Shown here one piece after another: positions 1 through 44,723 of a stretch of DNA of 44,723 nucleotides. How positions within the stretch are numbered: the first letter of the stretch is position 1; every line of letters begins with the position of its first letter. The DNA lies in the IMG/VR virus record IMGVR_UViG_3300042945_002630, positions 1 to 44,723 of that record; one strand, 5' to 3'. Made by a program: the position numbers and the translations under genes. The notes below the pieces were generated by a model. The model did not search any database. It was not told the DNA's origin and saw only the letters and a program-made list of their open reading frames with translations. This stretch comes from a virus.

Positions 1-589
1 AGGGATGCATAAGAATGTTGTGTTCTGCCTGGAAAACAAGCATGTAGTTGAAAGTTCCCGAAATCCCGAGAGGCATCGCATCAGAGAAGGATCCTTGACC
101 GAAGGGATAGACCAGAAACACTGCGCTAGCAGCAGCAACGGGTGCAGAGTAGGCAACACAAATCCAAGGACGCATACCAAGTCGGTAAGAAAGTTCCCAT
201 TCACGACCCATGTAGGCATAGATACCAATCAGAAAGTGGAAGACGACCAGTTGGAAAGGTCCACCATTATATAGCCACTCATCTAGGGAAGCAGCTTCCC
301 AAATAGGGTAAAAGTGCAGTCCAATTGCGTTGGACGAAGGAATAACAGCACCTGAGATGATGTTGTTTCCGTACATGAGTGAACCAGCAACGGGTTCACG
401 GATACCATCGATGTCCACAGGAGGAGCAGCGATAAAAGCAACGATGAAACAGATAGTAGCGGCAAGCAGGCAAGGAATCATCAGGACTCCAAACCAACCG
501 ACATAAAGACGATTATCGGTTGAAGTAACCCAGTTGCAGAACTGTTCCCAAGTATTCGATTGTTGTTGACGTGAAATTGTAGCAGTCAT
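1..589 (-). CDS. psbA: Photosystem II D1 protein, 5' part (runs off the left edge)
   Basis: This encodes about the first 196 residues of D1, the photosystem II reaction-centre subunit in the thylakoid membrane that is damaged by light and constantly replaced. The reading starts [10 protein letters not shown] and contains the characteristic D1 segments [25 protein letters not shown] and [16 protein letters not shown]. No frameshift or intron is visible in this part. Many marine cyanophages carry psbA to keep host photosynthesis running during infection. A late-promoter octamer lies upstream at 754-761 and a structured leader lies between. The rest of the gene lies outside the window. Confidence 0.97.
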
Positions 590-753
590 TTGTTTAAAAA
601 GTTAGTAAGTCCATCAGGGAAATGGTGGAGGTACTATGCTCCCCGCACCCTCAGCGGGGATATGAGAGACGTAATTTATACACCCTAGAGGTCTCGGTTT
701 TCGGGGTGTTAACAATGTTAAGATTTATGAGAGATTCTTAACATTTGTTTACC
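590..753 (-). promoter_or_regulatory. psbA 5' leader with GC-rich hairpin; candidate PhotoRC-type RNA
   Basis: No gene is seen here. On the minus strand the leader carries a perfect 6-bp GC hairpin (654-659 pairs with 641-646, 7-base loop), which stands out in AT-rich DNA. It is followed by a purine/pyrimidine patch before the psbA start. A second late-promoter-like octamer TATAAATT lies at 673-680, so a shorter transcript beginning near the hairpin is possible. PhotoRC motifs are known structured elements upstream of photosystem II genes in marine cyanobacteria and phages. Assigning this leader to that family is an inference not tested here. Confidence 0.45.
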
Positions 754-761
754 TATTTATA
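754..761 (-). promoter_or_regulatory. T4-type late promoter for psbA
   Basis: The minus strand reads TATAAATA, the exact T4 late -10 octamer, about 165 bases upstream of the psbA start. T4-like phages use this octamer with a phage sigma factor and no -35 box. Confidence 0.7.
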
Positions 762-803
762 GTAGCATGACCAAAACCTTCTGTCAAGCCAGAATTTTTG
801 GGG

Positions 804-1478
804 TCAATTATGCAATCTAAAATATTGACTATCTTGCATAAAATCTTTTTCAACATTTTTACAAAAATAAGCCCTCCCACCCAATCTTTCTTTTTGTAAT
901 AATGGGAATGGGTAGTTTAAATTATAAGGATTATTTGTATAAATTTTTCCAGAAAATCCAGTGCTTCTTATAAGACTTTCATCACAAATTGTATTATTAT
1001 AATAATCAAATCCATAAGAATAGTGATTTATATTAAAATCCCCAACACAAACAACTCCCGAAGAAATATTTTCAATTTCATCTTTAAGTGGCCAATATTG
1101 TTCCCAATGTGCGTCAAGATAATATAATGTATTCACCTCTTCTTTACTTTCTAAAGATACAACTTTCTCAGAACTTTGATTTAATAAAAAAACATTAGAG
1201 TATGATATTAATCTTTTTTTGGAAAAATTAAAAAAATCTCTATTTGTTTCTGATGAAACTATTTTTATCTTTGGATAATTTTTTGCAAGATACTCCGTGG
1301 TATCTGCCATATTCGTTCCTGTTTCTACTATCTTTTCAATTTGATATTTTTTTATTAAATAATCAATCTCCAGTGCATGGTGTATATCAAACCCAAAAGG
1401 TCCTCCACCATCAGAAACGTTAAAGGAGCATCTATCTGTAGTATAAAAATTATAAAGCAATTTTTTCATTTCACGCAT
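804..1478 (-). CDS. Putative SAM-dependent methyltransferase
   Basis: A 224-residue soluble protein. Residues 51-63 read VETGTNMADTTEY, which fits the glycine-containing SAM-binding loop after a beta strand (motif I) of a Rossmann-fold methyltransferase. An acidic residue ends the next strand (VSSETNRDFF), and YYLDAHW near residue 120 resembles motif IV of the Methyltransf_24-like group. The substrate is unknown; relatives often sit with surface-sugar genes, and this phage has a large glycan cassette. An internal ATG three codons downstream is an equally possible start. The gene stands alone between psbA and a divergent plus-strand group. Confidence 0.6.
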   Translation of the reverse strand: MREMKKLLYNFYTTDRCSFNVSDGGGPFGFDIHHALEIDYLIKKYQIEKIVETGTNMADTTEYLAKNYPKIKIVSSETNRDFFNFSKKRLISYSNVFLLNQSSEKVVSLESKEEVNTLYYLDAHWEQYWPLKDEIENISSGVVCVGDFNINHYSYGFDYYNNTICDESLIRSTGFSGKIYTNNPYNLNYPFPLLQKERLGGRAYFCKNVEKDFMQDSQYFRLHN

Positions 1479-1513
1479 TTATTTTCAAATGTATTATTTT
1501 ATATATTTTAGCA

Positions 1514-1521
1514 CATAAATA
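1514..1521 (+). promoter_or_regulatory. Late-promoter-like octamer for the plus-strand group
   Basis: The plus strand reads CATAAATA, matching the NATAAATA form of the late octamer, about 24 bases upstream of the start at 1545. It is the only such site seen driving plus-strand genes. Confidence 0.45.
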
Positions 1522-1544
1522 CTTAAAACTGCTTTTCCCCGTAT

Positions 1545-1739
1545 ATGCCTCGGGAATGGAATACTCCTATTAGGGAACCTTGGAATGCACCAATCCACAA
1601 CACCCTAAAAGCAATAGACAATCACACTCAAGAATATTTCAAGAGTGGTGATAAATGGCATCTAGAAAAAGCAGATTTATTGAGAAATTACCTAACAGAA
1701 CTAAAGACTTGGATACATAAAGAAGAAAAAAAATCTTAA
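1545..1739 (+). CDS. Small conserved-type hypothetical protein (64 aa)
   Basis: I do not recognise a function. The protein is hydrophilic. The N terminus is rich in Pro and Trp (residues 4-15, REWNTPIREPWN), followed by a predicted helix rich in Lys, Glu and Leu. No membrane segment or cysteine pair is seen. It is the first gene of the plus-strand group, behind a late-type octamer, and is probably co-transcribed with the next small gene. Confidence 0.6.
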   Translation: MPREWNTPIREPWNAPIHNTLKAIDNHTQEYFKSGDKWHLEKADLLRNYLTELKTWIHKEEKKS

Positions 1740-1776
1740 TAAATAAATATATAAAGTAAATATACCAGGTGTAAAC

Positions 1777-1971
1777 ATGTTAAACGAGGGAACAAGAAAA
1801 AGATTGCTAGCAATTTGCACTAAAGTTTCTAAAAATCAATCTGTTTCTGATTTTGATTTGACTTGGGCGCAAAAAAATGCAATCCATGATGAAGAAGCAG
1901 CAAATCTTTTAAAAAAAGGAAAAAAATTCATTCCAGCAGAAGTGCAAATCGAAGAAGCACAATCTGCTTAA
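1777..1971 (+). CDS. Small hypothetical protein (64 aa)
   Basis: Unknown function. It is charged and helical, with a Lys-rich stretch near residues 45-50 and an acidic end. The start ATG is preceded by CCAGGTG at ribosome-binding distance, and AATAAATA-like sequence lies about 30 bases upstream. A strong terminator follows 17 bases after the stop, so this gene ends the first plus-strand transcript. Confidence 0.6.
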   Translation: MLNEGTRKRLLAICTKVSKNQSVSDFDLTWAQKNAIHDEEAANLLKKGKKFIPAEVQIEEAQSA

Positions 1972-1987
1972 TGTTGTCTTAAAATTT

Positions 1988-2017
1988 AAAATCAGCACCT
2001 AGGTGCTGATTTTTTTT
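1988..2017 (+). terminator. Rho-independent terminator
   Basis: A perfect 13-bp palindrome (1988-2000 pairs with 2001-2013) runs into a run of T residues ending at 2017. A run of A bases overlaps its left side, so it could also work on the other strand. It separates the two small genes from the thermonuclease. Confidence 0.85.
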
Positions 2018-2102
2018 GCAAATTTATAAATTTAAATTCAAGTATCTCATAATATGTTGCATATTATACATACTATTATTATATAAAATAAAAACAGAAA
2101 AC

Positions 2103-2444
2103 ATGTACGAGTACAAAATCAAGAAAATAGCAAAAATAATTGATGGTGATACTCTTGATGTTGAAATTGATTTGGGATTTAATGTTATAATTTCCCAAAG
2201 AATTCGTCTTGCTGGAATAGATGCTCCAGAAACAAGAACAAAAAATCTCGAAGAAAAGATTAATGGTTTGGAGTCAAAAAGATGGTTAGAGGAAAAACTA
2301 ACTACTGAAAAAACTATGCTTATTAGGACAGAAAAAGATGATAAGTATGGCCGAATTCTCGGATGGATATATCTTGGAGAAGATGATATTCCAATAAATA
2401 CCCATATGATAAAAGAAGGATACGCAAAACCCTATCCACAATGA
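2103..2444 (+). CDS. Thermonuclease (staphylococcal-nuclease fold)
   Basis: A 113-residue SNase-like Ca-dependent nuclease that would cut DNA and RNA. Key residues are in place: D14 in DGDT, R35 and D40/E43 in RIRLAGIDAPE (the same numbers as in the staphylococcal enzyme) and R84 in DKYGR. It may degrade host DNA to feed nucleotide pools. An upstream TTG at 2016 would add a hydrophobic stretch, but it lies in the terminator T-run without a ribosome site, so the ATG at 2103 is preferred. If the long form were real, the protein would be membrane-anchored or exported. Confidence 0.85.
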   Translation: MYEYKIKKIAKIIDGDTLDVEIDLGFNVIISQRIRLAGIDAPETRTKNLEEKINGLESKRWLEEKLTTEKTMLIRTEKDDKYGRILGWIYLGEDDIPINTHMIKEGYAKPYPQ

Positions 2445-2606
2445 AAAAGATTCTTCTCATTGGATTACTTGTTATAAGATTAATTACTAATGACGGAGTA
2501 TTTCTAAATGCCAGAAGAATTCCCCCAAAAAGACAATTCCCAGAAATCATCAGATTCATCAGAAGACCCGCAAAAAGAGGTAGGAAAAAAGCGTGGTTCT
2601 ATTCTG
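2442..2606 (+). CDS. Candidate overlapping small Arg-rich ORF (54 aa)
   Basis: The ATG overlaps the thermonuclease stop as ATGA, a pattern common in this genome. The product would have a hydrophobic start (MKKILLIGLLVIRL) and an Arg/Lys-rich tail. It overlaps the next gene in another frame for about 100 bases. Overlapping small reading frames occur in spanin pairs, but no lipobox is seen. It could equally be a chance frame, so confidence is low. Confidence 0.3.
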
Positions 2607-2831
2607 AATAAACTAATCTTTATTATTTGCTGTTCTGTAATTGGGTTTGTAGGAATGAATTTTGTTGCCTGCAACTTTATGATTCCAGGAACAATTACAT
2701 ACGCAAATCTTCTAGGTGGACTAAAAAACCCTCCTCCTTCAGATTGTAATGAATCTCAAAGAAGAGGGTATGAAACTTTATTGACTATTCTTACTACAGT
2801 GATTGCTTTACGAACTAAATTAGACGATTAA
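2508..2831 (+). CDS. Small membrane protein, possibly lysis-related
   Basis: 107 residues: an acidic/Ser-rich N terminus (1-28), one strong membrane segment (about 34-52, with CC and later C residues), and a C-terminal part with a second hydrophobic helix (LLTILTTVIAL). GGAG at good spacing supports the start. Its stop overlaps the stop of the convergent lysozyme gene by 4 bases. Position beside the cell-wall cassette would fit a holin or spanin role, but no family motif proves it. Confidence 0.65.
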   Translation: MPEEFPQKDNSQKSSDSSEDPQKEVGKKRGSILNKLIFIICCSVIGFVGMNFVACNFMIPGTITYANLLGGLKNPPPSDCNESQRRGYETLLTILTTVIALRTKLDD

Positions 2832-3442
2832 GAAACCCAAAGTTTACCTTCTGCTTTTCTTCTTCTCAGCAATCCTGCTTCTACTTTACTACCAGGATTG
2901 CGATAAAGTTCTAATACTGCTGGGACTTCATTCCATTTCTTTTCACGAAGAACCCTGGTTATGGTATTAAAATTGGAAGACCCGTAGAAACCAGCACCAA
3001 GATTATAAGCAAAAGATAAAAGAGCTCCTTGTTGATTTTCATTCATCTCATTCCAATATGGGATTTTTTGTAATGATGGAAGAAACTCACGACGAAGTTG
3101 AAAGTATAAAAGATCATCCGCTTCTTCTTGAGTGATCTTATTACCGATCATAAAACGAGTTCCATCTTTTCTACGAGTGCTCCCCCAACCAATTGTGATA
3201 GGAAGTCCTCCAGTCAAAGGATCATAATATGCCTTTAGATGACATCCTTCAAACTCCTTGATTAAATCTACTCCTGGAAGTGGGAGACCTTCAAGAGTTG
3301 GTTCTATCTTTTGATTTCTATACCTTCTAGCAAACTCATCTAGAATCTCTTTATGCACTGTTGCTTGAAGAAAATTCCAAGCATCAATTTGGTGTGGAAG
3401 ATCCTTATGATTTTTTACTGCATCAATAAATTTAATACTCAT
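2828..3442 (-). CDS. GH24 (T4-lysozyme type) endolysin
   Basis: This 204-residue muramidase would cleave the glycan chain of peptidoglycan. The GH24 catalytic pattern is visible: E65 in FEGCHLK, D74 in YYDPL and T83 in ITIGWG, with the Glu-Asp spacing of T4 lysozyme. NQQGALLSFAYNLGAG matches the conserved second lobe. About 55 N-terminal residues precede the catalytic domain and show no signal peptide, so export would need a holin. The gene overlaps the C39-like peptidase gene by 4 bases (ATGA), suggesting coupled translation. The pair would attack both sugar and peptide parts of the wall. Confidence 0.88.
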   Translation of the reverse strand: MSIKFIDAVKNHKDLPHQIDAWNFLQATVHKEILDEFARRYRNQKIEPTLEGLPLPGVDLIKEFEGCHLKAYYDPLTGGLPITIGWGSTRRKDGTRFMIGNKITQEEADDLLYFQLRREFLPSLQKIPYWNEMNENQQGALLSFAYNLGAGFYGSSNFNTITRVLREKKWNEVPAVLELYRNPGSKVEAGLLRRRKAEGKLWVS

Positions 3443-4128
3443 GAGAATATTCTACCCCATCCTGATTTTGGACCATCAGCAGTCCATCTACGAGCAAGTT
3501 CACTTCTCTTATAAACTGCACCTTTTCCATTATAGACTGACCCAGTATAACCATCATTCAATGATCCATATGGGTCATTGACAACATAATCTTCACCTTT
3601 CTTTCCAATCACTACAACCATGTGCCCACCAGTAGGTGAAGATAAAGAACCCCTGTGAAGAATACCAATAATGACAGGTCTGCCAGCGGCAAGCTCCCTA
3701 TCAAGATCAGCAAAAGAAAGATTGTAACTAAATCGTGAATTAACACCATAAGACGATAAAACTTTTGTCTGTACGGCGTGATCAGTCGTATCACCGATTG
3801 CAAAAACTTTTCTAATGTAGGCGTCATCTCCTTTAGGTCCTACTAGAGTGCCAGGTTTGAAATACTCTAAACACATAGCACATGCAGATGAATTACAGGT
3901 TCTCTGAGCATCTCTGTAATTATCTGTTTGTGGAAAATAAGGAACGTTAAGAACTCCAGGAACTGTTTGTTCTGCTTTTGTTCTATAAATTTTCACCCAG
4001 TTTGCCGAGTCATCCATCAACTCTGGGAATTTAGCTGCCAAATCAACCTCAAGTTGCTCTACAGCAGCAACGTGCTTTGGATTCTTTTCATCATAGTGTT
4101 TGAAAAAGTTATGAAGATCTATTCTCAT
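3439..4128 (-). CDS. C39-like papain-fold cysteine peptidase
   Basis: 229 residues. The C-terminal two thirds resemble the Peptidase_C39_2 family: nucleophile C78 in QRTCNSSACAM, H169 in GGHMVVVIG and D185 in VVNDPYG, in the right order for a Cys-His-Asp triad. The N-terminal 55 residues look helical. It sits directly upstream of the endolysin with a 4-base overlap, so a role as a wall amidase or endopeptidase at lysis or entry is likely. Another possibility is a virion-borne wall hydrolase. No signal peptide is seen. Confidence 0.75.
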   Translation of the reverse strand: MRIDLHNFFKHYDEKNPKHVAAVEQLEVDLAAKFPELMDDSANWVKIYRTKAEQTVPGVLNVPYFPQTDNYRDAQRTCNSSACAMCLEYFKPGTLVGPKGDDAYIRKVFAIGDTTDHAVQTKVLSSYGVNSRFSYNLSFADLDRELAAGRPVIIGILHRGSLSSPTGGHMVVVIGKKGEDYVVNDPYGSLNDGYTGSVYNGKGAVYKRSELARRWTADGPKSGWGRIFS

Positions 4129-4147
4129 TATTCTTTTGCAAATTTAC

Positions 4148-4309
4148 TTATCTATAATACTCTTCAATTTTATCTAATACTTTATTCAGATACCTGTGAG
4201 CAACTTCTTTAGGATTGCCACCCCAACTAAATTCATCTCTATCCAATTGATTTTTTATTTTAAGAACTTCCATTCTTATAATATCCTTAGTAAGTTGTCC
4301 TCTTGGCAT
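4148..4309 (-). CDS. Small hypothetical protein (53 aa)
   Basis: Begins MPRGQLTKDIIRMEVLKIKN and ends with a charged helix (VLDKIEEYYR). I recall similar small proteins in other marine T4-like cyanophages, but no function is known to me. Basic and acidic residues alternate, with one Trp-Gly-Gly turn near residue 30, suggesting a small DNA- or protein-binding helical hairpin; that is inference. A terminator for the upstream redox genes lies immediately before it, so it starts a separate transcript leading to the cell-wall genes. Confidence 0.7.
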   Translation of the reverse strand: MPRGQLTKDIIRMEVLKIKNQLDRDEFSWGGNPKEVAHRYLNKVLDKIEEYYR

Positions 4310-4346
4310 AATAAAAAAACTCTGCTGTCTATTTAGCAGCAGAGTT
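4310..4346 (-). terminator. Rho-independent terminator
   Basis: A 10-bp stem (4318-4327 with 4337-4346, 9-base loop) is followed on the minus strand by a T-run at 4317-4310. It closes the photosynthesis/redox gene group. Confidence 0.85.
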
Positions 4347-4352
4347 ATATTC

Positions 4353-4442
4353 TCACAAGTCTTCAGTTGTTTTATTAATTGCGTAGGAAATAAGAACTAA
4401 GGAACCAATCCCAGTAAGAGTAAAAAGTATTTCGTGGAACAT
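4353..4442 (-). CDS. Single-span membrane microprotein (29 aa)
   Basis: MFHEILFTLTGIGSLVLISY followed by a short polar tail. It is one membrane helix, the size of the tiny photosystem or cytochrome b6f subunits, but it does not match PetL, PetN, PetG, PsbI, PsbM or PsbN as I know them. It is the last gene of the redox group, just before the terminator. The context suggests a thylakoid or plasma-membrane partner. Confidence 0.55.
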   Translation of the reverse strand: MFHEILFTLTGIGSLVLISYAINKTTEDL

Positions 4443-4468
4443 TGTTCTATAAAAAACTACATTAATAG

Positions 4469-4996
4469 TTATGCAGGAACTGCTTCACGAACTGTAGACT
4501 TCACATACTCAAGAAGATTTTCTGGGGTGCTCTTCTCGTATGGATCAGTATCTGCATTATCACGCATACCATCTTCAACGAATAGTTTTTCGATAACTCC
4601 ATTATCAATAACAGCAGCATAACGCCAAGAACGTTGACCGAAACCAAGATTAGATTTGGTTACGAGATATCCCATAGAACGGGTGAAATATGCATTACCA
4701 TCAGGGATAAGTTTTACATTCTTGATGTTCTGGTCCTGTGCCCAAGCATTCATTACAAACCCATCATTAACAGAGATGCAGTAAATAGCGTCGATGCCGA
4801 GACCAATAAAGTCGTCATATTTCTCTTCGAATCCAGGTAGCTGATAGGCACTGCAAGTAGGAGTGAAAGCACCAGGCAAGCTAAAAATGACAACACGCTT
4901 CCCATCGAAAAGTTCTGAAGATGTGCGATTTACAAATTCTCCGTTCTCACGGAATACAAATTCTACTTGAGGGATAATATATTTCTCTTTACGCAT
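4469..4996 (-). CDS. Peroxiredoxin (Prx5/AhpE-like)
   Basis: A thiol peroxidase removing hydrogen peroxide or organic peroxides. The PGAFTPTC motif holds the peroxidatic Cys (C48 from this start), with the P-x3-T-x2-C spacing of the family and an Arg in QRSWRY as the expected active-site partner. The start chosen (MRKEKY) has a strong AGGGAGG ribosome site; a frame-open ATG at 5041 would add 15 residues but has none. It sits with ferredoxin and hli genes, so it probably protects the photosynthetic apparatus from reactive oxygen during infection. Confidence 0.9.
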   Translation of the reverse strand: MRKEKYIIPQVEFVFRENGEFVNRTSSELFDGKRVVIFSLPGAFTPTCSAYQLPGFEEKYDDFIGLGIDAIYCISVNDGFVMNAWAQDQNIKNVKLIPDGNAYFTRSMGYLVTKSNLGFGQRSWRYAAVIDNGVIEKLFVEDGMRDNADTDPYEKSTPENLLEYVKSTVREAVPA

Positions 4997-5046
4997 AGGA
5001 ACCTCCCTAGTCGTTTCTTCTTTTTTAAAAAAATTAAACATAATTA

Positions 5047-5190
5047 TTAATCAAAAACAGCGGTAACTCCAACAACTTTAGCATTTGGATTTCGTGCAAG
5101 TGCAGTTTCCCTTGCATCCTGATAATCTCTTGCCTCTACTATTTCGTGGAAGACCTTACCTGCTACATACAACTGCACTTTACACTTCAT
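5047..5190 (-). CDS. Small hypothetical protein (47 aa)
   Basis: Starts MKCKVQLYVAGKVFHEIVEA and ends with AKVVGVTAVF. Alternating strand-helix-strand pattern; I recall close relatives in marine cyanophages, function unknown. The start lies one base after the stop of the upstream hli gene (TGATATG), so it is translationally coupled to it. Confidence 0.7.
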   Translation of the reverse strand: MKCKVQLYVAGKVFHEIVEARDYQDARETALARNPNAKVVGVTAVFD

Positions 5191-5191
5191 A

Positions 5192-5299
5192 TCACCAAAT
5201 ACCAGGAATAATTTGACCAGTGGCAGCATAACTACCAATTGCGGCAACAATGCCAATCATTGCTGCCCAACCATTAATACGTTCTGCACGTTCGTTCAT
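5192..5299 (-). CDS. hli: High-light-inducible protein, minimal form (35 aa)
   Basis: [20 protein letters not shown] then a glycine-rich helix end: the ExxNGxxAM chlorophyll-binding motif of the Hli/CAB superfamily on one membrane helix. Hli proteins bind chlorophyll and carotenoid and protect photosystem II during assembly and high light. At 35 residues it is reduced to almost the bare helix. AGGAGA precedes the start, which overlaps the upstream stop as ATGA. Confidence 0.88.
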   Translation of the reverse strand: MNERAERINGWAAMIGIVAAIGSYAATGQIIPGIW

Positions 5300-5508
5300 T
5301 TGTTTTCTCCTTGATAAATGTGTTTTTGTTTTAGTTCTGGGTCTGGGTTGCAGACCATTCGTTCTTTAATTGGTTTGATTACGATAAACTTATCGTTTTT
5401 AAGGGTGCCTGCAATCTTGACTTCTAGTTCTACATCTCGGTCCCAAGCACCACTATCAACCAACTCTTGAAGAGCAAGGTTAAATTGCCCTAGCATATTA
5501 GCACTCAC
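5296..5508 (-). CDS. Small hypothetical protein (70 aa), GTG start
   Basis: Unknown function. A short N-terminal helix ([15 protein letters not shown]) is followed by a charged beta-like stretch and a polar tail. The GTG overlaps the ferredoxin stop and has GGAG five bases ahead; an ATG four codons later is the alternative. It lies between ferredoxin and hli in a fully coupled chain, so it is made together with them. Confidence 0.65.
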
Positions 5509-5798
5509 AGATTCTCCTCTTGTTCAGTAAGAATCACACAATCACTTGTTGGATATGCAACACAAGTCAGAACCCAACCTTCCGCAATCTGGTCATCATC
5601 AAGGAAGGATTGCTCCTCATTATCTACGGTGCCAGAGATGAGTTTTCCTGCACAAGCCGAACAAGCACCTGCTTTACATGAAGAAGGAAGGTCAACACCT
5701 GCTTCCTCTGCTGCTTCAAGAATATATTGATCGTCTTGGCATTGGATTGTGGTTTCAGTTCCATCGGGAGATTGAAGAGTGATATTAAAAACGGTCAT
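5505..5798 (-). CDS. petF: Plant-type [2Fe-2S] ferredoxin
   Basis: A 97-residue soluble electron carrier that takes electrons from photosystem I. The cluster ligands are C41, C46, C49 (CKAGACSAC) and C79 (LTCVAYP), with the exact CX4CX2C spacing of photosynthetic ferredoxins. It could feed phage-relevant reductants or bilin reductases; none of the latter is in the window. The start overlaps the preceding microprotein stop by one base (TGATG). Full length, nothing unusual. Confidence 0.95.
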
Positions 5799-5884
5799 CA
5801 GTAAGTCTCACAAATTTTTTCTACGGATGCTGCCAACAAAACAAAGAAGGCAACGGATGTGATTGTAAACAAAAGTGAAGTCAT
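5798..5884 (-). CDS. Single-span membrane microprotein (28 aa)
   Basis: [20 protein letters not shown] followed by a short tail with one Cys: one membrane helix, then VEKICETY. It is placed between an hli gene and ferredoxin and overlaps the ferredoxin start by one base. I cannot match it to a named photosynthetic subunit. A role in a thylakoid complex is suggested only by context. Confidence 0.55.
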
Positions 5885-5893
5885 AGTCAAGTA

Positions 5894-6103
5894 TCAGATA
5901 ACACCGAAGAAAAGATTTCCAGTGAGAGCATAAGAAATAGCACCTGCGACAATACCAATCATTGCCCAACGACCATTCATTTTTTCTGCCTTCTCAGCAT
6001 AAGGTTCAAACCCATAACGTTCAATGTCCTCTTTGGTCATATACATTGTGGGTTCTTTAGCAAACATATTCATTTGCCCGAACTCATTTTTTGTTACAGT
6101 CAT
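5894..6103 (-). CDS. hli: High-light-inducible protein (69 aa)
   Basis: The C-terminal half carries the chlorophyll-binding helix (residues 40-62) with the motif EKMNGRWAMIG and ends NLFFGVI, as in cyanobacterial Hli proteins. The N-terminal half is soluble (YMTKEDIERYGFEPYAE). It is the first gene of the redox group, immediately downstream of the porin terminator. It is about twice the length of the other hli gene here, so the group has one ordinary and one minimal Hli. Confidence 0.93.
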   Translation of the reverse strand: MTVTKNEFGQMNMFAKEPTMYMTKEDIERYGFEPYAEKAEKMNGRWAMIGIVAGAISYALTGNLFFGVI

Positions 6104-6139
6104 TATCTTTTGTAAAGATTTACAACAACACTATATAGC

Positions 6140-6164
6140 AAAAAAAGAGGGGTGTCAACCCCTC
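6140..6164 (-). terminator. Rho-independent terminator of the porin gene
   Basis: A 7-bp stem (6147-6153 with 6158-6164, loop of 4) is followed on the minus strand by seven T residues (6146-6140). Confidence 0.88.
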
Positions 6165-6194
6165 CTTAAGATTTTGTTTAGATTTACTGACTTA

Positions 6195-7661
6195 TCAGAA
6201 CTTGAATGTTGTCTGAATTACACCACCCCAGTTGGAGGAGTTGTTGACTAGACGTTGGTTATCACTTGCATAGAAGATTGCAGGAGTGATGCTGATGTTA
6301 TCAGACACTTGATACTTGTAGAAGAACTCAAGCATAGTTGCTTTCTCCAGATCTTCACCAGTAGGTGCCTGACCGATAGCAAAACCAGCAGTATTACCAT
6401 CAACAAACACATCTTCCCACTGAAGACCTGCCATCCAGGACTGACTGTTGGTAGCAGCACTTTCAGTACCACTTACAGTATTCCAACCATAACCAGCAGA
6501 GATAGAGGGAACCCAACCAGATTGAGTAGGTTGCCAATATGCGTTCACAGCATAACCATTAGAGGTTTGTCCAGGAACCAGAGCACCCGATGCACCGTTC
6601 AGACCATTGAAGGTACGAACACGAGTGCCTTCGGTGCCATAACGATAACCGAATGCGATACCATAGTTGTCACCACGATAACCGATTTGTGCCAGAGTGT
6701 TGAGAGCACCAGAACGGTCAAACTCACCAGTTGCACTATCATTGCCATTTTGAGCAACATAGTTTACACCAGCAACGAGACCTTTGTTGCCATACTGAAC
6801 ACCGAAACCTGAACCAACTGCCTTGTTATAGACACCAGGAGTACCACCGACTTGGAAGAAGTCAAGGATCTTGGAACTATAAGCAGAAGGAACCCAAGAG
6901 ATTTCAGTATTACGAACCAGAGCACCAGCAGTAAATGTGGTGGTGTTATTAAATGCAGGGAACTGATAGTACAGACGGTCAATAACTACGTTATTACCAT
7001 TCTCACCAGTGGTATTGTCTGCCTTATCCAGTTTGAACAGAGAAGAACTGGAACCGAAAGGATCAGTACTGAAGTTAGAAGAACGAAGACGAGTGCGAAG
7101 CAGATCGTTGCCAGTGAATGAAGTATCCAGGTTCAGACGCAGATCATAGTTGAATGCAGTACGAGTTGCATCACCACCTTTGGTTTGGTAGTCATCTACA
7201 CCACCAAGAACAAAGTTTGCTTCACCACGCAGTTTAGTGGTGGTGGAGAACTGTTGTGCTTCAAGTGTAGTAACTTGTGCTTCCAGACCATCTACACGAC
7301 CCTTGAGAACTGCAAGTTCTGCACCGAATTCATTCAGAAGCTTCTTAAGTTCATCGGTAACTTCAGTTACACGATCCAGGCAAGCATTTAGAAGTGCTGC
7401 TGCTTCATAACGAGTCATTGCACGACCGCCACGGAATGTGCCGTTAGGATAACCAGCAACGCAACCATAACGATCTACCAGTTGCGACAGTGCTTGATAT
7501 GCCCAATCGGTTGGTTGCACATCAGAAAATTGAGTAACACTTGTGACCTGTTCTTGGGATGCATATTGGTTTACTCCGTTCATGTTAATTTCTGCGGCAA
7601 TTGCAGAAGGAGCAACCATTCCCAGAGCAACAGGTGCAAGCATCAGTTGTTTGAGTTTCAT
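6195..7661 (-). CDS. Cyanobacterial outer-membrane porin with SLH domain
   Basis: A 488-residue protein in the layout of the Som/OprB-type porins of marine Synechococcus. It has a signal peptide (about 1-23, MKLKQLMLAPVALGMVAPSA), an SLH domain (about 45-95; FSDVQPTDWAYQAL and YPNGTFRGGRAMTRYEAAAL), a short coiled coil (about 98-135) and a long beta-barrel region ending in the terminal aromatic TTFKF. In the host, the SLH part anchors to peptidoglycan and the barrel forms a pore. The gene has its own late promoter and terminator. Start choice: this ATG gives a clean signal peptide; ATG 7688 is possible; the ATG at 7718 lies too close to the promoter. Confidence 0.9.
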   Translation of the reverse strand: MKLKQLMLAPVALGMVAPSAIAAEINMNGVNQYASQEQVTSVTQFSDVQPTDWAYQALSQLVDRYGCVAGYPNGTFRGGRAMTRYEAAALLNACLDRVTEVTDELKKLLNEFGAELAVLKGRVDGLEAQVTTLEAQQFSTTTKLRGEANFVLGGVDDYQTKGGDATRTAFNYDLRLNLDTSFTGNDLLRTRLRSSNFSTDPFGSSSSLFKLDKADNTTGENGNNVVIDRLYYQFPAFNNTTTFTAGALVRNTEISWVPSAYSSKILDFFQVGGTPGVYNKAVGSGFGVQYGNKGLVAGVNYVAQNGNDSATGEFDRSGALNTLAQIGYRGDNYGIAFGYRYGTEGTRVRTFNGLNGASGALVPGQTSNGYAVNAYWQPTQSGWVPSISAGYGWNTVSGTESAATNSQSWMAGLQWEDVFVDGNTAGFAIGQAPTGEDLEKATMLEFFYKYQVSDNISITPAIFYASDNQRLVNNSSNWGGVIQTTFKF

Positions 7662-7731
7662 AAATTTGTTTTTAGTACTAAACGACATATTGATTAACCG
7701 TGCAAATAGTTGCGGCACAGTTGTATCACGG

Positions 7732-7739
7732 TATTTATC
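7732..7739 (-). promoter_or_regulatory. Late-type promoter octamer for the porin
   Basis: The minus strand reads GATAAATA, about 70 bases upstream of the chosen porin start. It matches the NATAAATA form of the T4 late octamer. Confidence 0.6.
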
Positions 7740-7762
7740 TTAACACTTATTTTGGGATCAAG

Positions 7763-8554
7763 TCAAGATTTTTCAGGTGAGGTTATTCTTCCAAGATATG
7801 GATCATAATTCATTAGATCTTCAATTTTTATATTTGATCCATTTTGTTGCCAAAATTGAAGAAGTCCATCATGACTTGACCGATGGAAAATATCAATATG
7901 TTCTGGATGAATTGATGATCCAAGAGCAATTTTATAAAGAAAAATAGGAATAGAAAAAGTATTTCCAGAATTGTATATCAAATCATCTGCAACTGCACGA
8001 GGTTTAACACCATTATCAAGTTTATATTTTTCTCCTCTGATATGATGCTTAATTAATTTTTCTGCATGATGACGAGTAATCATATAGCAAGCAGTGGAGA
8101 AATCATTAACAAATCTTTTATGCAATTGGACATGAAGATTTCCTGTGCAAATAATTGCTAACTGAATTACATCATAATCATAAGGAACCTTAGAATAAAA
8201 ATCGATCCAAGTAAAATCCCAATTTTTCACAATCTGAAGGTCTACATCATCCTCCATAATTATTGCATATGGAGAATTAGAATTTTCATACCAAAATTTA
8301 ATTGCCTTTAAGTGAGATGTAGTGCATCCAATTTCACCTGAGGTCATCATATCGGGATAACGACCAGAGATAATATCACTCAAATCATCATCCCTGCCAT
8401 CATAAGCAGAAATGCGAGTATAGTTTTCAATCTCCCATTCTTTAAATTGGTCTTCCATATACTCTTTTCTATCTGGTTGACCATCAAGGTTCAAGTAATA
8501 TATGGGTCCAATATTTTTAAGTTTATATGCTGATTTGTTTTTTTCCATTATCAT
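7763..8554 (-). CDS. GT25-family glycosyltransferase
   Basis: 263 residues, matching the LPS-type glycosyltransferase family 25. YYLNLDGQPDRK (19-30) is the N-terminal signature, GEIGCTTSHLKA (73-84) the conserved middle block, and MEDDVDL (100-106) the metal/sugar-nucleotide DxD-like motif. The usual role is adding a hexose, often galactose, to lipooligosaccharide. It is the last gene of the ten-gene glycan cassette and overlaps the upstream oxygenase-like gene by 32 bases. Target unknown. Confidence 0.85.
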   Translation of the reverse strand: MIMEKNKSAYKLKNIGPIYYLNLDGQPDRKEYMEDQFKEWEIENYTRISAYDGRDDDLSDIISGRYPDMMTSGEIGCTTSHLKAIKFWYENSNSPYAIIMEDDVDLQIVKNWDFTWIDFYSKVPYDYDVIQLAIICTGNLHVQLHKRFVNDFSTACYMITRHHAEKLIKHHIRGEKYKLDNGVKPRAVADDLIYNSGNTFSIPIFLYKIALGSSIHPEHIDIFHRSSHDGLLQFWQQNGSNIKIEDLMNYDPYLGRITSPEKS

Positions 8555-9062
8555 ATGTATTAAAAAAGAACACTTGTGTCAACCTAGCGTTTTCGGGTGA
8601 ATTTCCAAATCCAGGAATAAAACTTCTATGAAAATTTTTATTTCCCTTAAAAAATACTATTCTATTGTATACATTACCAATTAAAGAATTCAAAGAATAA
8701 TCCTCATCAGTTTCGGGATCAATTTTGACTGGAGTATATATTGCAGTTCCAGATCCAACATTAGCATTTGGTGTTAAATACAAAACTGCAGACCATTCTG
8801 TTTCGTCTTTATGAACCCAACTTTCGGTATCTTCAAAGCAAAGTTGAAAACAAAAACTATCTTGATCATAAGGAAAGAAAATCTCCTTCCCCATTATCTC
8901 TTCAAATTTTTGTTTTATCATTTTTCGATAATCACAATCTGCTTTTAAACTACGTAATCCTGGAAAAATTCCCTGTTTTGGATAATTAATTGATATAGCA
9001 GATGATCTTACTAGATCTGGATTATCTAAAAAATTATCAACTACAATTACAACTGAATCCAT
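8523..9062 (-). CDS. Putative 2OG-Fe(II) oxygenase (DUF6445-like)
   Basis: 179 residues. The iron-binding pattern of 2-oxoglutarate dioxygenases is present in order: H84-x-D86 in WVHKDE, H145 in NFHRSF, and R160 in ARLTQVFFF as the likely 2OG-binding Arg. GTAIY between them fits the jelly-roll. It may hydroxylate a sugar, lipid or protein side chain. It lies inside the glycan cassette, overlapping both neighbours (32 bases and 16 bases), which favours a sugar-related substrate, though that is inference. Confidence 0.65.
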   Translation of the reverse strand: MDSVVIVVDNFLDNPDLVRSSAISINYPKQGIFPGLRSLKADCDYRKMIKQKFEEIMGKEIFFPYDQDSFCFQLCFEDTESWVHKDETEWSAVLYLTPNANVGSGTAIYTPVKIDPETDEDYSLNSLIGNVYNRIVFFKGNKNFHRSFIPGFGNSPENARLTQVFFFNTYDNGKKQISI

Positions 9063-9901
9063 GAATCAAGATATAGATCTTTAGTATCTTTATCGGCATA
9101 AGAAGGTCCAAACCACATCTTTGGTGCAACGACAGTTCCTTTACCATTTTGCAACCAAGCACCCCACCAAGACAATGAGGAATTTGCGATAATTGCACCA
9201 GAACATAAAGACATTAAACAAAGATCAACATAAGGAGTATATGATCCATCTGGATATTTTTCTTCTGGTTCAGAAATTAAAAACCTATCATCAGAAAAAA
9301 TTTCTTGTTCTTTAACCCATTCTGGTGAATCAGAAACAACAATTACAGTTTGATCATCATCAAATTTCTTCAATGCTTCCTCATAATACTCTAATGGTTG
9401 AGGAGGATGTTGCTCAGAGCATTGAGTATAAGACCATTTAAATCCACGAGCATCGACAAGATTTGGATCTCCCCTACGGACATGTAAGAAAATAGGTTTA
9501 TCCAAAGTGGAAATCATCTCTTTACATGGTTCTAAAATTTCATCATAAAATGTAAAATCTTCTCTTATACTATCTGTTATATGAGAAAAATATTTTTCTG
9601 TTTGAAAAAATCCATGTATGCTCACATCATTTGGACACAAATTATGCAAATCTTCATCGTAATGAAATTGCCTTTCTACAACTACTGGTGCAAATCCATT
9701 GTCCAAAAATCCTTTATTGCCACTAGAAACATTTGGCAATTTAAAACATTTATGTAAACTATAGTTATCAATTCTAGACGCAGTGAAAGGTGGTATGCAA
9801 AACTCATACCCCATCTTACTTGCGATTCCCCTCAATGCTGCATATTGAAACATTTGGTTTCCCAAACGACCATTATTGCCAAGTTCATTAAACGCTAACA
9901 T
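9047..9901 (-). CDS. GT11 alpha-1,2-fucosyltransferase-like protein, copy 1
   Basis: 284 residues with the family's three marks: GRLGNQMFQYAA near the N terminus (11-22), HVRRGD (140-145, motif I that binds the GDP-sugar), and NSSLSWWGAW near residue 245. GT11 enzymes move L-fucose from GDP-fucose in alpha-1,2 linkage. No GDP-fucose-making gene is in the window, but GDP-mannose 3,5-epimerase is, so the donor could be GDP-L-galactose (see findings). A paralogue lies one gene upstream. Confidence 0.88.
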   Translation of the reverse strand: MLAFNELGNNGRLGNQMFQYAALRGIASKMGYEFCIPPFTASRIDNYSLHKCFKLPNVSSGNKGFLDNGFAPVVVERQFHYDEDLHNLCPNDVSIHGFFQTEKYFSHITDSIREDFTFYDEILEPCKEMISTLDKPIFLHVRRGDPNLVDARGFKWSYTQCSEQHPPQPLEYYEEALKKFDDDQTVIVVSDSPEWVKEQEIFSDDRFLISEPEEKYPDGSYTPYVDLCLMSLCSGAIIANSSLSWWGAWLQNGKGTVVAPKMWFGPSYADKDTKDLYLDSWIQL

Positions 9902-10706
9902 TCAATTGCTTCCTCCTTTCTTTATAATATTCCTGTTGGTTATAATAGTTAACCAATGTATCAGTATTTTGCTTTCTTATCCATTGCCAAAGATTATGAT
10001 TATCGGAAAACTTTGGATTATGGTAATGGGAATTGAATGTTCTCCCATGCTCAAGATGATAAATTAAATCATTAACCCTACCCATTTTATATCCAAAACT
10101 AGCAAGTCTGTAATAAAATTCGCAGTCTTCTGCTCCCCAGGATATAAAGTTTTCATTCCACATCCCACAATCAATATAAGTAGATCTTTTAATCATTTGT
10201 CCCCAACCAATAGTAGAGGATGCTTTTTGGGAATTTTCAATAAGAATTTTTGGATCAAATTTTGAATTCAAAAATCCCTCATAGACCTCCATGGGATAAT
10301 TCACTGCCCGTTGATATGCTCCACACCCATAAGGATAAATTACATCACAATTCCCCTGAATAATTGCAGAATATGCATGGTGATATGTTGATACTGGGAG
10401 TATCATATCAACATCGTGATTGAAAACAATATCAGAAGATGATTCAATAAGAAGATCATTTAGTATTCTTGTTTTGTGAAAAAAATCATCTTCACTTTCT
10501 TCAAAAATGTGGTTTAAATTTTCAATACCAACATATTTTTTAATTTCAGGTATAGCTCTAAATTTAAAATTTGATCGTTTATCTACTTCCTTTACAATAA
10601 CTTTAGACTCAGGAAAGTGATAAAGAAGATAAGAAACAGAAGTAATTATATTTCTCAATCTATCTTCACTTTCAATTCTACACGGAATTAAAAAATCAAC
10701 TTTCAT
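9888..10706 (-). CDS. GT-A glycosyltransferase (GT2/GT7-like)
   Basis: 272 residues from the ATG chosen here (a TTG two codons earlier is possible). The N terminus MKVDFLIPCRIESEDRLR fits a GT-A Rossmann-like fold, and FNHDVDMIL (about 96-104) holds the DxD metal site. The C-terminal block has GWGQMIKRS and WGAEDCEFYYR, as in the galactosyltransferase (GT7) C-terminal domain that binds acceptor. It is sandwiched between the two GT11 copies and ends inside copy 1's start. Confidence 0.8.
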   Translation of the reverse strand: MKVDFLIPCRIESEDRLRNIITSVSYLLYHFPESKVIVKEVDKRSNFKFRAIPEIKKYVGIENLNHIFEESEDDFFHKTRILNDLLIESSSDIVFNHDVDMILPVSTYHHAYSAIIQGNCDVIYPYGCGAYQRAVNYPMEVYEGFLNSKFDPKILIENSQKASSTIGWGQMIKRSTYIDCGMWNENFISWGAEDCEFYYRLASFGYKMGRVNDLIYHLEHGRTFNSHYHNPKFSDNHNLWQWIRKQNTDTLVNYYNQQEYYKERRKQLNVSV

Positions 10707-10708
10707 CT

Positions 10709-11602
10709 TCAAACCTCTGGAGCAATCTCTGATGGATCATTATAGAGTTCAATCCAACCATCAGGAATTAAATCATCCATAATGTAATGATCATAGGCAG
10801 GTCCAAACCATGGTTTGGGAGCAATAACTTTTTTATTTGGATTATTAATTAGCCAAGCACCCCACCAAGAAAGAGAAGAATTTGCAATAATTGCATCAGA
10901 ACACAAAGTCATCAAACAAAGATCAACATAAGGAATAGAAGCACCATCACGGAACAACTCCTTTGAGTTGTCTGAGAAATGAAATTTATCTCCCTGGAAT
11001 AATGGTTGCTTTTTGCACCAATCAATTACATCAGAAAAAACAATAACTTTATAACTATCGTCAAACTGCTTCAATGCTTCTTCATAGTAATCCATTTTAC
11101 AAAGAGGATGGTATTGCTGAAGCATTTGATAAGACCAACGTTCACCCCTCACTCCAGTTAGATTGGGATTTCCTCTGCGAACATGTAGAAAAACCAATTT
11201 ATCTGTATTAAAGCTTTCAATAAATTCTTTACAGGGGTCTAACCATTCATCTTTAAATGTAAAATCTTGACGAATTTCATCAGAAATATGCTTGAAATAT
11301 TTTTCTGATTGAAAATACCCATCAATATCTACATTATCAGGGCATTCATTAAAAATTTTCTCATTGAAGTGGAATTCCCTCCAAGAAATCATTTGTTTAG
11401 GTTGTTCTCCCTGATTTTTTTCTTGACAGTTAGTTAGTTTAAAACCATCAAAAAGACCATAATTATCACATCTATCTGCACCTTCTGGTGGAATCATCCA
11501 ATCAAATCCACGATTTGCTGCAATGCCTCGAATAGCAGCATACTGGAACATTTGATTACCGAGTCGTCCTGCATTACCAAGACCATTAAATGAAATTGCC
11601 AT
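10709..11602 (-). CDS. GT11 fucosyltransferase-like protein, copy 2
   Basis: 297 residues, clearly paralogous to the copy at 9047-9901: both share GRLGNQMFQYAA, the FQSEKYF/FQTEKYF block, and SSLSWWGAW. In this copy motif I reads HVRRGN (140-145) where the other copy and the family have HVRRGD. The last Asp is normally conserved, so this copy may have altered donor or acceptor use, or lower activity. Same cassette, so both probably modify the same glycan at different positions. Confidence 0.87.
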   Translation of the reverse strand: MAISFNGLGNAGRLGNQMFQYAAIRGIAANRGFDWMIPPEGADRCDNYGLFDGFKLTNCQEKNQGEQPKQMISWREFHFNEKIFNECPDNVDIDGYFQSEKYFKHISDEIRQDFTFKDEWLDPCKEFIESFNTDKLVFLHVRRGNPNLTGVRGERWSYQMLQQYHPLCKMDYYEEALKQFDDSYKVIVFSDVIDWCKKQPLFQGDKFHFSDNSKELFRDGASIPYVDLCLMTLCSDAIIANSSLSWWGAWLINNPNKKVIAPKPWFGPAYDHYIMDDLIPDGWIELYNDPSEIAPEV

Positions 11603-11603
11603 T

Positions 11604-12260
11604 TTACTCCTTACTTGTTTTTACAAAAAGTGCGTCTCCCCAATCGGAGGTATGTTCGAAAGTTTCTACATGCTCGAACCCAAATCCTTTCAGATAATCT
11701 TTGAGTTCATCAAACATTACATTATCAACATAATCTGGATTATTCCAAGTTGCTTCAGTCGTCACATAATTAACATTTTCCAAAACTTTTGTTGCACCCT
11801 TTAATACGAGAAGTTCCGCACCTTGAGTGTCCATATCCAAAAGTTGAAAGTCAGAATAATTAAATTCATTAGACTCAATAAGAGTATCCAACTTTACAGT
11901 TTCAACTTTAATTGTTTCCTTATGCCACTCTTCAAATCTACCTTTTGGTCTAAGTAGAGAAGAGCATCCTTTATTACCAGTCATAAAACCAGCATCTGGT
12001 CCATAGCAAATGTGAAAATCAATCTCCTCACAATCACTATCACTTGCTGCTACACAGAATCCATGAGACTCTACACTTGTTTCTGCTCTGCTTAGTGCGA
12101 TTTCCAACTCCTTAAATACATCTGGATTGGGTTCAACCCAGATGATTTGCTTAGCACCAAGTTTTTCATAATCATAAATTTCTTCACCACGATGAGCACC
12201 AACATGGATTACCCCATCGACTTTAACATTATTTTCCGAAAAATATTTGTATTGACTCAT
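11604..12260 (-). CDS. FkbM-family methyltransferase
   Basis: 218 residues with the FkbM pattern: GVIHVGAHRGEE (15-26, SAM loop), WVEPNPDVF (41-49, acidic residue binding the SAM ribose) and LLDMDTQGAE (about 139-148, typical FkbM motif). These enzymes O-methylate sugars or polyketides. In a phage glycan cassette, the expected job is capping a sugar hydroxyl on LPS or on a virion glycan. It overlaps the upstream GT10 gene by 4 bases (ATGA). Confidence 0.85.
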   Translation of the reverse strand: MSQYKYFSENNVKVDGVIHVGAHRGEEIYDYEKLGAKQIIWVEPNPDVFKELEIALSRAETSVESHGFCVAASDSDCEEIDFHICYGPDAGFMTGNKGCSSLLRPKGRFEEWHKETIKVETVKLDTLIESNEFNYSDFQLLDMDTQGAELLVLKGATKVLENVNYVTTEATWNNPDYVDNVMFDELKDYLKGFGFEHVETFEHTSDWGDALFVKTSKE

Positions 12261-13057
12261 TTAAAATAATTGGTATAGATAAAATCTTCCGCAACAGGAA
12301 GGTTTAAAGAACGTTCAAAATTATCTTTAACTGCATCTATTTTAGAATGATAAAGGTCTTCTGTCAATGAGGAAATATCAAAATCATCATCTAAGAATAT
12401 GATTCCATCTTCATTGAAATACTCAGTAATTCCTTTACATCCGTAAAAAATTGGAATAGTTCCAGCAGCAAAACAATCTGTGATTTTCTCAGTGAAATAA
12501 GTATCATAGACTGCGTTTTCTACTGCAATAGAGAACATATAATCCTTTAGTGCTTCTTCTTTACAAGAAATATCTCGGATACCTCTACCAAACAAATCAA
12601 CTTGGTCCTTGAACTTATTCACAAACTCAAGTCTCTTTATGTGTCCAGGAACCATAGACTTATTTGATGATACCATAGAAACCAATTTGGTCTTCTCAAA
12701 TATCTGTCTGTCTACAACCCAAGGTGCAGCATTGCTGAGTGCGTAGTTAATCTTAGGATACTTCTCGCACAATTCTCTATCACAACTAAAAATACCATCA
12801 ACTCTGGTAGCAGCAAACTCATAATTTTTAATAATCCAATCATAGATTGGTTTAATGATTTGCTTGGATTCCAACAACCAAATATAAGTGGGTTTGATTT
12901 GAACCGTAGAAAATGCTTCCAGAGAACGTTGATTTACATAGAAATTAACTTCTCCAGAACCATCATAAACCCACTCAGTAAACTTAGAAGTGTTTTTATC
13001 TGAAGTAGAAGGAAGAAGAGAATCGTTGCAATAAAGATTAATCTTAAATTTGCTCAT
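12257..13057 (-). CDS. GT10 alpha-1,3/1,4-fucosyltransferase-like protein
   Basis: 266 residues. The C-terminal half has the GT10 signature: YMFSIAVENA (173-182), YFTEKITDCFAAGTIPIFYG (187-206), which forms the GDP-sugar pocket. Family members add L-fucose in alpha-1,3 or 1,4 linkage. With two GT11 genes this makes three GDP-L-fucose-type transferases in one cassette. The N-terminal acceptor half is divergent, as is normal. Its start lies inside the upstream SDR gene's end (14-base overlap). Confidence 0.85.
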   Translation of the reverse strand: MSKFKINLYCNDSLLPSTSDKNTSKFTEWVYDGSGEVNFYVNQRSLEAFSTVQIKPTYIWLLESKQIIKPIYDWIIKNYEFAATRVDGIFSCDRELCEKYPKINYALSNAAPWVVDRQIFEKTKLVSMVSSNKSMVPGHIKRLEFVNKFKDQVDLFGRGIRDISCKEEALKDYMFSIAVENAVYDTYFTEKITDCFAAGTIPIFYGCKGITEYFNEDGIIFLDDDFDISSLTEDLYHSKIDAVKDNFERSLNLPVAEDFIYTNYFK

Positions 13058-13892
13058 TCTTCATTGCCTCAAAGACTTTAGCAATTCCTTGCTCGATAGT
13101 TGTTTTGGGCATCCACCATTTAGTCAAATATGTATCTGGAAGATTTCTTTTATCCATTTGAACAGAATCTTTTTCTTCTGATGGTTGAATCTTCACTGAC
13201 TTATCAATCAAATTAAATTGACCAGAAATAATATTTGCAATATCAAGAATCTTTGTGGAATGGAAACTTGTGATGTGAAGATTATCTTCTGAAGTAAAGT
13301 CATTATAGTTTTCCATAATTGCCTCTAGTGCTTCGCAGCAATCTTCAGCATAAAGAAACTCACGTTGCTCCTGACCATCAGTAAGCATATCAATTACACC
13401 AGTCTCAAATCCTTTACGAATAAAGTCAGTAATAACGTGTGCTTTATCGTGGTCTTTTTCGATGCCATACACATTCCAGAACTTAACAATAAGTCCATTA
13501 AGAGACTTAGTATAAAGTTCTCCAACATTCTTCAGAACTCCATATGGAGAATAACTCATATTGCTCATCTGAGATGATGCAAAAACAAACCTCTTATTGT
13601 ACTTCTTAAGAAGTCCAAATGCATTTGCCATCAGACGTGCATTGTTATCAATGAACTGAAATGTGTGCTGATACTTTTTAAGGTATCTGGAACCACCCAC
13701 ATCAAATGCAAGGAAGAATACAAAGTCAGAATCTTTGATATTATCTTCCAAGTTTTGATTTGGAATAACTGTCATATCCTGTTCTGGTCCATTCACAACA
13801 TCAAATTCATTGACGGTATGACCTTTTCCACGAAGATATTCGGTCAGGTATGCTCCAACCTGACCACTTGAACCTAATACTGAGATTTTCAT
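13044..13892 (-). CDS. NAD(P)-dependent epimerase/dehydratase (extended SDR)
   Basis: 282 residues. The cofactor loop GSSGQVG (7-13), the catalytic SSQMS and YGVLK (YxxxK) patterns, and FWNVYG place it among nucleotide-sugar epimerases and dehydratases. Substrate is not clear. Being adjacent to GDP-mannose 3,5-epimerase, it could reduce or epimerise the same GDP-sugar, or act on a different one. It overlaps the upstream methyltransferase gene by 4 bases. Confidence 0.85.
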   Translation of the reverse strand: MKISVLGSSGQVGAYLTEYLRGKGHTVNEFDVVNGPEQDMTVIPNQNLEDNIKDSDFVFFLAFDVGGSRYLKKYQHTFQFIDNNARLMANAFGLLKKYNKRFVFASSQMSNMSYSPYGVLKNVGELYTKSLNGLIVKFWNVYGIEKDHDKAHVITDFIRKGFETGVIDMLTDGQEQREFLYAEDCCEALEAIMENYNDFTSEDNLHITSFHSTKILDIANIISGQFNLIDKSVKIQPSEEKDSVQMDKRNLPDTYLTKWWMPKTTIEQGIAKVFEAMKNEQI

Positions 13893-14581
13893 TCTAAGCT
13901 ATCTACTATCCAAAGAGTTTGTACGTGTGGGTAAGAATTCCCACTTTGATATAATTTAGTCATAGAGATTCCCCACTGGTCTAGAATCTCTTTATGTGCT
14001 CTGGATTCTCCATCTTTGAATTCTTCAAACCCAGGAGTTCCACCCCAATCATCATACCCAATTAGTGTTCCAGGAACAATCAAATTATTCTCCATCAAAT
14101 AATTAAATGCGTATTTTGTTGGGGAATAAATGTCCAAATCAAAATCAACGTAAAATGCTGGTTTTAAATCTTTTTGTTTTGGGAGAGTTTCCTCAACAAG
14201 TCCAGCAACAACAGATACTTTACTTTGATTATTTTTATTCGTAAAGATAGTTTGAACTTCTTTCTGAATATGATTTGCACAATCATCTGGAGTATCCAAA
14301 CTCATATGCTTAAGAACATTAAATTCATCTGGAAAAATATCTGGATTCCAAGAATCTTGGAAAATGGGTTCTGCAGTTTCTTTTGGCATTCCAGTAAAAA
14401 CATCAAACCCATGGAAAGTATTCACTTCTATTTTGTGTTTATTTAAAATAGAAGCAATTTCTTTCATCGACCCACCATTAAAAACACCAAATTGATAAAC
14501 ATCATAGTTTACCAATTCTTCTTTTTCAAAACTATTATGGTCGTTAACTGCGATATCTAATAAAGAAGTTCTCCAACTCAT
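13889..14581 (-). CDS. TylF/MycF-like sugar O-methyltransferase
   Basis: 230 residues resembling macrocin-type O-methyltransferases: YQFGVFNGGSMKE (29-41, SAM loop), FHGFDVFTGMP, YVDFDLDIYSPT and IGYDDWGG, which in the family carry the metal-binding Asp residues. It would methylate a hydroxyl on a deoxysugar or other hexose. It lies between the two epimerase genes with 4-base overlaps on both sides, so it is coupled to sugar synthesis. Second of two methyltransferases in the cassette. Confidence 0.8.
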   Translation of the reverse strand: MSWRTSLLDIAVNDHNSFEKEELVNYDVYQFGVFNGGSMKEIASILNKHKIEVNTFHGFDVFTGMPKETAEPIFQDSWNPDIFPDEFNVLKHMSLDTPDDCANHIQKEVQTIFTNKNNQSKVSVVAGLVEETLPKQKDLKPAFYVDFDLDIYSPTKYAFNYLMENNLIVPGTLIGYDDWGGTPGFEEFKDGESRAHKEILDQWGISMTKLYQSGNSYPHVQTLWIVDSLE

Positions 14582-15630
14582 GATGCTTTCTTGGCAATTT
14601 GCTCACTAATCCATTCATATGTTTTGCGGATACCTTCTTCAAGAGTCTGTGAATAATCCCAACCAAGTTTTTCACGAATTAGGTCATTATTGGAATTGCG
14701 ACCACGAACTCCAAGTGGTCCTGGAATATGATTCTTTTCGACTTCCTTATTTGAAACTTTAGCAGCAGTATCGACAAGTTGATTAATTGTCACCATTTCT
14801 TCAGAACCAATATTAACGGGTCCCATAAACTCAGAATCCATCATTCGACGGGTTGCTTCGATACATTCATCAATATAGAGGAAAGATCTTGTTTGCTTAC
14901 CATCCCCCCATACTTCAATAGTGCCGCCCTCAGTCGGAAGATATGCCACTTTTCTACAAATCGCAGCAGGAGCCTTTTCTCGTCCACCTTCCCAGGTCCC
15001 CTCTGGTCCAAAGATGTTATGATATCTAGCAACACGTACAGGAATGCCGTAATTCCTATTGTAAGCAAAATATAGACGCTCACTAAAAAGTTTTTCCCAA
15101 CCGTATTCAGAATCTGGATTGGCAGGATAAGCAGAAGACTCCCTACAATCAGGATTATCGGGATCAAGTTGGTTATGCTCAGGATACATGCAAGCAGAAC
15201 CAGAATAGAAAATTTTAGTAGTATTCGTACCGACTCTTTCATTTAATTTACGTTGTTCCTCAAGAACATTCAAATTGATTGATACTGAATTATGCATAAT
15301 ATCTGCATCATTCTCCCCAGTGAAAACAAATCCTGCTCCTCCCATATCAGCAGCAAACTGATAAATTTCATCAAATGCTTGAATATAACGATATGGAACA
15401 TGGTTATAAAAATTGCCAAGTTCTCCTTTATATTCTAGGACTCTACTAACAAAATCTACATCTCTAAGGTCTCCCTGAACAAATTCATTTGCTTCAGTGG
15501 GAGAAAATTCTGGTCTTTTAAGGTCTATACCACGAACCCAATATCCTTCGGAACGTAATCTTTTTACCATATGACTTCCAATAAAGCCACCAGCACCAAG
15601 AACAAGTGCTGTTTTAATGTATTGACTCAT
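14578..15630 (-). CDS. GDP-mannose 3,5-epimerase
   Basis: 350 residues, extended SDR. GAGGFIG (12-18) binds NAD; QFAADMGGAGF and the block HNIFGPEGTWEGGREKAPAA are diagnostic of GDP-mannose 3,5-epimerase. The catalytic residues known for the Arabidopsis enzyme (C145, Y174, K178, K217) are all found shifted by two: C147, Y176, K180, K219. The enzyme turns GDP-D-mannose into GDP-L-galactose (and GDP-L-gulose). It is the first gene of the glycan cassette, so its product is probably the donor or precursor used by the following transferases. A terminator and structured leader lie upstream. Confidence 0.92.
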   Translation of the reverse strand: MSQYIKTALVLGAGGFIGSHMVKRLRSEGYWVRGIDLKRPEFSPTEANEFVQGDLRDVDFVSRVLEYKGELGNFYNHVPYRYIQAFDEIYQFAADMGGAGFVFTGENDADIMHNSVSINLNVLEEQRKLNERVGTNTTKIFYSGSACMYPEHNQLDPDNPDCRESSAYPANPDSEYGWEKLFSERLYFAYNRNYGIPVRVARYHNIFGPEGTWEGGREKAPAAICRKVAYLPTEGGTIEVWGDGKQTRSFLYIDECIEATRRMMDSEFMGPVNIGSEEMVTINQLVDTAAKVSNKEVEKNHIPGPLGVRGRNSNNDLIREKLGWDYSQTLEEGIRKTYEWISEQIAKKAS

Positions 15631-15673
15631 ACTTTAATCAAGAAAATAATAATTCTTTAGTATATATCATACT

Positions 15674-15702
15674 AAAAAAGAGGGGTCTTGTAAACCCCTC
15701 TT
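15674..15702 (-). terminator. Rho-independent terminator upstream of the glycan cassette
   Basis: A 9-bp stem (15678-15686 with 15694-15702, 7-base loop) is followed on the minus strand by a short T-run. It lies only 44 bases before the cassette's first start codon, so it may be either the end of the upstream transcript or an attenuator. The stem also has A residues on its plus-strand left side. Confidence 0.8.
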
Positions 15703-15823
15703 CCATAAGATATTTTTAACTGGAATAATAACCAGGCGGGAGTTATCCCATCCGCACCACCAATTCTTTAGAGAAATTGGAAACTCAATCAGTTGTTCGA
15801 TTTCTCGGCTCCACCACCTAGTT
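15703..15823 (-). ncRNA. Candidate structured RNA / leader before the GDP-mannose epimerase gene
   Basis: No gene is seen. On the minus strand this stretch follows a small membrane-protein gene and ends in the terminator at 15674-15702. It can form several local hairpins: 15760-15765 with 15775-15780, and 15771-15777 with 15800-15806; these compete with each other. A further perfect 7-bp hairpin (15817-15823 with 15830-15836) overlaps the upstream stop codon. The wcaG RNA motif is known from marine cyanobacteria and phages ahead of WcaG-type epimerase genes, which is the family of the next gene. Membership is not shown. Confidence 0.35.
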
Positions 15824-16090
15824 TTACTTAACTAGGAAAAGTTGAATTAATTTTGGTATTTCAATTGCGGCATAAAAACCACATAAAAAAAGTATATCCC
15901 AAAACTTATATTTGATTGCAAAAGGAACAACAAAAATATTCCCAATACATTTTACAAATAACCCAATTTTCATATCTCCCCATAACAGAAAAAAGTATCC
16001 TGATAAAAGGAGAATATTTCCAATATATCTGAAAAAATCAGATTTTGCCATAAGGGGGGATTGCTTCCGACCAGTGCTGTTAGAGTCCAT
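15824..16090 (-). CDS. Small membrane protein (88 aa)
   Basis: Unknown function. A polar N terminus (1-19) is followed by two to three hydrophobic segments (about 22-37, 43-58 and 63-85), each broken by a Lys or Asp-Met-Lys turn. An internal ATG at codon 14 is possible but lacks a ribosome site. It starts 7 bases after the previous microprotein and is the last gene of the small-protein chain that also holds gnd and talC. Confidence 0.6.
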   Translation of the reverse strand: MDSNSTGRKQSPLMAKSDFFRYIGNILLLSGYFFLLWGDMKIGLFVKCIGNIFVVPFAIKYKFWDILFLCGFYAAIEIPKLIQLFLVK

Positions 16091-16096
16091 CCGTGA

Positions 16097-16231
16097 CTAT
16101 TTTCCACCATCACTAATGTGATTTTTGTGTATATACATAATACCTGCAAATGGCACTATTGTCAATCCACATCCACAAAGAAAGAGAAAGAATGGATTTG
16201 CTGCTAGTTTTTCTACTATATGAAATATCAT
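16097..16231 (-). CDS. Membrane microprotein (44 aa)
   Basis: One hydrophobic helix (about 13-33, NPFFLFLCGCGLTIVPFAGI) with a Cys-Gly-Cys in it and a short polar tail ending SDGGK. Function unknown. It is one of at least eight tiny proteins packed between 16.1 and 19.4 kb. Confidence 0.6.
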   Translation of the reverse strand: MIFHIVEKLAANPFFLFLCGCGLTIVPFAGIMYIHKNHISDGGK

Positions 16232-16236
16232 TTTAA

Positions 16237-16410
16237 TTACCAGTCATCATTGCCGTCATAATCACCAGAAAGTTCCCTCAAATAATCAGTCCACCACTGA
16301 GGATCCTTTTTAATCTTCCAATCAGGAACGGGTTTACCTTGCTCGAAATACCAATCAAAGATTGCCTTTTCGATTATTTCTTTAGTCTCAATAATCCTCT
16401 TCTTTCTCAT
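16237..16410 (-). CDS. Small hypothetical protein (57 aa)
   Basis: Begins MRKKRIIETKEIIEKAIFDW and contains a Trp-rich middle (PDWKIKKDPQWWTDYL) and an acidic end. I do not know a function. The chosen ATG has GGAGAC at ribosome distance and overlaps the upstream gene by 23 bases; the open frame extends to 16473 but that would overlap by 86 bases. Confidence 0.6.
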   Translation of the reverse strand: MRKKRIIETKEIIEKAIFDWYFEQGKPVPDWKIKKDPQWWTDYLRELSGDYDGNDDW

Positions 16411-16579
16411 CAACGTCTCCATATGGGTCTTCCAAATAGGGTCCGTGTTCTCGTTTTGCATCCTCTCTGACATAATTGACTTCAGATACGCTAGTAGATA
16501 ACCATAATGATACCTTCATTACTATGTAGATAACTGCGAGAGGAAGAAAACAAAGAGAGAGTATTAGTGCGTGTTTCAT
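16388..16579 (-). CDS. Single-span membrane protein (63 aa)
   Basis: Residues 4-28 form a membrane helix (LILSLCFLPLAVIYIVMKV), followed by an acidic cytoplasmic or lumenal tail rich in Asp, Glu and Tyr. It overlaps the stop of the previous microprotein as TGATG. Unknown function; the strongly acidic tail could dock a soluble partner. Confidence 0.65.
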   Translation of the reverse strand: MKHALILSLCFLPLAVIYIVMKVSLWLSTSVSEVNYVREDAKREHGPYLEDPYGDVDEKEEDY

Positions 16580-16698
16580 CAGTGTGCTGTTCCATTACCC
16601 TTATAATCTTTAGAATCATAATAACCACCCTTTGTTCCAAAATAAAGTGTAGATAATACAAAGGGAATTGCAGCAAATAAAAGTGCCTTACCTAACAT
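16579..16698 (-). CDS. Membrane microprotein (39 aa)
   Basis: MLGKALLFAAIPFVLSTLYF forms one helix, then a polar, Tyr- and Lys-rich tail (GGYYDSKDYKGNG). It overlaps the end of gnd by 11 bases and the next start by one base. Unknown function. Confidence 0.6.
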   Translation of the reverse strand: MLGKALLFAAIPFVLSTLYFGTKGGYYDSKDYKGNGTAH

Positions 16699-17722
16699 GA
16701 TGTCCCCCAAACATATACCTCATACCATTCAGAACCTTGGCTGCGAAAGAGCCCAAGTTGCGTGAATTAAATCTTTCAAAAAGGGCAGTAGTAATGACAG
16801 GAGCGGGTACACCAAGGTCCACAGCGGCAGAAACAGTCCAACGACCCTCACCACTATCGGAAACCCCTCCAGAGAACTGTTTAAGTTCACCATCATTCCG
16901 CAGAACATCAGCGGTAAGGTCAAGAAGCCAAGACCCAACAACACTACCACGACGCCATAACTCAGCAACTTCAGCAACGTCAATATCATAGCAATAAGAT
17001 TCTGGGTCTGCCATTGGAGCAACCTCAGCATCTCCTTCCTTGACATATTTTGCACCTGCGTTTGCATTTTTAATAATGTTAAATCCTTCGGCATATGCCT
17101 GCATTATACCATACTCAATTCCATTGTGAACCATCTTCACGAAGTGTCCTGCTCCAGGTCCTCCACAATGCAACCAACCAAACTCTGCAGAGGTCAAAGG
17201 TGAGTCAAACTGAGTCCTCGGGGCAGCATTGACTCCTGGGGCAAGGGCATCAAAAATGCTCGCACAAGTGGCGACCGCAGTATTTCCGCCACCAACCATA
17301 AGACAGTATCCACGATCCAAACCGTAAACACCACCGCTAGTGCCACAATCAATATATTGGATACCCATCTTTGCCAGACGTTCTGCTCTCTTCCGACTGT
17401 CTTTAAAATTGCTATTGCCATGATCAATAATAATATCTCCCTCACTACAATATCGTAGTAGCTCATTAATTGTCTCCTCTACTGTTTCGGCAGGAACAAC
17501 CATTTGAAAAATTCCTGGTTGAGTGCCACCTTTTTTATTTTGTTTAACTACTTTAACAAGATTTTCAATAGTAGTTGCAATTCCATTAACAAATCCCTTT
17601 TCAAAAGCTTCGTTTGCTTTTTCATAATTCCTCCGATAACCCCAGACTTCTATTCCTGCTTTCATCATACGACGGGACATTCCTTCTCCCATTCGTCCAA
17701 GTCCAATTAATCCTACTTTCAT
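16688..17722 (-). CDS. gnd: 6-phosphogluconate dehydrogenase (decarboxylating, short form)
   Basis: 344 residues. It oxidises 6-phosphogluconate to ribulose 5-phosphate and CO2, producing NAD(P)H. GLIGLGRMG (4-12) is the cofactor site, GTSGGVYG the substrate loop, and FVKMVHNGIEYG holds the catalytic Lys and its neighbours; GGHH near the end is also typical. The length fits the short dimeric or tetrameric form rather than the 470-residue form. With talC close by it completes a phage set aimed at ribose and reducing power for nucleotide synthesis. No zwf or cp12 is in the window. Confidence 0.93.
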   Translation of the reverse strand: MKVGLIGLGRMGEGMSRRMMKAGIEVWGYRRNYEKANEAFEKGFVNGIATTIENLVKVVKQNKKGGTQPGIFQMVVPAETVEETINELLRYCSEGDIIIDHGNSNFKDSRKRAERLAKMGIQYIDCGTSGGVYGLDRGYCLMVGGGNTAVATCASIFDALAPGVNAAPRTQFDSPLTSAEFGWLHCGGPGAGHFVKMVHNGIEYGIMQAYAEGFNIIKNANAGAKYVKEGDAEVAPMADPESYCYDIDVAEVAELWRRGSVVGSWLLDLTADVLRNDGELKQFSGGVSDSGEGRWTVSAAVDLGVPAPVITTALFERFNSRNLGSFAAKVLNGMRYMFGGHHVR

Positions 17723-17929
17723 TTATCGCTCCCAGTTTTCGTATTCTTTTCTAAAATAAGCATCAACTTTATTTAAATCATCAAGATGAATATCACAAGT
17801 ATAATTATGATCATCACACCACTCTAATGCAAACGAGTGAAATCTTTCTTCACTTTTTATTTTATTAACTCCATATATTCTTGCTAATGATGACATTACA
17901 AAATGCCAACATTGATGCTCCTTCTTCAT
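17723..17929 (-). CDS. Small hypothetical protein (68 aa)
   Basis: Soluble, helical, with two His/Cys-bearing spots (HQCWHF at 5-10 and WCDDHNYTCDIH at 37-48) that could bind a metal, though no known zinc pattern fits. It lies exactly between talC and gnd, overlapping talC by 4 bases and abutting gnd, so it is made with both. A regulator or scaffold for those enzymes is possible but unsupported. Confidence 0.6.
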   Translation of the reverse strand: MKKEHQCWHFVMSSLARIYGVNKIKSEERFHSFALEWCDDHNYTCDIHLDDLNKVDAYFRKEYENWER

Positions 17930-18585
17930 TTTTCTGTAGATTTAAGAACTTCCTCCCAATCTTTCTGAAAGAGTTCTAGACCCTTATCAGTCATAATATT
18001 CTTATACATTGCCCAGAATACGACTGGCGGAATTGTAACTACATCAGCACCAGCAAGTGCAGACTGTTCTACTTGTCTTACATCACGAAGAGATGCTGCA
18101 AGAATTTGTGTAGATGTTCCAGAATAATCAAATGCCTTACGAATGTTCTTGATCAGTTCAATTCCATCTACGGAATTATCCATCCAACGACCAACAAAAG
18201 GTGAGATGAATGTTGCTCCTGCCTTTGATGCAAGAATTGCTTGTGCTACTGAGAATACAAGGGTCACGTTTGTTTTAATTCCTTTATCAGAAAGAAACTT
18301 ACAAGCTTTAAGTCCTTCTACAGTACAAGGAACTTTGATTGTGACGGCAGGTGAAATTGAATAATATTTCTGTGCTTCCGAAAGCATTTCTTCTGCAGTA
18401 TCTGCAACAACTTCTGCCGAAATACTTTCTAGATTTTGGAAATTAGATATTTCCTCAATCACTTCCAAAAGTTGTCTTCCACTCTTAAGAATGAGTGATG
18501 GATTGGTGGTAACACCATCGAGTAGTCCAGTTTCATATGCTGATTCGATAAATGAAATATCAGCAGTATCTAAAAAAATCTTCAT
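17926..18585 (-). CDS. talC: Transaldolase, TalC (fructose-6-phosphate aldolase-like) type
   Basis: 219 residues, the short transaldolase form typical of marine cyanophages. It moves dihydroxyacetone units between sugar phosphates in the pentose phosphate pathway. FLDTAD (4-9), GVTTNPSL (24-31) and the Schiff-base Lys K84 in TIKVPCT are all present, as is the C-terminal ADVVTIPP block. AGGAG lies upstream of the start. It works with gnd to shift carbon from the Calvin cycle to ribose and NADPH. Confidence 0.95.
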   Translation of the reverse strand: MKIFLDTADISFIESAYETGLLDGVTTNPSLILKSGRQLLEVIEEISNFQNLESISAEVVADTAEEMLSEAQKYYSISPAVTIKVPCTVEGLKACKFLSDKGIKTNVTLVFSVAQAILASKAGATFISPFVGRWMDNSVDGIELIKNIRKAFDYSGTSTQILAASLRDVRQVEQSALAGADVVTIPPVVFWAMYKNIMTDKGLELFQKDWEEVLKSTEK

Positions 18586-18595
18586 ACAGTATCTC

Positions 18596-18685
18596 CTATT
18601 GTGGATATGCGTTATTTAATCCCCAGTTAATAAAAAGCATTATGGATCCAAATAAACAAATGGCAGAAAATGTCAATCTAATCAT
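18596..18685 (-). CDS. Membrane microprotein (29 aa)
   Basis: MIRLTFSAICLFGSIMLFIN then NWGLNNAYPQ: one short hydrophobic helix. The start overlaps the upstream stop as ATGA and the stop lies just before the talC ribosome site. Unknown function. Confidence 0.5.
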   Translation of the reverse strand: MIRLTFSAICLFGSIMLFINWGLNNAYPQ

Positions 18686-18789
18686 TCCCCTCCTCCGTTT
18701 CTGAACCCTACGATATAACCAATAATTATTCCGCACATAAATGCTATAAACATATAAAGCATATGTGAGACAAACTCAATAAATATCAT
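18682..18789 (-). CDS. Membrane microprotein (35 aa)
   Basis: A Met-rich hydrophobic helix (YMFIAFMCGIIIGYIVGF) followed by RNGGGE. The start lies inside the end of the 102-residue membrane protein gene and the stop overlaps the next start (ATGA). GGAGG near its own end serves the next microprotein. Unknown function. Confidence 0.5.
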   Translation of the reverse strand: MIFIEFVSHMLYMFIAFMCGIIIGYIVGFRNGGGE

Positions 18790-19084
18790 CCAATCTGTCG
18801 TCGTCATCGTCTTCATATGTAGATGGTTCTTCAAAGAGTTCTTGCATTTTTTGTTCAGTAACTCTTTGTTGTAATTTTGCTATGTCTTCGTCTGTAAATC
18901 TAACCACTAGTAAAGGATCTCCTGCTTTAACGTCGTTAAGTTCTGGATGTTTTACTTTTGGACTTTTTGAATATCCATAATGGGCATTCATAATCATCCA
19001 CCCCTGCACGATCATTGTTAGGGATATTACCACTAGGACCAACCAAGGAACTAAAAAGATTAGTTCAAAGTGATTTTGAGCCAT
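18776..19084 (-). CDS. Single-span membrane protein with acidic tail (102 aa)
   Basis: One membrane helix (about 7-32) then a soluble domain containing DPLLVVRFTDEDIAKLQQRV and a run of Asp near the C terminus. I recall related proteins in other T4-like cyanophages without a function. It overlaps both neighbours in the small-protein chain. The acidic end resembles those of phage proteins that bind host polymerase or ribosomes, but that is only a resemblance. Confidence 0.65.
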   Translation of the reverse strand: MAQNHFELIFLVPWLVLVVISLTMIVQGWMIMNAHYGYSKSPKVKHPELNDVKAGDPLLVVRFTDEDIAKLQQRVTEQKMQELFEEPSTYEDDDDDRLDDIY

Positions 19085-19260
19085 GAAAATACTGGCGGAA
19101 TTACTCCAATAAGTCGAAGCAGACCTTCAGCAAAAAGAGCAAGAACAACCCAACCAACACACATTGAGATAATCGCAGCATTACGATTATGTTTTCGTAT
19201 TGCATCATCAATCATCTCCTGCACTTCAGAACGACTCACACATTCATCATAAGGTTCCAT
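19060..19260 (-). CDS. Single-span membrane protein (66 aa)
   Basis: A soluble helical N terminus (MEPYDECVSRSEVQEMIDDA) is followed by a membrane helix (about 27-52) and a short tail. The ATG overlaps the upstream stop as TGATG, which decides the start; the frame allows one more Met before it. Unknown function. Confidence 0.6.
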   Translation of the reverse strand: MEPYDECVSRSEVQEMIDDAIRKHNRNAAIISMCVGWVVLALFAEGLLRLIGVIPPVFSWLKITLN

Positions 19261-19409
19261 CACTTTTCATCTCCAAGAAATTTTGCGAGAGGGTCTCTTC
19301 TGGTTTTAACAATCTCTACAGCTCTTTTATAAAACATGTTATCTGTATTACCAGATTCCTCAAAAGTTGCTTTGATCTTCACCCAATTATTATAGGTGTG
19401 CTGATCCAT
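19260..19409 (-). CDS. Small hypothetical protein (49 aa)
   Basis: Soluble, charged and helical (MDQHTYNNWVKIKATFEESG at the start, RRDPLAKFLGDEK at the end). First gene of the small-protein/talC/gnd chain. Upstream, between 19410 and 19503, no gene is seen; the minus strand there has TTGATG followed after about 18 bases by a TATTAT-like box, which would fit a host-type early promoter. Confidence 0.6.
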   Translation of the reverse strand: MDQHTYNNWVKIKATFEESGNTDNMFYKRAVEIVKTRRDPLAKFLGDEK

Positions 19410-19503
19410 ACGATTAATGCGTATTACTACTATATAATAATCACTTACAGTAAAATGTCATCAAATTTGTTGGTTTGATAACTTTGATTAAAAAATTATT
19501 AAA

Positions 19504-20964
19504 TTATCCACCATATAAATCACAAAATGTGTCGGCATCCATAGAACTCATTGCTAGTTCATAGTTGAAATCATAATACTTATTAAGTTCATGAATTAAT
19601 TCAAAATCATTAAAACTTGTTGCAAATTTACCTATTGGATACCCAAGTTGCACTAACCATAACATCCAGTTATATTTACCAAAGATAGTTTCACCAGAAC
19701 TTATATTAATGTGTATATTATTGGTTTTCATCAATTCCAAATAGAAATTTGTCCTTTCATTTAGATTTTTAGTTTTTTCTCTAACAAAATCCCAAAACTT
19801 TCCTTCTTTATTTGTATTAAAATAATGCATAGAAACATAGTCTACAGTTTCATCATATGCAATGGTCATCTTATTATTATATAAAGTTATATCATCTTGA
19901 CTATAAAAAGAAGAATTTAATACTCTATCCAATAATTCGATTCCCATTTGGATAAACTGAAGTCCTGTACTTTCAAGTGGTTCAATAAATCCGGCAGATA
20001 ATCCGATATTTACAACATTAGCATTCCAGAATTTTTCACTGTAGTAAGGTGTCCAGTCAATAACTTTTAAGGATTCTTTTTCTACTCTGTTATCCCAGTA
20101 CTTAACAAAATAATCTTTTGCAGTATCAATATCAGTAATTGATCTATTGAAAACTAATCCACTACCAATTCTACTTTTAACTGGTATTTTCCATATCCAT
20201 CCATGCTCAACTGCATCAGATGCAGTGTACGGATGGAGTTCACTTTTTCTATCTTTATATGGTATATGACCTGCGATTGCAGTATCACAAAATAATCTAT
20301 TCGATAAATCTACTTTTATACTATCATTACTTAATACTTTTTTAAATCCAGTACAATCAATATATAAGTCAGATTTTATTTGTTGATTATTTTTTAGTTT
20401 AATACTTGCAATATATCCATCATTATTTTTTACAACATCAACAACTTCTGAGTTTATAAAAGAAATTTTATCTTGTAATTTTTCTTTTATAAATTTTACA
20501 AGTTTTCCACAATCAATATGTCTGGCAATTGATTTTACAGATTCCAAATTAACTTTTTTATTTGCAATATACAATTCATAATCTGGTAGTCCATAATCAA
20601 CAAAATTTAAGTGCTGAGTATTTGACCAAAGACTCAAATTATTATCATAGTTACTACCAAACTTCGCATAGGAGAATGGATGCCATATATTTTCACCATC
20701 AATCTGCCAATTTTCAAATAATATACCTCCTTTAATCGTGGCATCAATTTCATTAAACCATTCTTTTTCGGAAAATCCACACTTTTCCATAAAAGATAAA
20801 AATGGAATTAGTGTTGCTTCACCAACCCCAACTGGAGAACCATCAAATTTATCAATAACAGTTATATTAACATCTGGGGAACATTTTGAAACTAGATAAG
20901 AAGCAGTCAACCAAGCAGATGTTCCCCCTCCAACAACTGTAATTGATTTTATTGATTTTATCAT
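19504..20964 (-). CDS. Flavin-dependent halogenase (tryptophan-halogenase family)
   Basis: 486 residues. VVGGGTSAWLTA (10-21) binds FAD and VGVGEAT (45-51) is the second conserved flavin block. The halogenase signature WxWxIP is intact (WIWKIP, 256-261). K78 in ATIKGG and E331 in PLESTGL sit where the PrnA catalytic Lys79 and Glu346 are. These enzymes use FADH2, O2 and halide to form hypohalous acid that halogenates a substrate. A viral member, VirX1 from cyanophage Syn10, has been characterised as iodinating a broad set of small molecules. No flavin reductase gene is seen here, so the host must supply FADH2. The natural substrate is unknown. Confidence 0.92.
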   Translation of the reverse strand: MIKSIKSITVVGGGTSAWLTASYLVSKCSPDVNITVIDKFDGSPVGVGEATLIPFLSFMEKCGFSEKEWFNEIDATIKGGILFENWQIDGENIWHPFSYAKFGSNYDNNLSLWSNTQHLNFVDYGLPDYELYIANKKVNLESVKSIARHIDCGKLVKFIKEKLQDKISFINSEVVDVVKNNDGYIASIKLKNNQQIKSDLYIDCTGFKKVLSNDSIKVDLSNRLFCDTAIAGHIPYKDRKSELHPYTASDAVEHGWIWKIPVKSRIGSGLVFNRSITDIDTAKDYFVKYWDNRVEKESLKVIDWTPYYSEKFWNANVVNIGLSAGFIEPLESTGLQFIQMGIELLDRVLNSSFYSQDDITLYNNKMTIAYDETVDYVSMHYFNTNKEGKFWDFVREKTKNLNERTNFYLELMKTNNIHINISSGETIFGKYNWMLWLVQLGYPIGKFATSFNDFELIHELNKYYDFNYELAMSSMDADTFCDLYGG

Positions 20965-20966
20965 AA

Positions 20967-21218
20967 TTATTTAATTTCAAATTCAAGTTTTTTTACTTTT
21001 CTATTTCTTCTAGATTCTTGATAGAGCAAATCTTCTCTGCTTAATACAGTCTTGGGAGAATTGTCCTTTCCAGAAATTATAAGTTCAACTAAAGATAAAT
21101 CCAGAGCAGTAATTTTCTCTCCTGTTATTGTTGTAATATTATCACAACCACAACATTTTGTTTTTATTGGGTGAGACTCCAATTCAATGTTACAATTTTT
21201 ACATCTTATTTTTAGCAT
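20967..21218 (-). CDS. Zinc-ribbon-like small protein (83 aa)
   Basis: Residues 5-25 contain two CxxC-type knuckles (CKNC and CCGC), a likely zinc ribbon. The rest is helical and basic (ESRRNRKVKKLEFEI). I recall this family widely in Synechococcus phages with no known role. GGTGA precedes the chosen ATG; an ATG at 21230 is in frame. Two bases separate it from the halogenase start, so both are probably read from the late-type octamer at 21243-21250. Confidence 0.7.
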   Translation of the reverse strand: MLKIRCKNCNIELESHPIKTKCCGCDNITTITGEKITALDLSLVELIISGKDNSPKTVLSREDLLYQESRRNRKVKKLEFEIK

Positions 21219-21242
21219 TTTATTCACCATATATTAATAAGA

Positions 21243-21250
21243 TATTTATT
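21243..21250 (-). promoter_or_regulatory. Late-type promoter octamer
   Basis: The minus strand reads AATAAATA about 25 bases before the zinc-ribbon start, between that gene and the tRNA. Confidence 0.45.
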
Positions 21251-21259
21251 TCATAAAAA

Positions 21260-21329
21260 GCGGGCAACGGGGATCGAACCCGTGACTACAACTTGGAAGG
21301 ATGGTATGTTACCTCTACACCATGCCCGC
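21260..21329 (-). tRNA. tRNA-Gly (anticodon TCC)
   Basis: A 70-base cloverleaf. The acceptor stem GCGGGCA/TGCCCGC is perfect, the T arm is ACGGG-TTCGATC-CCCGT, and the D arm closes with GTGT/ACAT. The anticodon loop CTTCCAA gives TCC, reading GGA codons. The anticodon stem CCATC/GTTGT has two mismatches (T-T and C-T), unusual but tolerable. CCA is not encoded. GGA is a frequent Gly codon in AT-rich phage genes, which fits its retention. Confidence 0.9.
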
Positions 21330-21371
21330 AATATATTATTAGTTTAATTCATTTAATTTATTTTAGCAATA

Positions 21372-21392
21372 GGGAAAGTATATTACTTTCCC
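21372..21392 (-). other. Hairpin after the secreted lysozyme gene
   Basis: A perfect 9-bp stem (21372-21380 with 21384-21392, 3-base loop) lies 17 bases after the stop at 21409. There is no T-run, so it is more likely an mRNA-end stabiliser or processing site before the tRNA than an intrinsic terminator. Confidence 0.5.
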
Positions 21393-21408
21393 CATCTATT
21401 CTATTGTA

Positions 21409-22077
21409 TCAAATTTCTACCGTGATCAGTCTGGAAGCATAATCATAGGCATAAGATGTGCGAGCACCATGATGCCCCCAACCAATCCAACTATACGCAT
21501 AGTCCATGTAACGATCAATAGATTTACCAGGAGTTTTCATCCTATCTTGAATTCGTTGCCATTGAACTTCAGTCGTTAGATAACGAAGTTGCGTGTGAAG
21601 TGATGATGGTGAACCACCATACCTCTTAGCAAAATCACCCAATCCATAATATCTATTGGCAGATGTCCATTGAATCAGTCCGTAACCGCGACCGCAGTTA
21701 CTCCAACTGGTTCTACTACCACCTTCACAAATGTTAGGAATAAAAGTAGATTCCTGACGAATATTACCCATGATGGTAGCAAGGGCGTTTCTGTCTTTAA
21801 TACCACGATCCTGGAAGAATGCCAGGGCAGCATTTTCATGTTCATTACACCCTTTACAAATTAGTCTTTTCTCTTTTGGCTTTTCGGGAGCAACCTCTCG
21901 GATTGCTGTCTTCTTTTCATCTACAAGGTCAAATTCTTTAATAACGGAAAATTGTTTAGTTGTTGGTTCCACTGGAGGTGGAGGACCTTGCATCTTGTAG
22001 TTGACGAATGGCAGTGATGCCGTACTGGTTGTAACCGTTGCCAGAAGGGGCAAGGCTACTGTAAAGATAGATTGCAT
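21409..22077 (-). CDS. Secreted phage tail-lysozyme-like protein
   Basis: 222 residues. A signal peptide (about 1-20, MQSIFTVALPLLATVTTSTA) is followed by a Pro/Lys linker to about residue 75 and a catalytic domain resembling the Phage_lysozyme2 (tail lysozyme) family. The domain shows FFQDRGIKDRNALATIMGN, then RQESTF, whose Glu is the likely catalytic residue, and GRGYGLIQWTS. Two Cys pairs could form disulphides outside the cytoplasm. Export by the Sec system would put it in the periplasm. It is separate from the GH24/C39 cassette, so this phage has at least two wall-cleaving systems. A structured leader precedes it. Confidence 0.8.
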   Translation of the reverse strand: MQSIFTVALPLLATVTTSTASLPFVNYKMQGPPPPVEPTTKQFSVIKEFDLVDEKKTAIREVAPEKPKEKRLICKGCNEHENAALAFFQDRGIKDRNALATIMGNIRQESTFIPNICEGGSRTSWSNCGRGYGLIQWTSANRYYGLGDFAKRYGGSPSSLHTQLRYLTTEVQWQRIQDRMKTPGKSIDRYMDYAYSWIGWGHHGARTSYAYDYASRLITVEI

Positions 22078-22170
22078 TAAAATTAATTGAACTCTACATC
22101 CGTCTAGGTAAAGGAGAAATTCCCCGTCTCAGGGGCAGTACCCACGGCTCTAAATTTTCATTCACATTCT
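22078..22170 (-). promoter_or_regulatory. Structured leader with possible pseudoknot
   Basis: No gene here. On the minus strand the order is CCCC, GAGA, GGGG, TCTC between about 22135 and 22114: the C and G tracts can pair, and GAGA in that loop can pair with TCTC after it, giving an H-type pseudoknot. An alternative GGGTACTGCCC hairpin overlaps its 5' side. A pyrimidine/purine stretch and about 35 bases then lead to the lysozyme start. It looks like a folded 5' UTR; whether it senses a ligand is unknown. Confidence 0.35.
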
Positions 22171-22175
22171 CATAA

Positions 22176-22199
22176 TAAAAAACCCTACTCATAATAGGG
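22176..22199 (-). terminator. Weak rho-independent terminator
   Basis: A 5-bp stem (22183-22187 with 22195-22199, 7-base loop) is followed on the minus strand by six T residues. It ends the nuclease/small-gene transcript. Confidence 0.6.
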
Positions 22200-22243
22200 A
22201 TCCAAAAATTGGATTTTGCATTATAAGTGATTATTTAGAAATA

Positions 22244-22441
22244 TTACAAATCTGGAAAATAACCACTAATATATTCCAAAGATAAAACTTCCAGATTTTC
22301 TTTCTGAATCACCCAATCTCGAATCTCACCATAAACACTTTCAGCATCTTTGATTCGACCCTCATCACACAATTCGTGCATACGATTGATATGGTCTTCA
22401 ATAAGTGTATTGCAGACTTTTTTAACTTTTAGGTCACTCAT
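22244..22441 (-). CDS. Small hypothetical protein (65 aa)
   Basis: Soluble and helical, rich in acidic and basic residues (LIEDHINRMHELCDEGRI; DAESVYGEIRDWVIQK), ending SGYFPDL. Its start overlaps the end of the nuclease gene by 8 bases. Function unknown. Confidence 0.65.
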   Translation of the reverse strand: MSDLKVKKVCNTLIEDHINRMHELCDEGRIKDAESVYGEIRDWVIQKENLEVLSLEYISGYFPDL

Positions 22442-22859
22442 TAAAATAATCCTTCCGATAATATCTTCCTAGGACATTAGAATTATAATACGCAGGAGTC
22501 CCGTCGTCAAGAGACTCAATCAAAACGTTATTTACAAAGAGTTGTCTTGTCTCTTCGTAATTGCATTTTCCTTTTGTTTTATGAAGACTGAGGATTGTTC
22601 TACTAAATGACTCTTTCCCCCAAAGGTTAACATCGACTTTGAGTTCAGGACAGGAGCCGTAATACTTTTTCCAATCGGACTCTGACTTAACTTTTCTAGA
22701 TTTTCCTCTTGGTGTGCGGAAACTCCAGAAATACTTTCTACCAATATATTTGCGACCAGTCGGAATGCAAGATATAAGATATACAAAACCAAAATTATCT
22801 TGAATATTATCTGACTCAAAAATTTCCCCATTGAATCTCCAAGGGTTTTCATAACTCAT
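22434..22859 (-). CDS. GIY-YIG-type endonuclease (Seg-like)
   Basis: 141 residues. FVYLISCIPTGRKYIGRKYF (25-44) matches the GIY-YIG start (VYL..., KYIG plus the catalytic Arg region), and later SDWKKYYGS and LSLHKTKGKCNYEETRQLF match the family seen in T4-like phages (Seg-type free-standing endonucleases). The putative metal-binding Glu lies in YEETR. It may be a homing endonuclease or a host-DNA cutter; no intron or split gene is seen nearby. Its downstream neighbour overlaps it by 8 bases. Confidence 0.75.
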   Translation of the reverse strand: MSYENPWRFNGEIFESDNIQDNFGFVYLISCIPTGRKYIGRKYFWSFRTPRGKSRKVKSESDWKKYYGSCPELKVDVNLWGKESFSRTILSLHKTKGKCNYEETRQLFVNNVLIESLDDGTPAYYNSNVLGRYYRKDYFNE

Positions 22860-22931
22860 ATTGTATTATTGTACTTTGAGCTATTTAGAACCTAGAATTT
22901 TCTTGAAACTCCACAGAGTCATTTTAGACAT

Positions 22932-22958
22932 AAAAAAACACCCCCGTCAAGAGGGTGT
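22932..22958 (-). terminator. Rho-independent terminator
   Basis: A 6-bp stem (22938-22943 with 22953-22958) is followed on the minus strand by a run of T residues (shared with the stem base). It closes the transcript of the 730-residue protein. Confidence 0.85.
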
Positions 22959-22980
22959 AAAATTATGTGAAGATTTAAAA

Positions 22981-25173
22981 TCAACGACCAAAATTTGGTC
23001 CAGGATTTCTATTCTTATTCTCAAGGTTCTTAGCACCTTGCTGCATGACCTGAGAACGGGTTTGACCTCTTCTTTCTGCTGCCGCACCACCACCAGCACC
23101 ATAAGTAGTTAAACTACCACTATCATTTCTACTTGCTGGTTTAGCAAATGGTGAAGAAACGGTTGGACCTGGTTTTGGTGTTGGTTGTGAAGATTGCATC
23201 TGTGCTGCTCTACTTGCACGAGCTTTGTCCCTCAAACCACCAAACCATTCTCCTGGTGCTTCAGAAAGAATTTGGTCTAACCATACCTCACTCATATTTT
23301 CAATGATCACATTTGCATCATTAACAGTTGCAGCAAAGTTGTTCTCAAGGAGGTATGATGCTACAATCTCATAAATTTCATACTCTTCAGGAAGACCTTT
23401 TTCTCCACCAACTTTATGAGTTTTTCCTGCTTTTAAATTTGCTTTACGATATTGAATATCATCCTTTTCCCAACCTGCTAGTTTAGGTGTTCTAACAGGT
23501 TTTTGTCCTGGTTGTGTTGGAGCATCTGCTTCAGCACCACGAGCACGACCTAGAGTATAATATCTTGGACCAGTATCCTCATCTCCAGAAATTCTCTTGC
23601 CAGCATCAGAACGACCCTTCATATATGCTACTGGGTCTTTAGCACCTCTGGTTTTCTTTGGTGTTCTCTTTGCTGCTTCATCAATCTCGTATGCCTCACC
23701 AAACTCACCCATTGCTTTTTGCTTACGGAGTTTCTTAGCACTCTTGGTTACACCACCAGGACCCTCTGAAGGATAATCGTGGTCTTGACGAGTTCCGACA
23801 CCGTGCTTAGAACCTGCTCTTGCTCTTTCCCTATCTTCATCACTCATTCCCCTTCTTGGAGAACCATAAGGAGAAGTTCTGTTAGCAGGATTAGTTCTGC
23901 TCAACATCTTCTTGAGGAAAGGCTTTCTCTTTGCAGTCATCTTGGTTTTTGATGCTGCACTATATGCCTTTGGTGTAGAACCATATGAACCTTCTGCTTC
24001 ATCAAGATAGATGTCAAACATTTCGTCCATAGTATAATCAGAAAGGTCATAACCCTCTTCTACAAGAGAATCTACCCAAGATTCAAACTCTTCATTATAT
24101 TCTTTGTTCTTAACTGCTGCGATTGCTTGTGCCTTTGACATTCCAGATGCAATCATTCTTGCAATTCTTACATCTGCGAAATCATTATCACCATCTTGAT
24201 CTTGGTCCTTCTTTTTGCCCTCATAGATTGAACTATAGAGACTTGCAACATCCTTGAGAGTTGCTTTTGAACCCCACTCATAGGAACTGCGAATTGTTCT
24301 AGCATTTGGACCAACATCACCTGATGCTCCACCTCTAGTCATTGCACCAGTACCAGGTCCTGCTGGTCTCTTTTGCATTGTTGCAGCTGGTTTTGCTGCA
24401 GGTGCAGGTGCTGCTGGTTTAACTAAAGATGGGCTAGAAAATGCTGTTGAAGTTTGATTTGTAGTTGGTTTAGCAGCTGCTGCAGTTCCAGCAGACTTAA
24501 CTGGAGAAGATGAAGAACCCAATGAAGGAGATGTCTTTGCAAATGCAGTTGACGAAGTAGATGGTGAAGGTGCTTTTGGTGCAGGAAGTTTATCTTTGAA
24601 ATCCTTCATGAGAGGATTTGTAGTTGCACTAGTTCCTCTTGTTCTATCTCTTTCTGCCTTTGCCGCTGCGAGTTTTGGATTGGCGGCAGCCCACTGGTCC
24701 ATCGCTGACCCTGCTGGTTTTGCTGATGCTGCTGGTTTTGCCGAAGATGGAACAACCTTTGCAGAACCAGGTGCTGATGCTGCTGGTTTTGCTGCAGGAG
24801 ATGTTGCTGCTGGTTTTGCTGCAGGAGATGTTGCTGCTGGTTTTACTGCAGGAGTAAGTGCTCCTGGTTTTGCTGCGGGTGGTTTTGCTGCTGGTGCAGG
24901 TGCTGCAGGTTTTCTTGTTCCACCACCTCTTACATTTGTTGGTGTGGAAAGTGTAGATGGCTTTCTTCCTGCTGCATTTCCATAAAGAAGAGTATTACCC
25001 AAAGCAGCTCTGTTTTTGGCAACTTGAGCATCATATGCTGCCCTAGCTTTAGGATCTGTTGGTGCTCCACGTTCTATCAATAACTCCAATTCTTCTTGCA
25101 GGTATTCACCAGAATTTGGAGAATAAACACCTTCATATAAACCTGCTAAAGCATCCAAGTCTTCTTTCTTCAT
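22981..25173 (-). CDS. Large low-complexity, probably virion-associated protein (730 aa)
   Basis: Unknown function. Order of parts: a short N-terminal helix with LAGLYEGVY (9-17); a disordered Ala/Pro/Lys zone with many PAAKPA units (about 88-265); a second LYSSIYEG motif (312-319); an Asp-rich EF-hand-like loop DQDQDGDNDFAD (323-334) with a helix MIASGMSKAQA; acidic helices; basic stretches; and a module around residues 590-630 (ASYLLENNFAATVNDAN then MSEVWLDQIL). Related modules recur in other proteins of this phage. A late promoter and its own terminator point to a late, structural or capsid-internal protein. Confidence 0.7.
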   Translation of the reverse strand: MKKEDLDALAGLYEGVYSPNSGEYLQEELELLIERGAPTDPKARAAYDAQVAKNRAALGNTLLYGNAAGRKPSTLSTPTNVRGGGTRKPAAPAPAAKPPAAKPGALTPAVKPAATSPAAKPAATSPAAKPAASAPGSAKVVPSSAKPAASAKPAGSAMDQWAAANPKLAAAKAERDRTRGTSATTNPLMKDFKDKLPAPKAPSPSTSSTAFAKTSPSLGSSSSPVKSAGTAAAAKPTTNQTSTAFSSPSLVKPAAPAPAAKPAATMQKRPAGPGTGAMTRGGASGDVGPNARTIRSSYEWGSKATLKDVASLYSSIYEGKKKDQDQDGDNDFADVRIARMIASGMSKAQAIAAVKNKEYNEEFESWVDSLVEEGYDLSDYTMDEMFDIYLDEAEGSYGSTPKAYSAASKTKMTAKRKPFLKKMLSRTNPANRTSPYGSPRRGMSDEDRERARAGSKHGVGTRQDHDYPSEGPGGVTKSAKKLRKQKAMGEFGEAYEIDEAAKRTPKKTRGAKDPVAYMKGRSDAGKRISGDEDTGPRYYTLGRARGAEADAPTQPGQKPVRTPKLAGWEKDDIQYRKANLKAGKTHKVGGEKGLPEEYEIYEIVASYLLENNFAATVNDANVIIENMSEVWLDQILSEAPGEWFGGLRDKARASRAAQMQSSQPTPKPGPTVSSPFAKPASRNDSGSLTTYGAGGGAAAERRGQTRSQVMQQGAKNLENKNRNPGPNFGR
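24778..24854 (-). repeat. 27-bp tandem repeat coding for a 9-residue unit
   Basis: Two exact 27-base copies (24778-24804 and 24805-24831) and a third partial copy with one change, inside the 730-residue protein gene. They encode the unit ATSPAAKPA. The in-frame unit allows length change without frameshift. Confidence 0.85.
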
Positions 25174-25211
25174 CTTCTTTGGGGGGTATTGAAAAGTACT
25201 TTTCTTAATAA

Positions 25212-25219
25212 TATTTATC
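25212..25219 (-). promoter_or_regulatory. Late-type promoter octamer
   Basis: The minus strand reads GATAAATA, 39 bases upstream of the 730-residue protein start and just past the previous stop codon. Confidence 0.55.
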
Positions 25220-25221
25220 GT

Positions 25222-25695
25222 TTATTTATCTTCATCAAGATTCCAACTTGCTTTTATTCCCATCTCTCCACCTAAAAGTTCTTGTGCTTTACTACCATCT
25301 GGTTCTTTTTCATAATATACAGCATCTTTCACAATCTTCTTTTGGGTCTCTGTATACTTTGGTTTTTCAATCTCTTTTAATATCACTTCATTCTTCATAT
25401 TGACTGGTTCTGGTTCTTCCAGTTTTTTATATTCTTCTATTGCTTTATCAACATCACGTTCAATTCTTTGGTCTAATAGTTCTGGAGTATTGATGACATA
25501 ATCATTTACAGTATCATCAATCCAACCTCTTTTTAAAAGTTCTCTTTGGATTTCATCTACAATATCCCAAAGTTTCTTCTTATCAATGCCAAATTTGTTT
25601 GATAAAAACTCAATAATACCTTCGAGGAGTATAGAAATCTTTACCCATTCTATAACTCCTCTTCTTTTCTTTCCAAAGGAAAAATTAAACCTCAT
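25222..25695 (-). CDS. Hypothetical protein (157 aa)
   Basis: Begins MRFNFSFGKKRRGVIEWVKI. A helical region with LSNKFGIDKKKLWDIVDEIQ (about 33-52) looks like a small DNA- or protein-binding helical bundle; the C-terminal half is charged. Function unknown. The ATG chosen lies two bases after the upstream stop; a TTG two codons earlier overlaps it. It lies between two late virion-like genes and is likely co-expressed with them. Confidence 0.65.
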   Translation of the reverse strand: MRFNFSFGKKRRGVIEWVKISILLEGIIEFLSNKFGIDKKKLWDIVDEIQRELLKRGWIDDTVNDYVINTPELLDQRIERDVDKAIEEYKKLEEPEPVNMKNEVILKEIEKPKYTETQKKIVKDAVYYEKEPDGSKAQELLGGEMGIKASWNLDEDK

Positions 25696-25697
25696 TA

Positions 25698-27131
25698 TCA
25701 ATCAATGAACTGCTTCCAATATTCATAAGCACTCATCTCTTCATTCTTAGTTGCTTGATATGAACGAACTCTGGATTCACCTTTCTTGTCTGGTGCAACC
25801 ATATGAGTTTTAATTTTCTTTGTTGTTGGTGCTTCTTTCTTCTCTTTTTCAAATGCCTTATGAACTTTGGCAGCATCATCATACATATGGATTTTCTTAG
25901 CACCACTTTGCTTTGCTACTGCATTTGCAACATCAACTTTTTTCTTACCAATATCACCACCCTTCATTCCACCAGTGTAGTGAATGTTCTTCTTATCTAC
26001 ATCAACACCGTGCTTCTTGAGGTGTCCTTGGAATTCACTTGGTTTATCAAACTTAGAACGAGCAGTAATGAGATGAACGTTTTGTCCTCTTGCTTGCTTT
26101 CTCTTGATATCCTTAATTACTTTTTTGTTTGGACTAGCAGTTTGGGAGAACTTTTTAGCACTTTGGAACTCACTAAAGTCATAAGAATGTCCCTTATCTA
26201 ACTTATGAGTATTGAACTCCTGGTTGCTTAAACTCTTGACTCTCTTGCCAGATGCATCCTTAACGTGAACCTGAACGTTTGGTTTACCTTTCTTACCGTG
26301 TCCGAAGAGAGTTTCGTCAACATCATATGCATGAACTGTTGTCTTTTTTCTAGTTCCTCTTGCCTTCTCTTCAATATACTCCTCAAGAATAACTGAGGTA
26401 AACTCATCACTAATGTGCTCAAACATTACTTCTGCTGCTTCATAGCTCTCTGCGTAATCTGCAGCAACTAGCATTTCAATAATATAATCATAAGCATCAT
26501 CATAGTCAAATGATTGATTTAATTGTTTTAATTGACTTGAGTATCTATCCCCACCAATCGGAGATGTTTTTCTTGCTTTATCCATTGCTTTATCCACTGC
26601 TGGTTTTGCAAATTTTTTAAGTAAATATGGAGCAGCTGCTGCACCAGCAGCAAGTGCTCCAGCGGCAAGAGGAGCAAGTTCATCGAGTTGCTCACCTTCT
26701 ACCTCAAATGAATCTGCCATTGCTTGCTTACGGATGGTGGCAAAATAAATTTGAGTTCCTTTTTCTTTTCCGTATTGATCAATCATACTTTTCTTCATTG
26801 CTGAAGTATCATACTTATTCTTGAGTTTTTTCTCTTTTTTCATTTCTGCCTTTGTCATTTCTCTTTCGGAAACTAATTCTCCTTCCAGTTCATATCCAGC
26901 AACTTGCATTCCAGGTTTTGCTTTTGCTAAAGGAAGTTGTGGTCCAGTTTTCTTTAACCATTCCTTTTCAGTACCAGCACCTTCCTTTGCTTTATTATAA
27001 ATTTTCTGAGTTTTCTGTGCTGCCTTGTGCCCAGGACCAATCTCAAAACTTGCCTCAGAAAGAAGAGTTCCTGAAGTTTCAGAAGTTTTAATTTGCTTAT
27101 ACAAGTCTGTAATATCGTTAATACTGGACAT
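25698..27131 (-). CDS. Modular virion-like protein with a HAD-type phosphatase domain (477 aa)
   Basis: Residues 1-255 are made of low-complexity and helical modules (MIDQYGKEKGTQIYFATIRK at 116-135; an Ala-rich stretch at 152-170; helix YDYIIEMLVAADYAES). Residues about 262-430 look like a HAD fold: D270 and D272 in YDVDETLFG (nucleophile and acid/base), T356 in LITARS, a Lys-rich motif III, and D418/D419 in MYDDA. All four HAD motifs are present, so activity is plausible, perhaps on nucleotides or nucleic-acid ends. The C terminus is MSAYEYWKQFID. A perfect late octamer lies 23 bases upstream. The substrate is unknown. Confidence 0.75.
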   Translation of the reverse strand: MSSINDITDLYKQIKTSETSGTLLSEASFEIGPGHKAAQKTQKIYNKAKEGAGTEKEWLKKTGPQLPLAKAKPGMQVAGYELEGELVSEREMTKAEMKKEKKLKNKYDTSAMKKSMIDQYGKEKGTQIYFATIRKQAMADSFEVEGEQLDELAPLAAGALAAGAAAAPYLLKKFAKPAVDKAMDKARKTSPIGGDRYSSQLKQLNQSFDYDDAYDYIIEMLVAADYAESYEAAEVMFEHISDEFTSVILEEYIEEKARGTRKKTTVHAYDVDETLFGHGKKGKPNVQVHVKDASGKRVKSLSNQEFNTHKLDKGHSYDFSEFQSAKKFSQTASPNKKVIKDIKRKQARGQNVHLITARSKFDKPSEFQGHLKKHGVDVDKKNIHYTGGMKGGDIGKKKVDVANAVAKQSGAKKIHMYDDAAKVHKAFEKEKKEAPTTKKIKTHMVAPDKKGESRVRSYQATKNEEMSAYEYWKQFID

Positions 27132-27153
27132 TTTTATACTCTAGTTTTTTAGT

Positions 27154-27161
27154 TATTTATA
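27154..27161 (-). promoter_or_regulatory. T4-type late promoter
   Basis: The minus strand reads TATAAATA immediately after the terminator T-run of nrdB and 23 bases before the HAD-domain gene. A terminator and a late promoter are packed into about 30 bases here. Confidence 0.7.
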
Positions 27162-27184
27162 AAAAAAAGGGGGCAAATGCCCCC
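27161..27184 (-). terminator. Rho-independent terminator of nrdB
   Basis: A 6-bp GC stem (27169-27174 with 27179-27184, loop of 4) is followed on the minus strand by eight T residues. It ends the nucleotide-metabolism operon. Confidence 0.9.
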
Positions 27185-27190
27185 GAAGAA

Positions 27191-28333
27191 TCAAAGTTGG
27201 AATCCAGCAAATGTATCCGTTTTCAAGTCTTGTTTGATTCCACCAACTACATAACTTTCAACTTCTGTTTCTTGGGGAGCAACCTGAAGACCTTTGGAGG
27301 AAATCCAATGTTCGGTCCAAGGAAGAGGATTATTCTTTGCAGAAATATCGTATAAAGGTTTAATTCCAATTGCTTTCATTCTACGATTTGCAATCCACTC
27401 AACATACTGATGAAGAAGTTTATCATTAAGACCAATCATTGAACCATCTTTAAAGAGATATTGTGCCCATCTCTTTTCCTCATTAACACAATTATCAAAA
27501 GCAGACCTTACCCATTCCTCTTCTTCCTTACAAATTTGTTGCATTTCTGGATCATCTCCTTCACGCCATTTATTGAGGATGTTTTGAGTAATAACAAGGT
27601 GTTGGTTTTCGTCTCGTGCGATGAGAGAGATAATTTTAGCGGATCCTTCCATAAGTTTGAGTTCACCAAACGCAAACGAGCAAGCGAACGAGACATAGAA
27701 CCTGATACCTTCGAGAATATTGACATTGGCAACAGCACGATAAAGTTTTCTTTTTAATTCAATACGATCTTCTCTTGAAGATCCTGCATTTTCTTGTGCA
27801 AACATCCAAGCATTTGATGATCCATACTGTTGTGCAGAGTTAATAAAATCATCATAAGCACCAGTCACAGATGATGCTCTTTCTAAAATATTATCATTAG
27901 ATAATATTGAATCAAAAACTTCAGAAGGATCTGAATAAACATTTTTGATAATATAGGTGTATGAACGAGAGTGAATCATTTCCATGAATTCCCATACGGT
28001 CATACATGCTTCCAATTCAGGGAGTGAGCAGTATGGAATAAATGCCATACCGGGACCACGACCCTGAACAGAATCCAAAAGAATTTGATACTTCAGATTT
28101 GAAGTAAAAATATGCTTCTGTTCAGGACGTAATGTTTGATAATCTGCTCTATCTTTTTGTAATGAAATTTCTTCTGGTCTCCAAAAATAACCAAGTTGTT
28201 GTGTAGTTAATTTTTCAAAAATTGGATATTTATAGGAATCATACCTTTGAACTCCCAAAGGTTGTCCAAAGAACATGGGCTGTTTCTTTGTTTCAACCTC
28301 TTTTGTATTAAAAACGGTCATTCCATCTAACAT
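27191..28333 (-). CDS. nrdB: Ribonucleotide reductase class Ia, beta subunit
   Basis: 380 residues. The beta subunit houses the di-iron/tyrosyl radical that starts ribonucleotide reduction in NrdA. MEMIHSRSYTYI holds the iron ligands and the radical Tyr in the same arrangement as E. coli E115, H118 and Y122; RDENQHLVIT holds the second ExxH pair. Both mark an active class Ia enzyme. GAGG lies upstream of this ATG; one four codons later is possible. It is separated from nrdA by an oxygenase gene, which it overlaps by 7 bases. Confidence 0.95.
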   Translation of the reverse strand: MLDGMTVFNTKEVETKKQPMFFGQPLGVQRYDSYKYPIFEKLTTQQLGYFWRPEEISLQKDRADYQTLRPEQKHIFTSNLKYQILLDSVQGRGPGMAFIPYCSLPELEACMTVWEFMEMIHSRSYTYIIKNVYSDPSEVFDSILSNDNILERASSVTGAYDDFINSAQQYGSSNAWMFAQENAGSSREDRIELKRKLYRAVANVNILEGIRFYVSFACSFAFGELKLMEGSAKIISLIARDENQHLVITQNILNKWREGDDPEMQQICKEEEEWVRSAFDNCVNEEKRWAQYLFKDGSMIGLNDKLLHQYVEWIANRRMKAIGIKPLYDISAKNNPLPWTEHWISSKGLQVAPQETEVESYVVGGIKQDLKTDTFAGFQL

Positions 28334-29019
28334 TTTATTTTGCCTCTTTTGTTGTTGTCCCCAAATCTACCATAATTTTCTATAATAATATTGAAAGCAA
28401 TACTAATTCTTTCCTCTTTAGATTTATTTTCTTCAACTAAATGCCTAAGAGAAGAATGAAATATCAATAATGTACCTTCGGATGGATATACTTCAATTTC
28501 AGCACATAATCCATATGCATTAACATAATTCTCAGAGTACATATTAAATGTTAATCCAAATATATGAGAATTTGGACCATCAAAAACAATAGGAGCATCA
28601 TCATCAATATCATCATTTTCTGGAAGATTTACATATAAAACTCCAGCATAATCACAACCAGGGTGGGTATGAGAAAGATTATAAGCACCTGAAGGGTTAA
28701 TATTAATCCAGCAATTTGGTACAGAAAAAGTAAGTTCTCCAGAGTGATCAAATGATTCATAAAATAAAGATTCTATCATTTTATGGAGATATTCATAAAA
28801 TGATTTATTTTTTTCTTCAAAAAACCATTTAGACTTACTTTGCCATCCACCTCCCCGATTTGATATCAGTCTACCACTAGTATCATTATCCCTTTCATCA
28901 AGACACATTTTTAAAATATCATCTTTTTTATTTGGATAATCATCATCTTTAAATATCCCAAGGGGAGTAGGAAATAATGGGATGAATTTACCTTCTCCTT
29001 TTAATTTTAAATTTTGCAT
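28327..29019 (-). CDS. 2OG-Fe(II) oxygenase-like protein (2OG-FeII_Oxy_5 type)
   Basis: 230 residues. SHTHPGCDYAGVLYVNLP (from residue 116) is the family signature, with an HxH in place of HxD (H117, H119), followed by H193 in LRHLVEE and R204 in EERISIAFN. The pattern is that of a 2-oxoglutarate-using Fe(II) hydroxylase. It lies between nrdA and nrdB with overlaps on both sides, so it is made with ribonucleotide reductase; an oxygen- or iron-linked partner role is conceivable. An upstream TTG is an alternative start. Confidence 0.75.
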   Translation of the reverse strand: MQNLKLKGEGKFIPLFPTPLGIFKDDDYPNKKDDILKMCLDERDNDTSGRLISNRGGGWQSKSKWFFEEKNKSFYEYLHKMIESLFYESFDHSGELTFSVPNCWININPSGAYNLSHTHPGCDYAGVLYVNLPENDDIDDDAPIVFDGPNSHIFGLTFNMYSENYVNAYGLCAEIEVYPSEGTLLIFHSSLRHLVEENKSKEERISIAFNIIIENYGRFGDNNKRGKIKC

Positions 29020-31304
29020 GATTCGCAATCTTCTTCACCAGAATTGAGTATATCATTAATCAAAGATGAAATATCTGACTTTTCATCTTTAACCTCATCT
29101 GTCTTAATATCATATGTGTTTTGGTAATAAGAAGTTTTCCATCCATACTTATATGTTTTTAGGAAATCATTTGCCATAACAGTGACTGGAACTTCATTAT
29201 CTGGATAATTTTCTGGATTATAAGACCAATTTCCAGAAATTGCTTGATCAAAAAACTTTTGCATCACAGCAACCACATTAATATACCCAGTATTATTAGG
29301 CATATCCCACAAAAGCGTATAATTGTTTTTGAGTGTATGATACTGGGGAACAATTTGCTTAAGAGGTCCTTTCTTTGATTTCTTAATGGACAAGAATCCA
29401 CGAGGTGGTTCGATTCCATTAGTTGCGTTTGACACAACGGAACTGCTCTCCGATGGCATCTGTGCGGACAATGTTGAGTGCCTGAGACCGTATTCCAAGA
29501 TAGATGCTCTAAGAGTTTCCCAATCATGTTCCAATTTAATTGAAGTAATTTCATCTACGTCTTTTTTATAAGTATCGATTGGAAGAATTCCATCAGCATA
29601 CTTAGTGCGACCAAAGTATTCGCACTTTCCTTTTTCTTTTGCAATTTGATTAGAAGATTTCAGAAGATAATACTGGAATGCTTCAGAAAGTCCGTGTACC
29701 GCATCCCATGCTTCTTGTGAATCATAGTTGCATCCAAGTTTTGCCAAATAGTGTGCAAGACCAATAAACCCAATACCAAGAGAACGACGTGCTTTGGTTG
29801 ATTTTTCTGCAGCAACAACTGGATATTCTTGGTAGTCTATCAATTCTTCTAGACCACGCACAGAAAGATCACAAAGTTCTTCAAATTCTTCATCAGATTT
29901 GACTTTTCCTACATTAACCGCAGAAAGAATGCAAAGTGCAATCTCCCCATTAGGGTCATCAATGTGCTGCAATGGTTTGGTAGGAAGTGTAATCTCTTGG
30001 CAAAGATTACTCATCCAAACTTTATCTTTAAATGACGAGTGAGAATTGCAATGGTCGATATTCATAATGTAGATACGACCCGTTTCCGCACGTTCCTTAA
30101 GGAGGTCAAGAATAAGTTCTTGCGCCTTAATAGTCTTCTTTTTAATGGACGGATTCTTTTCATATGAAACATAGAGATCGTCAAACTCAGGGAGTCCGAA
30201 AGAATCAGAAAGTCCAGGTACGTCATGGGGACTGAAGAGAGTAATCTCCTCATCTTTAATAAACCTTTCATAGAACAATTTAGAAATTTGAATAGAATAA
30301 TCAAGTTTACGGACTCGATTATCTTCAGTTCCTTTGTTATTCTTAAGAACTAGAATATCTTCTATTTCTTGGTGCCAGATTGGAAAGTGGACAGTTGCTG
30401 ATCCACCTCGGATGCCATTCTGAGTGCAGCATCGGACAGTGCTCTCAAACTTTTTGAGGAAAGGGACAACACCTGTGTGCTGAACTTCTCCACCTCTGAT
30501 TTTAGCATTGATCCCCCTGATGCGACCTGCGTTGATACCGATGCCCGCCCTTTGTGCAACATATCTGCCGATAGCCATATCAGAACTAAAGATGCTATCG
30601 AGGGTGTCATCAGAATCAACAAGAACACAGCTAGCAAATTGTCGAAGTGGAGTTCGCACTCCTGCCATGATAGGTGTGGGAATGTTGATTTTGTGCTTTG
30701 AGATTGCGTCATAGTACCTCTTTACATATGAAAGACGAATTTCTTTTGAGTATTGAGAGAAGATTGTCGCAGCAATCATCATGTACATAAACTGTGGGGT
30801 TTCATATACACTTCCATTGCTTCTATCTTGCACGAGGTACTTATCAACGACCTGACGTAGACCTGCATAAGTGAATAGGTAGTCACGGTTATGATTAATA
30901 TACGAACCAAGTTTATTAATCTCTTCTTCAGAATAATTTGTGAGAATTTCTTTGTCATAAACACCCGCATTTACACACTTTTTAATGTGGTCCAAGAAAG
31001 TTGGATGGTCTTGAATTTTTCCATACAAAGACTTTCTCACAGAAAATAGCAGAAGTCTTGCTGCAACAAATTGATAATTTGGGTTATCCAAATCAATCAA
31101 GTCTGATGCAGAACGAATTAAAATTTCTTGAATTTCCTGAGTTGTAATTCCATCATAAAATTGAATTCCAGACTGCATCTCAACCTGACTTGCTGATACA
31201 CCAGACAAATCCTTGCAAGCCTCGTCAACCATTAGATGAAGTTTATTCAGGTCAAGACTCTCTACGGAACCATTCCTTTTAACTACATTTGTACCGTTGC
31301 TCAT
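29007..31304 (-). CDS. nrdA: Ribonucleotide reductase class Ia, alpha subunit
   Basis: 765 residues. It reduces ribonucleoside diphosphates to deoxy forms. The N terminus has an ATP-cone-like region (VVKRNGSVESLDLNKLH). RAGIGINAGRIRG, FASCVLVDSDD with the active-site Cys, SNLCQEITLP and the NGIEPPRG loop are typical of the family, and the C terminus carries the redox pair CESC. The start ATG overlaps the primase stop (ATGA); an upstream TTG would add four residues. It supplies dNTPs for phage replication from host ribonucleotides, together with the NADPH and ribose from gnd and talC. Confidence 0.96.
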   Translation of the reverse strand: MSNGTNVVKRNGSVESLDLNKLHLMVDEACKDLSGVSASQVEMQSGIQFYDGITTQEIQEILIRSASDLIDLDNPNYQFVAARLLLFSVRKSLYGKIQDHPTFLDHIKKCVNAGVYDKEILTNYSEEEINKLGSYINHNRDYLFTYAGLRQVVDKYLVQDRSNGSVYETPQFMYMMIAATIFSQYSKEIRLSYVKRYYDAISKHKINIPTPIMAGVRTPLRQFASCVLVDSDDTLDSIFSSDMAIGRYVAQRAGIGINAGRIRGINAKIRGGEVQHTGVVPFLKKFESTVRCCTQNGIRGGSATVHFPIWHQEIEDILVLKNNKGTEDNRVRKLDYSIQISKLFYERFIKDEEITLFSPHDVPGLSDSFGLPEFDDLYVSYEKNPSIKKKTIKAQELILDLLKERAETGRIYIMNIDHCNSHSSFKDKVWMSNLCQEITLPTKPLQHIDDPNGEIALCILSAVNVGKVKSDEEFEELCDLSVRGLEELIDYQEYPVVAAEKSTKARRSLGIGFIGLAHYLAKLGCNYDSQEAWDAVHGLSEAFQYYLLKSSNQIAKEKGKCEYFGRTKYADGILPIDTYKKDVDEITSIKLEHDWETLRASILEYGLRHSTLSAQMPSESSSVVSNATNGIEPPRGFLSIKKSKKGPLKQIVPQYHTLKNNYTLLWDMPNNTGYINVVAVMQKFFDQAISGNWSYNPENYPDNEVPVTVMANDFLKTYKYGWKTSYYQNTYDIKTDEVKDEKSDISSLINDILNSGEEDCESCKI

Positions 31305-32302
31305 ACTCGTTTCCAACCAATAAGTTTTGCTTTTGCTTCTAACCCCATAAAGGTATTTTCTTTTACAATTTTGTTGACATCAATGCCTTCAAGTATCATA
31401 TCATTGATGTCCTTTTCTTTCAAGTCATTTGGCCAAATTACAATAGGAAATTTTGAATCAATTGCCTTTTCCATTCTCTGAATAATTTGTTTATTTCGTT
31501 TTTCATTGTCATAGACCATCACAAAGTCTGATTCAAAATTAGTAACGAAAAACATGTAATCTAAATCTGCTCCAACCATAGCAATTGCATTATCTAAGAA
31601 CATACTATCGATTGGTCCCTCAACGACATATACAGTCTTATTAAAATCTGCTTTATCTAAACCATATATTTTTGGATGGCTGTCGTCTAGGATGATTGTA
31701 ATATATTTGACCTTTGAATTCTTATTCAGACTGCGACCTTGAAACCCAAAGATTTTTCCTTGATTGATGAGAGGAATGATGATTCTTGGTTCGTCGTTGT
31801 CTAAATTATCGAATGTGTGCTTCTGAGTGTTAGTCCACTCTTTGAAGTTCTGACAAAAATACAATTCACGAAAATATTCCTTTGGAATTTTTCTGTTCTC
31901 TAGATATTGTCTTGCCAAGTGTTCTTTATTTAGTTCTTCTATGGTGGGCAGGTCAAAAGACTTTTTTGAAAAGTTAGGTTTTTCAAACTTAAACTCTGGT
32001 GTCTTTGTTTGACTTCCCTTTCCTGTTAGACCATTCTTATATCTCTCCATCACATACTGGTCATACAACACAGCATCCATATCCTTCAGGAAGTTAGTAA
32101 AAGTCCTAGAAACCCCACAATTATGGCATTTAAAGTTGTGGTCGTTCTTTAACTTATACAGGTATCCCCGTGCCTTATTTTTAGTCCTCTGACTATCTCC
32201 GCAATAAGGGCAACGGAAATTATATAGACCTTCTTTTTTTCTAGCGAACTTATGCAGTCGGGAAGAAACCAACCCGATATATTTGGAATCAATAAAACTC
32301 AT
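31301..32302 (-). CDS. gp61: DNA primase (T4 gp61 type)
   Basis: 333 residues. It makes RNA primers for lagging-strand synthesis, working with the gp41 helicase. The N-terminal zinc ribbon is CPYC (31-34) and CHNC (59-62). The TOPRIM domain shows VVEGPIDSMF with the catalytic Glu and VYDNEKRN with the Asp-rich metal site. It overlaps nrdA by 4 bases and the upstream coiled-coil gene by one, so primase and ribonucleotide reductase are expressed together. Confidence 0.93.
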   Translation of the reverse strand: MSFIDSKYIGLVSSRLHKFARKKEGLYNFRCPYCGDSQRTKNKARGYLYKLKNDHNFKCHNCGVSRTFTNFLKDMDAVLYDQYVMERYKNGLTGKGSQTKTPEFKFEKPNFSKKSFDLPTIEELNKEHLARQYLENRKIPKEYFRELYFCQNFKEWTNTQKHTFDNLDNDEPRIIIPLINQGKIFGFQGRSLNKNSKVKYITIILDDSHPKIYGLDKADFNKTVYVVEGPIDSMFLDNAIAMVGADLDYMFFVTNFESDFVMVYDNEKRNKQIIQRMEKAIDSKFPIVIWPNDLKEKDINDMILEGIDVNKIVKENTFMGLEAKAKLIGWKRV

Positions 32303-32721
32303 TATCTAGTTTGGGTGGTCTGGGAACCTCCATTATAGGGTCCTGGGAGCACGTTGTCAATAAAGGGGACTACCAAACCGATAATCAAAACGGCAGCACC
32401 TGAAATAGCTGCTACCTGCCACTTAAACTTAGATAAATCTGCAATATTACTTTCTACTGTCTCTAATCTTTTAATGACAAGGGCATGTTCTTTTGAATTT
32501 GACTCCTTAACCTCATCAATCATCTTTATAATAAGGTCATCAGTCTTTATCGCCTGTTCAATCCTTTCGTCATGCTTTGTAAGAATCATAGCAATGCGGT
32601 TATTTCCTTCTGATATTTTTTCCACAGCTGCTTCCAATTTTGAAAGCATTTCTCTGGACAGTTCTTCATAAATGTTGAGTTTAGATTCAAGAACCGCTAG
32701 TTTAGATTCTTGTGAGAACAT
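32302..32721 (-). CDS. Coiled-coil protein with C-terminal membrane anchor (139 aa)
   Basis: Residues about 5-105 form a long coiled coil (VLESKLNIYEELSREMLSKL and following heptads). One membrane helix follows (about 107-127, with AAISGAAVLIIGLVV) and a short polar tail with PGPYNGGS. The layout resembles phage membrane-tethered scaffolds or spanin-like proteins, but the helix is C-terminal. It may tie replication proteins to the membrane since it lies next to primase; that is inference. The ATG here is preferred to a TTG six codons upstream. Confidence 0.65.
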   Translation of the reverse strand: MFSQESKLAVLESKLNIYEELSREMLSKLEAAVEKISEGNNRIAMILTKHDERIEQAIKTDDLIIKMIDEVKESNSKEHALVIKRLETVESNIADLSKFKWQVAAISGAAVLIIGLVVPFIDNVLPGPYNGGSQTTQTR

Positions 32722-32726
32722 GGCAT

Positions 32727-32927
32727 TTATATTTTCCAAAGTTTTCTAGAGTTTTTTTGGTAAATGTATTTTTTTCTTTTTTTTACTGGTGGATTTCCTG
32801 GATCTGCCTCTGGAGTTCCAGCAATATTACCAGAACCAACATTATTAGTTGGCAATGCCATTGCACCCTCTTCATTTAAATTATTTCTTACCATTGAAAT
32901 AATTTTATCTAAAATTCTGTCGTCCAT
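32727..32927 (-). CDS. Small basic hypothetical protein (66 aa)
   Basis: A helical N terminus (MDDRILDKIISMVRNNLNEE), a Gly/Pro-rich middle (GSGNIAGTPEADPGNPP) and a very basic C terminus (VKKRKKYIYQKNSRKLWK). I recall similar proteins in cyanophages; role unknown. The basic end could bind nucleic acid. It overlaps the upstream stop by one base. Confidence 0.65.
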   Translation of the reverse strand: MDDRILDKIISMVRNNLNEEGAMALPTNNVGSGNIAGTPEADPGNPPVKKRKKYIYQKNSRKLWKI

Positions 32928-33298
32928 TAGATTGAATTGAGTATTTTTAAACAGTCATCATCAAGTGGTATTTCATGAATTTTGGTAATTGGATATTCCG
33001 GAAACCTTTGAAGATAAACTATAAAAGTTTTCAGAACACTCCAATAATCCTTTTCCAATTTATAAAACAGCATTGGTGTTGCTGCATCACCAAAAACATT
33101 ATAAAGAATAATAAAGTGGTTTATTAATAAATGAGTTTTCAGTTCACCTTCATTTTTATATTTTTTCAACAACTTTTTAATCCACCTAATTCTTTTTAGG
33201 TCATCATAAAAGTCATCCTTAGTCACGGACTGAGGATTCTCATAATGTTTAATTGCAAAAAGAAGATAGTTATCTTCATTCAACTCATCAAATCTCAT
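32927..33298 (-). CDS. Conserved-type phage protein of unknown function (123 aa)
   Basis: Starts MRFDELNEDNYLLFAIKHYE and is helical with basic KRIRWIKKLLKKY near residue 40. I recall homologues in many T4-like cyanophages close to replication genes (DUF7207-like by memory), function unknown. It is the first gene of the primase/nrd transcript after the Ig-domain gene, with 8 bases between. Confidence 0.7.
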   Translation of the reverse strand: MRFDELNEDNYLLFAIKHYENPQSVTKDDFYDDLKRIRWIKKLLKKYKNEGELKTHLLINHFIILYNVFGDAATPMLFYKLEKDYWSVLKTFIVYLQRFPEYPITKIHEIPLDDDCLKILNSI

Positions 33299-33306
33299 AC
33301 ATCAAA

Positions 33307-34113
33307 TCACGATACAGTAAGGGTTGCAGATCCAGATACAACTTGATCAGCACCTGTGGAATTAAGAACAACACGATATAGATATCCATCAAACGTAGTA
33401 TTAGTTACCGCAACACTAACTGCAGAGGTAGTTGCTCCACCAACATTGGTGTATGAAGTACCCCCATTTGTGCTTCTCTGCCACTGATAAGTAACAGCCT
33501 GAGATACTGGAGAAGTTGCTGCTACTACACTAAAGTTAACTGTCTGTGGTAGTGCAGTGGTAGCAACACCAACACTAGATGGTTGAGTTACAATTGAAAT
33601 GACAGTATCTGGGAGAAGGGTGTCATCGGCAGCATCACCACCAACTCCAGTTGTACTTGCTACACCAGTGGTGATTCCTGACATAGCAACTAAAACTTCA
33701 GTCTTTCTTCTCAGATTTCCGTGATTATCAACATAAGTATGAACACCAACCCATCCTGTATGTGAAATCTCTAGTGTAGATGAAACAATCTCATTTTCAT
33801 CGACTCCAAGAATTTCAGTTGCAGAATAATTAGAATCTTTAAGAGTATACTTTGGTTTTTGGGATGCGGTCCACTCCACAGCAGAAATAGCAGCACCACT
33901 TAGATACTGAGTAGATGCAATAGAAATAACTGTATCTGAGGTAATACCAGATACAACTGCCTCACCAAAAGTAGTACCAGCTCCGATAGAAATCACATCA
34001 CCGACACTCAATGCGGTGAAAGTGGTTCCAGAACCAGTTACAGTTTTATTTGCATAATCAACTGTAATAGTTCCAGCAGAATAAATGTCGTCTTTTTTAC
34101 CCCAGAGTGCCAT
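33307..34113 (-). CDS. Virion structural protein with C-terminal Ig-like domain
   Basis: 268 residues. The N-terminal part (1-150) has TITVDYANKTVTGSGTTFTA and GDVISIGAGTTFGEAVVS, a repeat-like beta structure I recall from cyanophage virion proteins beginning MALWG. Residues about 170-268 form an Ig-like domain (VTYQWQRSTNGG, then YRVVLNSTG) comparable to T4 Hoc or tail decoration domains, which bind cell-surface sugars weakly. A late promoter lies 35 bases upstream. A capsid or tail surface role is likely. Confidence 0.78.
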   Translation of the reverse strand: MALWGKKDDIYSAGTITVDYANKTVTGSGTTFTALSVGDVISIGAGTTFGEAVVSGITSDTVISIASTQYLSGAAISAVEWTASQKPKYTLKDSNYSATEILGVDENEIVSSTLEISHTGWVGVHTYVDNHGNLRRKTEVLVAMSGITTGVASTTGVGGDAADDTLLPDTVISIVTQPSSVGVATTALPQTVNFSVVAATSPVSQAVTYQWQRSTNGGTSYTNVGGATTSAVSVAVTNTTFDGYLYRVVLNSTGADQVVSGSATLTVS

Positions 34114-34147
34114 TTTTTTCTTTTCCGTAAAAAATTTTTCCTAAACT

Positions 34148-34155
34148 TATTTATA
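34148..34155 (-). promoter_or_regulatory. T4-type late promoter
   Basis: The minus strand reads TATAAATA, 35 bases upstream of the Ig-domain protein and directly after the terminator hairpin of the gene before it. Confidence 0.7.
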
Positions 34156-34182
34156 AAAGGGGGTAAAGCAACACTTTACCCC
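34156..34182 (-). terminator. Terminator hairpin
   Basis: A 9-bp stem (34160-34168 with 34174-34182, loop of 5) is followed on the minus strand by a short T-run that continues into the late octamer. Confidence 0.75.
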
Positions 34183-34225
34183 AAAAATTTTAACAAAATT
34201 AGATCCAAGTCATAAACTTGGAAAA

Positions 34226-34399
34226 TCAAACTTCTGGTTTAAATAGAAGTTCCTTAACAGTAGCAAGAATAACATTATCAATGCTATTGTCTGTGGTTTT
34301 TACATATTTTTCAAGAAGTTCAATAACAAGATTTTTAACTGATGGGTGAGTTGCAATTCTAATAAGAATTGGTTTTACGATTGCGACAATTGCGTCCAT
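34226..34399 (-). CDS. Small hypothetical protein (57 aa)
   Basis: Amphipathic helices (MDAIVAIVKPILIRIATHPS; VIELLEKYVKTT; NVILATVKELLF). The start has an excellent GGAGGT ribosome site and a late-type octamer upstream, and a terminator follows, so it is a single-gene late transcript. That suggests high expression of a small structural or capsid-internal protein. Function unknown. Confidence 0.75.
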   Translation of the reverse strand: MDAIVAIVKPILIRIATHPSVKNLVIELLEKYVKTTDNSIDNVILATVKELLFKPEV

Positions 34400-34426
34400 A
34401 ATGACCTCCGTAAGTTAGACCAAAAT

Positions 34427-34434
34427 TATTTATC
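34427..34434 (-). promoter_or_regulatory. Late-type promoter octamer
   Basis: The minus strand reads GATAAATA, 28 bases upstream of the 57-residue protein. Confidence 0.6.
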
Positions 34435-34450
34435 CGAAAGTACCCCTCAA

Positions 34451-36295
34451 TCACCATTTAACTTTGTCTGCCCAATAGGCAGCACTCATTTTTCCCTTTG
34501 CAATATTTTTTGCATGTCTAGTCTTAAATCTATTGCGACGACTTGCATATTCTTCAGACTCCCCTTCTTTTTTTGGAGAACCTTTAACTCCAAGTTGTCC
34601 AAAACGAATAATCTTTTCTTCCCCACCTTCACATGCCTTTACAATATGAGACTTTCCACTCTCTCCAGAACCATGTGCTTGTGCTTTTGGTTTATTGCAC
34701 TTCATTTTATCTTTATCAACTGATTCATCTAATTCACAATCTTCCCCAATAATACCATTAATTAGTTGAGAATTCTTCCTTCTCTTTTTATCCTCAAGTG
34801 CTTTAAGCATCAATAATATTAAAGTTTTTTTTTTATCCACTTCCTCACCAACAATATTTGATAATGCCTTTCTATAAACACTTGCTCCACTATCTTCTGG
34901 ACTAATTGAATCAGGACTAGATTGAACTTTTTGTCCCGCACGACTAAGTGAATTTTGAATTCCTGCTTTTAGTTTTTCTTTTGCAATATCTTTCACTGCA
35001 GAAGTAACTGCTGCTCTGGTTCCAGTTGTTGCTGCAGTTCTTGCACCTGCACCTAAAGCAACTCTACCAAGTGCAGCAACTAATGGTGCCATTTCACTGA
35101 TTGTATATTTTTCCCACATAGAAGGACCGTAGGAACACTCCCCCTTTGCCTCTTCTCTTCTGCAAAGTTTGCAGTATCTCTTTTCTTCTTTCTCTTCAGA
35201 AAGTCCTTCTTCACTTTGAAGATACTCAGAAGCAGTATCAACGTAATCTGCTGCTCTTGTTATTTTTGACTGCACCCAAGCAGGGAGTTGGGTATCAGAT
35301 TTCTTTAATTTTTTACGGAGTGCTTTGATTGCTCTCTCCATTTGGTCCAACTCCACATTTGCCATATATCCCTCATCATCTTTCTTTTTTCCACTTGCGA
35401 TTTCCTTATGGTCTTCATTAACAGTAGGATTCATTTCAATTTTATTTTTACCCTTCATGACATCAATAATTTTTTCTTTCTCAACTTTATTTGCCTTTTC
35501 ATCTACTTCGAAAAGGAATTCTTCTCTCCAATCTGAATAGTTTTCCATTCTAGTTTTAATTAATGCCGATTTTAGTGCTGGATTTCTTCTTGCTCTTTGC
35601 CCCAAAGACATTCCAGTTTGTCTTTGGGGAGAAGGTGCTGCCTGATATGGAGTGCCGCCTGAAGGTGCAATCCTTTTAGATGCTGCAGGAAGTCTCTTTG
35701 TAGATGGAACTAATTTCTTTCTTTCTGGGGTTCCAGTTAGTCCACTAGTTGACTTTTTATTACTAACATCTCTCACGGAAACCTGCTGAATATCTCCTCC
35801 GGATGCTTTTGGTCTTCCTGGTTTTCCTGGTTCTTTCTTTTCTGGTTGTTTTGATTTTGCTTCTGCTGCTCGTTTTTCTGCTTTCTTCTTTTCTCTTCTA
35901 GATTTAAGTGCCTCAACTCCAGCTTTAGCAAGTGCTCCAACTGCACTTCCAACATTTCCTATTGCTTTACTGTATGCAGTTGGATCTTGGTCTTTATAAC
36001 TGATGGTACTGTATTTTGCAGAAGATAAAGCACTCCTGACTTTTGATTTTGTATCCTTATCCGATTTTTCCTTTAATTTTTCAATCTGCCTTCTTTTTTG
36101 GTCTTCATATTTTTGTTTCTTGTATTCTAATTGTTTTTTTAGATACTCTGTATATTCTGAGCTTTTTTTATCTTTCCCTTTCCCTTTTTTATTTTTTTTC
36201 TTTTTTCCAGTTAAATCAGACATAACCTGCTCTGCTGCTTTCTTTTTTTGAGCAGCAGTCATTTCTTCAGAGATATACTTTTCCCAATAGGTCAT
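34451..36295 (-). CDS. Large modular, probably virion-associated protein (614 aa)
   Basis: Unknown function. Order of parts: N-terminal MTYWEKYISEEM; a very Lys-rich coiled stretch (30-150); Pro/Ser-rich linker (150-240); YSDWREEFLFEV (253-264); a helical module including ELDQMERAIKALRKKL (315-330); Cys residues CKLC and C387 (possible zinc site); MWEKYTISEM (393-402); an Ala-rich helix (404-445); and a basic C-terminal domain (531-614) with HIVKACEGGEEKIIRFGQ and RHAKNIAKGKMSAAYWADKV, which resembles the DUF5872 group by memory. The repeated W-E-K-Y type motif is shared with neighbours. It overlaps the nucleotidyltransferase gene by 4 bases. Confidence 0.7.
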   Translation of the reverse strand: MTYWEKYISEEMTAAQKKKAAEQVMSDLTGKKKKNKKGKGKDKKSSEYTEYLKKQLEYKKQKYEDQKRRQIEKLKEKSDKDTKSKVRSALSSAKYSTISYKDQDPTAYSKAIGNVGSAVGALAKAGVEALKSRREKKKAEKRAAEAKSKQPEKKEPGKPGRPKASGGDIQQVSVRDVSNKKSTSGLTGTPERKKLVPSTKRLPAASKRIAPSGGTPYQAAPSPQRQTGMSLGQRARRNPALKSALIKTRMENYSDWREEFLFEVDEKANKVEKEKIIDVMKGKNKIEMNPTVNEDHKEIASGKKKDDEGYMANVELDQMERAIKALRKKLKKSDTQLPAWVQSKITRAADYVDTASEYLQSEEGLSEEKEEKRYCKLCRREEAKGECSYGPSMWEKYTISEMAPLVAALGRVALGAGARTAATTGTRAAVTSAVKDIAKEKLKAGIQNSLSRAGQKVQSSPDSISPEDSGASVYRKALSNIVGEEVDKKKTLILLMLKALEDKKRRKNSQLINGIIGEDCELDESVDKDKMKCNKPKAQAHGSGESGKSHIVKACEGGEEKIIRFGQLGVKGSPKKEGESEEYASRRNRFKTRHAKNIAKGKMSAAYWADKVKW

Positions 36296-37488
36296 TTTAC
36301 CGTAGACAATCTTTTTCTATTAGTATTTAGTATTTTTGGTTTAAATTGTGGTATAGTTCTTTTAACTATAATATCAGTAAATGATACCTTTGGTTGCCCT
36401 GGTGTCATTTCTTGTGCATGTTGAAAATATTCTGTTGTTCCTATTTCAAATACTTCTCTAACATCCTTTAACCAACTCTTAAACATAAATCCAGACTCAG
36501 TAACACAAATTAAATAATTTGCACCCCTACGAATAATTTTTCCAACAAGTCCAGTATTTAAATTTTCAACCATAGTATCAACTTCATATAATCCCCCATT
36601 TTTATAATTCCATCTTAGAGCATCATAGTCCAGCATTGGTTCAATTTTCCAAACCTCAGTATCTTCTGTAACTTGCAATGATTTTTTTACTTCATCAAAT
36701 AATGCTGCAGCATCATCTTGGTTTGCCGTTGAAGGAAGTCCCATTATAAATTTATCAAAGTCGTCTACTGCTGCTGCTGCTCTCATTAAAGCAGAAGAAC
36801 CAGGGGTCTCTATTTCACTATCTGGGTCTTTCACCCCAGAGGGAACCACCTCAATACTATTAAACTGATAATTTTGCCCCTCACCTTTATGAACCAAACT
36901 CTGGAATTCCCCAAGTCTATCTTGACCTACAACTACTACAACATCAGTATATCCATTACCATAAACAGAGGCGAGAATATCAAAAATTGTTTTTGCTTCT
37001 TCATCATCAACAATATATTCTGCATAATCAGGAAACAAAGCCTGCATATATCCAATCTTTGTAGATGGATTCAAAGGATTTGTTGTGTAATCTTGAATTC
37101 TGCTTGGGTAAATTCTATACTCGTATCCACGTCTCTTTGCTTGAGACATACCAACTCTAAGTAATGCCTCATGGTTTTTAGAAGGTGGATTAAATCTACC
37201 AACAACAATTGTAACTCCATTAACTTGTGGTTGTTCTTCTTGCTCTGGGGAAGAATCTGTTTGTTGGGACTTTGTTGATTTCTTTGCTTCTTCACCAGGA
37301 ATACCATCCTGAGATACTGTATCACCTTGTCCAAAAAACTTTAACTTACCCTTAACCGTTTTTGCAACAAAATTTCCCTGCTTATCGTACCAGTCTCCGT
37401 GACCATTTCCAACAAGTCCACGGTTCTTTGCCTCGGTAGATGCTTGGGTTTCTACTGCTTCGTTAAAAAATCTGGCAAAAGTCTTCAT
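36292..37488 (-). CDS. Virion-like protein with nucleotidyltransferase domain (398 aa)
   Basis: The N terminus (1-60) is modular (MKTFARFFNEAVE; GNGHGDWYDKQGNFVAK). Residues about 92-250 look like a cytidylyltransferase/NMN-adenylyltransferase fold: VVGRFNPPSKNHEALLRVG (95-113) matches the nucleotide-binding start, but the usual HxGH reads SKNH, keeping only the second His. GSSALMRAAA (230-239) fits the ISSTxIR motif. The C-terminal third (GLVGKIIRRGANYLICVTES and FKSWLKDVREVFEIG) is a separate beta-rich module I recall from cyanophage virion proteins. Transfer of a nucleotide to a small molecule is plausible; the substrate is unknown. Confidence 0.75.
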   Translation of the reverse strand: MKTFARFFNEAVETQASTEAKNRGLVGNGHGDWYDKQGNFVAKTVKGKLKFFGQGDTVSQDGIPGEEAKKSTKSQQTDSSPEQEEQPQVNGVTIVVGRFNPPSKNHEALLRVGMSQAKRRGYEYRIYPSRIQDYTTNPLNPSTKIGYMQALFPDYAEYIVDDEEAKTIFDILASVYGNGYTDVVVVVGQDRLGEFQSLVHKGEGQNYQFNSIEVVPSGVKDPDSEIETPGSSALMRAAAAVDDFDKFIMGLPSTANQDDAAALFDEVKKSLQVTEDTEVWKIEPMLDYDALRWNYKNGGLYEVDTMVENLNTGLVGKIIRRGANYLICVTESGFMFKSWLKDVREVFEIGTTEYFQHAQEMTPGQPKVSFTDIIVKRTIPQFKPKILNTNRKRLSTVK

Positions 37489-37506
37489 TATTACTTAGTT
37501 TTTAAA

Positions 37507-37514
37507 TATTTATT
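37507..37514 (-). promoter_or_regulatory. Late-type promoter octamer
   Basis: The minus strand reads AATAAATA, 19 bases upstream of the nucleotidyltransferase gene. Confidence 0.45.
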
Positions 37515-37517
37515 CAT

Positions 37518-38519
37518 TCATGTAATCTCAACTTTTATTGAACTAGTCATATCCTGACCAGATGAAAATTTTATTCTTATCTCTATTATACTATTTGGAT
37601 TTCCAATTTTTTTTAATTGTATTCTAGTTTCACCTGTAGGTGTTTTTCTAGTATTAATAACAATAGTAGAAGAAATAATATCCAATATTTTATCTGTGCT
37701 GTATGAAGCAAATAATCCTCCCGTGCTCTTTGCAACAATATAAAGAGGAAGAGAAACTTCCTTTAACGCAGTTTCAATTATAAATCTTTTCAATTTATCT
37801 TGAGATACTTTATTCAGTTCTTGTACAAAATAATTAATATAATTTTCCTTTATTTGCTTTGCATCACTTTCAAATAAGTTTTTTCCTTTCTTTAAAGTTC
37901 TTACAAAATTTTTGTTAAACCATTTTGAATTTGATCCAGATGAAAAATGATTTGTTGGTTTTGAAGATAATCCATAATTAGAAAAATTCGTTTCAACATC
38001 TGTTTTCCTTGCTTTTACAATACTTTCAGCCAATTCTTTATACAATAAAGTTGATGCCCAATTTGGGGTGGTTCCATTTTTTCCAAATAATTTTAAAATA
38101 TCTTCTACCCCAAGGTTTGCCTTGACTGTTGCTTTTCCTCTGCTTGTGGATTTTAAAGATATTCCGAAGTATTTTTCCTCAGGAAAAGTTTTTCCGGAAT
38201 ATTCCAATAAAATATCAGATGGATTTCCATCATCAAATTCATTATATAATCCACTAAAAAAATTACGTCTTTTGGGATTTGCACCAATTAAGTCTATTTT
38301 ACTGGGAGAATCAGTTCCATAGTAAGTGGAAAGTTTCACTTTTACTTTTTTTGCAGTATCACTTGCTTCCGTATCTTTTGAAGTTTTTTCCTGAGGTGTA
38401 AGTCCTAATCTCTGAGATTCATTTTGTAAATTTATTTGACTAGAAACTCCATACAATTTAGATAAGTAAAATGCAAAAGAATTTTCAAAATATTCTCCAA
38501 TTTGTTGACCGGTTGCCAT
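37518..38519 (-). CDS. Hypothetical protein, possible PD-(D/E)xK nuclease fold (333 aa)
   Basis: Unrecognised. Residues about 95-150 read PSDILLEYSG then KYFGISLKSTSRGKATVK, which could be a restriction-endonuclease-like core: D in PSDI, then hydrophobic strand plus SLK in place of ExK. Two Lys/Ser-rich segments follow. The rest is helical with no clear motif. It is a soluble protein, no signal peptide. Position between virion-like and replication genes does not settle the role. A nuclease reading is a suggestion only. Confidence 0.6.
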   Translation of the reverse strand: MATGQQIGEYFENSFAFYLSKLYGVSSQINLQNESQRLGLTPQEKTSKDTEASDTAKKVKVKLSTYYGTDSPSKIDLIGANPKRRNFFSGLYNEFDDGNPSDILLEYSGKTFPEEKYFGISLKSTSRGKATVKANLGVEDILKLFGKNGTTPNWASTLLYKELAESIVKARKTDVETNFSNYGLSSKPTNHFSSGSNSKWFNKNFVRTLKKGKNLFESDAKQIKENYINYFVQELNKVSQDKLKRFIIETALKEVSLPLYIVAKSTGGLFASYSTDKILDIISSTIVINTRKTPTGETRIQLKKIGNPNSIIEIRIKFSSGQDMTSSIKVEIT

Positions 38520-38522
38520 TAA

Positions 38523-38557
38523 AAAATCCCCCTTTTCTTTATTTAGAAAGAGGGATT
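38523..38557 (-). terminator. Terminator hairpin
   Basis: An imperfect stem of AATCCC...GGGATT with pyrimidine/purine arms lies right after a stop codon, and T residues follow on the minus strand. It ends the mazG transcript. Confidence 0.7.
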
Positions 38558-38561
38558 AATA

Positions 38562-38741
38562 TTATTTCTTTTCCATCACTTGACTGATTGCATCATCAAG
38601 ATCAGCAATCACTTCACGAATATCAAAAATACGAGGAGGTACTGTATTAATATTATTCGTATATCCTTTTTGAGACTCAAACAAAACTTGTCGAACTGCT
38701 GCAGCAGAACGGACATCCAATTCCAATTTTACTTTACTCAC
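38562..38741 (-). CDS. Small hypothetical protein (59 aa), GTG start
   Basis: Reads MSKVKLELDVRSAAAVRQVL and later PPRIFDIREVIADLDDAI. GAGGGAG precedes the GTG, which overlaps the mazG stop (GTGA), so translation is coupled. The length and tight spacing argue for a real gene. It resembles small phage proteins of unknown function. Confidence 0.7.
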   Translation of the reverse strand: MSKVKLELDVRSAAAVRQVLFESQKGYTNNINTVPPRIFDIREVIADLDDAISQVMEKK

Positions 38742-39148
38742 AGATCTCCCTCCTCACGATTTTCGGAATAGTAAACATCAAATGCACCACCAGGATAACG
38801 TTTTTCTAGTTTCTTCACATTGCGAGCAATCACCTCATCAAAAGAAACTTCAAGTGCCATACAGGCTTGAGCAACATACCACATCAGGTCTCCCAGTTCA
38901 ATAATCATATGTTCTTTGTTATCTGCGTTAAAGGGTTTGCCTTGGAAGATCATCTTCTTAATAATCTCAAGGAACTCACCACCTTCGGCATTGATTCCAA
39001 CACCAGCAGTCAGAAGACGTTCAATGTTTGCACCCTTTTCATCCAATTCAACCATTCGGTCAGCCAATGAAACAAATTCTCTGGAAGCATCAGAAGTCAC
39101 TGCATCCACGAATTGTTGGTATTTATCAAAATCAGTTTTTTGTGTCAT
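38738..39148 (-). CDS. mazG: MazG-family nucleotide pyrophosphohydrolase
   Basis: 136 residues, one MazG-type helical domain. The metal-binding Glu/Asp pattern is visible: GGEFLEIIKK with the first Glu pair and EHMIIELGDLMWYVAQA with ExxD. MazG proteins hydrolyse NTPs, including dGTP and dCTP analogues in cyanophage enzymes, and have been suggested to modify host nucleotide signals. It is common in T4-like cyanophages. It lies downstream of an oxygenase-like gene with 6 bases between. Confidence 0.88.
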   Translation of the reverse strand: MTQKTDFDKYQQFVDAVTSDASREFVSLADRMVELDEKGANIERLLTAGVGINAEGGEFLEIIKKMIFQGKPFNADNKEHMIIELGDLMWYVAQACMALEVSFDEVIARNVKKLEKRYPGGAFDVYYSENREEGDL

Positions 39149-39154
39149 TTTAAT

Positions 39155-39985
39155 TTAAAAATAATAATTTACTAGTTTGCAAATTTCAAATTTTTTCCAG
39201 ATATCATATGCATCTGCTCTGAGTTCTGGAGGCATTTTATCAATATCCTCAGTTTTTATAGTATAAAAAGATGCCAATGAAAATCTATCATCATCTAAAA
39301 ACCAATCTTTTTTAAAATATGGTTGATGAAATAGAGTTGGTGAATAAACAACTAAGTCATTATATCCCCAAGAAACATAATATTCAAGTTTCCACTCACC
39401 ATCATCATCTGTATTTTCCCACTGATTAATTCTATTGTCAGAATGATTAATTTCATTCATTTGAAAATAATATTGATTAATTTCTTCAATATTCATATCA
39501 ATGATACCTCTTTTTTTCATAAATGTCCAAAAAGAAGTACCACCTTTAAAGTTTTTTGTTAATCCTAAGTTAGAAACTAAATGTGGTCCAATAGGTAAAT
39601 TATATGGTTCATCCATATCGGTATGAGGAGGAATCCGATGAGTATCCATAATCCCAGAAAAGCAATTAGTATATAAACTAATACACTCAAGATTTATTTT
39701 AAAATGTTCAAATAAAGATTTTCTAATGAAAAATGTTAATTTTGGGAAATTTGATGGATTAAATAAAAATGATTTGCCAGGTCTTCCTGTGAATTCTTTT
39801 TCATTTTTAAAGTGTGGAAATGATGCCAATAAACTTGAAAATTCATCAGGATATTTTAAAAAATCTTTAATTACTAAAGAATAAGATTTTTCCCCAGTAC
39901 TCAATACATGTTCATTGATTTCTGGTTTTGTATTATTGACTTCCGAAAATTTAATAAATTTTTCGTCCATCTCTTCAATTTTCAC
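39155..39985 (-). CDS. Putative 2OG-Fe(II) oxygenase (DUF6445-like)
   Basis: 276 residues. H121-x-D123 in IPPHTDMDEPY, GGTSFW, H220 in LFHQPY and R234 in DRFSLASFY form the iron and 2OG pattern in order. It is the second H-x-D oxygenase-like gene in the window (the first is in the glycan cassette). The GTG start has AGGAGG upstream at good distance. It lies between gp41 and mazG. Likely hydroxylates a protein or sugar; target unknown. Confidence 0.65.
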   Translation of the reverse strand: MKIEEMDEKFIKFSEVNNTKPEINEHVLSTGEKSYSLVIKDFLKYPDEFSSLLASFPHFKNEKEFTGRPGKSFLFNPSNFPKLTFFIRKSLFEHFKINLECISLYTNCFSGIMDTHRIPPHTDMDEPYNLPIGPHLVSNLGLTKNFKGGTSFWTFMKKRGIIDMNIEEINQYYFQMNEINHSDNRINQWENTDDDGEWKLEYYVSWGYNDLVVYSPTLFHQPYFKKDWFLDDDRFSLASFYTIKTEDIDKMPPELRADAYDIWKKFEICKLVNYYF

Positions 39986-40003
39986 TATTATTTCCTCCTC
40001 CCA

Positions 40004-41377
40004 CTAAAATTTAAATCCAGAGAATTTACTTGTTTTTTCTTCATCATAACTATACTCCTCATCTTGTCCAGAGTCAAGTATGTCTTTTTGAGCACTTTGC
40101 TCTACATCAAAGAGTCTCATCTTTGCCCTATCAATTCCGAGAACAAATCTCTTATTCATTGTTGGGTCATTGTATCGGTTCTTCAATTGCTTAACCATAA
40201 TCTGACCAAGTTGCTCTAACTCTTCAGTAGAAATAAGAGCAAACATAAGGTCAGCAGTAGCAGGAAGACCAAAGGATTCGGATGTGTCAGTAAGTTCAAC
40301 ATCAGAGTTTCCATAACCACTACGAGTAGTTTGAGTAGCGGAAACAATAGGAACATTAGTTTCAACTGCTAATCCACGAAGTTCTTCAGCAATTGCTTTC
40401 ACGAATGTATAAGAGTTAATATTGCTATTCCCCTTATAACGTGAAGAAGCACAGATATTCAAATAATCAATAAAGATAATATCAGGTTTAAATGATTTCT
40501 TGAGAGAAAGTTCATTGAGTAGTGCTCGAAAATGCCCTGCGTGTGCTGATGCAGTTGGATATTCTTTGATGATAAGTTGCCCTTGAGTCTTTTTATTAAT
40601 ACTATTAACTTTAGATTCAAACATCATTTTAGGCAATGATTCAATATCTTGAATTTTAACATTCAGAAGATTTGAGTCAATACGTTCCGCAATCCTCTCT
40701 TCAGCCATCTCCAAAGTAATATAAAGGACATTCTTACCTTGAAGTAAAACAGAAGCAGCAACATGGCACATGAATAGAGACTTGCCAACACCAGTGCCTG
40801 CAAGAGCAATGTTGAGAGTTTTATTAGGAAGTCCACCCTTTGTGATTTTGTTGAAGAACTCCAAGTCGAAAGGAATCTTGTCCTCACGTTGATGGTAAAA
40901 GTCGTATCGTTTTTCGGAATCCTTAAAGTAATCGTGTCCAATGTTATTGTCGAAGGAAACTGCTAGAGCATCCGATAGAATACTTGGAATTGCATCTCGA
41001 TTCTTCTTATCATCTTGACCGTCTGCAATCTTAATAGATTCCATAAGTGCAAGATATATAGCACGGTCTCTACACCACTTTTCAGTAGTATCTACCAACC
41101 ACTTATAATCAACATCATTGTTATCTAACCTAGATACATACTCACAAATAGTTTTGTATGTATCTTCCGTAATATCGGTTCTTTTTTCAGTTTCAATGAG
41201 GAGAACTTCCTTTGTTGCAAGTTTTTCATAAGCAACGATAAACTTGCAAATCTCTTCAAAAACTACCTTCTCATGGAGATTCTCGAAATATTCATTTTTA
41301 ATAAAAGGAAGAACCTTTCTGCAATAGTCATTATTGAAAAGAAGATTCCTAAGAATAGTAGTTTCGACTTTTTCCAT
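40004..41377 (-). CDS. gp41: Replicative DNA helicase (T4 gp41 type)
   Basis: 457 residues, DnaB-like hexameric helicase. Walker A GTGVGKS is at 194-200, Walker B IIFIDYLN, and the sensor-like SATQTTR follows. The N-terminal domain is helical as in gp41. It unwinds DNA at the phage replication fork with gp61 primase, gp43 polymerase and UvsX-driven initiation. Its start overlaps the uvsX stop by one base. Confidence 0.95.
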   Translation of the reverse strand: MEKVETTILRNLLFNNDYCRKVLPFIKNEYFENLHEKVVFEEICKFIVAYEKLATKEVLLIETEKRTDITEDTYKTICEYVSRLDNNDVDYKWLVDTTEKWCRDRAIYLALMESIKIADGQDDKKNRDAIPSILSDALAVSFDNNIGHDYFKDSEKRYDFYHQREDKIPFDLEFFNKITKGGLPNKTLNIALAGTGVGKSLFMCHVAASVLLQGKNVLYITLEMAEERIAERIDSNLLNVKIQDIESLPKMMFESKVNSINKKTQGQLIIKEYPTASAHAGHFRALLNELSLKKSFKPDIIFIDYLNICASSRYKGNSNINSYTFVKAIAEELRGLAVETNVPIVSATQTTRSGYGNSDVELTDTSESFGLPATADLMFALISTEELEQLGQIMVKQLKNRYNDPTMNKRFVLGIDRAKMRLFDVEQSAQKDILDSGQDEEYSYDEEKTSKFSGFKF

Positions 41378-42384
41378 TACCCTCCGTATGAGAATTCTTT
41401 TTGTGCTGCTTCATCCAATGCTTGCATTACATCCCCAGTAAAATACTTTTCTGGGTTTTCCATAATCGTTTTGCCGTATTGGGAAGTCCCATCTGGCATT
41501 TGATATCGTGTACCAGACTTAGGAAAAATACCATGCTTTTCGGCAAGGTCTAGAAGACCATAGTATTTGTCCAATCCACGTTCATCATAATAAAGACGAA
41601 CCTCAACTGTTTTATTCTCCTTACTCAGACGAGACTTGTGAGTAGTTGCTTTAATAATATTACCAACTACCTCTGTGCCATCTTTTTCTTTTTTCTTAGA
41701 AAGATAGATGATGGTAGATGCTGCGTACTTAAGACCAGAACCACCACTCATTTCTTTAGTTGGAACATAAGAACCAACAACATCATAAGTATGGTTGGTA
41801 ACAATCATTGGAATTTTTGCTTGCCCCAACTTCAAGGTTAGCATCCTAAAGGCACCTTTGACAAGTTGAGATTTAGTCATATCACGAACTTGTTTTTCTG
41901 CGAGGGCATCTTCAATTTCTTTTTCAGTTGAAAGCATCCCCAAAGAGTCGAGAACAAACATACAAGGTTTACGTTCACCTTCCTTTTTCTTAAGATATAA
42001 ATCTACTGCCTTAAGTGCCTTGGAACGAAACTCTTCAATGGTAACCACATTTACAACAACTACTCGGTTAGTATCAAGACCTCTACTTTCAAGAAGAGAT
42101 TTTGTTATAGCAGCTTCAGTATCAAAATAGAGGCAATAACCATCGGGATTATTATCAAGGAAGTTCTTAACCACTGCGAGAGAGAAAAAAGTTTTTCCAG
42201 TACTAGACTCTCCAGCAATAGCAGTAATCTTATTCCCAGATACACCACCAAGTACACTACCTGAAACCAATGCATTAAAAATGAATGAACCCGTGTCAAC
42301 ATAAGTCTCTGTTTCGTCAATGTCAGCAGCAAGTTGCGTATACTCACCACCAATTTCTTTTACAATGTCTTTAAGAAAATCCAT
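41377..42384 (-). CDS. uvsX: RecA-like recombination protein UvsX
   Basis: 335 residues. Walker A GESSTGKT (58-65), Walker B FVLDSLG and the L1/L2 loop region [16 protein letters not shown] are all RecA/UvsX-like. It forms filaments on single-stranded DNA for repair and recombination-dependent replication. It is coupled to gp41 on one side; on the other an inserted glycosyltransferase gene ends 3 bases before its start. Confidence 0.95.
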
Positions 42385-42387
42385 ACA

Positions 42388-43158
42388 TCACTCCAATTTA
42401 TTTAAATATTCTTTTAATTCTGGAAATTTATCTATCCTAAATTTTTGATAATGATTTAGGAAAGTTTTAGTATTACAATTATCTATTTTATATCTTTCTA
42501 GGATATCTTCAATTGTAGTAATTCCCCACATACCAGTTCCAAAATGCTTCGTCTTTACTTCTTCATTATAAACATCAAAAAACGGATTATATGTATTTCT
42601 AGGAAATTTACTAACATTTCCATCATACTCTTTGTAAACTAAATCAATTAACCATGGACCACATATAGCATGTTCATATAAAGGATCCTCAATAGTAAAA
42701 AATTTAGTCTCTTCAAGTTTTTCATAATTAATTTTGGATCTCTTTAAACAATTTAAGAAAAATTCATTATTTGGAATACTAGCAATTAATGGATTTTCCA
42801 CTTCGGTATGTTCTTCATCAAAAGATTCCAAAAGATATAAATCATCAACTAATTCAGAATAAAAATTAGAATAACAATAAAAATCAAGATCAGAAAAAAT
42901 TCCACCATAAGTGTATAATATACACAGTCTAGCAAAATCAATTTTAAGCATATGCATTGGAAGTTGCTGATAATACTCCCAATAATCAGAAAATTTAGTT
43001 TTTACTAAATTGTCAATTTCATCCCCATCTTCCCATAAAATGTGTTTAAACTCTGGTTCTTTAAAATGTTTTTTCCATGAGTTATGTCCCATTTTCCATA
43101 TAGGATGCCAAAGATTTTTATCTTTTGGTCCGATTTGATGTATGATTTTGGGTATCAT
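42388..43158 (-). CDS. GT32-family glycosyltransferase
   Basis: 256 residues with the DXD sugar-binding family pattern: IPKIIHQIGP at the start, KIDFARLCILYTYGGIFSDL (72-91) with the metal-binding DLD at 90-92, and HYQKFRID near the end. GT32 enzymes add mannose, galactose or other hexoses. It is inserted between a conserved small gene and uvsX in the replication operon, far from the glycan cassette. Its ATG overlaps the small gene's stop (ATGA), so it is translated with the replication genes. Confidence 0.85.
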   Translation of the reverse strand: MIPKIIHQIGPKDKNLWHPIWKMGHNSWKKHFKEPEFKHILWEDGDEIDNLVKTKFSDYWEYYQQLPMHMLKIDFARLCILYTYGGIFSDLDFYCYSNFYSELVDDLYLLESFDEEHTEVENPLIASIPNNEFFLNCLKRSKINYEKLEETKFFTIEDPLYEHAICGPWLIDLVYKEYDGNVSKFPRNTYNPFFDVYNEEVKTKHFGTGMWGITTIEDILERYKIDNCNTKTFLNHYQKFRIDKFPELKEYLNKLE

Positions 43159-43319
43159 GCTACCATCCCATATTCTTCACGTAAGATTTTTTTGTATGGA
43201 AGACCTTGCTCCCTAAGTTCTTTTACAAGTTTAAGTTTTTGATATAGTGCAGTATCTCCACCTAGATGCATAGCACTTACAATTGTATTCAGTTCTTCGT
43301 CGTTAATCGGCAAATCCAT
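43155..43319 (-). CDS. Small hypothetical protein (54 aa) downstream of gp43
   Basis: Reads MDLPINDEELNTIVSAMHLG and then KLKLVKELREQGLPYKKILR. Helical and charged; function unknown. The start overlaps the gp43 stop by one base (TAATG) and its stop overlaps the GT32 start. The coupling to the polymerase suggests a replication-linked role. Confidence 0.7.
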   Translation of the reverse strand: MDLPINDEELNTIVSAMHLGGDTALYQKLKLVKELREQGLPYKKILREEYGMVA

Positions 43320-44723
43320 TAGGAAAAAAATGATTCTAGAGTAATTGTTTTTTCAACTTTCCAACCAATTGCATCAAGGATGACCCTCATCGGTTCCAAG
43401 AATGCTTTATTGAATTGTAGTTCATAGTCAATGTATTTGTCCAATCCCAATTCCTTAGGAAACTCCTGAATATAAGAAATAACATTCTCTCGAATTGGAT
43501 TGGGAAGTTTTAAATAACAAAATTTAATTTTTTCACCATTCTGAATTGCTGCATACTTTTTATCAAGTTTCTTTTCCTTGATAAAATGATTATACAGAAG
43601 AGCACCTCGAACGTGGATTGGAGTTCCTTTTCCATAAATGGTTGCGTGTGCTTTATGTTTAACAACATCAGACACAGTTCTAGGGAATGAGATTTGCTCC
43701 ACCGAAAGATTAGTAAACTCTTTGCGGGACTGTTCAATATAATCAATCATATCATCTTCAGTCTTAGTCATAATGAGTTTAAGGGCATCCTTAATCATCT
43801 GACGACAAGGGGCAGGAGTAGAAGACTTAACTGCTTCCAGTCCCATAATCTTTAGTTTTGGTTGTTCATATCGAACACCTTCACTATCCCAAACATTAAG
43901 AATGTATCGTTTCTTGGCAGTCCAGATTCCACGGTCAGCAATATTTTCCCGTTTCATCTGCATCTTCTGCTCGTATGCATTCACATAGTCAGCCAATTCT
44001 TGGTAAGAACTTTCAATATAAGGCTCAAGTTCCATTTTACAGATCTTATCAAGGAAATCGACAATTTTCTCACGAGTCTCCTCTCGTCCTTTGTATACAC
44101 ATTGCACCAAAGGACCCATATTAAGATAGATAGAATCAGTATCTGAAGCAATAACATAATCAACATCATCAGTTTTCAACACCTTATTTAGATACTTATT
44201 CATTTTGCCTTCAATCCAACGGATTGATACTTGCCCAGACAAAGTAATTGCCTCAGCATTTGCCAATTTATAGTATCTAAAATATTGGTTTCCAATGGCA
44301 CCATAAGCAGAGTTCAAAGAAATTTTCTTTGCCATCTGAATATTATTACAACGAGCAATCTCCTTTTCCAAATCTCTGGTGGGAGTTTTCTCATATGCTT
44401 TCTTTGCCTCAATCATCTTCTTTTTGAAGATCACTCGGTCTCCATACATCTTCTCCATCAACTCAGGGAGGAATCCCTTCACGTCCTTACGATACATTGC
44501 ACCATTGGCACAAACCGCATAATCCTTATAGAGTTCAAAGTTGATTTGCTCCTGGAGAATTCTATCCACAGTTGCTTGAGGATGCCTCTCATCTAGAAGT
44601 GTTTCTGGAGAGATATTATATTGCATAATAAGATGAGGATACAGAGAGTTGAGGTCAAAACTGACAACCCAATCATAAATCCCAGGAATTGGTTCTTTGA
44701 CATATGCCCCTGCGTATTTTTCA
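43319..44723 (-). CDS. gp43: Family B DNA polymerase (T4 gp43), C-terminal part; runs off the right edge
   Basis: Contains about 467 residues including the whole polymerase palm and fingers: motif A FDLNSLYPHL near the right edge, motif B KKISLNSAYGAIGN, and motif C ASDTDSIYLN with the two catalytic Asp. The first internal ATG is at 44626, but the frame stays open to 44723 with convincing motif A sequence, so the gene extends beyond the window. The exonuclease domain lies outside. The chain ends with a short tail (LESFFS) that in T4 binds the sliding clamp. Confidence 0.96.
   Translation of the reverse strand, partial: EKYAGAYVKEPIPGIYDWVVSFDLNSLYPHLIMQYNISPETLLDERHPQATVDRILQEQINFELYKDYAVCANGAMYRKDVKGFLPELMEKMYGDRVIFKKKMIEAKKAYEKTPTRDLEKEIARCNNIQMAKKISLNSAYGAIGNQYFRYYKLANAEAITLSGQVSIRWIEGKMNKYLNKVLKTDDVDYVIASDTDSIYLNMGPLVQCVYKGREETREKIVDFLDKICKMELEPYIESSYQELADYVNAYEQKMQMKRENIADRGIWTAKKRYILNVWDSEGVRYEQPKLKIMGLEAVKSSTPAPCRQMIKDALKLIMTKTEDDMIDYIEQSRKEFTNLSVEQISFPRTVSDVVKHKAHATIYGKGTPIHVRGALLYNHFIKEKKLDKKYAAIQNGEKIKFCYLKLPNPIRENVISYIQEFPKELGLDKYIDYELQFNKAFLEPMRVILDAIGWKVEKTITLESFFS

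Follow-up and report, generated by a model that had tools for sequence, protein, structure and literature searches.

The DNA analysed here, referred to as the window, is a stretch of 44,723 nucleotides from a viral record (IMGVR_UViG_3300042945_002630). On its minus strand it carries an unbroken porin gene of the por_somb family, at 6195..7661(-), which encodes 488 amino acids. The ATG at 7661 is conserved among relatives as the start; two other in-frame starts lie upstream, at 7688 and 7718, and would give proteins of 497 or 507 residues. Elsewhere the window encodes nrdA, nrdB, primase, helicase, DNA polymerase, gnd, transaldolase and tryptophan halogenase. The nrdAB, primase, helicase and DNA polymerase genes are of phage type, and the window comes from a T4-like cyanophage.

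The protein has an N-terminal SLH domain, an OprB-type barrel and an aromatic last residue, F488. It scores 304 bits with the NCBIfam profile por_somb (NF033921, cut-off 100 bits), aligned along the entire profile (1-485 of 485). Pfam at E ≤ 0.001 returns SLH (E 7e-9) and OprB (E 6e-14) only, and not the OprP/OprO family (PF07396 type); a PHROGs search with the porin gave no match. Residues 1-23 (7593..7661(-), MKLKQLMLAPVALGMVAPSAIAA) look like a signal peptide when the translation is judged by eye. Next comes an SLH domain of the peptidoglycan-binding type (residues 45-88, 7398..7529(-), PF00395), which also matches the SLH domain of OmpM1 (8bym). In the AlphaFold2 model it leads into a long helix or coiled-coil stalk (residues 84-136, 7254..7412(-)). 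The rest of the chain, residues 141-488 (6198..7241(-)), is a 16-stranded β-barrel ending in the C-terminal Phe, as found both in the model and by fold comparison.

The model has a mean pLDDT of 82 and places the 16 strands between residues 141 and 487, with F488 last; the even turns are short and the odd loops longer, as is usual in porins. The closest solved folds are OprB (4gey, Z 25.5), Omp32, OprO/OprP and the SLH porin OmpM1; all 16-strand porins match alike in this comparison, which does not tell anion, phosphate and general porins apart. The sequence-only reading had described a complete host-type porin, and the unbroken frame, the SLH and OprB domains, the full por_somb match and F488 bear this out. 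Of the parts that it listed, the SLH domain, helix and barrel are confirmed, and the signal peptide stays a judgement by eye.

The order SLH, helix, barrel is that of the cyanobacterial SLH/OprB porins (Som; Slr1841 and Slr1908 of Synechocystis). Compared with these, the viral porin is phage-encoded, its barrel is about 50 residues shorter than in most picocyanobacterial paralogues, and it has extra conserved basic residues. We nonetheless dropped the idea of a truncated barrel, since its length (about 356 residues in viruses) equals that of the sister host group (357): against its closest host relatives the barrel shows no internal deletions. Proteins annotated as 'S-layer protein' in phage S-PM2 and as 'iron uptake porin' in S-CREM1 share the SLH region of the window porin; however, at 279-292 residues they are too short for a 16-strand barrel.

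The porin occupies a slot that in the window runs GT25, porin, hli, ferredoxin, peroxiredoxin. The upstream border is a family-25 glycosyltransferase (GT25, 7763..8554(-), Pfam PF01755), common to the window, DSL-LC03, Bellamy and S-SM2, and the downstream border is an hli-like gene (5894..6103(-)). In DSL-LC03 hli directly follows GT25, so the slot is empty. In the marine cyanophage Bellamy the place of the porin, from GT25 to hli, is taken by pstS, and in the marine S-SM2 by pstS and phoA; S-PM2 has its short SLH protein in the same slot, just ahead of hli. As Bellamy and S-SM2 keep pstS in it, the porin slot is a site of phosphate genes in other cyanophages. The pstS and phoA genes of cyanophages (S-SM1, S-SM2, P-SSM2) are host-derived genes for acquiring phosphate, found in the GT25/hli slot that the porin also occupies. 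Their products act in the periplasm, whereas the viral porin would be a putative outer-membrane step. The pstS of P-SSM2 is reported to be controlled by the host PhoBR system (PMC10976474).

Two further features of these regions were noted. Next to the porin, window positions 7763-15630 hold a cluster of glycosyltransferases (families 25, 11 and 10), epimerases and methyltransferases, probably for surface sugar synthesis. DSL-LC03, with no porin in the slot, encodes a 549-residue autotransporter-like barrel protein beside its endolysins (L004:8871-10520).

The gene is widespread among uncultivated T4-like viruses of small cyanobacteria. Scanning viral sequences with the window protein gave 144 confirmed stretches, and a looser scan at least 548. 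The fetched loci yielded 180 distinct full-length viral porins of 475-509 residues, all ending in Phe, so the search for the same gene in other cyanophage genomes, which had been proposed as a check, succeeded, with several copies beside T4-type capsid and portal genes: in four long records (G003, G004, G005 and G007) the porin shares its contig with the T4 portal and gp23 genes. Of five long contigs chosen by their capsid gene alone, one had the porin. Among 50,697 annotated phage records the only full-length homologue, 71% identical, is that of S-SRM01 (two accessions). We found no description of this gene in cyanophages in the literature library that was searched, and the S-SRM01 genome paper does not mention its porin (PMC8557907). 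The host relatives, together with the isolates S-SRM01 and DSL-LC03, lead us to infer a freshwater and estuarine habitat for the porin-bearing phages. One viral contig, G037, has two porin genes of the viral clade (L225 and L240), about 13 kb apart.

In a tree of viral and host porins, all viral sequences form one clade (UFBoot/SH-aLRT 100/100). This clade groups, again at 100/100, with the freshwater Cyanobium/Synechococcus porins L087-L097, its nearest host relatives, apart from the other host paralogues. The proposed phylogeny with host and phage porins thus gives a single viral clade, sister to freshwater picocyanobacterial porins. These relatives were found with an alignment that included S-CREM1; the window protein by itself, whose exact peptides are viral, matched nothing in a host search. 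A single sequence in the viral clade, L086, is labelled bacterial; it comes from a Microbacteriaceae MAG, and its contig is most likely a misbinned cyanophage contig, since frames resembling NrdB, dCMP deaminase and hli adjoin its porin. Recent host contamination was likewise dropped as an explanation, given the depth of the viral clade and the hallmark genes on the same contigs.

Part of the sister group is linked to the phosphate-capture gene pstS. Host porins L087, L088 and L093-L096, 53-60% identical to the viral ones, and also L099, have pstS 180-340 nt downstream. So pstS directly follows most of the nearest host porins. Of the 75 host loci, 67 lack a flanking pstS; these are mostly other paralogues. 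The same arrangement recurs in viruses. In 46 of the 112 viral loci whose downstream sequence spans 4 kb or more, pstS follows the porin within 2 kb, and of 19 long porin-bearing contigs that were searched, 12 have pstS, always downstream, at 0.1-1.4 kb and on the same strand. The phage product scores above the TIGR00975 equivalog cut-off for PstS. In a PstS tree, 34 of 37 viral representatives fall in one main clade; the branching order relative to host PstS is not resolved, so co-acquisition of PstS with the porin is not proven.

The best explanation of this pattern is that the pstS-linked porins of freshwater picocyanobacteria gave rise to the viral porin or have a common ancestor with it, as the sequences suggest. 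The sequence-only reading had proposed a change in nutrient uptake. That role remains likely, narrowed now to the pstS linkage and to Pho boxes in some relatives; the window copy has neither. No pstS adjoins it or occurs anywhere in its 44.7 kb, and the complete genome of the isolate S-SRM01 has no pstS either. About half of the viral loci have neither pstS nor a Pho box, and the two occur together no more often than expected. As the window copy has no pstS beside it and its promoter no exact Pho box, its phosphate reading rests on its family and not on its surroundings.

The main rival is a general small-ion or iron channel, which would keep up overall permeability after host shut-off with no preference for phosphate. 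The por_somb family bears the name 'iron uptake porin', Slr1908 mutants have about 40% less iron (PMC8707739), a Dps-like gene occurs in 35 and ferredoxin in 38 of the 112 viral loci, and the two copies without pstS in the window and S-SRM01 would fit it as well. However, pstS is paired with the porin in the nearest host branch and in many viral loci, and a subset of the promoters has Pho boxes, which makes such a channel rather unlikely. The viral porin is found in two neighbourhoods, never together: one ends in hli (GT25/hli, 63 loci, as in the window), the other in the Dps-like gene (35 loci, as in S-SRM01). As Dps and hli mark exclusive neighbourhoods, and pstS accompanies the porin in both (28 hli loci and 16 Dps loci), the Dps linkage of the S-SRM01 type was dropped as a general iron signal.

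Upstream of the window gene lies a sigma-70-like promoter, TTGACT-18-TAAGAT, at 7737..7766(-). Its -10 is overlapped by a late-type octamer, GATAAATA (7732..7739(-)). In 131 of 159 relatives the porin is preceded by a sigma-70-like promoter, for the most part with a 17-nt spacer (shuffles give 8.3, random windows 10.7%), and in 52 by the late octamer (shuffles give 8.4, random windows 5.3%), which in 29 cases overlaps the -10 as in the window; the related sequences are not independent, and these counts are not probabilities. Thus the NATAAATA octamer of T4-type late genes is present in the window and in only 52 of the 159 relatives, and ATAAATA is not enriched in the window (16 matches against 18.4 expected), but across relatives an octamer precedes the porin more often than by chance. 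Late expression from the porin's own late promoter, as first proposed, is not supported in that form. We dropped late-only expression as unlikely, since the sigma-70-like promoter is the conserved element and the octamer, present in a third of relatives, overlaps its -10 in the window. Early and late promoters are also reported to overlap in S-PM2 and Syn9 (PMC2984593).

An exact Pho box, CTTA-N7-CTTA, precedes the porin in 31 of 159 distinct promoters of viral copies (shuffles give 2.0, random windows 2.3%); in 28 of the 31 it stands directly before the -35, with the -10 in place. The promoter of the window gene has no exact Pho box. Pho-box prediction in phages has been reported as unreliable (PMC10976474). 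The pstS-linked host porins differ in their upstream regions: they have a CRP-like palindrome and no Pho box, whereas the viral genes have the sigma-70-like promoter, in some cases Pho boxes, and no palindrome. This palindrome, TGTGTTCTGNAACACA, stands about 113 nt before the start in hosts L088, L092-L096 and L099 and was not seen upstream of viral porin genes.

Other upstream elements were observed alongside these. Many viral leaders, among them those of L171, L232 and L326, have CTTAAG-N5-CTTAAG near the start, some 85 nt ahead of the porin, in addition to the Pho box before the -35. The 5'-UTR of the window gene contains TCGTTTAGTAC (7675..7685(-)), 24 nt before the start. As TC(G/C)T(T/A)TAG(T/A)AC, this leader motif occurs in 85 of 159 relatives at -21 to -28, with one at -52, and has 9 matches elsewhere in 3.6 Mb.

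Within the window's cluster of 41 sequences the overall dN/dS is 0.14, with 0.104 for the strands, 0.107 for the SLH domain and 0.164 for the surface loops; all regions of the porin are under purifying selection (0.10-0.20). The barrel and loops L2, L3 and L5 are conserved, and the surface loops are short and more variable. Seven basic residues are invariant in the viral set: K210, K213, K280, R329, R340, R347 and R349. Four of these, K213, K280, R329 and R340, are present in 100% of viruses, 82-100% of sister hosts and 2-34% of other host porins. Such branch-specific basic residues would be compatible with anion handling, and as they separate the branch from other host porins they argue against a general or iron channel. 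In OprP/OprO a basic ladder lines the pore; the branch-specific K/R residues of the viral porin may be a counterpart.

The loops also bear on another role raised for the gene, superinfection exclusion, in which the porin would replace or dilute a host surface protein that serves rival phages as receptor. The Lc porin of the lambdoid phage PA-2 is a precedent. In the viral porin the extracellular loops are shorter than those of most host porins, L1, L4 and L6-L8 are variable, and the glycosyltransferase cluster adjoins the gene in the window. The loops of the sister host porins, however, are already short, all regions are under purifying selection, and in the Dps neighbourhood the gene travels with pstS and not with surface genes; exclusion therefore appears improbable as its role.

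It is more doubtful still that the SLH domain has the main function, tethering the outer membrane to peptidoglycan to delay vesiculation or lysis. That the domain is conserved like the strands, that loss of Slr1908 causes hypervesiculation (PMC8707739) and that S-PM2 and S-CREM1 have short SLH proteins would agree with a tether, for which a 16-strand pore with its L2, L3 and L5 loops, all kept under constraint, would nevertheless be superfluous. A passing captured host gene, useless to the phage, would share the host origin and nothing else; 180 intact distinct copies in one deep viral clade, the low dN/dS and the conserved promoter leave this with almost no probability.

Altogether, phage hallmark genes lie on the porin contigs, the tree points to a host origin and the dN/dS to selection. 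In the best reading of these sequences, the porin would be a host-derived auxiliary metabolic gene of T4-like cyanophages, of putative benefit to the phage. Because it belongs to the branch found beside pstS, the phage probably installs it for phosphate inflow, and on the sequence evidence we moderately favour, as its most likely role, the supply of the outer-membrane step in the uptake of phosphate or small ions. Phosphate limitation is known to raise phosphate-specific porins in picocyanobacteria (PMC7250820; SYNW2224, PMC3865332).

In the mechanism that we propose, the host RNA polymerase would transcribe the gene from the sigma-70-like promoter during infection; in some phages the promoter appears PhoB-responsive, and in some, as in the window, it would act with an overlapping late octamer. 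The exported porin would insert into the outer membrane, anchored to peptidoglycan via its SLH domain, and add to or replace the channels there. Phosphate, and probably other small ions, would still enter the periplasm; there the PstS of phage or host would bind phosphate for import. As a bolder and tentative proposal, which we rate slightly below an even chance, channel and PstS may form a two-step phosphate import module of freshwater and estuarine T4-like cyanophages, acquired once from picocyanobacteria, movable in two slots and partly under host PhoB control, that would rebuild phosphate entry across both outer membrane and periplasm after host shut-off.

The phosphate genes previously known from cyanophages give the periplasmic PstS and the enzyme PhoA, and the outer-membrane step was missing. 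If the viral porin clade is as widespread and intact as it appears, viruses would also control solute entry into the infected cell. S-SRM01 and its host would offer a handle on phosphate import in infected cells whose host transcripts are being broken down, and on how phages in lakes and estuaries control the permeability of the outer membrane. Low-oxygen marine viruses have an OmpL-like porin beside glnK-amtB (PMC8115048). Like the viral SLH porin, it adjoins a nutrient transporter gene; in contrast to it, it belongs to another family, of Bacteroidetes origin, in a nitrogen context and on two contigs (PMC8115048).

At its 3' end the window gene has an intrinsic terminator, a 10-pair stem followed by a T-run (6144..6167(-)); the strong terminator of the sequence-only reading is thus confirmed, at 6167-6144(-), just outside the range assigned to it there. 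The promoter of the next gene, TTGACA-17-TATAGT (11/12), lies at 6130..6158(-). Window positions 6130-6167(-) are therefore a composite terminator-promoter, with the -35 TTGACA inside the hairpin, the T-run as spacer and the -10 at 17 nt. There are 70 distinct cases of this composite in viral loci; it occurs in 37 of 161 porin downstream regions and in none of the simple shuffles.

Follow-up and report, generated by a model that had tools for sequence, protein, structure and literature searches.

Related glycan cassettes

The freshwater Synechococcus phage S-SRM01 harbors a sugar cassette that starts with gmd and fcl, the genes for GDP-L-fucose, continues in the order GT10-FkbM-GT11-GT2-GT11-GT25 and is followed by ferredoxin and peroxiredoxin genes. 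A GDP-mannose 3,5-epimerase (GME) of cyanophage S-SCSM1 was described in 2022 in a paper that mentions GDP-L-galactose and LPS (PMC9602691); its passages on GME do not link the enzyme to fucosyltransferase-type enzymes. Phages S-SCSM2R, S-SSM7 and Sf-FS3 carry GME, then an SDR, GT10 and three GT11 genes, and their whole records are without gmd and fcl. In plants, Arabidopsis GME and fucosyltransferases using GDP-L-galactose (mur1) are the closest counterparts: L-galactose is transferred by plant α1,3- and α1,2-fucosyltransferases, and also by mouse FUT8 (PMC8787198), in line with the earlier statement that some fucosyltransferases accept GDP-L-galactose.

The window, i.e., the whole stretch of DNA analyzed here, is a 44.7-kb cyanomyovirus fragment (ocean virus). 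Its sugar cassette occupies 7763-15630 on the minus strand, with GME as the first gene and GT25 as the last. The preliminary description had placed it at 9047-15630; these coordinates are right, but the cassette continues to 7763 with the DUF6445 and GT25 proteins. The features are, in the direction of transcription:

15697-15788, minus strand: wcaG RNA (RF01761), candidate cis-regulatory element (Rfam 60.9 bits, gathering 42)
14578-15630, minus strand: GME (PDB GME E 3e-88; eight expected residues)
13889-14581, minus strand: TylF-type methyltransferase (Pfam PF05711, E 6.8e-8)
13044-13892, minus strand: second NAD-dependent SDR, nucleotide-sugar epimerase/dehydratase-like (Pfam PF01370, E 8e-23)
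12257-13057, minus strand: GT10 fucosyltransferase-type enzyme, candidate L-galactosyltransferase (Pfam PF00852, E 2e-12; PDB GT10 sequence matches)
11604-12260, minus strand: FkbM methyltransferase (Pfam PF05050, E 2.8e-18)
10709-11602, minus strand: GT11 fucosyltransferase-type enzyme, first copy, candidate L-galactosyltransferase (Pfam PF01531, E 5.6e-21; phrog_2644)
9888-10712, minus strand: GT2/GT7C-like glycosyltransferase (Pfam PF02709, E 4.3e-6; phrog_15655)
9047-9901, minus strand: GT11 fucosyltransferase-type enzyme, second copy, candidate L-galactosyltransferase (Pfam PF01531, E 1e-23)
8523-9062, minus strand: DUF6445 protein, overlapping both neighbors (Pfam PF20043, E 2.3e-8)
7763-8554, minus strand: GT25 glycosyltransferase (Pfam PF01755, E 1.2e-14)

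The wcaG RNA stops 66 nt short of the GME start codon, and the nine cassette genes compared with L006 have dN/dS values of 0.02-0.19. Gene order from GT10 to GT25 is that of S-SRM01, with identities over the aligned parts of 81% (GT25), 60% (GT2), 57-58% (GT11) and 45% (GT10), and the ferredoxin and peroxiredoxin genes likewise follow. The two cassettes differ at their start, gmd and fcl in S-SRM01 and GME in the window; nothing in the S-SRM01 locus matches the window GME at above 30%. They also differ downstream, where GT25 and ferredoxin are separated by a porin gene in the window. S-SCSM1 resembles the window in having GME and GT11 in one cluster, but carries gmd and fcl directly before GME and is not among the 19 records with GT10. 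S-SCSM2R, S-SSM7 and Sf-FS3 differ by NAD-synthetase-like and UDP-glucose dehydrogenase genes and give no match to the window FkbM. The earlier reading of GDP-L-galactose as the donor is partly supported, the cassette being a variant of an already known type. The window shares its GME family with plants, and the same chemistry is proposed; in plants, however, L-galactose transfer results from fucose loss or occurs in vitro, whereas the window may hold a dedicated viral arrangement. The novelty claimed earlier for this phage glycan pathway is reduced, since the S-SCSM1 GME has been in print since 2022 (PMC9602691).

Donor synthesis in the window

The best PDB relatives of the window GME are the Arabidopsis enzyme 2c59 (E 3e-88) and GME 8sg0 (2e-86), the next row reaching only ~1e-22. 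The most important residues of plant GME are S143, C145, Y174, K178, N203, K217, R243 and R306 (PMC8787198). Alignment to the PDB GME gives S145, C147, Y176, K180, N205, K219, R248 and R311 as their equivalents, assuming that PDB chain numbering equals the paper's numbering plus 2, an offset that was inferred. All eight residues are identical to those of the plant enzyme, as the claim of an intact GME had it, and are invariant in 8/8 cyanophage GMEs. The protein thus carries the SDR triad S/Y/K, the Cys-Lys acid/base pair, the Arg that assists the Cys, the Asn and the diphosphate-binding Arg; the Lys base and the Arg helper set GME apart from GDP-fucose synthase (PMC8787198). The window GME appears intact and should make GDP-L-galactose, which is the main product named for characterized GMEs (PMC8787198).

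In the whole 44.7-kb fragment, no match to gmd or fcl rises to the cut-off of its model, in agreement with the preliminary description, so that the signature of a GDP-L-fucose cassette is lacking here. Profile searches of the whole window returned for gmd only GME (20.7 bits vs. a cut-off of 415), and for fcl only GME (87 bits) and the second SDR (31 bits; cut-off 500). The second SDR was considered as a hidden fcl and rejected: it scores 31-37 bits against 500 and lacks the S-x-C motif present in the window GME and in a phage fcl. A PDB search with it found no close relative.

Fucosyltransferase-type enzymes

The one GT10 and two GT11 genes first described all exceed the Pfam cut-offs of 23.9 bits, GT10 with 47.6 and the GT11 copies with 75.5 and 84.5 bits. 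The model of the GT11 protein from 9047-9901 (pLDDT 93) has a GT-B fucosyltransferase fold: its 43 best VIA rows are all fucosyltransferases (Z 11.5-14.0; next row Z 10.0), and it matches FUT8 and Arabidopsis FUT1. Foldseek TM-scores do not exceed 0.54, and a PDB sequence search with GT11 returned only two chance-level matches. For the GT10 model (pLDDT 91), FUT9 is the top fold match (Z 15.3), GT-B enzymes of other families following at Z 13-14. The plant α1,3-fucosyltransferase is likewise a GT10 enzyme.

Distribution of the donor modules

Because the window is a fragment, the absence of gmd and fcl was tested in relatives. Among 14 complete GME-bearing cyanophages, GT11 occurs in all 14, whereas gmd and fcl are absent from 13, S-SCSM1 being the exception with gmd, fcl and GME; GME at ≥60% identity occurs in 38 phage records, and GT11 was matched in 36 of the 37 listed, in one of them by a partial hit where the contig stops. 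These isolates were chosen by their GME or gmd genes, and the records are duplicated and related; hypergeometric and Fisher association values were therefore left aside. In metagenomic viral loci anchored on either gene (80 each, up to ~10 kb per side), the GME set contains no gmd or fcl and has GT10 or GT11 in 60, rising to 46/52 where 8 kb downstream is covered; the gmd set contains no GME, and has fcl in 71 and GT10 or GT11 in 46 (43/47 when well covered). With a single gap limit of 150 nt for both, the gene directly after GME is GT10 (12) or GT11 (12) in 24/94 loci, and that directly after fcl is GT11 in 13/79. The same-order cassette of S-SRM01, together with this exclusion, suggests that GME and gmd-fcl are exchangeable modules that supply the donor to homologous GT10/GT11 enzymes.

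On this basis we lean toward a cyanomyovirus glycan operon in which GME replaces gmd-fcl and GT10/GT11 would transfer L-galactose. The one-enzyme GDP-L-galactose module would take the place of the usual two-gene GDP-L-fucose module, and the GT10 and two GT11 enzymes may transfer L-galactose as their relatives transfer L-fucose, a role suggested by the module exchange, the adjacency and the known promiscuity of fucosyltransferases. Further sugars would be attached by GT2 and GT25, and methyl groups by TylF and FkbM. The virus thus probably decorates a surface with L-galactose in place of fucose; most likely the product alters the host surface polysaccharide during infection, a virion glycan being the alternative.

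Possible host supply of GDP-L-fucose

A different arrangement, which we regard as rather unlikely, is that GT10/GT11 use GDP-L-fucose from host gmd/fcl, and that the GDP-L-galactose made by GME goes to GT2, to GT25 or to a transferase encoded beyond the window; the glycan would then contain both sugars. Hosts could provide it in part. In 201 sampled genomes of the host family, which was chosen through a Prochlorococcus locus, gmd exceeds its cut-off in 124, an fcl-like gene reaches ≥350 bits in 114 and both occur in 106 (counts read by hand from the list). The 350-bit line is a working threshold: no host genome of the 201 reaches the NCBIfam fcl cut-off of 500 bits, and the phage fcl genes themselves lie below it at 422-473 bits. 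The preliminary description had named gmd and wcaG, in host or phage, as evidence against its proposal; the host family thus carries them in part, and the window carries neither.

The exceptions point the same way. S-SCSM1 has both routes, and B23 has GT11 with no match to gmd, fcl or GME. Among the 80 GME loci, 20 are without GT10 and GT11, six of them with ≥8 kb downstream, so that in these, if not elsewhere, GME may serve a different purpose; the proteins scanned in five of these six belong to GT25 or GT17, match a galactosyltransferase weakly or fall in no transferase family. Further points against L-galactose transfer are that GT11 is missing from 4/14 longer IMG/VR records with GME (38-90 kb) and, among cellular genomes with GME, from 6/10 tested and from within 8 kb in 73/78 loci. 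In favor of it, GT11 adjoins GME directly in 4/78 cellular loci and is that genome's only GT11 match.

Against host supply, gmd-fcl is found next to GT11 in other phages even though many hosts encode it themselves, GME and gmd-fcl occur together in 0/160 anchored viral loci (≤10 kb per side), and GT10 or GT11 directly follows GME in 24/94 loci. GT2 and GT25 are found in both kinds of cassette and hence do not track GME. The proposal of GDP-L-galactose as donor thus draws on the intact GME, the absence of gmd/fcl and the module swap, while host gmd/fcl, S-SCSM1 and the loci without these transferases count against it.

GT11 lineages and donor specificity

The transferases might instead be donor-promiscuous, the phage only ensuring that GDP-L-fucose or GDP-L-galactose is present. 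Plant and animal fucosyltransferases do accept GDP-L-galactose (PMC8787198), and sister GT11 groups are found with either donor module. At 80% identity, however, 0/98 GT11 groups are mixed for donor module, which suggests some donor-GT11 coupling; the set covered GT11 sequences of ≥70 bits and ≥220 aa from loci with an assigned donor module. The GT11 tree requires 6 label changes, against a shuffled mean of 22 (0/500 shuffles as low); the GT10 tree requires 3 on 19 representatives (shuffled mean ~6; as low in 3-4/500).

GT25, GT2, FkbM, the second SDR and talC served as lineage controls, with ≤3 gmd representatives each for GT2, the second SDR and talC. GT25 mixes: 4/7 gmd representatives are nearest a GME one, with one mixed group and 3 label changes on 20 representatives, vs. 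only 2/25 gmd representatives for GT11. FkbM separates fully (1 change on 14 representatives), and since it does so as cleanly, the clustering of GT11 by donor may reflect linkage. The lineage control only partly favors donor coupling of GT11.

In the column analysis, with seven divergent rows removed, the strongest donor-linked candidate, position 236 of the 9047-9901 protein, is His in 19/25 gmd-linked and 13/63 GME-linked representatives. It was rejected as a donor-specific residue, as it follows the tree, with 2 supported independent pairs and no significance; no donor-specific GT11 residue emerged from the independent changes in this analysis, as general promiscuity would predict. Overall, we judge general promiscuity improbable.

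It is very improbable that the relevant product is GDP-L-gulose, another epimer or a related GDP-sugar substrate, with transfer of a sugar other than L-galactose: GME does release GDP-L-gulose and GDP-D-altrose (PMC8787198), but as side products beside GDP-L-galactose, which differs from GDP-L-fucose only at C6.

Implications of a probable L-galactose module

The favored replacement of gmd-fcl by GME can be extended, tentatively and with the balance slightly against it, to two exchangeable modules in cassettes often lying behind a wcaG RNA, with GT10/GT11 lineages that are dedicated L-galactosyltransferases and a host-foreign sugar on the infected cell or virion. At E 1e-60, GME was found in 0/200 host-family genomes other than the seed; as the family almost never encodes it, the virus would add a sugar that its host cannot make.

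If L-galactose is indeed transferred, the GT10/GT11 genes annotated as fucosyltransferases in a set of marine viral genomes would encode L-galactosyltransferases. The virus would then supply a nucleotide sugar rarely made by its hosts, which could bear on receptor masking and grazing. The transferases would also be natural enzymes for L-galactoside synthesis, and the paired GME and gmd-fcl cassettes offer a ready comparison for donor choice at C6. The neighboring GME gene is called UDP-glucose 4-epimerase or nucleotide-sugar epimerase in 20 of the 32 listed GME records that carry an annotation, a name that would then be incorrect or not specific enough.

Organization of the Cassette

The ten cassette genes lie on one strand and overlap or are separated by a 1-nt gap, and they therefore look like one operon. 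From 15630 down to 7763, they encode a GDP-mannose 3,5-epimerase (GME), a TylF methyltransferase, a second SDR, GT10, an FkbM methyltransferase, GT11, a GT2/GT7C-like protein, GT11, DUF6445 and GT25.

15697-15788 (-), wcaG RNA (RF01761), upstream of the GME cassette
12257-13057 (-), GT10
10709-11602 (-), GT11
9047-9901 (-), GT11
6195-7718 (-), porin, OprB family with SLH domain (Pfam E 6e-14, 8e-9), directly after the cassette
626-720 (-), PhotoRC-II RNA (RF01717), 79 bits

The same gene order occurs in two compared loci, L006 and L008, where DUF6445 is without a match. In nine cassette genes compared with L006, dN/dS lies between 0.02 and 0.19. By its surrounding genes (ribonucleotide reductase, transaldolase, 6-phosphogluconate dehydrogenase, ferredoxin, peroxiredoxin) and its nearest relatives, the phage belongs among Synechococcus myoviruses; the GME shares 87% identity with its S-SCSM2R counterpart. 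Because the record comprises 44,723 bases, a gene absent from it may still exist in the phage. A phage-encoded outer-membrane porin adjoining surface-sugar genes may have a bearing on superinfection; in S-SRM01 a gene annotated as porin lies upstream of the cassette.

Epimerase and Transferases

Judged by its sequence, the epimerase is a genuine GME. Its closest solved relatives are GMEs (E 3e-88 to 2e-86, the next at ~1e-22), and the eight residues listed in a GME review are all found, assuming an inferred numbering offset of two from the plant enzyme, in line with the preliminary description of an enzyme with all catalytic residues. The eight include the Lys base and the Arg that separate GME from GDP-fucose synthase, and all are invariant in 8/8 cyanophage GMEs compared. 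That an epimer other than GDP-L-galactose is the relevant product seems very improbable. A profile search of the whole window for the GDP-L-fucose genes gmd and fcl, described earlier as missing, returned only GME and, weakly, the second SDR, both far below the cut-offs.

The GT10 and both GT11 proteins exceed the Pfam cut-offs, and the reported combination of GME with one GT10 and two GT11, and neither gmd nor fcl in the window, stands. The 9047-9901 protein was modelled with AlphaFold (pLDDT 93). The 43 best VIA rows for this model are fucosyltransferases (POFUT1/2, FUT8, NodZ, Arabidopsis FUT1), with Z scores of 11.5-14.0 against 10.0 for the row that follows, although Foldseek TM-scores reach at most 0.54. 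With the GT10 model (pLDDT 91), FUT9 ranks first and other GT-B enzymes follow closely; the assignment of the 12257-13057 protein to GT10 is therefore one of sequence.

GME and gmd-fcl Mostly Occupy Separate Phages

A GME of at least 60% identity is present in 38 phage records, 37 of them listed. GT11 matches occur in 36 of the 37, one of these matches being incomplete where its contig ends; the single record lacking a match is a fragment of 13.6 kb. All 14 complete GME phages carry GT11 and 13 lack both gmd and fcl; S-SCSM1 differs in combining GME with gmd (over the cut-off) and fcl (455 bits). Among 14 longer IMG/VR records with GME, GT11 was found in 10 and gmd over the cut-off in none. 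Seven phages with gmd over the cut-off (S-SRM01, DSL-LC03, ACG-2014f, S-CAM7, P-SSM2, S-SKS1, DSL-LC02) also carry fcl (422-473 bits), and 0/7 are among the 37 listed GME records. Phage B23 has GT11, and no gmd, fcl or GME-like match was found in it. The clearest case of donor exchange is S-SRM01, which shares the order GT10-FkbM-GT11-GT2-GT11-GT25 with the window but has gmd and fcl at its head; its paper names a NodZ-type fucosyltransferase (PMC8557907).

On the 37 listed records GME is named UDP-glucose 4-epimerase (10), nucleotide-sugar epimerase (10) or another general epimerase/dehydratase (11), or is unannotated (5); MK867354.2 alone has GDP-mannose-3',5'-epimerase. Bellamy (172339-173298) and SynMITS9220M01 (157124-158113), both GME phages, encode gmd-like proteins of ~164 bits, far below the cut-off, which may be another GDP-sugar dehydratase; heptose genes lie near that of SynMITS9220M01.

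Metagenomic loci (IMG/VR, up to 10 kb on each side, many shorter) were those closest to two query proteins rather than a random sample. They were searched with custom profiles, a match requiring at least 350 bits for GME, gmd and fcl and at least 30 for GT10 and GT11. The best 80 of at least 600 GME candidate loci contained gmd in 0/80, fcl in 0/80 and GT10 or GT11 in 60/80 (46/52 among loci that extend 8 kb or more downstream). The best 80 of 580 gmd loci contained GME in 0/80, fcl in 71/80 and GT10 or GT11 in 46/80 (43/47 among loci of that extent). A transferase is located within 150 nt of the GME end in 24/94 loci (GT10 12, GT11 12) and of the fcl end in 13/79, all GT11. The tie has exceptions, since six GME loci with at least 8 kb downstream hold neither GT10 nor GT11; 20 downstream proteins from five of these included GT25 and GT17, a weak match to a galactosyltransferase, further enzymes both related and unrelated to sugars, and some proteins that matched no Pfam family. 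The viral contig L068 encodes, ~2 kb 3' of GME (3701-4936, +), a protein resembling the RuBisCO large chain (PF00016, E 4e-43).

Cellular and Host Genomes

Of 80 genome-contig GME loci, two with cyanophage-like cassettes (L098 and L102, filed as Euryarchaeota and Rhodobacteraceae MAG contigs) are probably misbinned phage and were set aside. GT11 directly adjoins GME in 4/78 (L111, L115, L131, L168), is farther away in L110 and is absent within 8 kb of GME in 73/78. The pairing thus exists outside viruses and is rare in this sample. In each of the four genomes the adjoining GT11 is the sole GT11 match, gmd is nearby in two of the four loci, and the other six of the ten cellular GME genomes tested have no GT11. 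Prochlorococcus genomes L099-L101 and L103 carry phage-like GMEs, 76-80% identical, possibly through phage-host exchange; that of L099, on a 291-kb contig, is perhaps chromosomal.

The host sample comprised 201 genomes from the family of one Prochlorococcus genome. The GDP-fucose route is common, not universal (gmd over the cut-off in 124/201, fcl of at least 350 bits in 114/201, both in 106/201). Almost no genome has the GDP-L-galactose route, GME (E 1e-60) occurring in 1/201, the genome used to pick the family.

Which Donor Is Used?

Use of phage-made GDP-L-galactose by the cassette GT10 and GT11, as the preliminary description proposed, is somewhat favored: GME replaces gmd-fcl before an S-SRM01-like gene order. 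Against it stand host gmd and fcl-like genes, named beforehand as a refuter, which are present in 106/201 genomes but not universal. Their frequency keeps host-made GDP-fucose the main rival, although an unlikely one. Donor-promiscuous transferases are less probable still; L-galactose transfer is noted for mouse FUT8, plant fucosyltransferases and mur1 plants in passages of the GME review (PMC8787198).

Clustered at 80% identity, the GT11 proteins (99 in GME loci, 54 in gmd loci, plus 6 more) form 98 groups, and no group combines the two donor labels. Donor labels change 6 times on the tree, against a mean of 22 in 500 gmd-label shuffles (0/500 as low). This clustering could also come from linkage and phage ancestry: among lineage controls GT25 mixes across donors and FkbM does not, the remaining sets being too small. 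Analysis of alignment columns found no GT11 residue to which donor choice could be assigned.

For S-SCSM1, a 2022 paper names GME together with GDP-L-galactose and LPS (PMC9602691), and a later cyanophage paper lists GME again as a cell-wall gene (PMC10665884). In the chiefly open-access titles, abstract openings and passages covered, no proposal of an L-galactosyltransferase role for cyanophage GT10/GT11 was found. On the boldest reading, GT10/GT11 lineages may have become dedicated L-galactosyltransferases and the virus would add a sugar alien to its host, given the near-absence of the route there.

The wcaG RNA

Passages of two papers treat the wcaG RNA as a riboswitch candidate in cyanophages close to exopolysaccharide genes (PMC2864571; PMC9964418). 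Besides the window, it lies upstream in 6/8 GME loci (four within ~155 nt of GME, two at 1.1 and 2.9 kb) and in 7/8 gmd loci (0.5-4.1 kb), and so accompanies both cassette kinds at varying distance. Its putative ligand might be something common to both routes, e.g., GDP-mannose. Locus L009 has two copies in tandem (6427-6632). Rfam tRNA-Sec matches barely above threshold in three viral contigs (L193 1452-1537, L194 583-668, L224 1441-1526) may be ordinary long-arm tRNAs.

What the first reader, a model, noticed from the sequence alone, without database searches (positions are those of the whole stretch)
19504..21250. Viral flavin-dependent halogenase with an intact active site
Seen: WxWxIP, FAD loops and both catalytic positions (K78 and E331) are intact. 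A zinc-ribbon protein is coupled upstream and a late-type octamer precedes both. Known: VirX1 of cyanophage Syn10 is an active halogenase with iodination activity. The role of these enzymes in infection is still open; the late octamer hints that it acts late, perhaps on a metabolite, a defence molecule or a quorum signal. The missing flavin reductase is another open point.
Basis: partly seen in the sequence, partly recalled or inferred. Interest (0 to 1): 0.75.

Follow-up and report, generated by a model that had tools for sequence, protein, structure and literature searches.

The report
Phage halogenase linked to tail-fibre cassettes
A marine cyanobacterial virus carries an intact halogen-adding enzyme of a virus-dominated type that has not been tested, and its relatives in other viruses usually sit beside tail-fibre, sugar and oxygenase genes, which suggests a checkable role in decorating the virus particle rather than making halogenated tryptophan.

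Summary
Window 19504-20964(-) encodes an intact 486-aa variant-A flavin-dependent halogenase (FDH). GxGxxG, WIWKIP, K78 (= PrnA K79) and E331 (= PrnA E346) are present. The AlphaFold model (pLDDT 93.5) matches solved FDHs at Z 37-41, and a non-halogenating monooxygenase at only 25. A zinc-ribbon gene lies 2 nt upstream, behind a plausible late octamer.

It is not a VirX1 orthologue (about 30% identity). It belongs to a virus-dominated, untested clade (SH-aLRT 100) and lacks the tryptophan-binding Trp4 motif. The zinc ribbon is not a conserved partner. No flavin reductase was found in 23 phage records.

New lead: other phages' FDHs sit with 2OG/JmjC oxygenases, heptose-sugar genes and Gly-rich tail-fibre genes. 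In 19 phages, 21 of 34 Gly-rich genes lie within 3 kb of an FDH (1.9 expected). Some contigs carry 4-5 FDHs from 3-4 clades. Among S-RIM44 isolates, the FDH pair and the Gly-rich fibre genes occur together or not at all.

Best reading: a host-FADH2-fed halogenase that does not use free tryptophan and probably decorates a virion protein or attached group. In this window the gene sits apart from such a cassette, so the target is inferred.

The parts
19504..20964 (-). Flavin-dependent halogenase, 486 aa, variant A, phage clade 'W'
20914..20931 (-). GxGxxG FAD-binding loop (GGGTSA, residues 12-17)
20731..20733 (-). Catalytic lysine K78 (= PrnA K79)
20182..20199 (-). WxWxIP motif (WIWKIP, residues 256-261)
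19963..19989 (-). FxxPxxSxG motif FIEPLESTG (residues 326-334) with catalytic E331 (= PrnA E346) and halide loop S-T-G
20967..21230 (-). Zinc-ribbon protein (phrog_8074), 2 nt upstream of the FDH; probably co-transcribed, not a conserved partner
21243..21250 (-). Late-promoter-like octamer AATAAATA
21259..21329 (-). tRNA-Gly(TCC), directly upstream of the unit; S-PM2 and Syn1 also have a tRNA-Gly of this codon next to their FDH
8523..9062 (-). DUF6445 protein with HxD..H..R (2OG-oxygenase-like), the family that directly follows the FDH in several related loci
28327..29028 (-). 2OG-Fe(II) oxygenase (PF13759/TIGR02466/phrog_81) between nrdA and nrdB; candidate co-modifier
39155..39985 (-). Second DUF6445-like protein (E 5.9e-5, just under the Pfam cut-off)
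7763..15630 (-). Glycan island: GT25, DUF6445, GT11-like genes, FkbM and TylF methyltransferases, GT10, nucleotide-sugar epimerases

Best explanation
The gene encodes a working FADH2- and O2-dependent halogenase. Step 1 (inferred): the host supplies FADH2, because no flavin reductase was found in this phage record or its relatives. Step 2 (inferred from intact residues and fold): flavin hydroperoxide oxidises chloride, bromide or iodide held by the S332-T333-G334 loop, and the hypohalite passes to K78 and is delivered, with E331, to an electron-rich aromatic ring. Step 3 (shown by motif, supported by known FDHs): the ring is unlikely to be free tryptophan, because the Trp4 lid motif is absent. 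Step 4 (inferred from relatives' gene neighbourhoods): the ring most likely belongs to a virion component, an aromatic side chain of a tail-fibre or adhesin protein or a group attached to it. FDHs of this clade would work in trans with 2OG/JmjC oxygenases and sugar-nucleotide enzymes as a late particle-decoration set. In this window the FDH sits apart from such a cassette, so its target would be encoded elsewhere in the genome. Approximate confidences: halogenase chemistry 0.85; not free tryptophan 0.8; virion-associated target 0.45.
For: Motifs: K in 166 of 166 and E in 164 of 166 aligned FDHs (165 fetched sequences plus PrnA); Trp4 motif in none of the fetched ones. Fold: Z 37-41 to solved variant-A FDHs including the peptide halogenase MibH (36.9), against 24.7 for the monooxygenase PqsL. 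BrvH, which lacks Trp4, does not take free Trp, and MibH halogenates Trp within a peptide (PMC8269204). Context in 19 complete phages: Gly-rich tail-fibre-like genes, 21 of 34 within 3 kb of an FDH against 1.9 expected, none of 20,000 circular shifts as high; 2OG genes, 48 of 205 within 8 kb against 23.2, P 0.00025. Window-clade loci with full context: 27 of 38 have a 2OG gene, 22 sugar genes and 16 Gly-rich genes within 6 ORFs. About a dozen loci carry 4-5 FDHs from 3-4 clades, and those whose gene order is listed lie beside tail-fibre-like genes. The cassette kinase matches HldE at E 6e-83 and the epimerase the heptose epimerase model at 5e-64, both under NCBI's cut-offs for naming. S-RIM44: FDH pair and Gly-rich fibres are found in the same isolates; the site between the giant tail gene and gp13 differs between two isolates while the downstream flank is 94.8% identical. 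JmjC_2, a fold that includes protein hydroxylases (own knowledge), is in that cassette.
Against: The window's FDH has no 2OG, Gly-rich or sugar gene within 6 ORFs, the only one of 38 full-context loci with none, and the 44.7-kb record has no Gly-rich gene (the record may be a fragment). In phages whose FDH sits outside the tail module, 2OG clustering is not significant (8 against 6.4). Phage Sf-FS3 has the Gly-rich, carbamoyl, heptose and 2OG cassette without an FDH in it, so an FDH is not required. Linkage can reflect module exchange rather than a shared substrate. The phages compared are related, so the P values overstate independence. No activity or halogenated product was measured.
Confidence: 0.48

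Rival explanations
1. It halogenates a small host or phage metabolite (an indole, phenol, pigment precursor or signal) during infection, as first suggested.
For: VirX1 accepts many small aromatics (PMC8407142). The window's FDH sits among auxiliary metabolic genes (talC, gnd, nrdAB), in the position type of P-SSM2, S-PM2 and Syn1.
Against: The clade is mostly found beside tail-fibre, 2OG and sugar genes. No biosynthetic partner genes were recognised near it. Broad in vitro scope does not name a natural substrate.
Confidence: 0.25
2. It modifies a surface glycan or outer-membrane component of the infected host, together with the window's glycan island and porin, for example to block superinfection.
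For: The same window carries a glycan island (7.8-15.6 kb) that includes a DUF6445 oxygenase-like gene, and an OprB/SLH porin. The bacterial clade member lies among glycosyltransferases and an epimerase. Other bacterial FDHs lie beside TonB receptors, SapC and JmjC genes.
Against: Sugars are poor substrates for electrophilic halogenation; an aromatic acceptor would be needed. The island is 4 kb away and separated by talC and gnd.
Confidence: 0.13
3. It is a tryptophan halogenase that makes chlorotryptophan for pyrrolnitrin-like antibiotic protection of the host.
For: Database names, and the proposal repeated for cyanophages (PMC2984593, PMC9964418). PrnA is the best-scoring solved relative.
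Against: The Trp4 motif is absent. No prnB, prnC or prnD-like genes were recognised in the ORFs listed and annotated here, though no dedicated search was made.
Confidence: 0.05
4. It no longer halogenates: a monooxygenase, an NADPH/FAD oxidase or a decaying gene.
For: Two relatives in another clade (S-PM2, Syn1) have the catalytic Glu replaced by Gln, reported to inactivate an FDH (PMC8407142), so drift happens in cyanophages.
Against: This protein keeps K, E, S, T, G and WxWxIP. Its fold is far closer to FDHs than to PqsL. Contigs from different samples encode the same protein.
Confidence: 0.09

Closest known systems
VirX1 of cyanophage Syn10 (PDB 6QGM; CPUG_00131 by length and match)
   Same: Variant-A phage FDH, same catalytic residues, no Trp4 motif; gene lies beside a second FDH, between tail genes and a run of small genes
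   Different: About 30% identity; separate clade; VirX1 is 530 aa, the window protein 486 aa; halide preference of the window enzyme unknown
PrnA tryptophan 7-halogenase
   Same: Fold (Z 40), K79/E346 equivalents, WxWKIP, ESTG
   Different: 28% identity; the window protein lacks the Trp4 lid motif that positions free tryptophan; no pyrrolnitrin pathway seen
BrvH / Xcc4156 / MibH (group C, non-tryptophan FDHs)
   Same: No Trp4 motif; best structural match is Xcc4156 (Z 41.5); MibH shows that an FDH can act on a peptide
   Different: 22-24% identity; bacterial FDHs sampled here sit beside TonB receptors, SapC and JmjC genes rather than phage tail genes
S-SSM7 / S-SSM6a tryptophan halogenase (T4-GC 212)
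   Same: Same clade (38.6% identity), cyanophage
   Different: Lies between Gly-rich, carbamoyltransferase and heptose genes next to the neck genes, not in the nrd/talC region

Membership tests
Variant-A flavin-dependent halogenase (PF04820) | Profile match over the curated cut-off along nearly the whole protein | tested here: met
   E 1e-88, 298 bits against 21, residues 8-442
Variant-A flavin-dependent halogenase (PF04820) | GxGxxG, WxWxIP and FxxPxxSxG motifs | tested here: met
Variant-A flavin-dependent halogenase (PF04820) | Catalytic Lys (PrnA K79) and Glu (PrnA E346) | tested here: met
   K78, E331 in the same alignment columns
Variant-A flavin-dependent halogenase (PF04820) | FDH fold | tested here: met
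   pLDDT 93.5; Z 37-41
Variant-A flavin-dependent halogenase (PF04820) | Halogenation activity with FADH2, O2 and halide | not testable with these tools
   needs purified protein
Tryptophan halogenases (groups A and B) | Trp4 motif that binds free tryptophan | tested here: not met
   regular-expression search of the full-length FDHs, none found; motif from PMC8269204
VirX1 clade | Phylogenetic position with VirX1 | tested here: not met
   window in clade W (100), VirX1 in clade V (100)
VirX1 clade | Preference for iodide, open active site | not testable with these tools
   no assay; active-site volume not measured
Tail-fibre/2OG/sugar cassette FDHs | Same FDH clade as cassette members | tested here: met
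   nearest rows L035, L039, L043, L037/L038
Tail-fibre/2OG/sugar cassette FDHs | Cassette genes within 6 ORFs | tested here: not met
   none near the window gene; DUF6445 and 2OG genes are elsewhere in the window

The most novel reading that the evidence does not exclude
Marine phages post-translationally halogenate and hydroxylate their own receptor-binding tail fibres, using sets of up to five FDHs from several clades plus 2OG/JmjC oxygenases that move with the fibre genes; the window enzyme is a stray member of this set acting in trans.
Probability: 0.35. Interest if true: 0.9.

Novelty: new variant of a known kind. Interest (0 to 1): 0.6.

Why it matters
The role of viral halogenases has been open since prnA was first listed in cyanophages; published guesses are antibiotic protection or altered metabolites. 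The neighbourhood statistics and the S-RIM44 isolates give a concrete test: look for halogenated and hydroxylated residues in virions with and without the cassette. A positive result would be a new kind of virus particle modification, could explain why so many cyanophages carry 2OG oxygenases, and would yield halogenases acting on proteins.

Tried and rejected
VirX1 orthology: rejected by identity and tree. Zinc ribbon as obligate partner: rejected, the family is widespread and usually distant from or without an FDH. Phage-encoded flavin reductase: no PF01613 or PF00970 match in 23 records; other reductase families were not searched. Tryptophan halogenase proper: Trp4 absent. Defence protein: no PADLOC match for the FDH. 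Clustering of 2OG genes for FDHs outside the tail module: not significant. Trp/Tyr enrichment as a mark of the substrate: mixed; one Gly-rich family is rich in Trp (3.4%) and Cys (10%), the other two are not. Literature searches for a link between phage FDHs and tail fibres or hydroxylases found none in the held library; the VirX1 paper itself was not held.

Full report
WHAT IS THERE. The window is a 44.7-kb IMG/VR virus record with T4-like cyanophage genes (nrdAB, talC, gnd, RecA/UvsX-like, DnaB-like, family B polymerase). The ORF at 19504-20964(-) encodes 486 aa without interruption. It matches PF04820 at E 1e-88 and PHROG 2928 at 1.5e-103. Three longer contigs in other IMG/VR samples carry the identical protein and are at least 99.7% identical to the window; a fourth, shorter contig covers residues 2-382 identically and is 92-99% identical in the stretches that align.

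ACTIVE SITE. WIWKIP, FIEPLESTG and GGGTSAW are intact. The lysine is invariant in the set; the glutamate is replaced only in S-PM2 and Syn1 (Gln), whose FDHs belong to another clade. The Trp4 motif that binds free tryptophan in groups A and B (PMC8269204) is absent from all fetched FDHs. That paper reports that BrvH, which lacks it, does not take tryptophan, and that MibH acts on a tryptophan-bearing lanthipeptide.

FOLD. AlphaFold2 on a 52-row alignment gave pLDDT 93.5 and pTM 0.92. Second-look structural alignment gave Z 41.5 to Xcc4156, 41.3 to PyrH, 40.4 to PrnA, 37.3 to VirX1 and 36.9 to MibH. The monooxygenase PqsL scored 24.7.

FAMILY. The window FDH is 29-30% identical to VirX1 and 38.6% to S-SSM7. 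The matching scan of 84,980 bacterial and archaeal species genomes returned two Alcaligenaceae contigs, with restrictive seed patterns. In 274 genomes of that class the only strong match was the same genome (634 bits; next 271). Trees place the window in a clade (W) with SH-aLRT 100 and a long stem, apart from the VirX1 clade (V, 100), two further phage clades (S, M) and the sampled bacterial FDHs. One Alcaligenaceae FDH nests inside W, in a bacterial context with MbtH, glycosyltransferases, an epimerase and a 2OG gene.

UPSTREAM UNIT. The zinc-ribbon gene (20967-21230) ends 2 nt before the FDH, so co-transcription is likely. Its family (phrog_8074, unknown function) matches in 90 phage records. 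Among loci held here it abuts the FDH only in contigs of this same virus. I therefore treat it as a neighbour, not a partner. The octamer AATAAATA at 21243-21250 belongs to a motif that is concentrated upstream of genes in this window, so a late promoter is plausible. A tRNA-Gly(TCC) lies directly upstream. S-PM2 has the zinc ribbon, the FDH and this tRNA within about 3.2 kb, and the nrd-side placement recalls P-SSM2 and S-PM2, whose FDHs belong to other clades.

REDUCTASE. PF01613 and PF00970 gave no match in 23 records, of which 19 are whole phage genomes, while both matched Synechococcus elongatus among the controls. FADH2 probably comes from the host. Other reductase families were not searched.

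NEIGHBOURHOOD OF RELATIVES. Syn10 (VirX1), S-RIM44, P-TIM40, P-RSM6, S-WAM1, Sf-FP1, Sf-FR1, Sf-CH11 and S-CREM1 carry their FDHs between tail or structural genes and a run of small genes, several of them annotated or identified as 2OG oxygenases. S-SRM01 has its FDH near a tail fibre and next to a gp37-gp38 adhesin gene. HTVC008M has it between a PhyH oxygenase and the large terminase. About a dozen IMG/VR loci carry four or five FDHs from three or four clades, with 2OG-like genes; those whose gene order is listed lie next to several Gly-rich tail-fibre-like genes. Gly-rich families match PF21722 and, for one, PHROG tail-fibre families. A second arrangement, closest to the window's own protein, has Gly-rich genes, a NodU-like carbamoyltransferase, the FDH, DUF6445 genes, an HldE-like kinase/nucleotidyltransferase, a cupin and an HldD-like epimerase.

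STATISTICS. In 19 complete phages, 21 of 34 Gly-rich genes lie within 3 kb of an FDH; circular shifts give 1.9 on average and none of 20,000 reached 21. For 2OG genes, 48 of 205 lie within 8 kb against 23.2 (P 0.00025). The 2OG effect comes from phages with the tail-side arrangement (40 against 16.8); for the others it is absent (8 against 6.4). The phages are related and the PF13640 match list was cut by the tool, so these values are indicative. The split into the two groups was made after seeing the gene orders. For window-clade loci with at least four ORFs on both sides, 27 of 38 have a 2OG gene, 22 a sugar gene and 16 a Gly-rich gene within six ORFs; the window is the only one with none.

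A NATURAL COMPARISON. Isolates of S-RIM44 differ. Four (KX349291, 293, 294, 296) have an FDH pair at about 106 kb and the Gly-rich fibre protein; four (KX349292, 295, 297, KU594607) lack both. In KX349294 the stretch between the giant tail gene and gp13 holds three Gly-rich genes, two FDHs and six enzymes that match 2OG, DUF6445 or JmjC families or the HxD..H..R pattern. In KX349292 the same place holds a different putative fibre gene and one 2OG gene. The downstream flank is 94.8% identical and the upstream tail gene only 65-70%, so a tail module was probably exchanged as a unit. Only these two isolates were inspected gene by gene.

LIMITS. Sf-FS3 has the S-SSM7-type cassette with no FDH in it, so the FDH is optional. 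Linkage is not proof of a shared substrate. The window's own FDH is displaced from any such cassette. Its record holds two DUF6445-like genes (8523-9062; 39155-39985, just under the cut-off) and one 2OG gene (28327-29028), and no Gly-rich gene, but it may be a fragment.

COMPARISON WITH WHAT IS KNOWN. FDHs in cyanophages are known (PMC3037559, PMC2984593, PMC10452541), and proposed roles are antibiotic protection or altered metabolites (PMC2984593, PMC9964418, PMC10452541). The 2OG oxygenases have been explained as modulators of 2-oxoglutarate and NtcA (PMC3037559). I found no paper in the held library that ties phage FDHs to tail-fibre modules, but most subscription papers, including the VirX1 paper, are not held.

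VERDICT. Observation confirmed; interpretation partly supported. The enzyme is a new variant of a known kind. The most useful outcome is the testable link between phage halogenases and tail-fibre decoration, which for this particular gene remains an inference from its relatives.

Noticed in passing
window 6195-7718 (-): A phage-encoded OprB/SLH porin (cyanobacterial type), next to the glycan island; 70.9% identical to a porin of phage S-SRM01, with only partial matches in S-CREM1 and S-PM2.
   Followed up: partly
L006:7441-8916 (S-PM2) and L022:7004-8440 (Syn1): These FDHs have the catalytic Glu replaced by Gln and A-T-S in place of S-T-G; a Glu-to-Gln change is reported to inactivate an FDH, so they may not halogenate.
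   Followed up: no
L002:7450-8004; L013:8042-8638 and similar: Genes annotated denV or matching PHROG 'DNA endonuclease V' in these cassettes look like 2OG oxygenases: the S-SSM7 'denV' next to its FDH matches PF13640.
   Followed up: partly
window 8523-9062; phrog_1644: PHROG 1644, named 'minor coat protein', is DUF6445 with an HxD..H..R pattern, so it is more likely an oxygenase-like enzyme.
   Followed up: partly
L117-L139: Bacterial FDHs sampled in one class often sit beside TonB-dependent receptors, SapC, Cupin_8/JmjC or 2OG genes, a parallel to the phage tail cassettes.
   Followed up: partly
L002:365-1153, L035:2635-4227, L059:1955-2803: One Gly-rich family next to window-clade FDHs is extraordinarily rich in Cys (10%) and Trp (3.4%).
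   Followed up: partly
L048, L052, L053, L057, L084: Single viral loci with five halogenase genes from several clades, interleaved with 2OG-like genes.
   Followed up: partly
window 5505-5798 and 4469-5041 (-): ORFs that read as a plant-type [2Fe-2S] ferredoxin and a peroxiredoxin (identified by eye from the translation).
   Followed up: no
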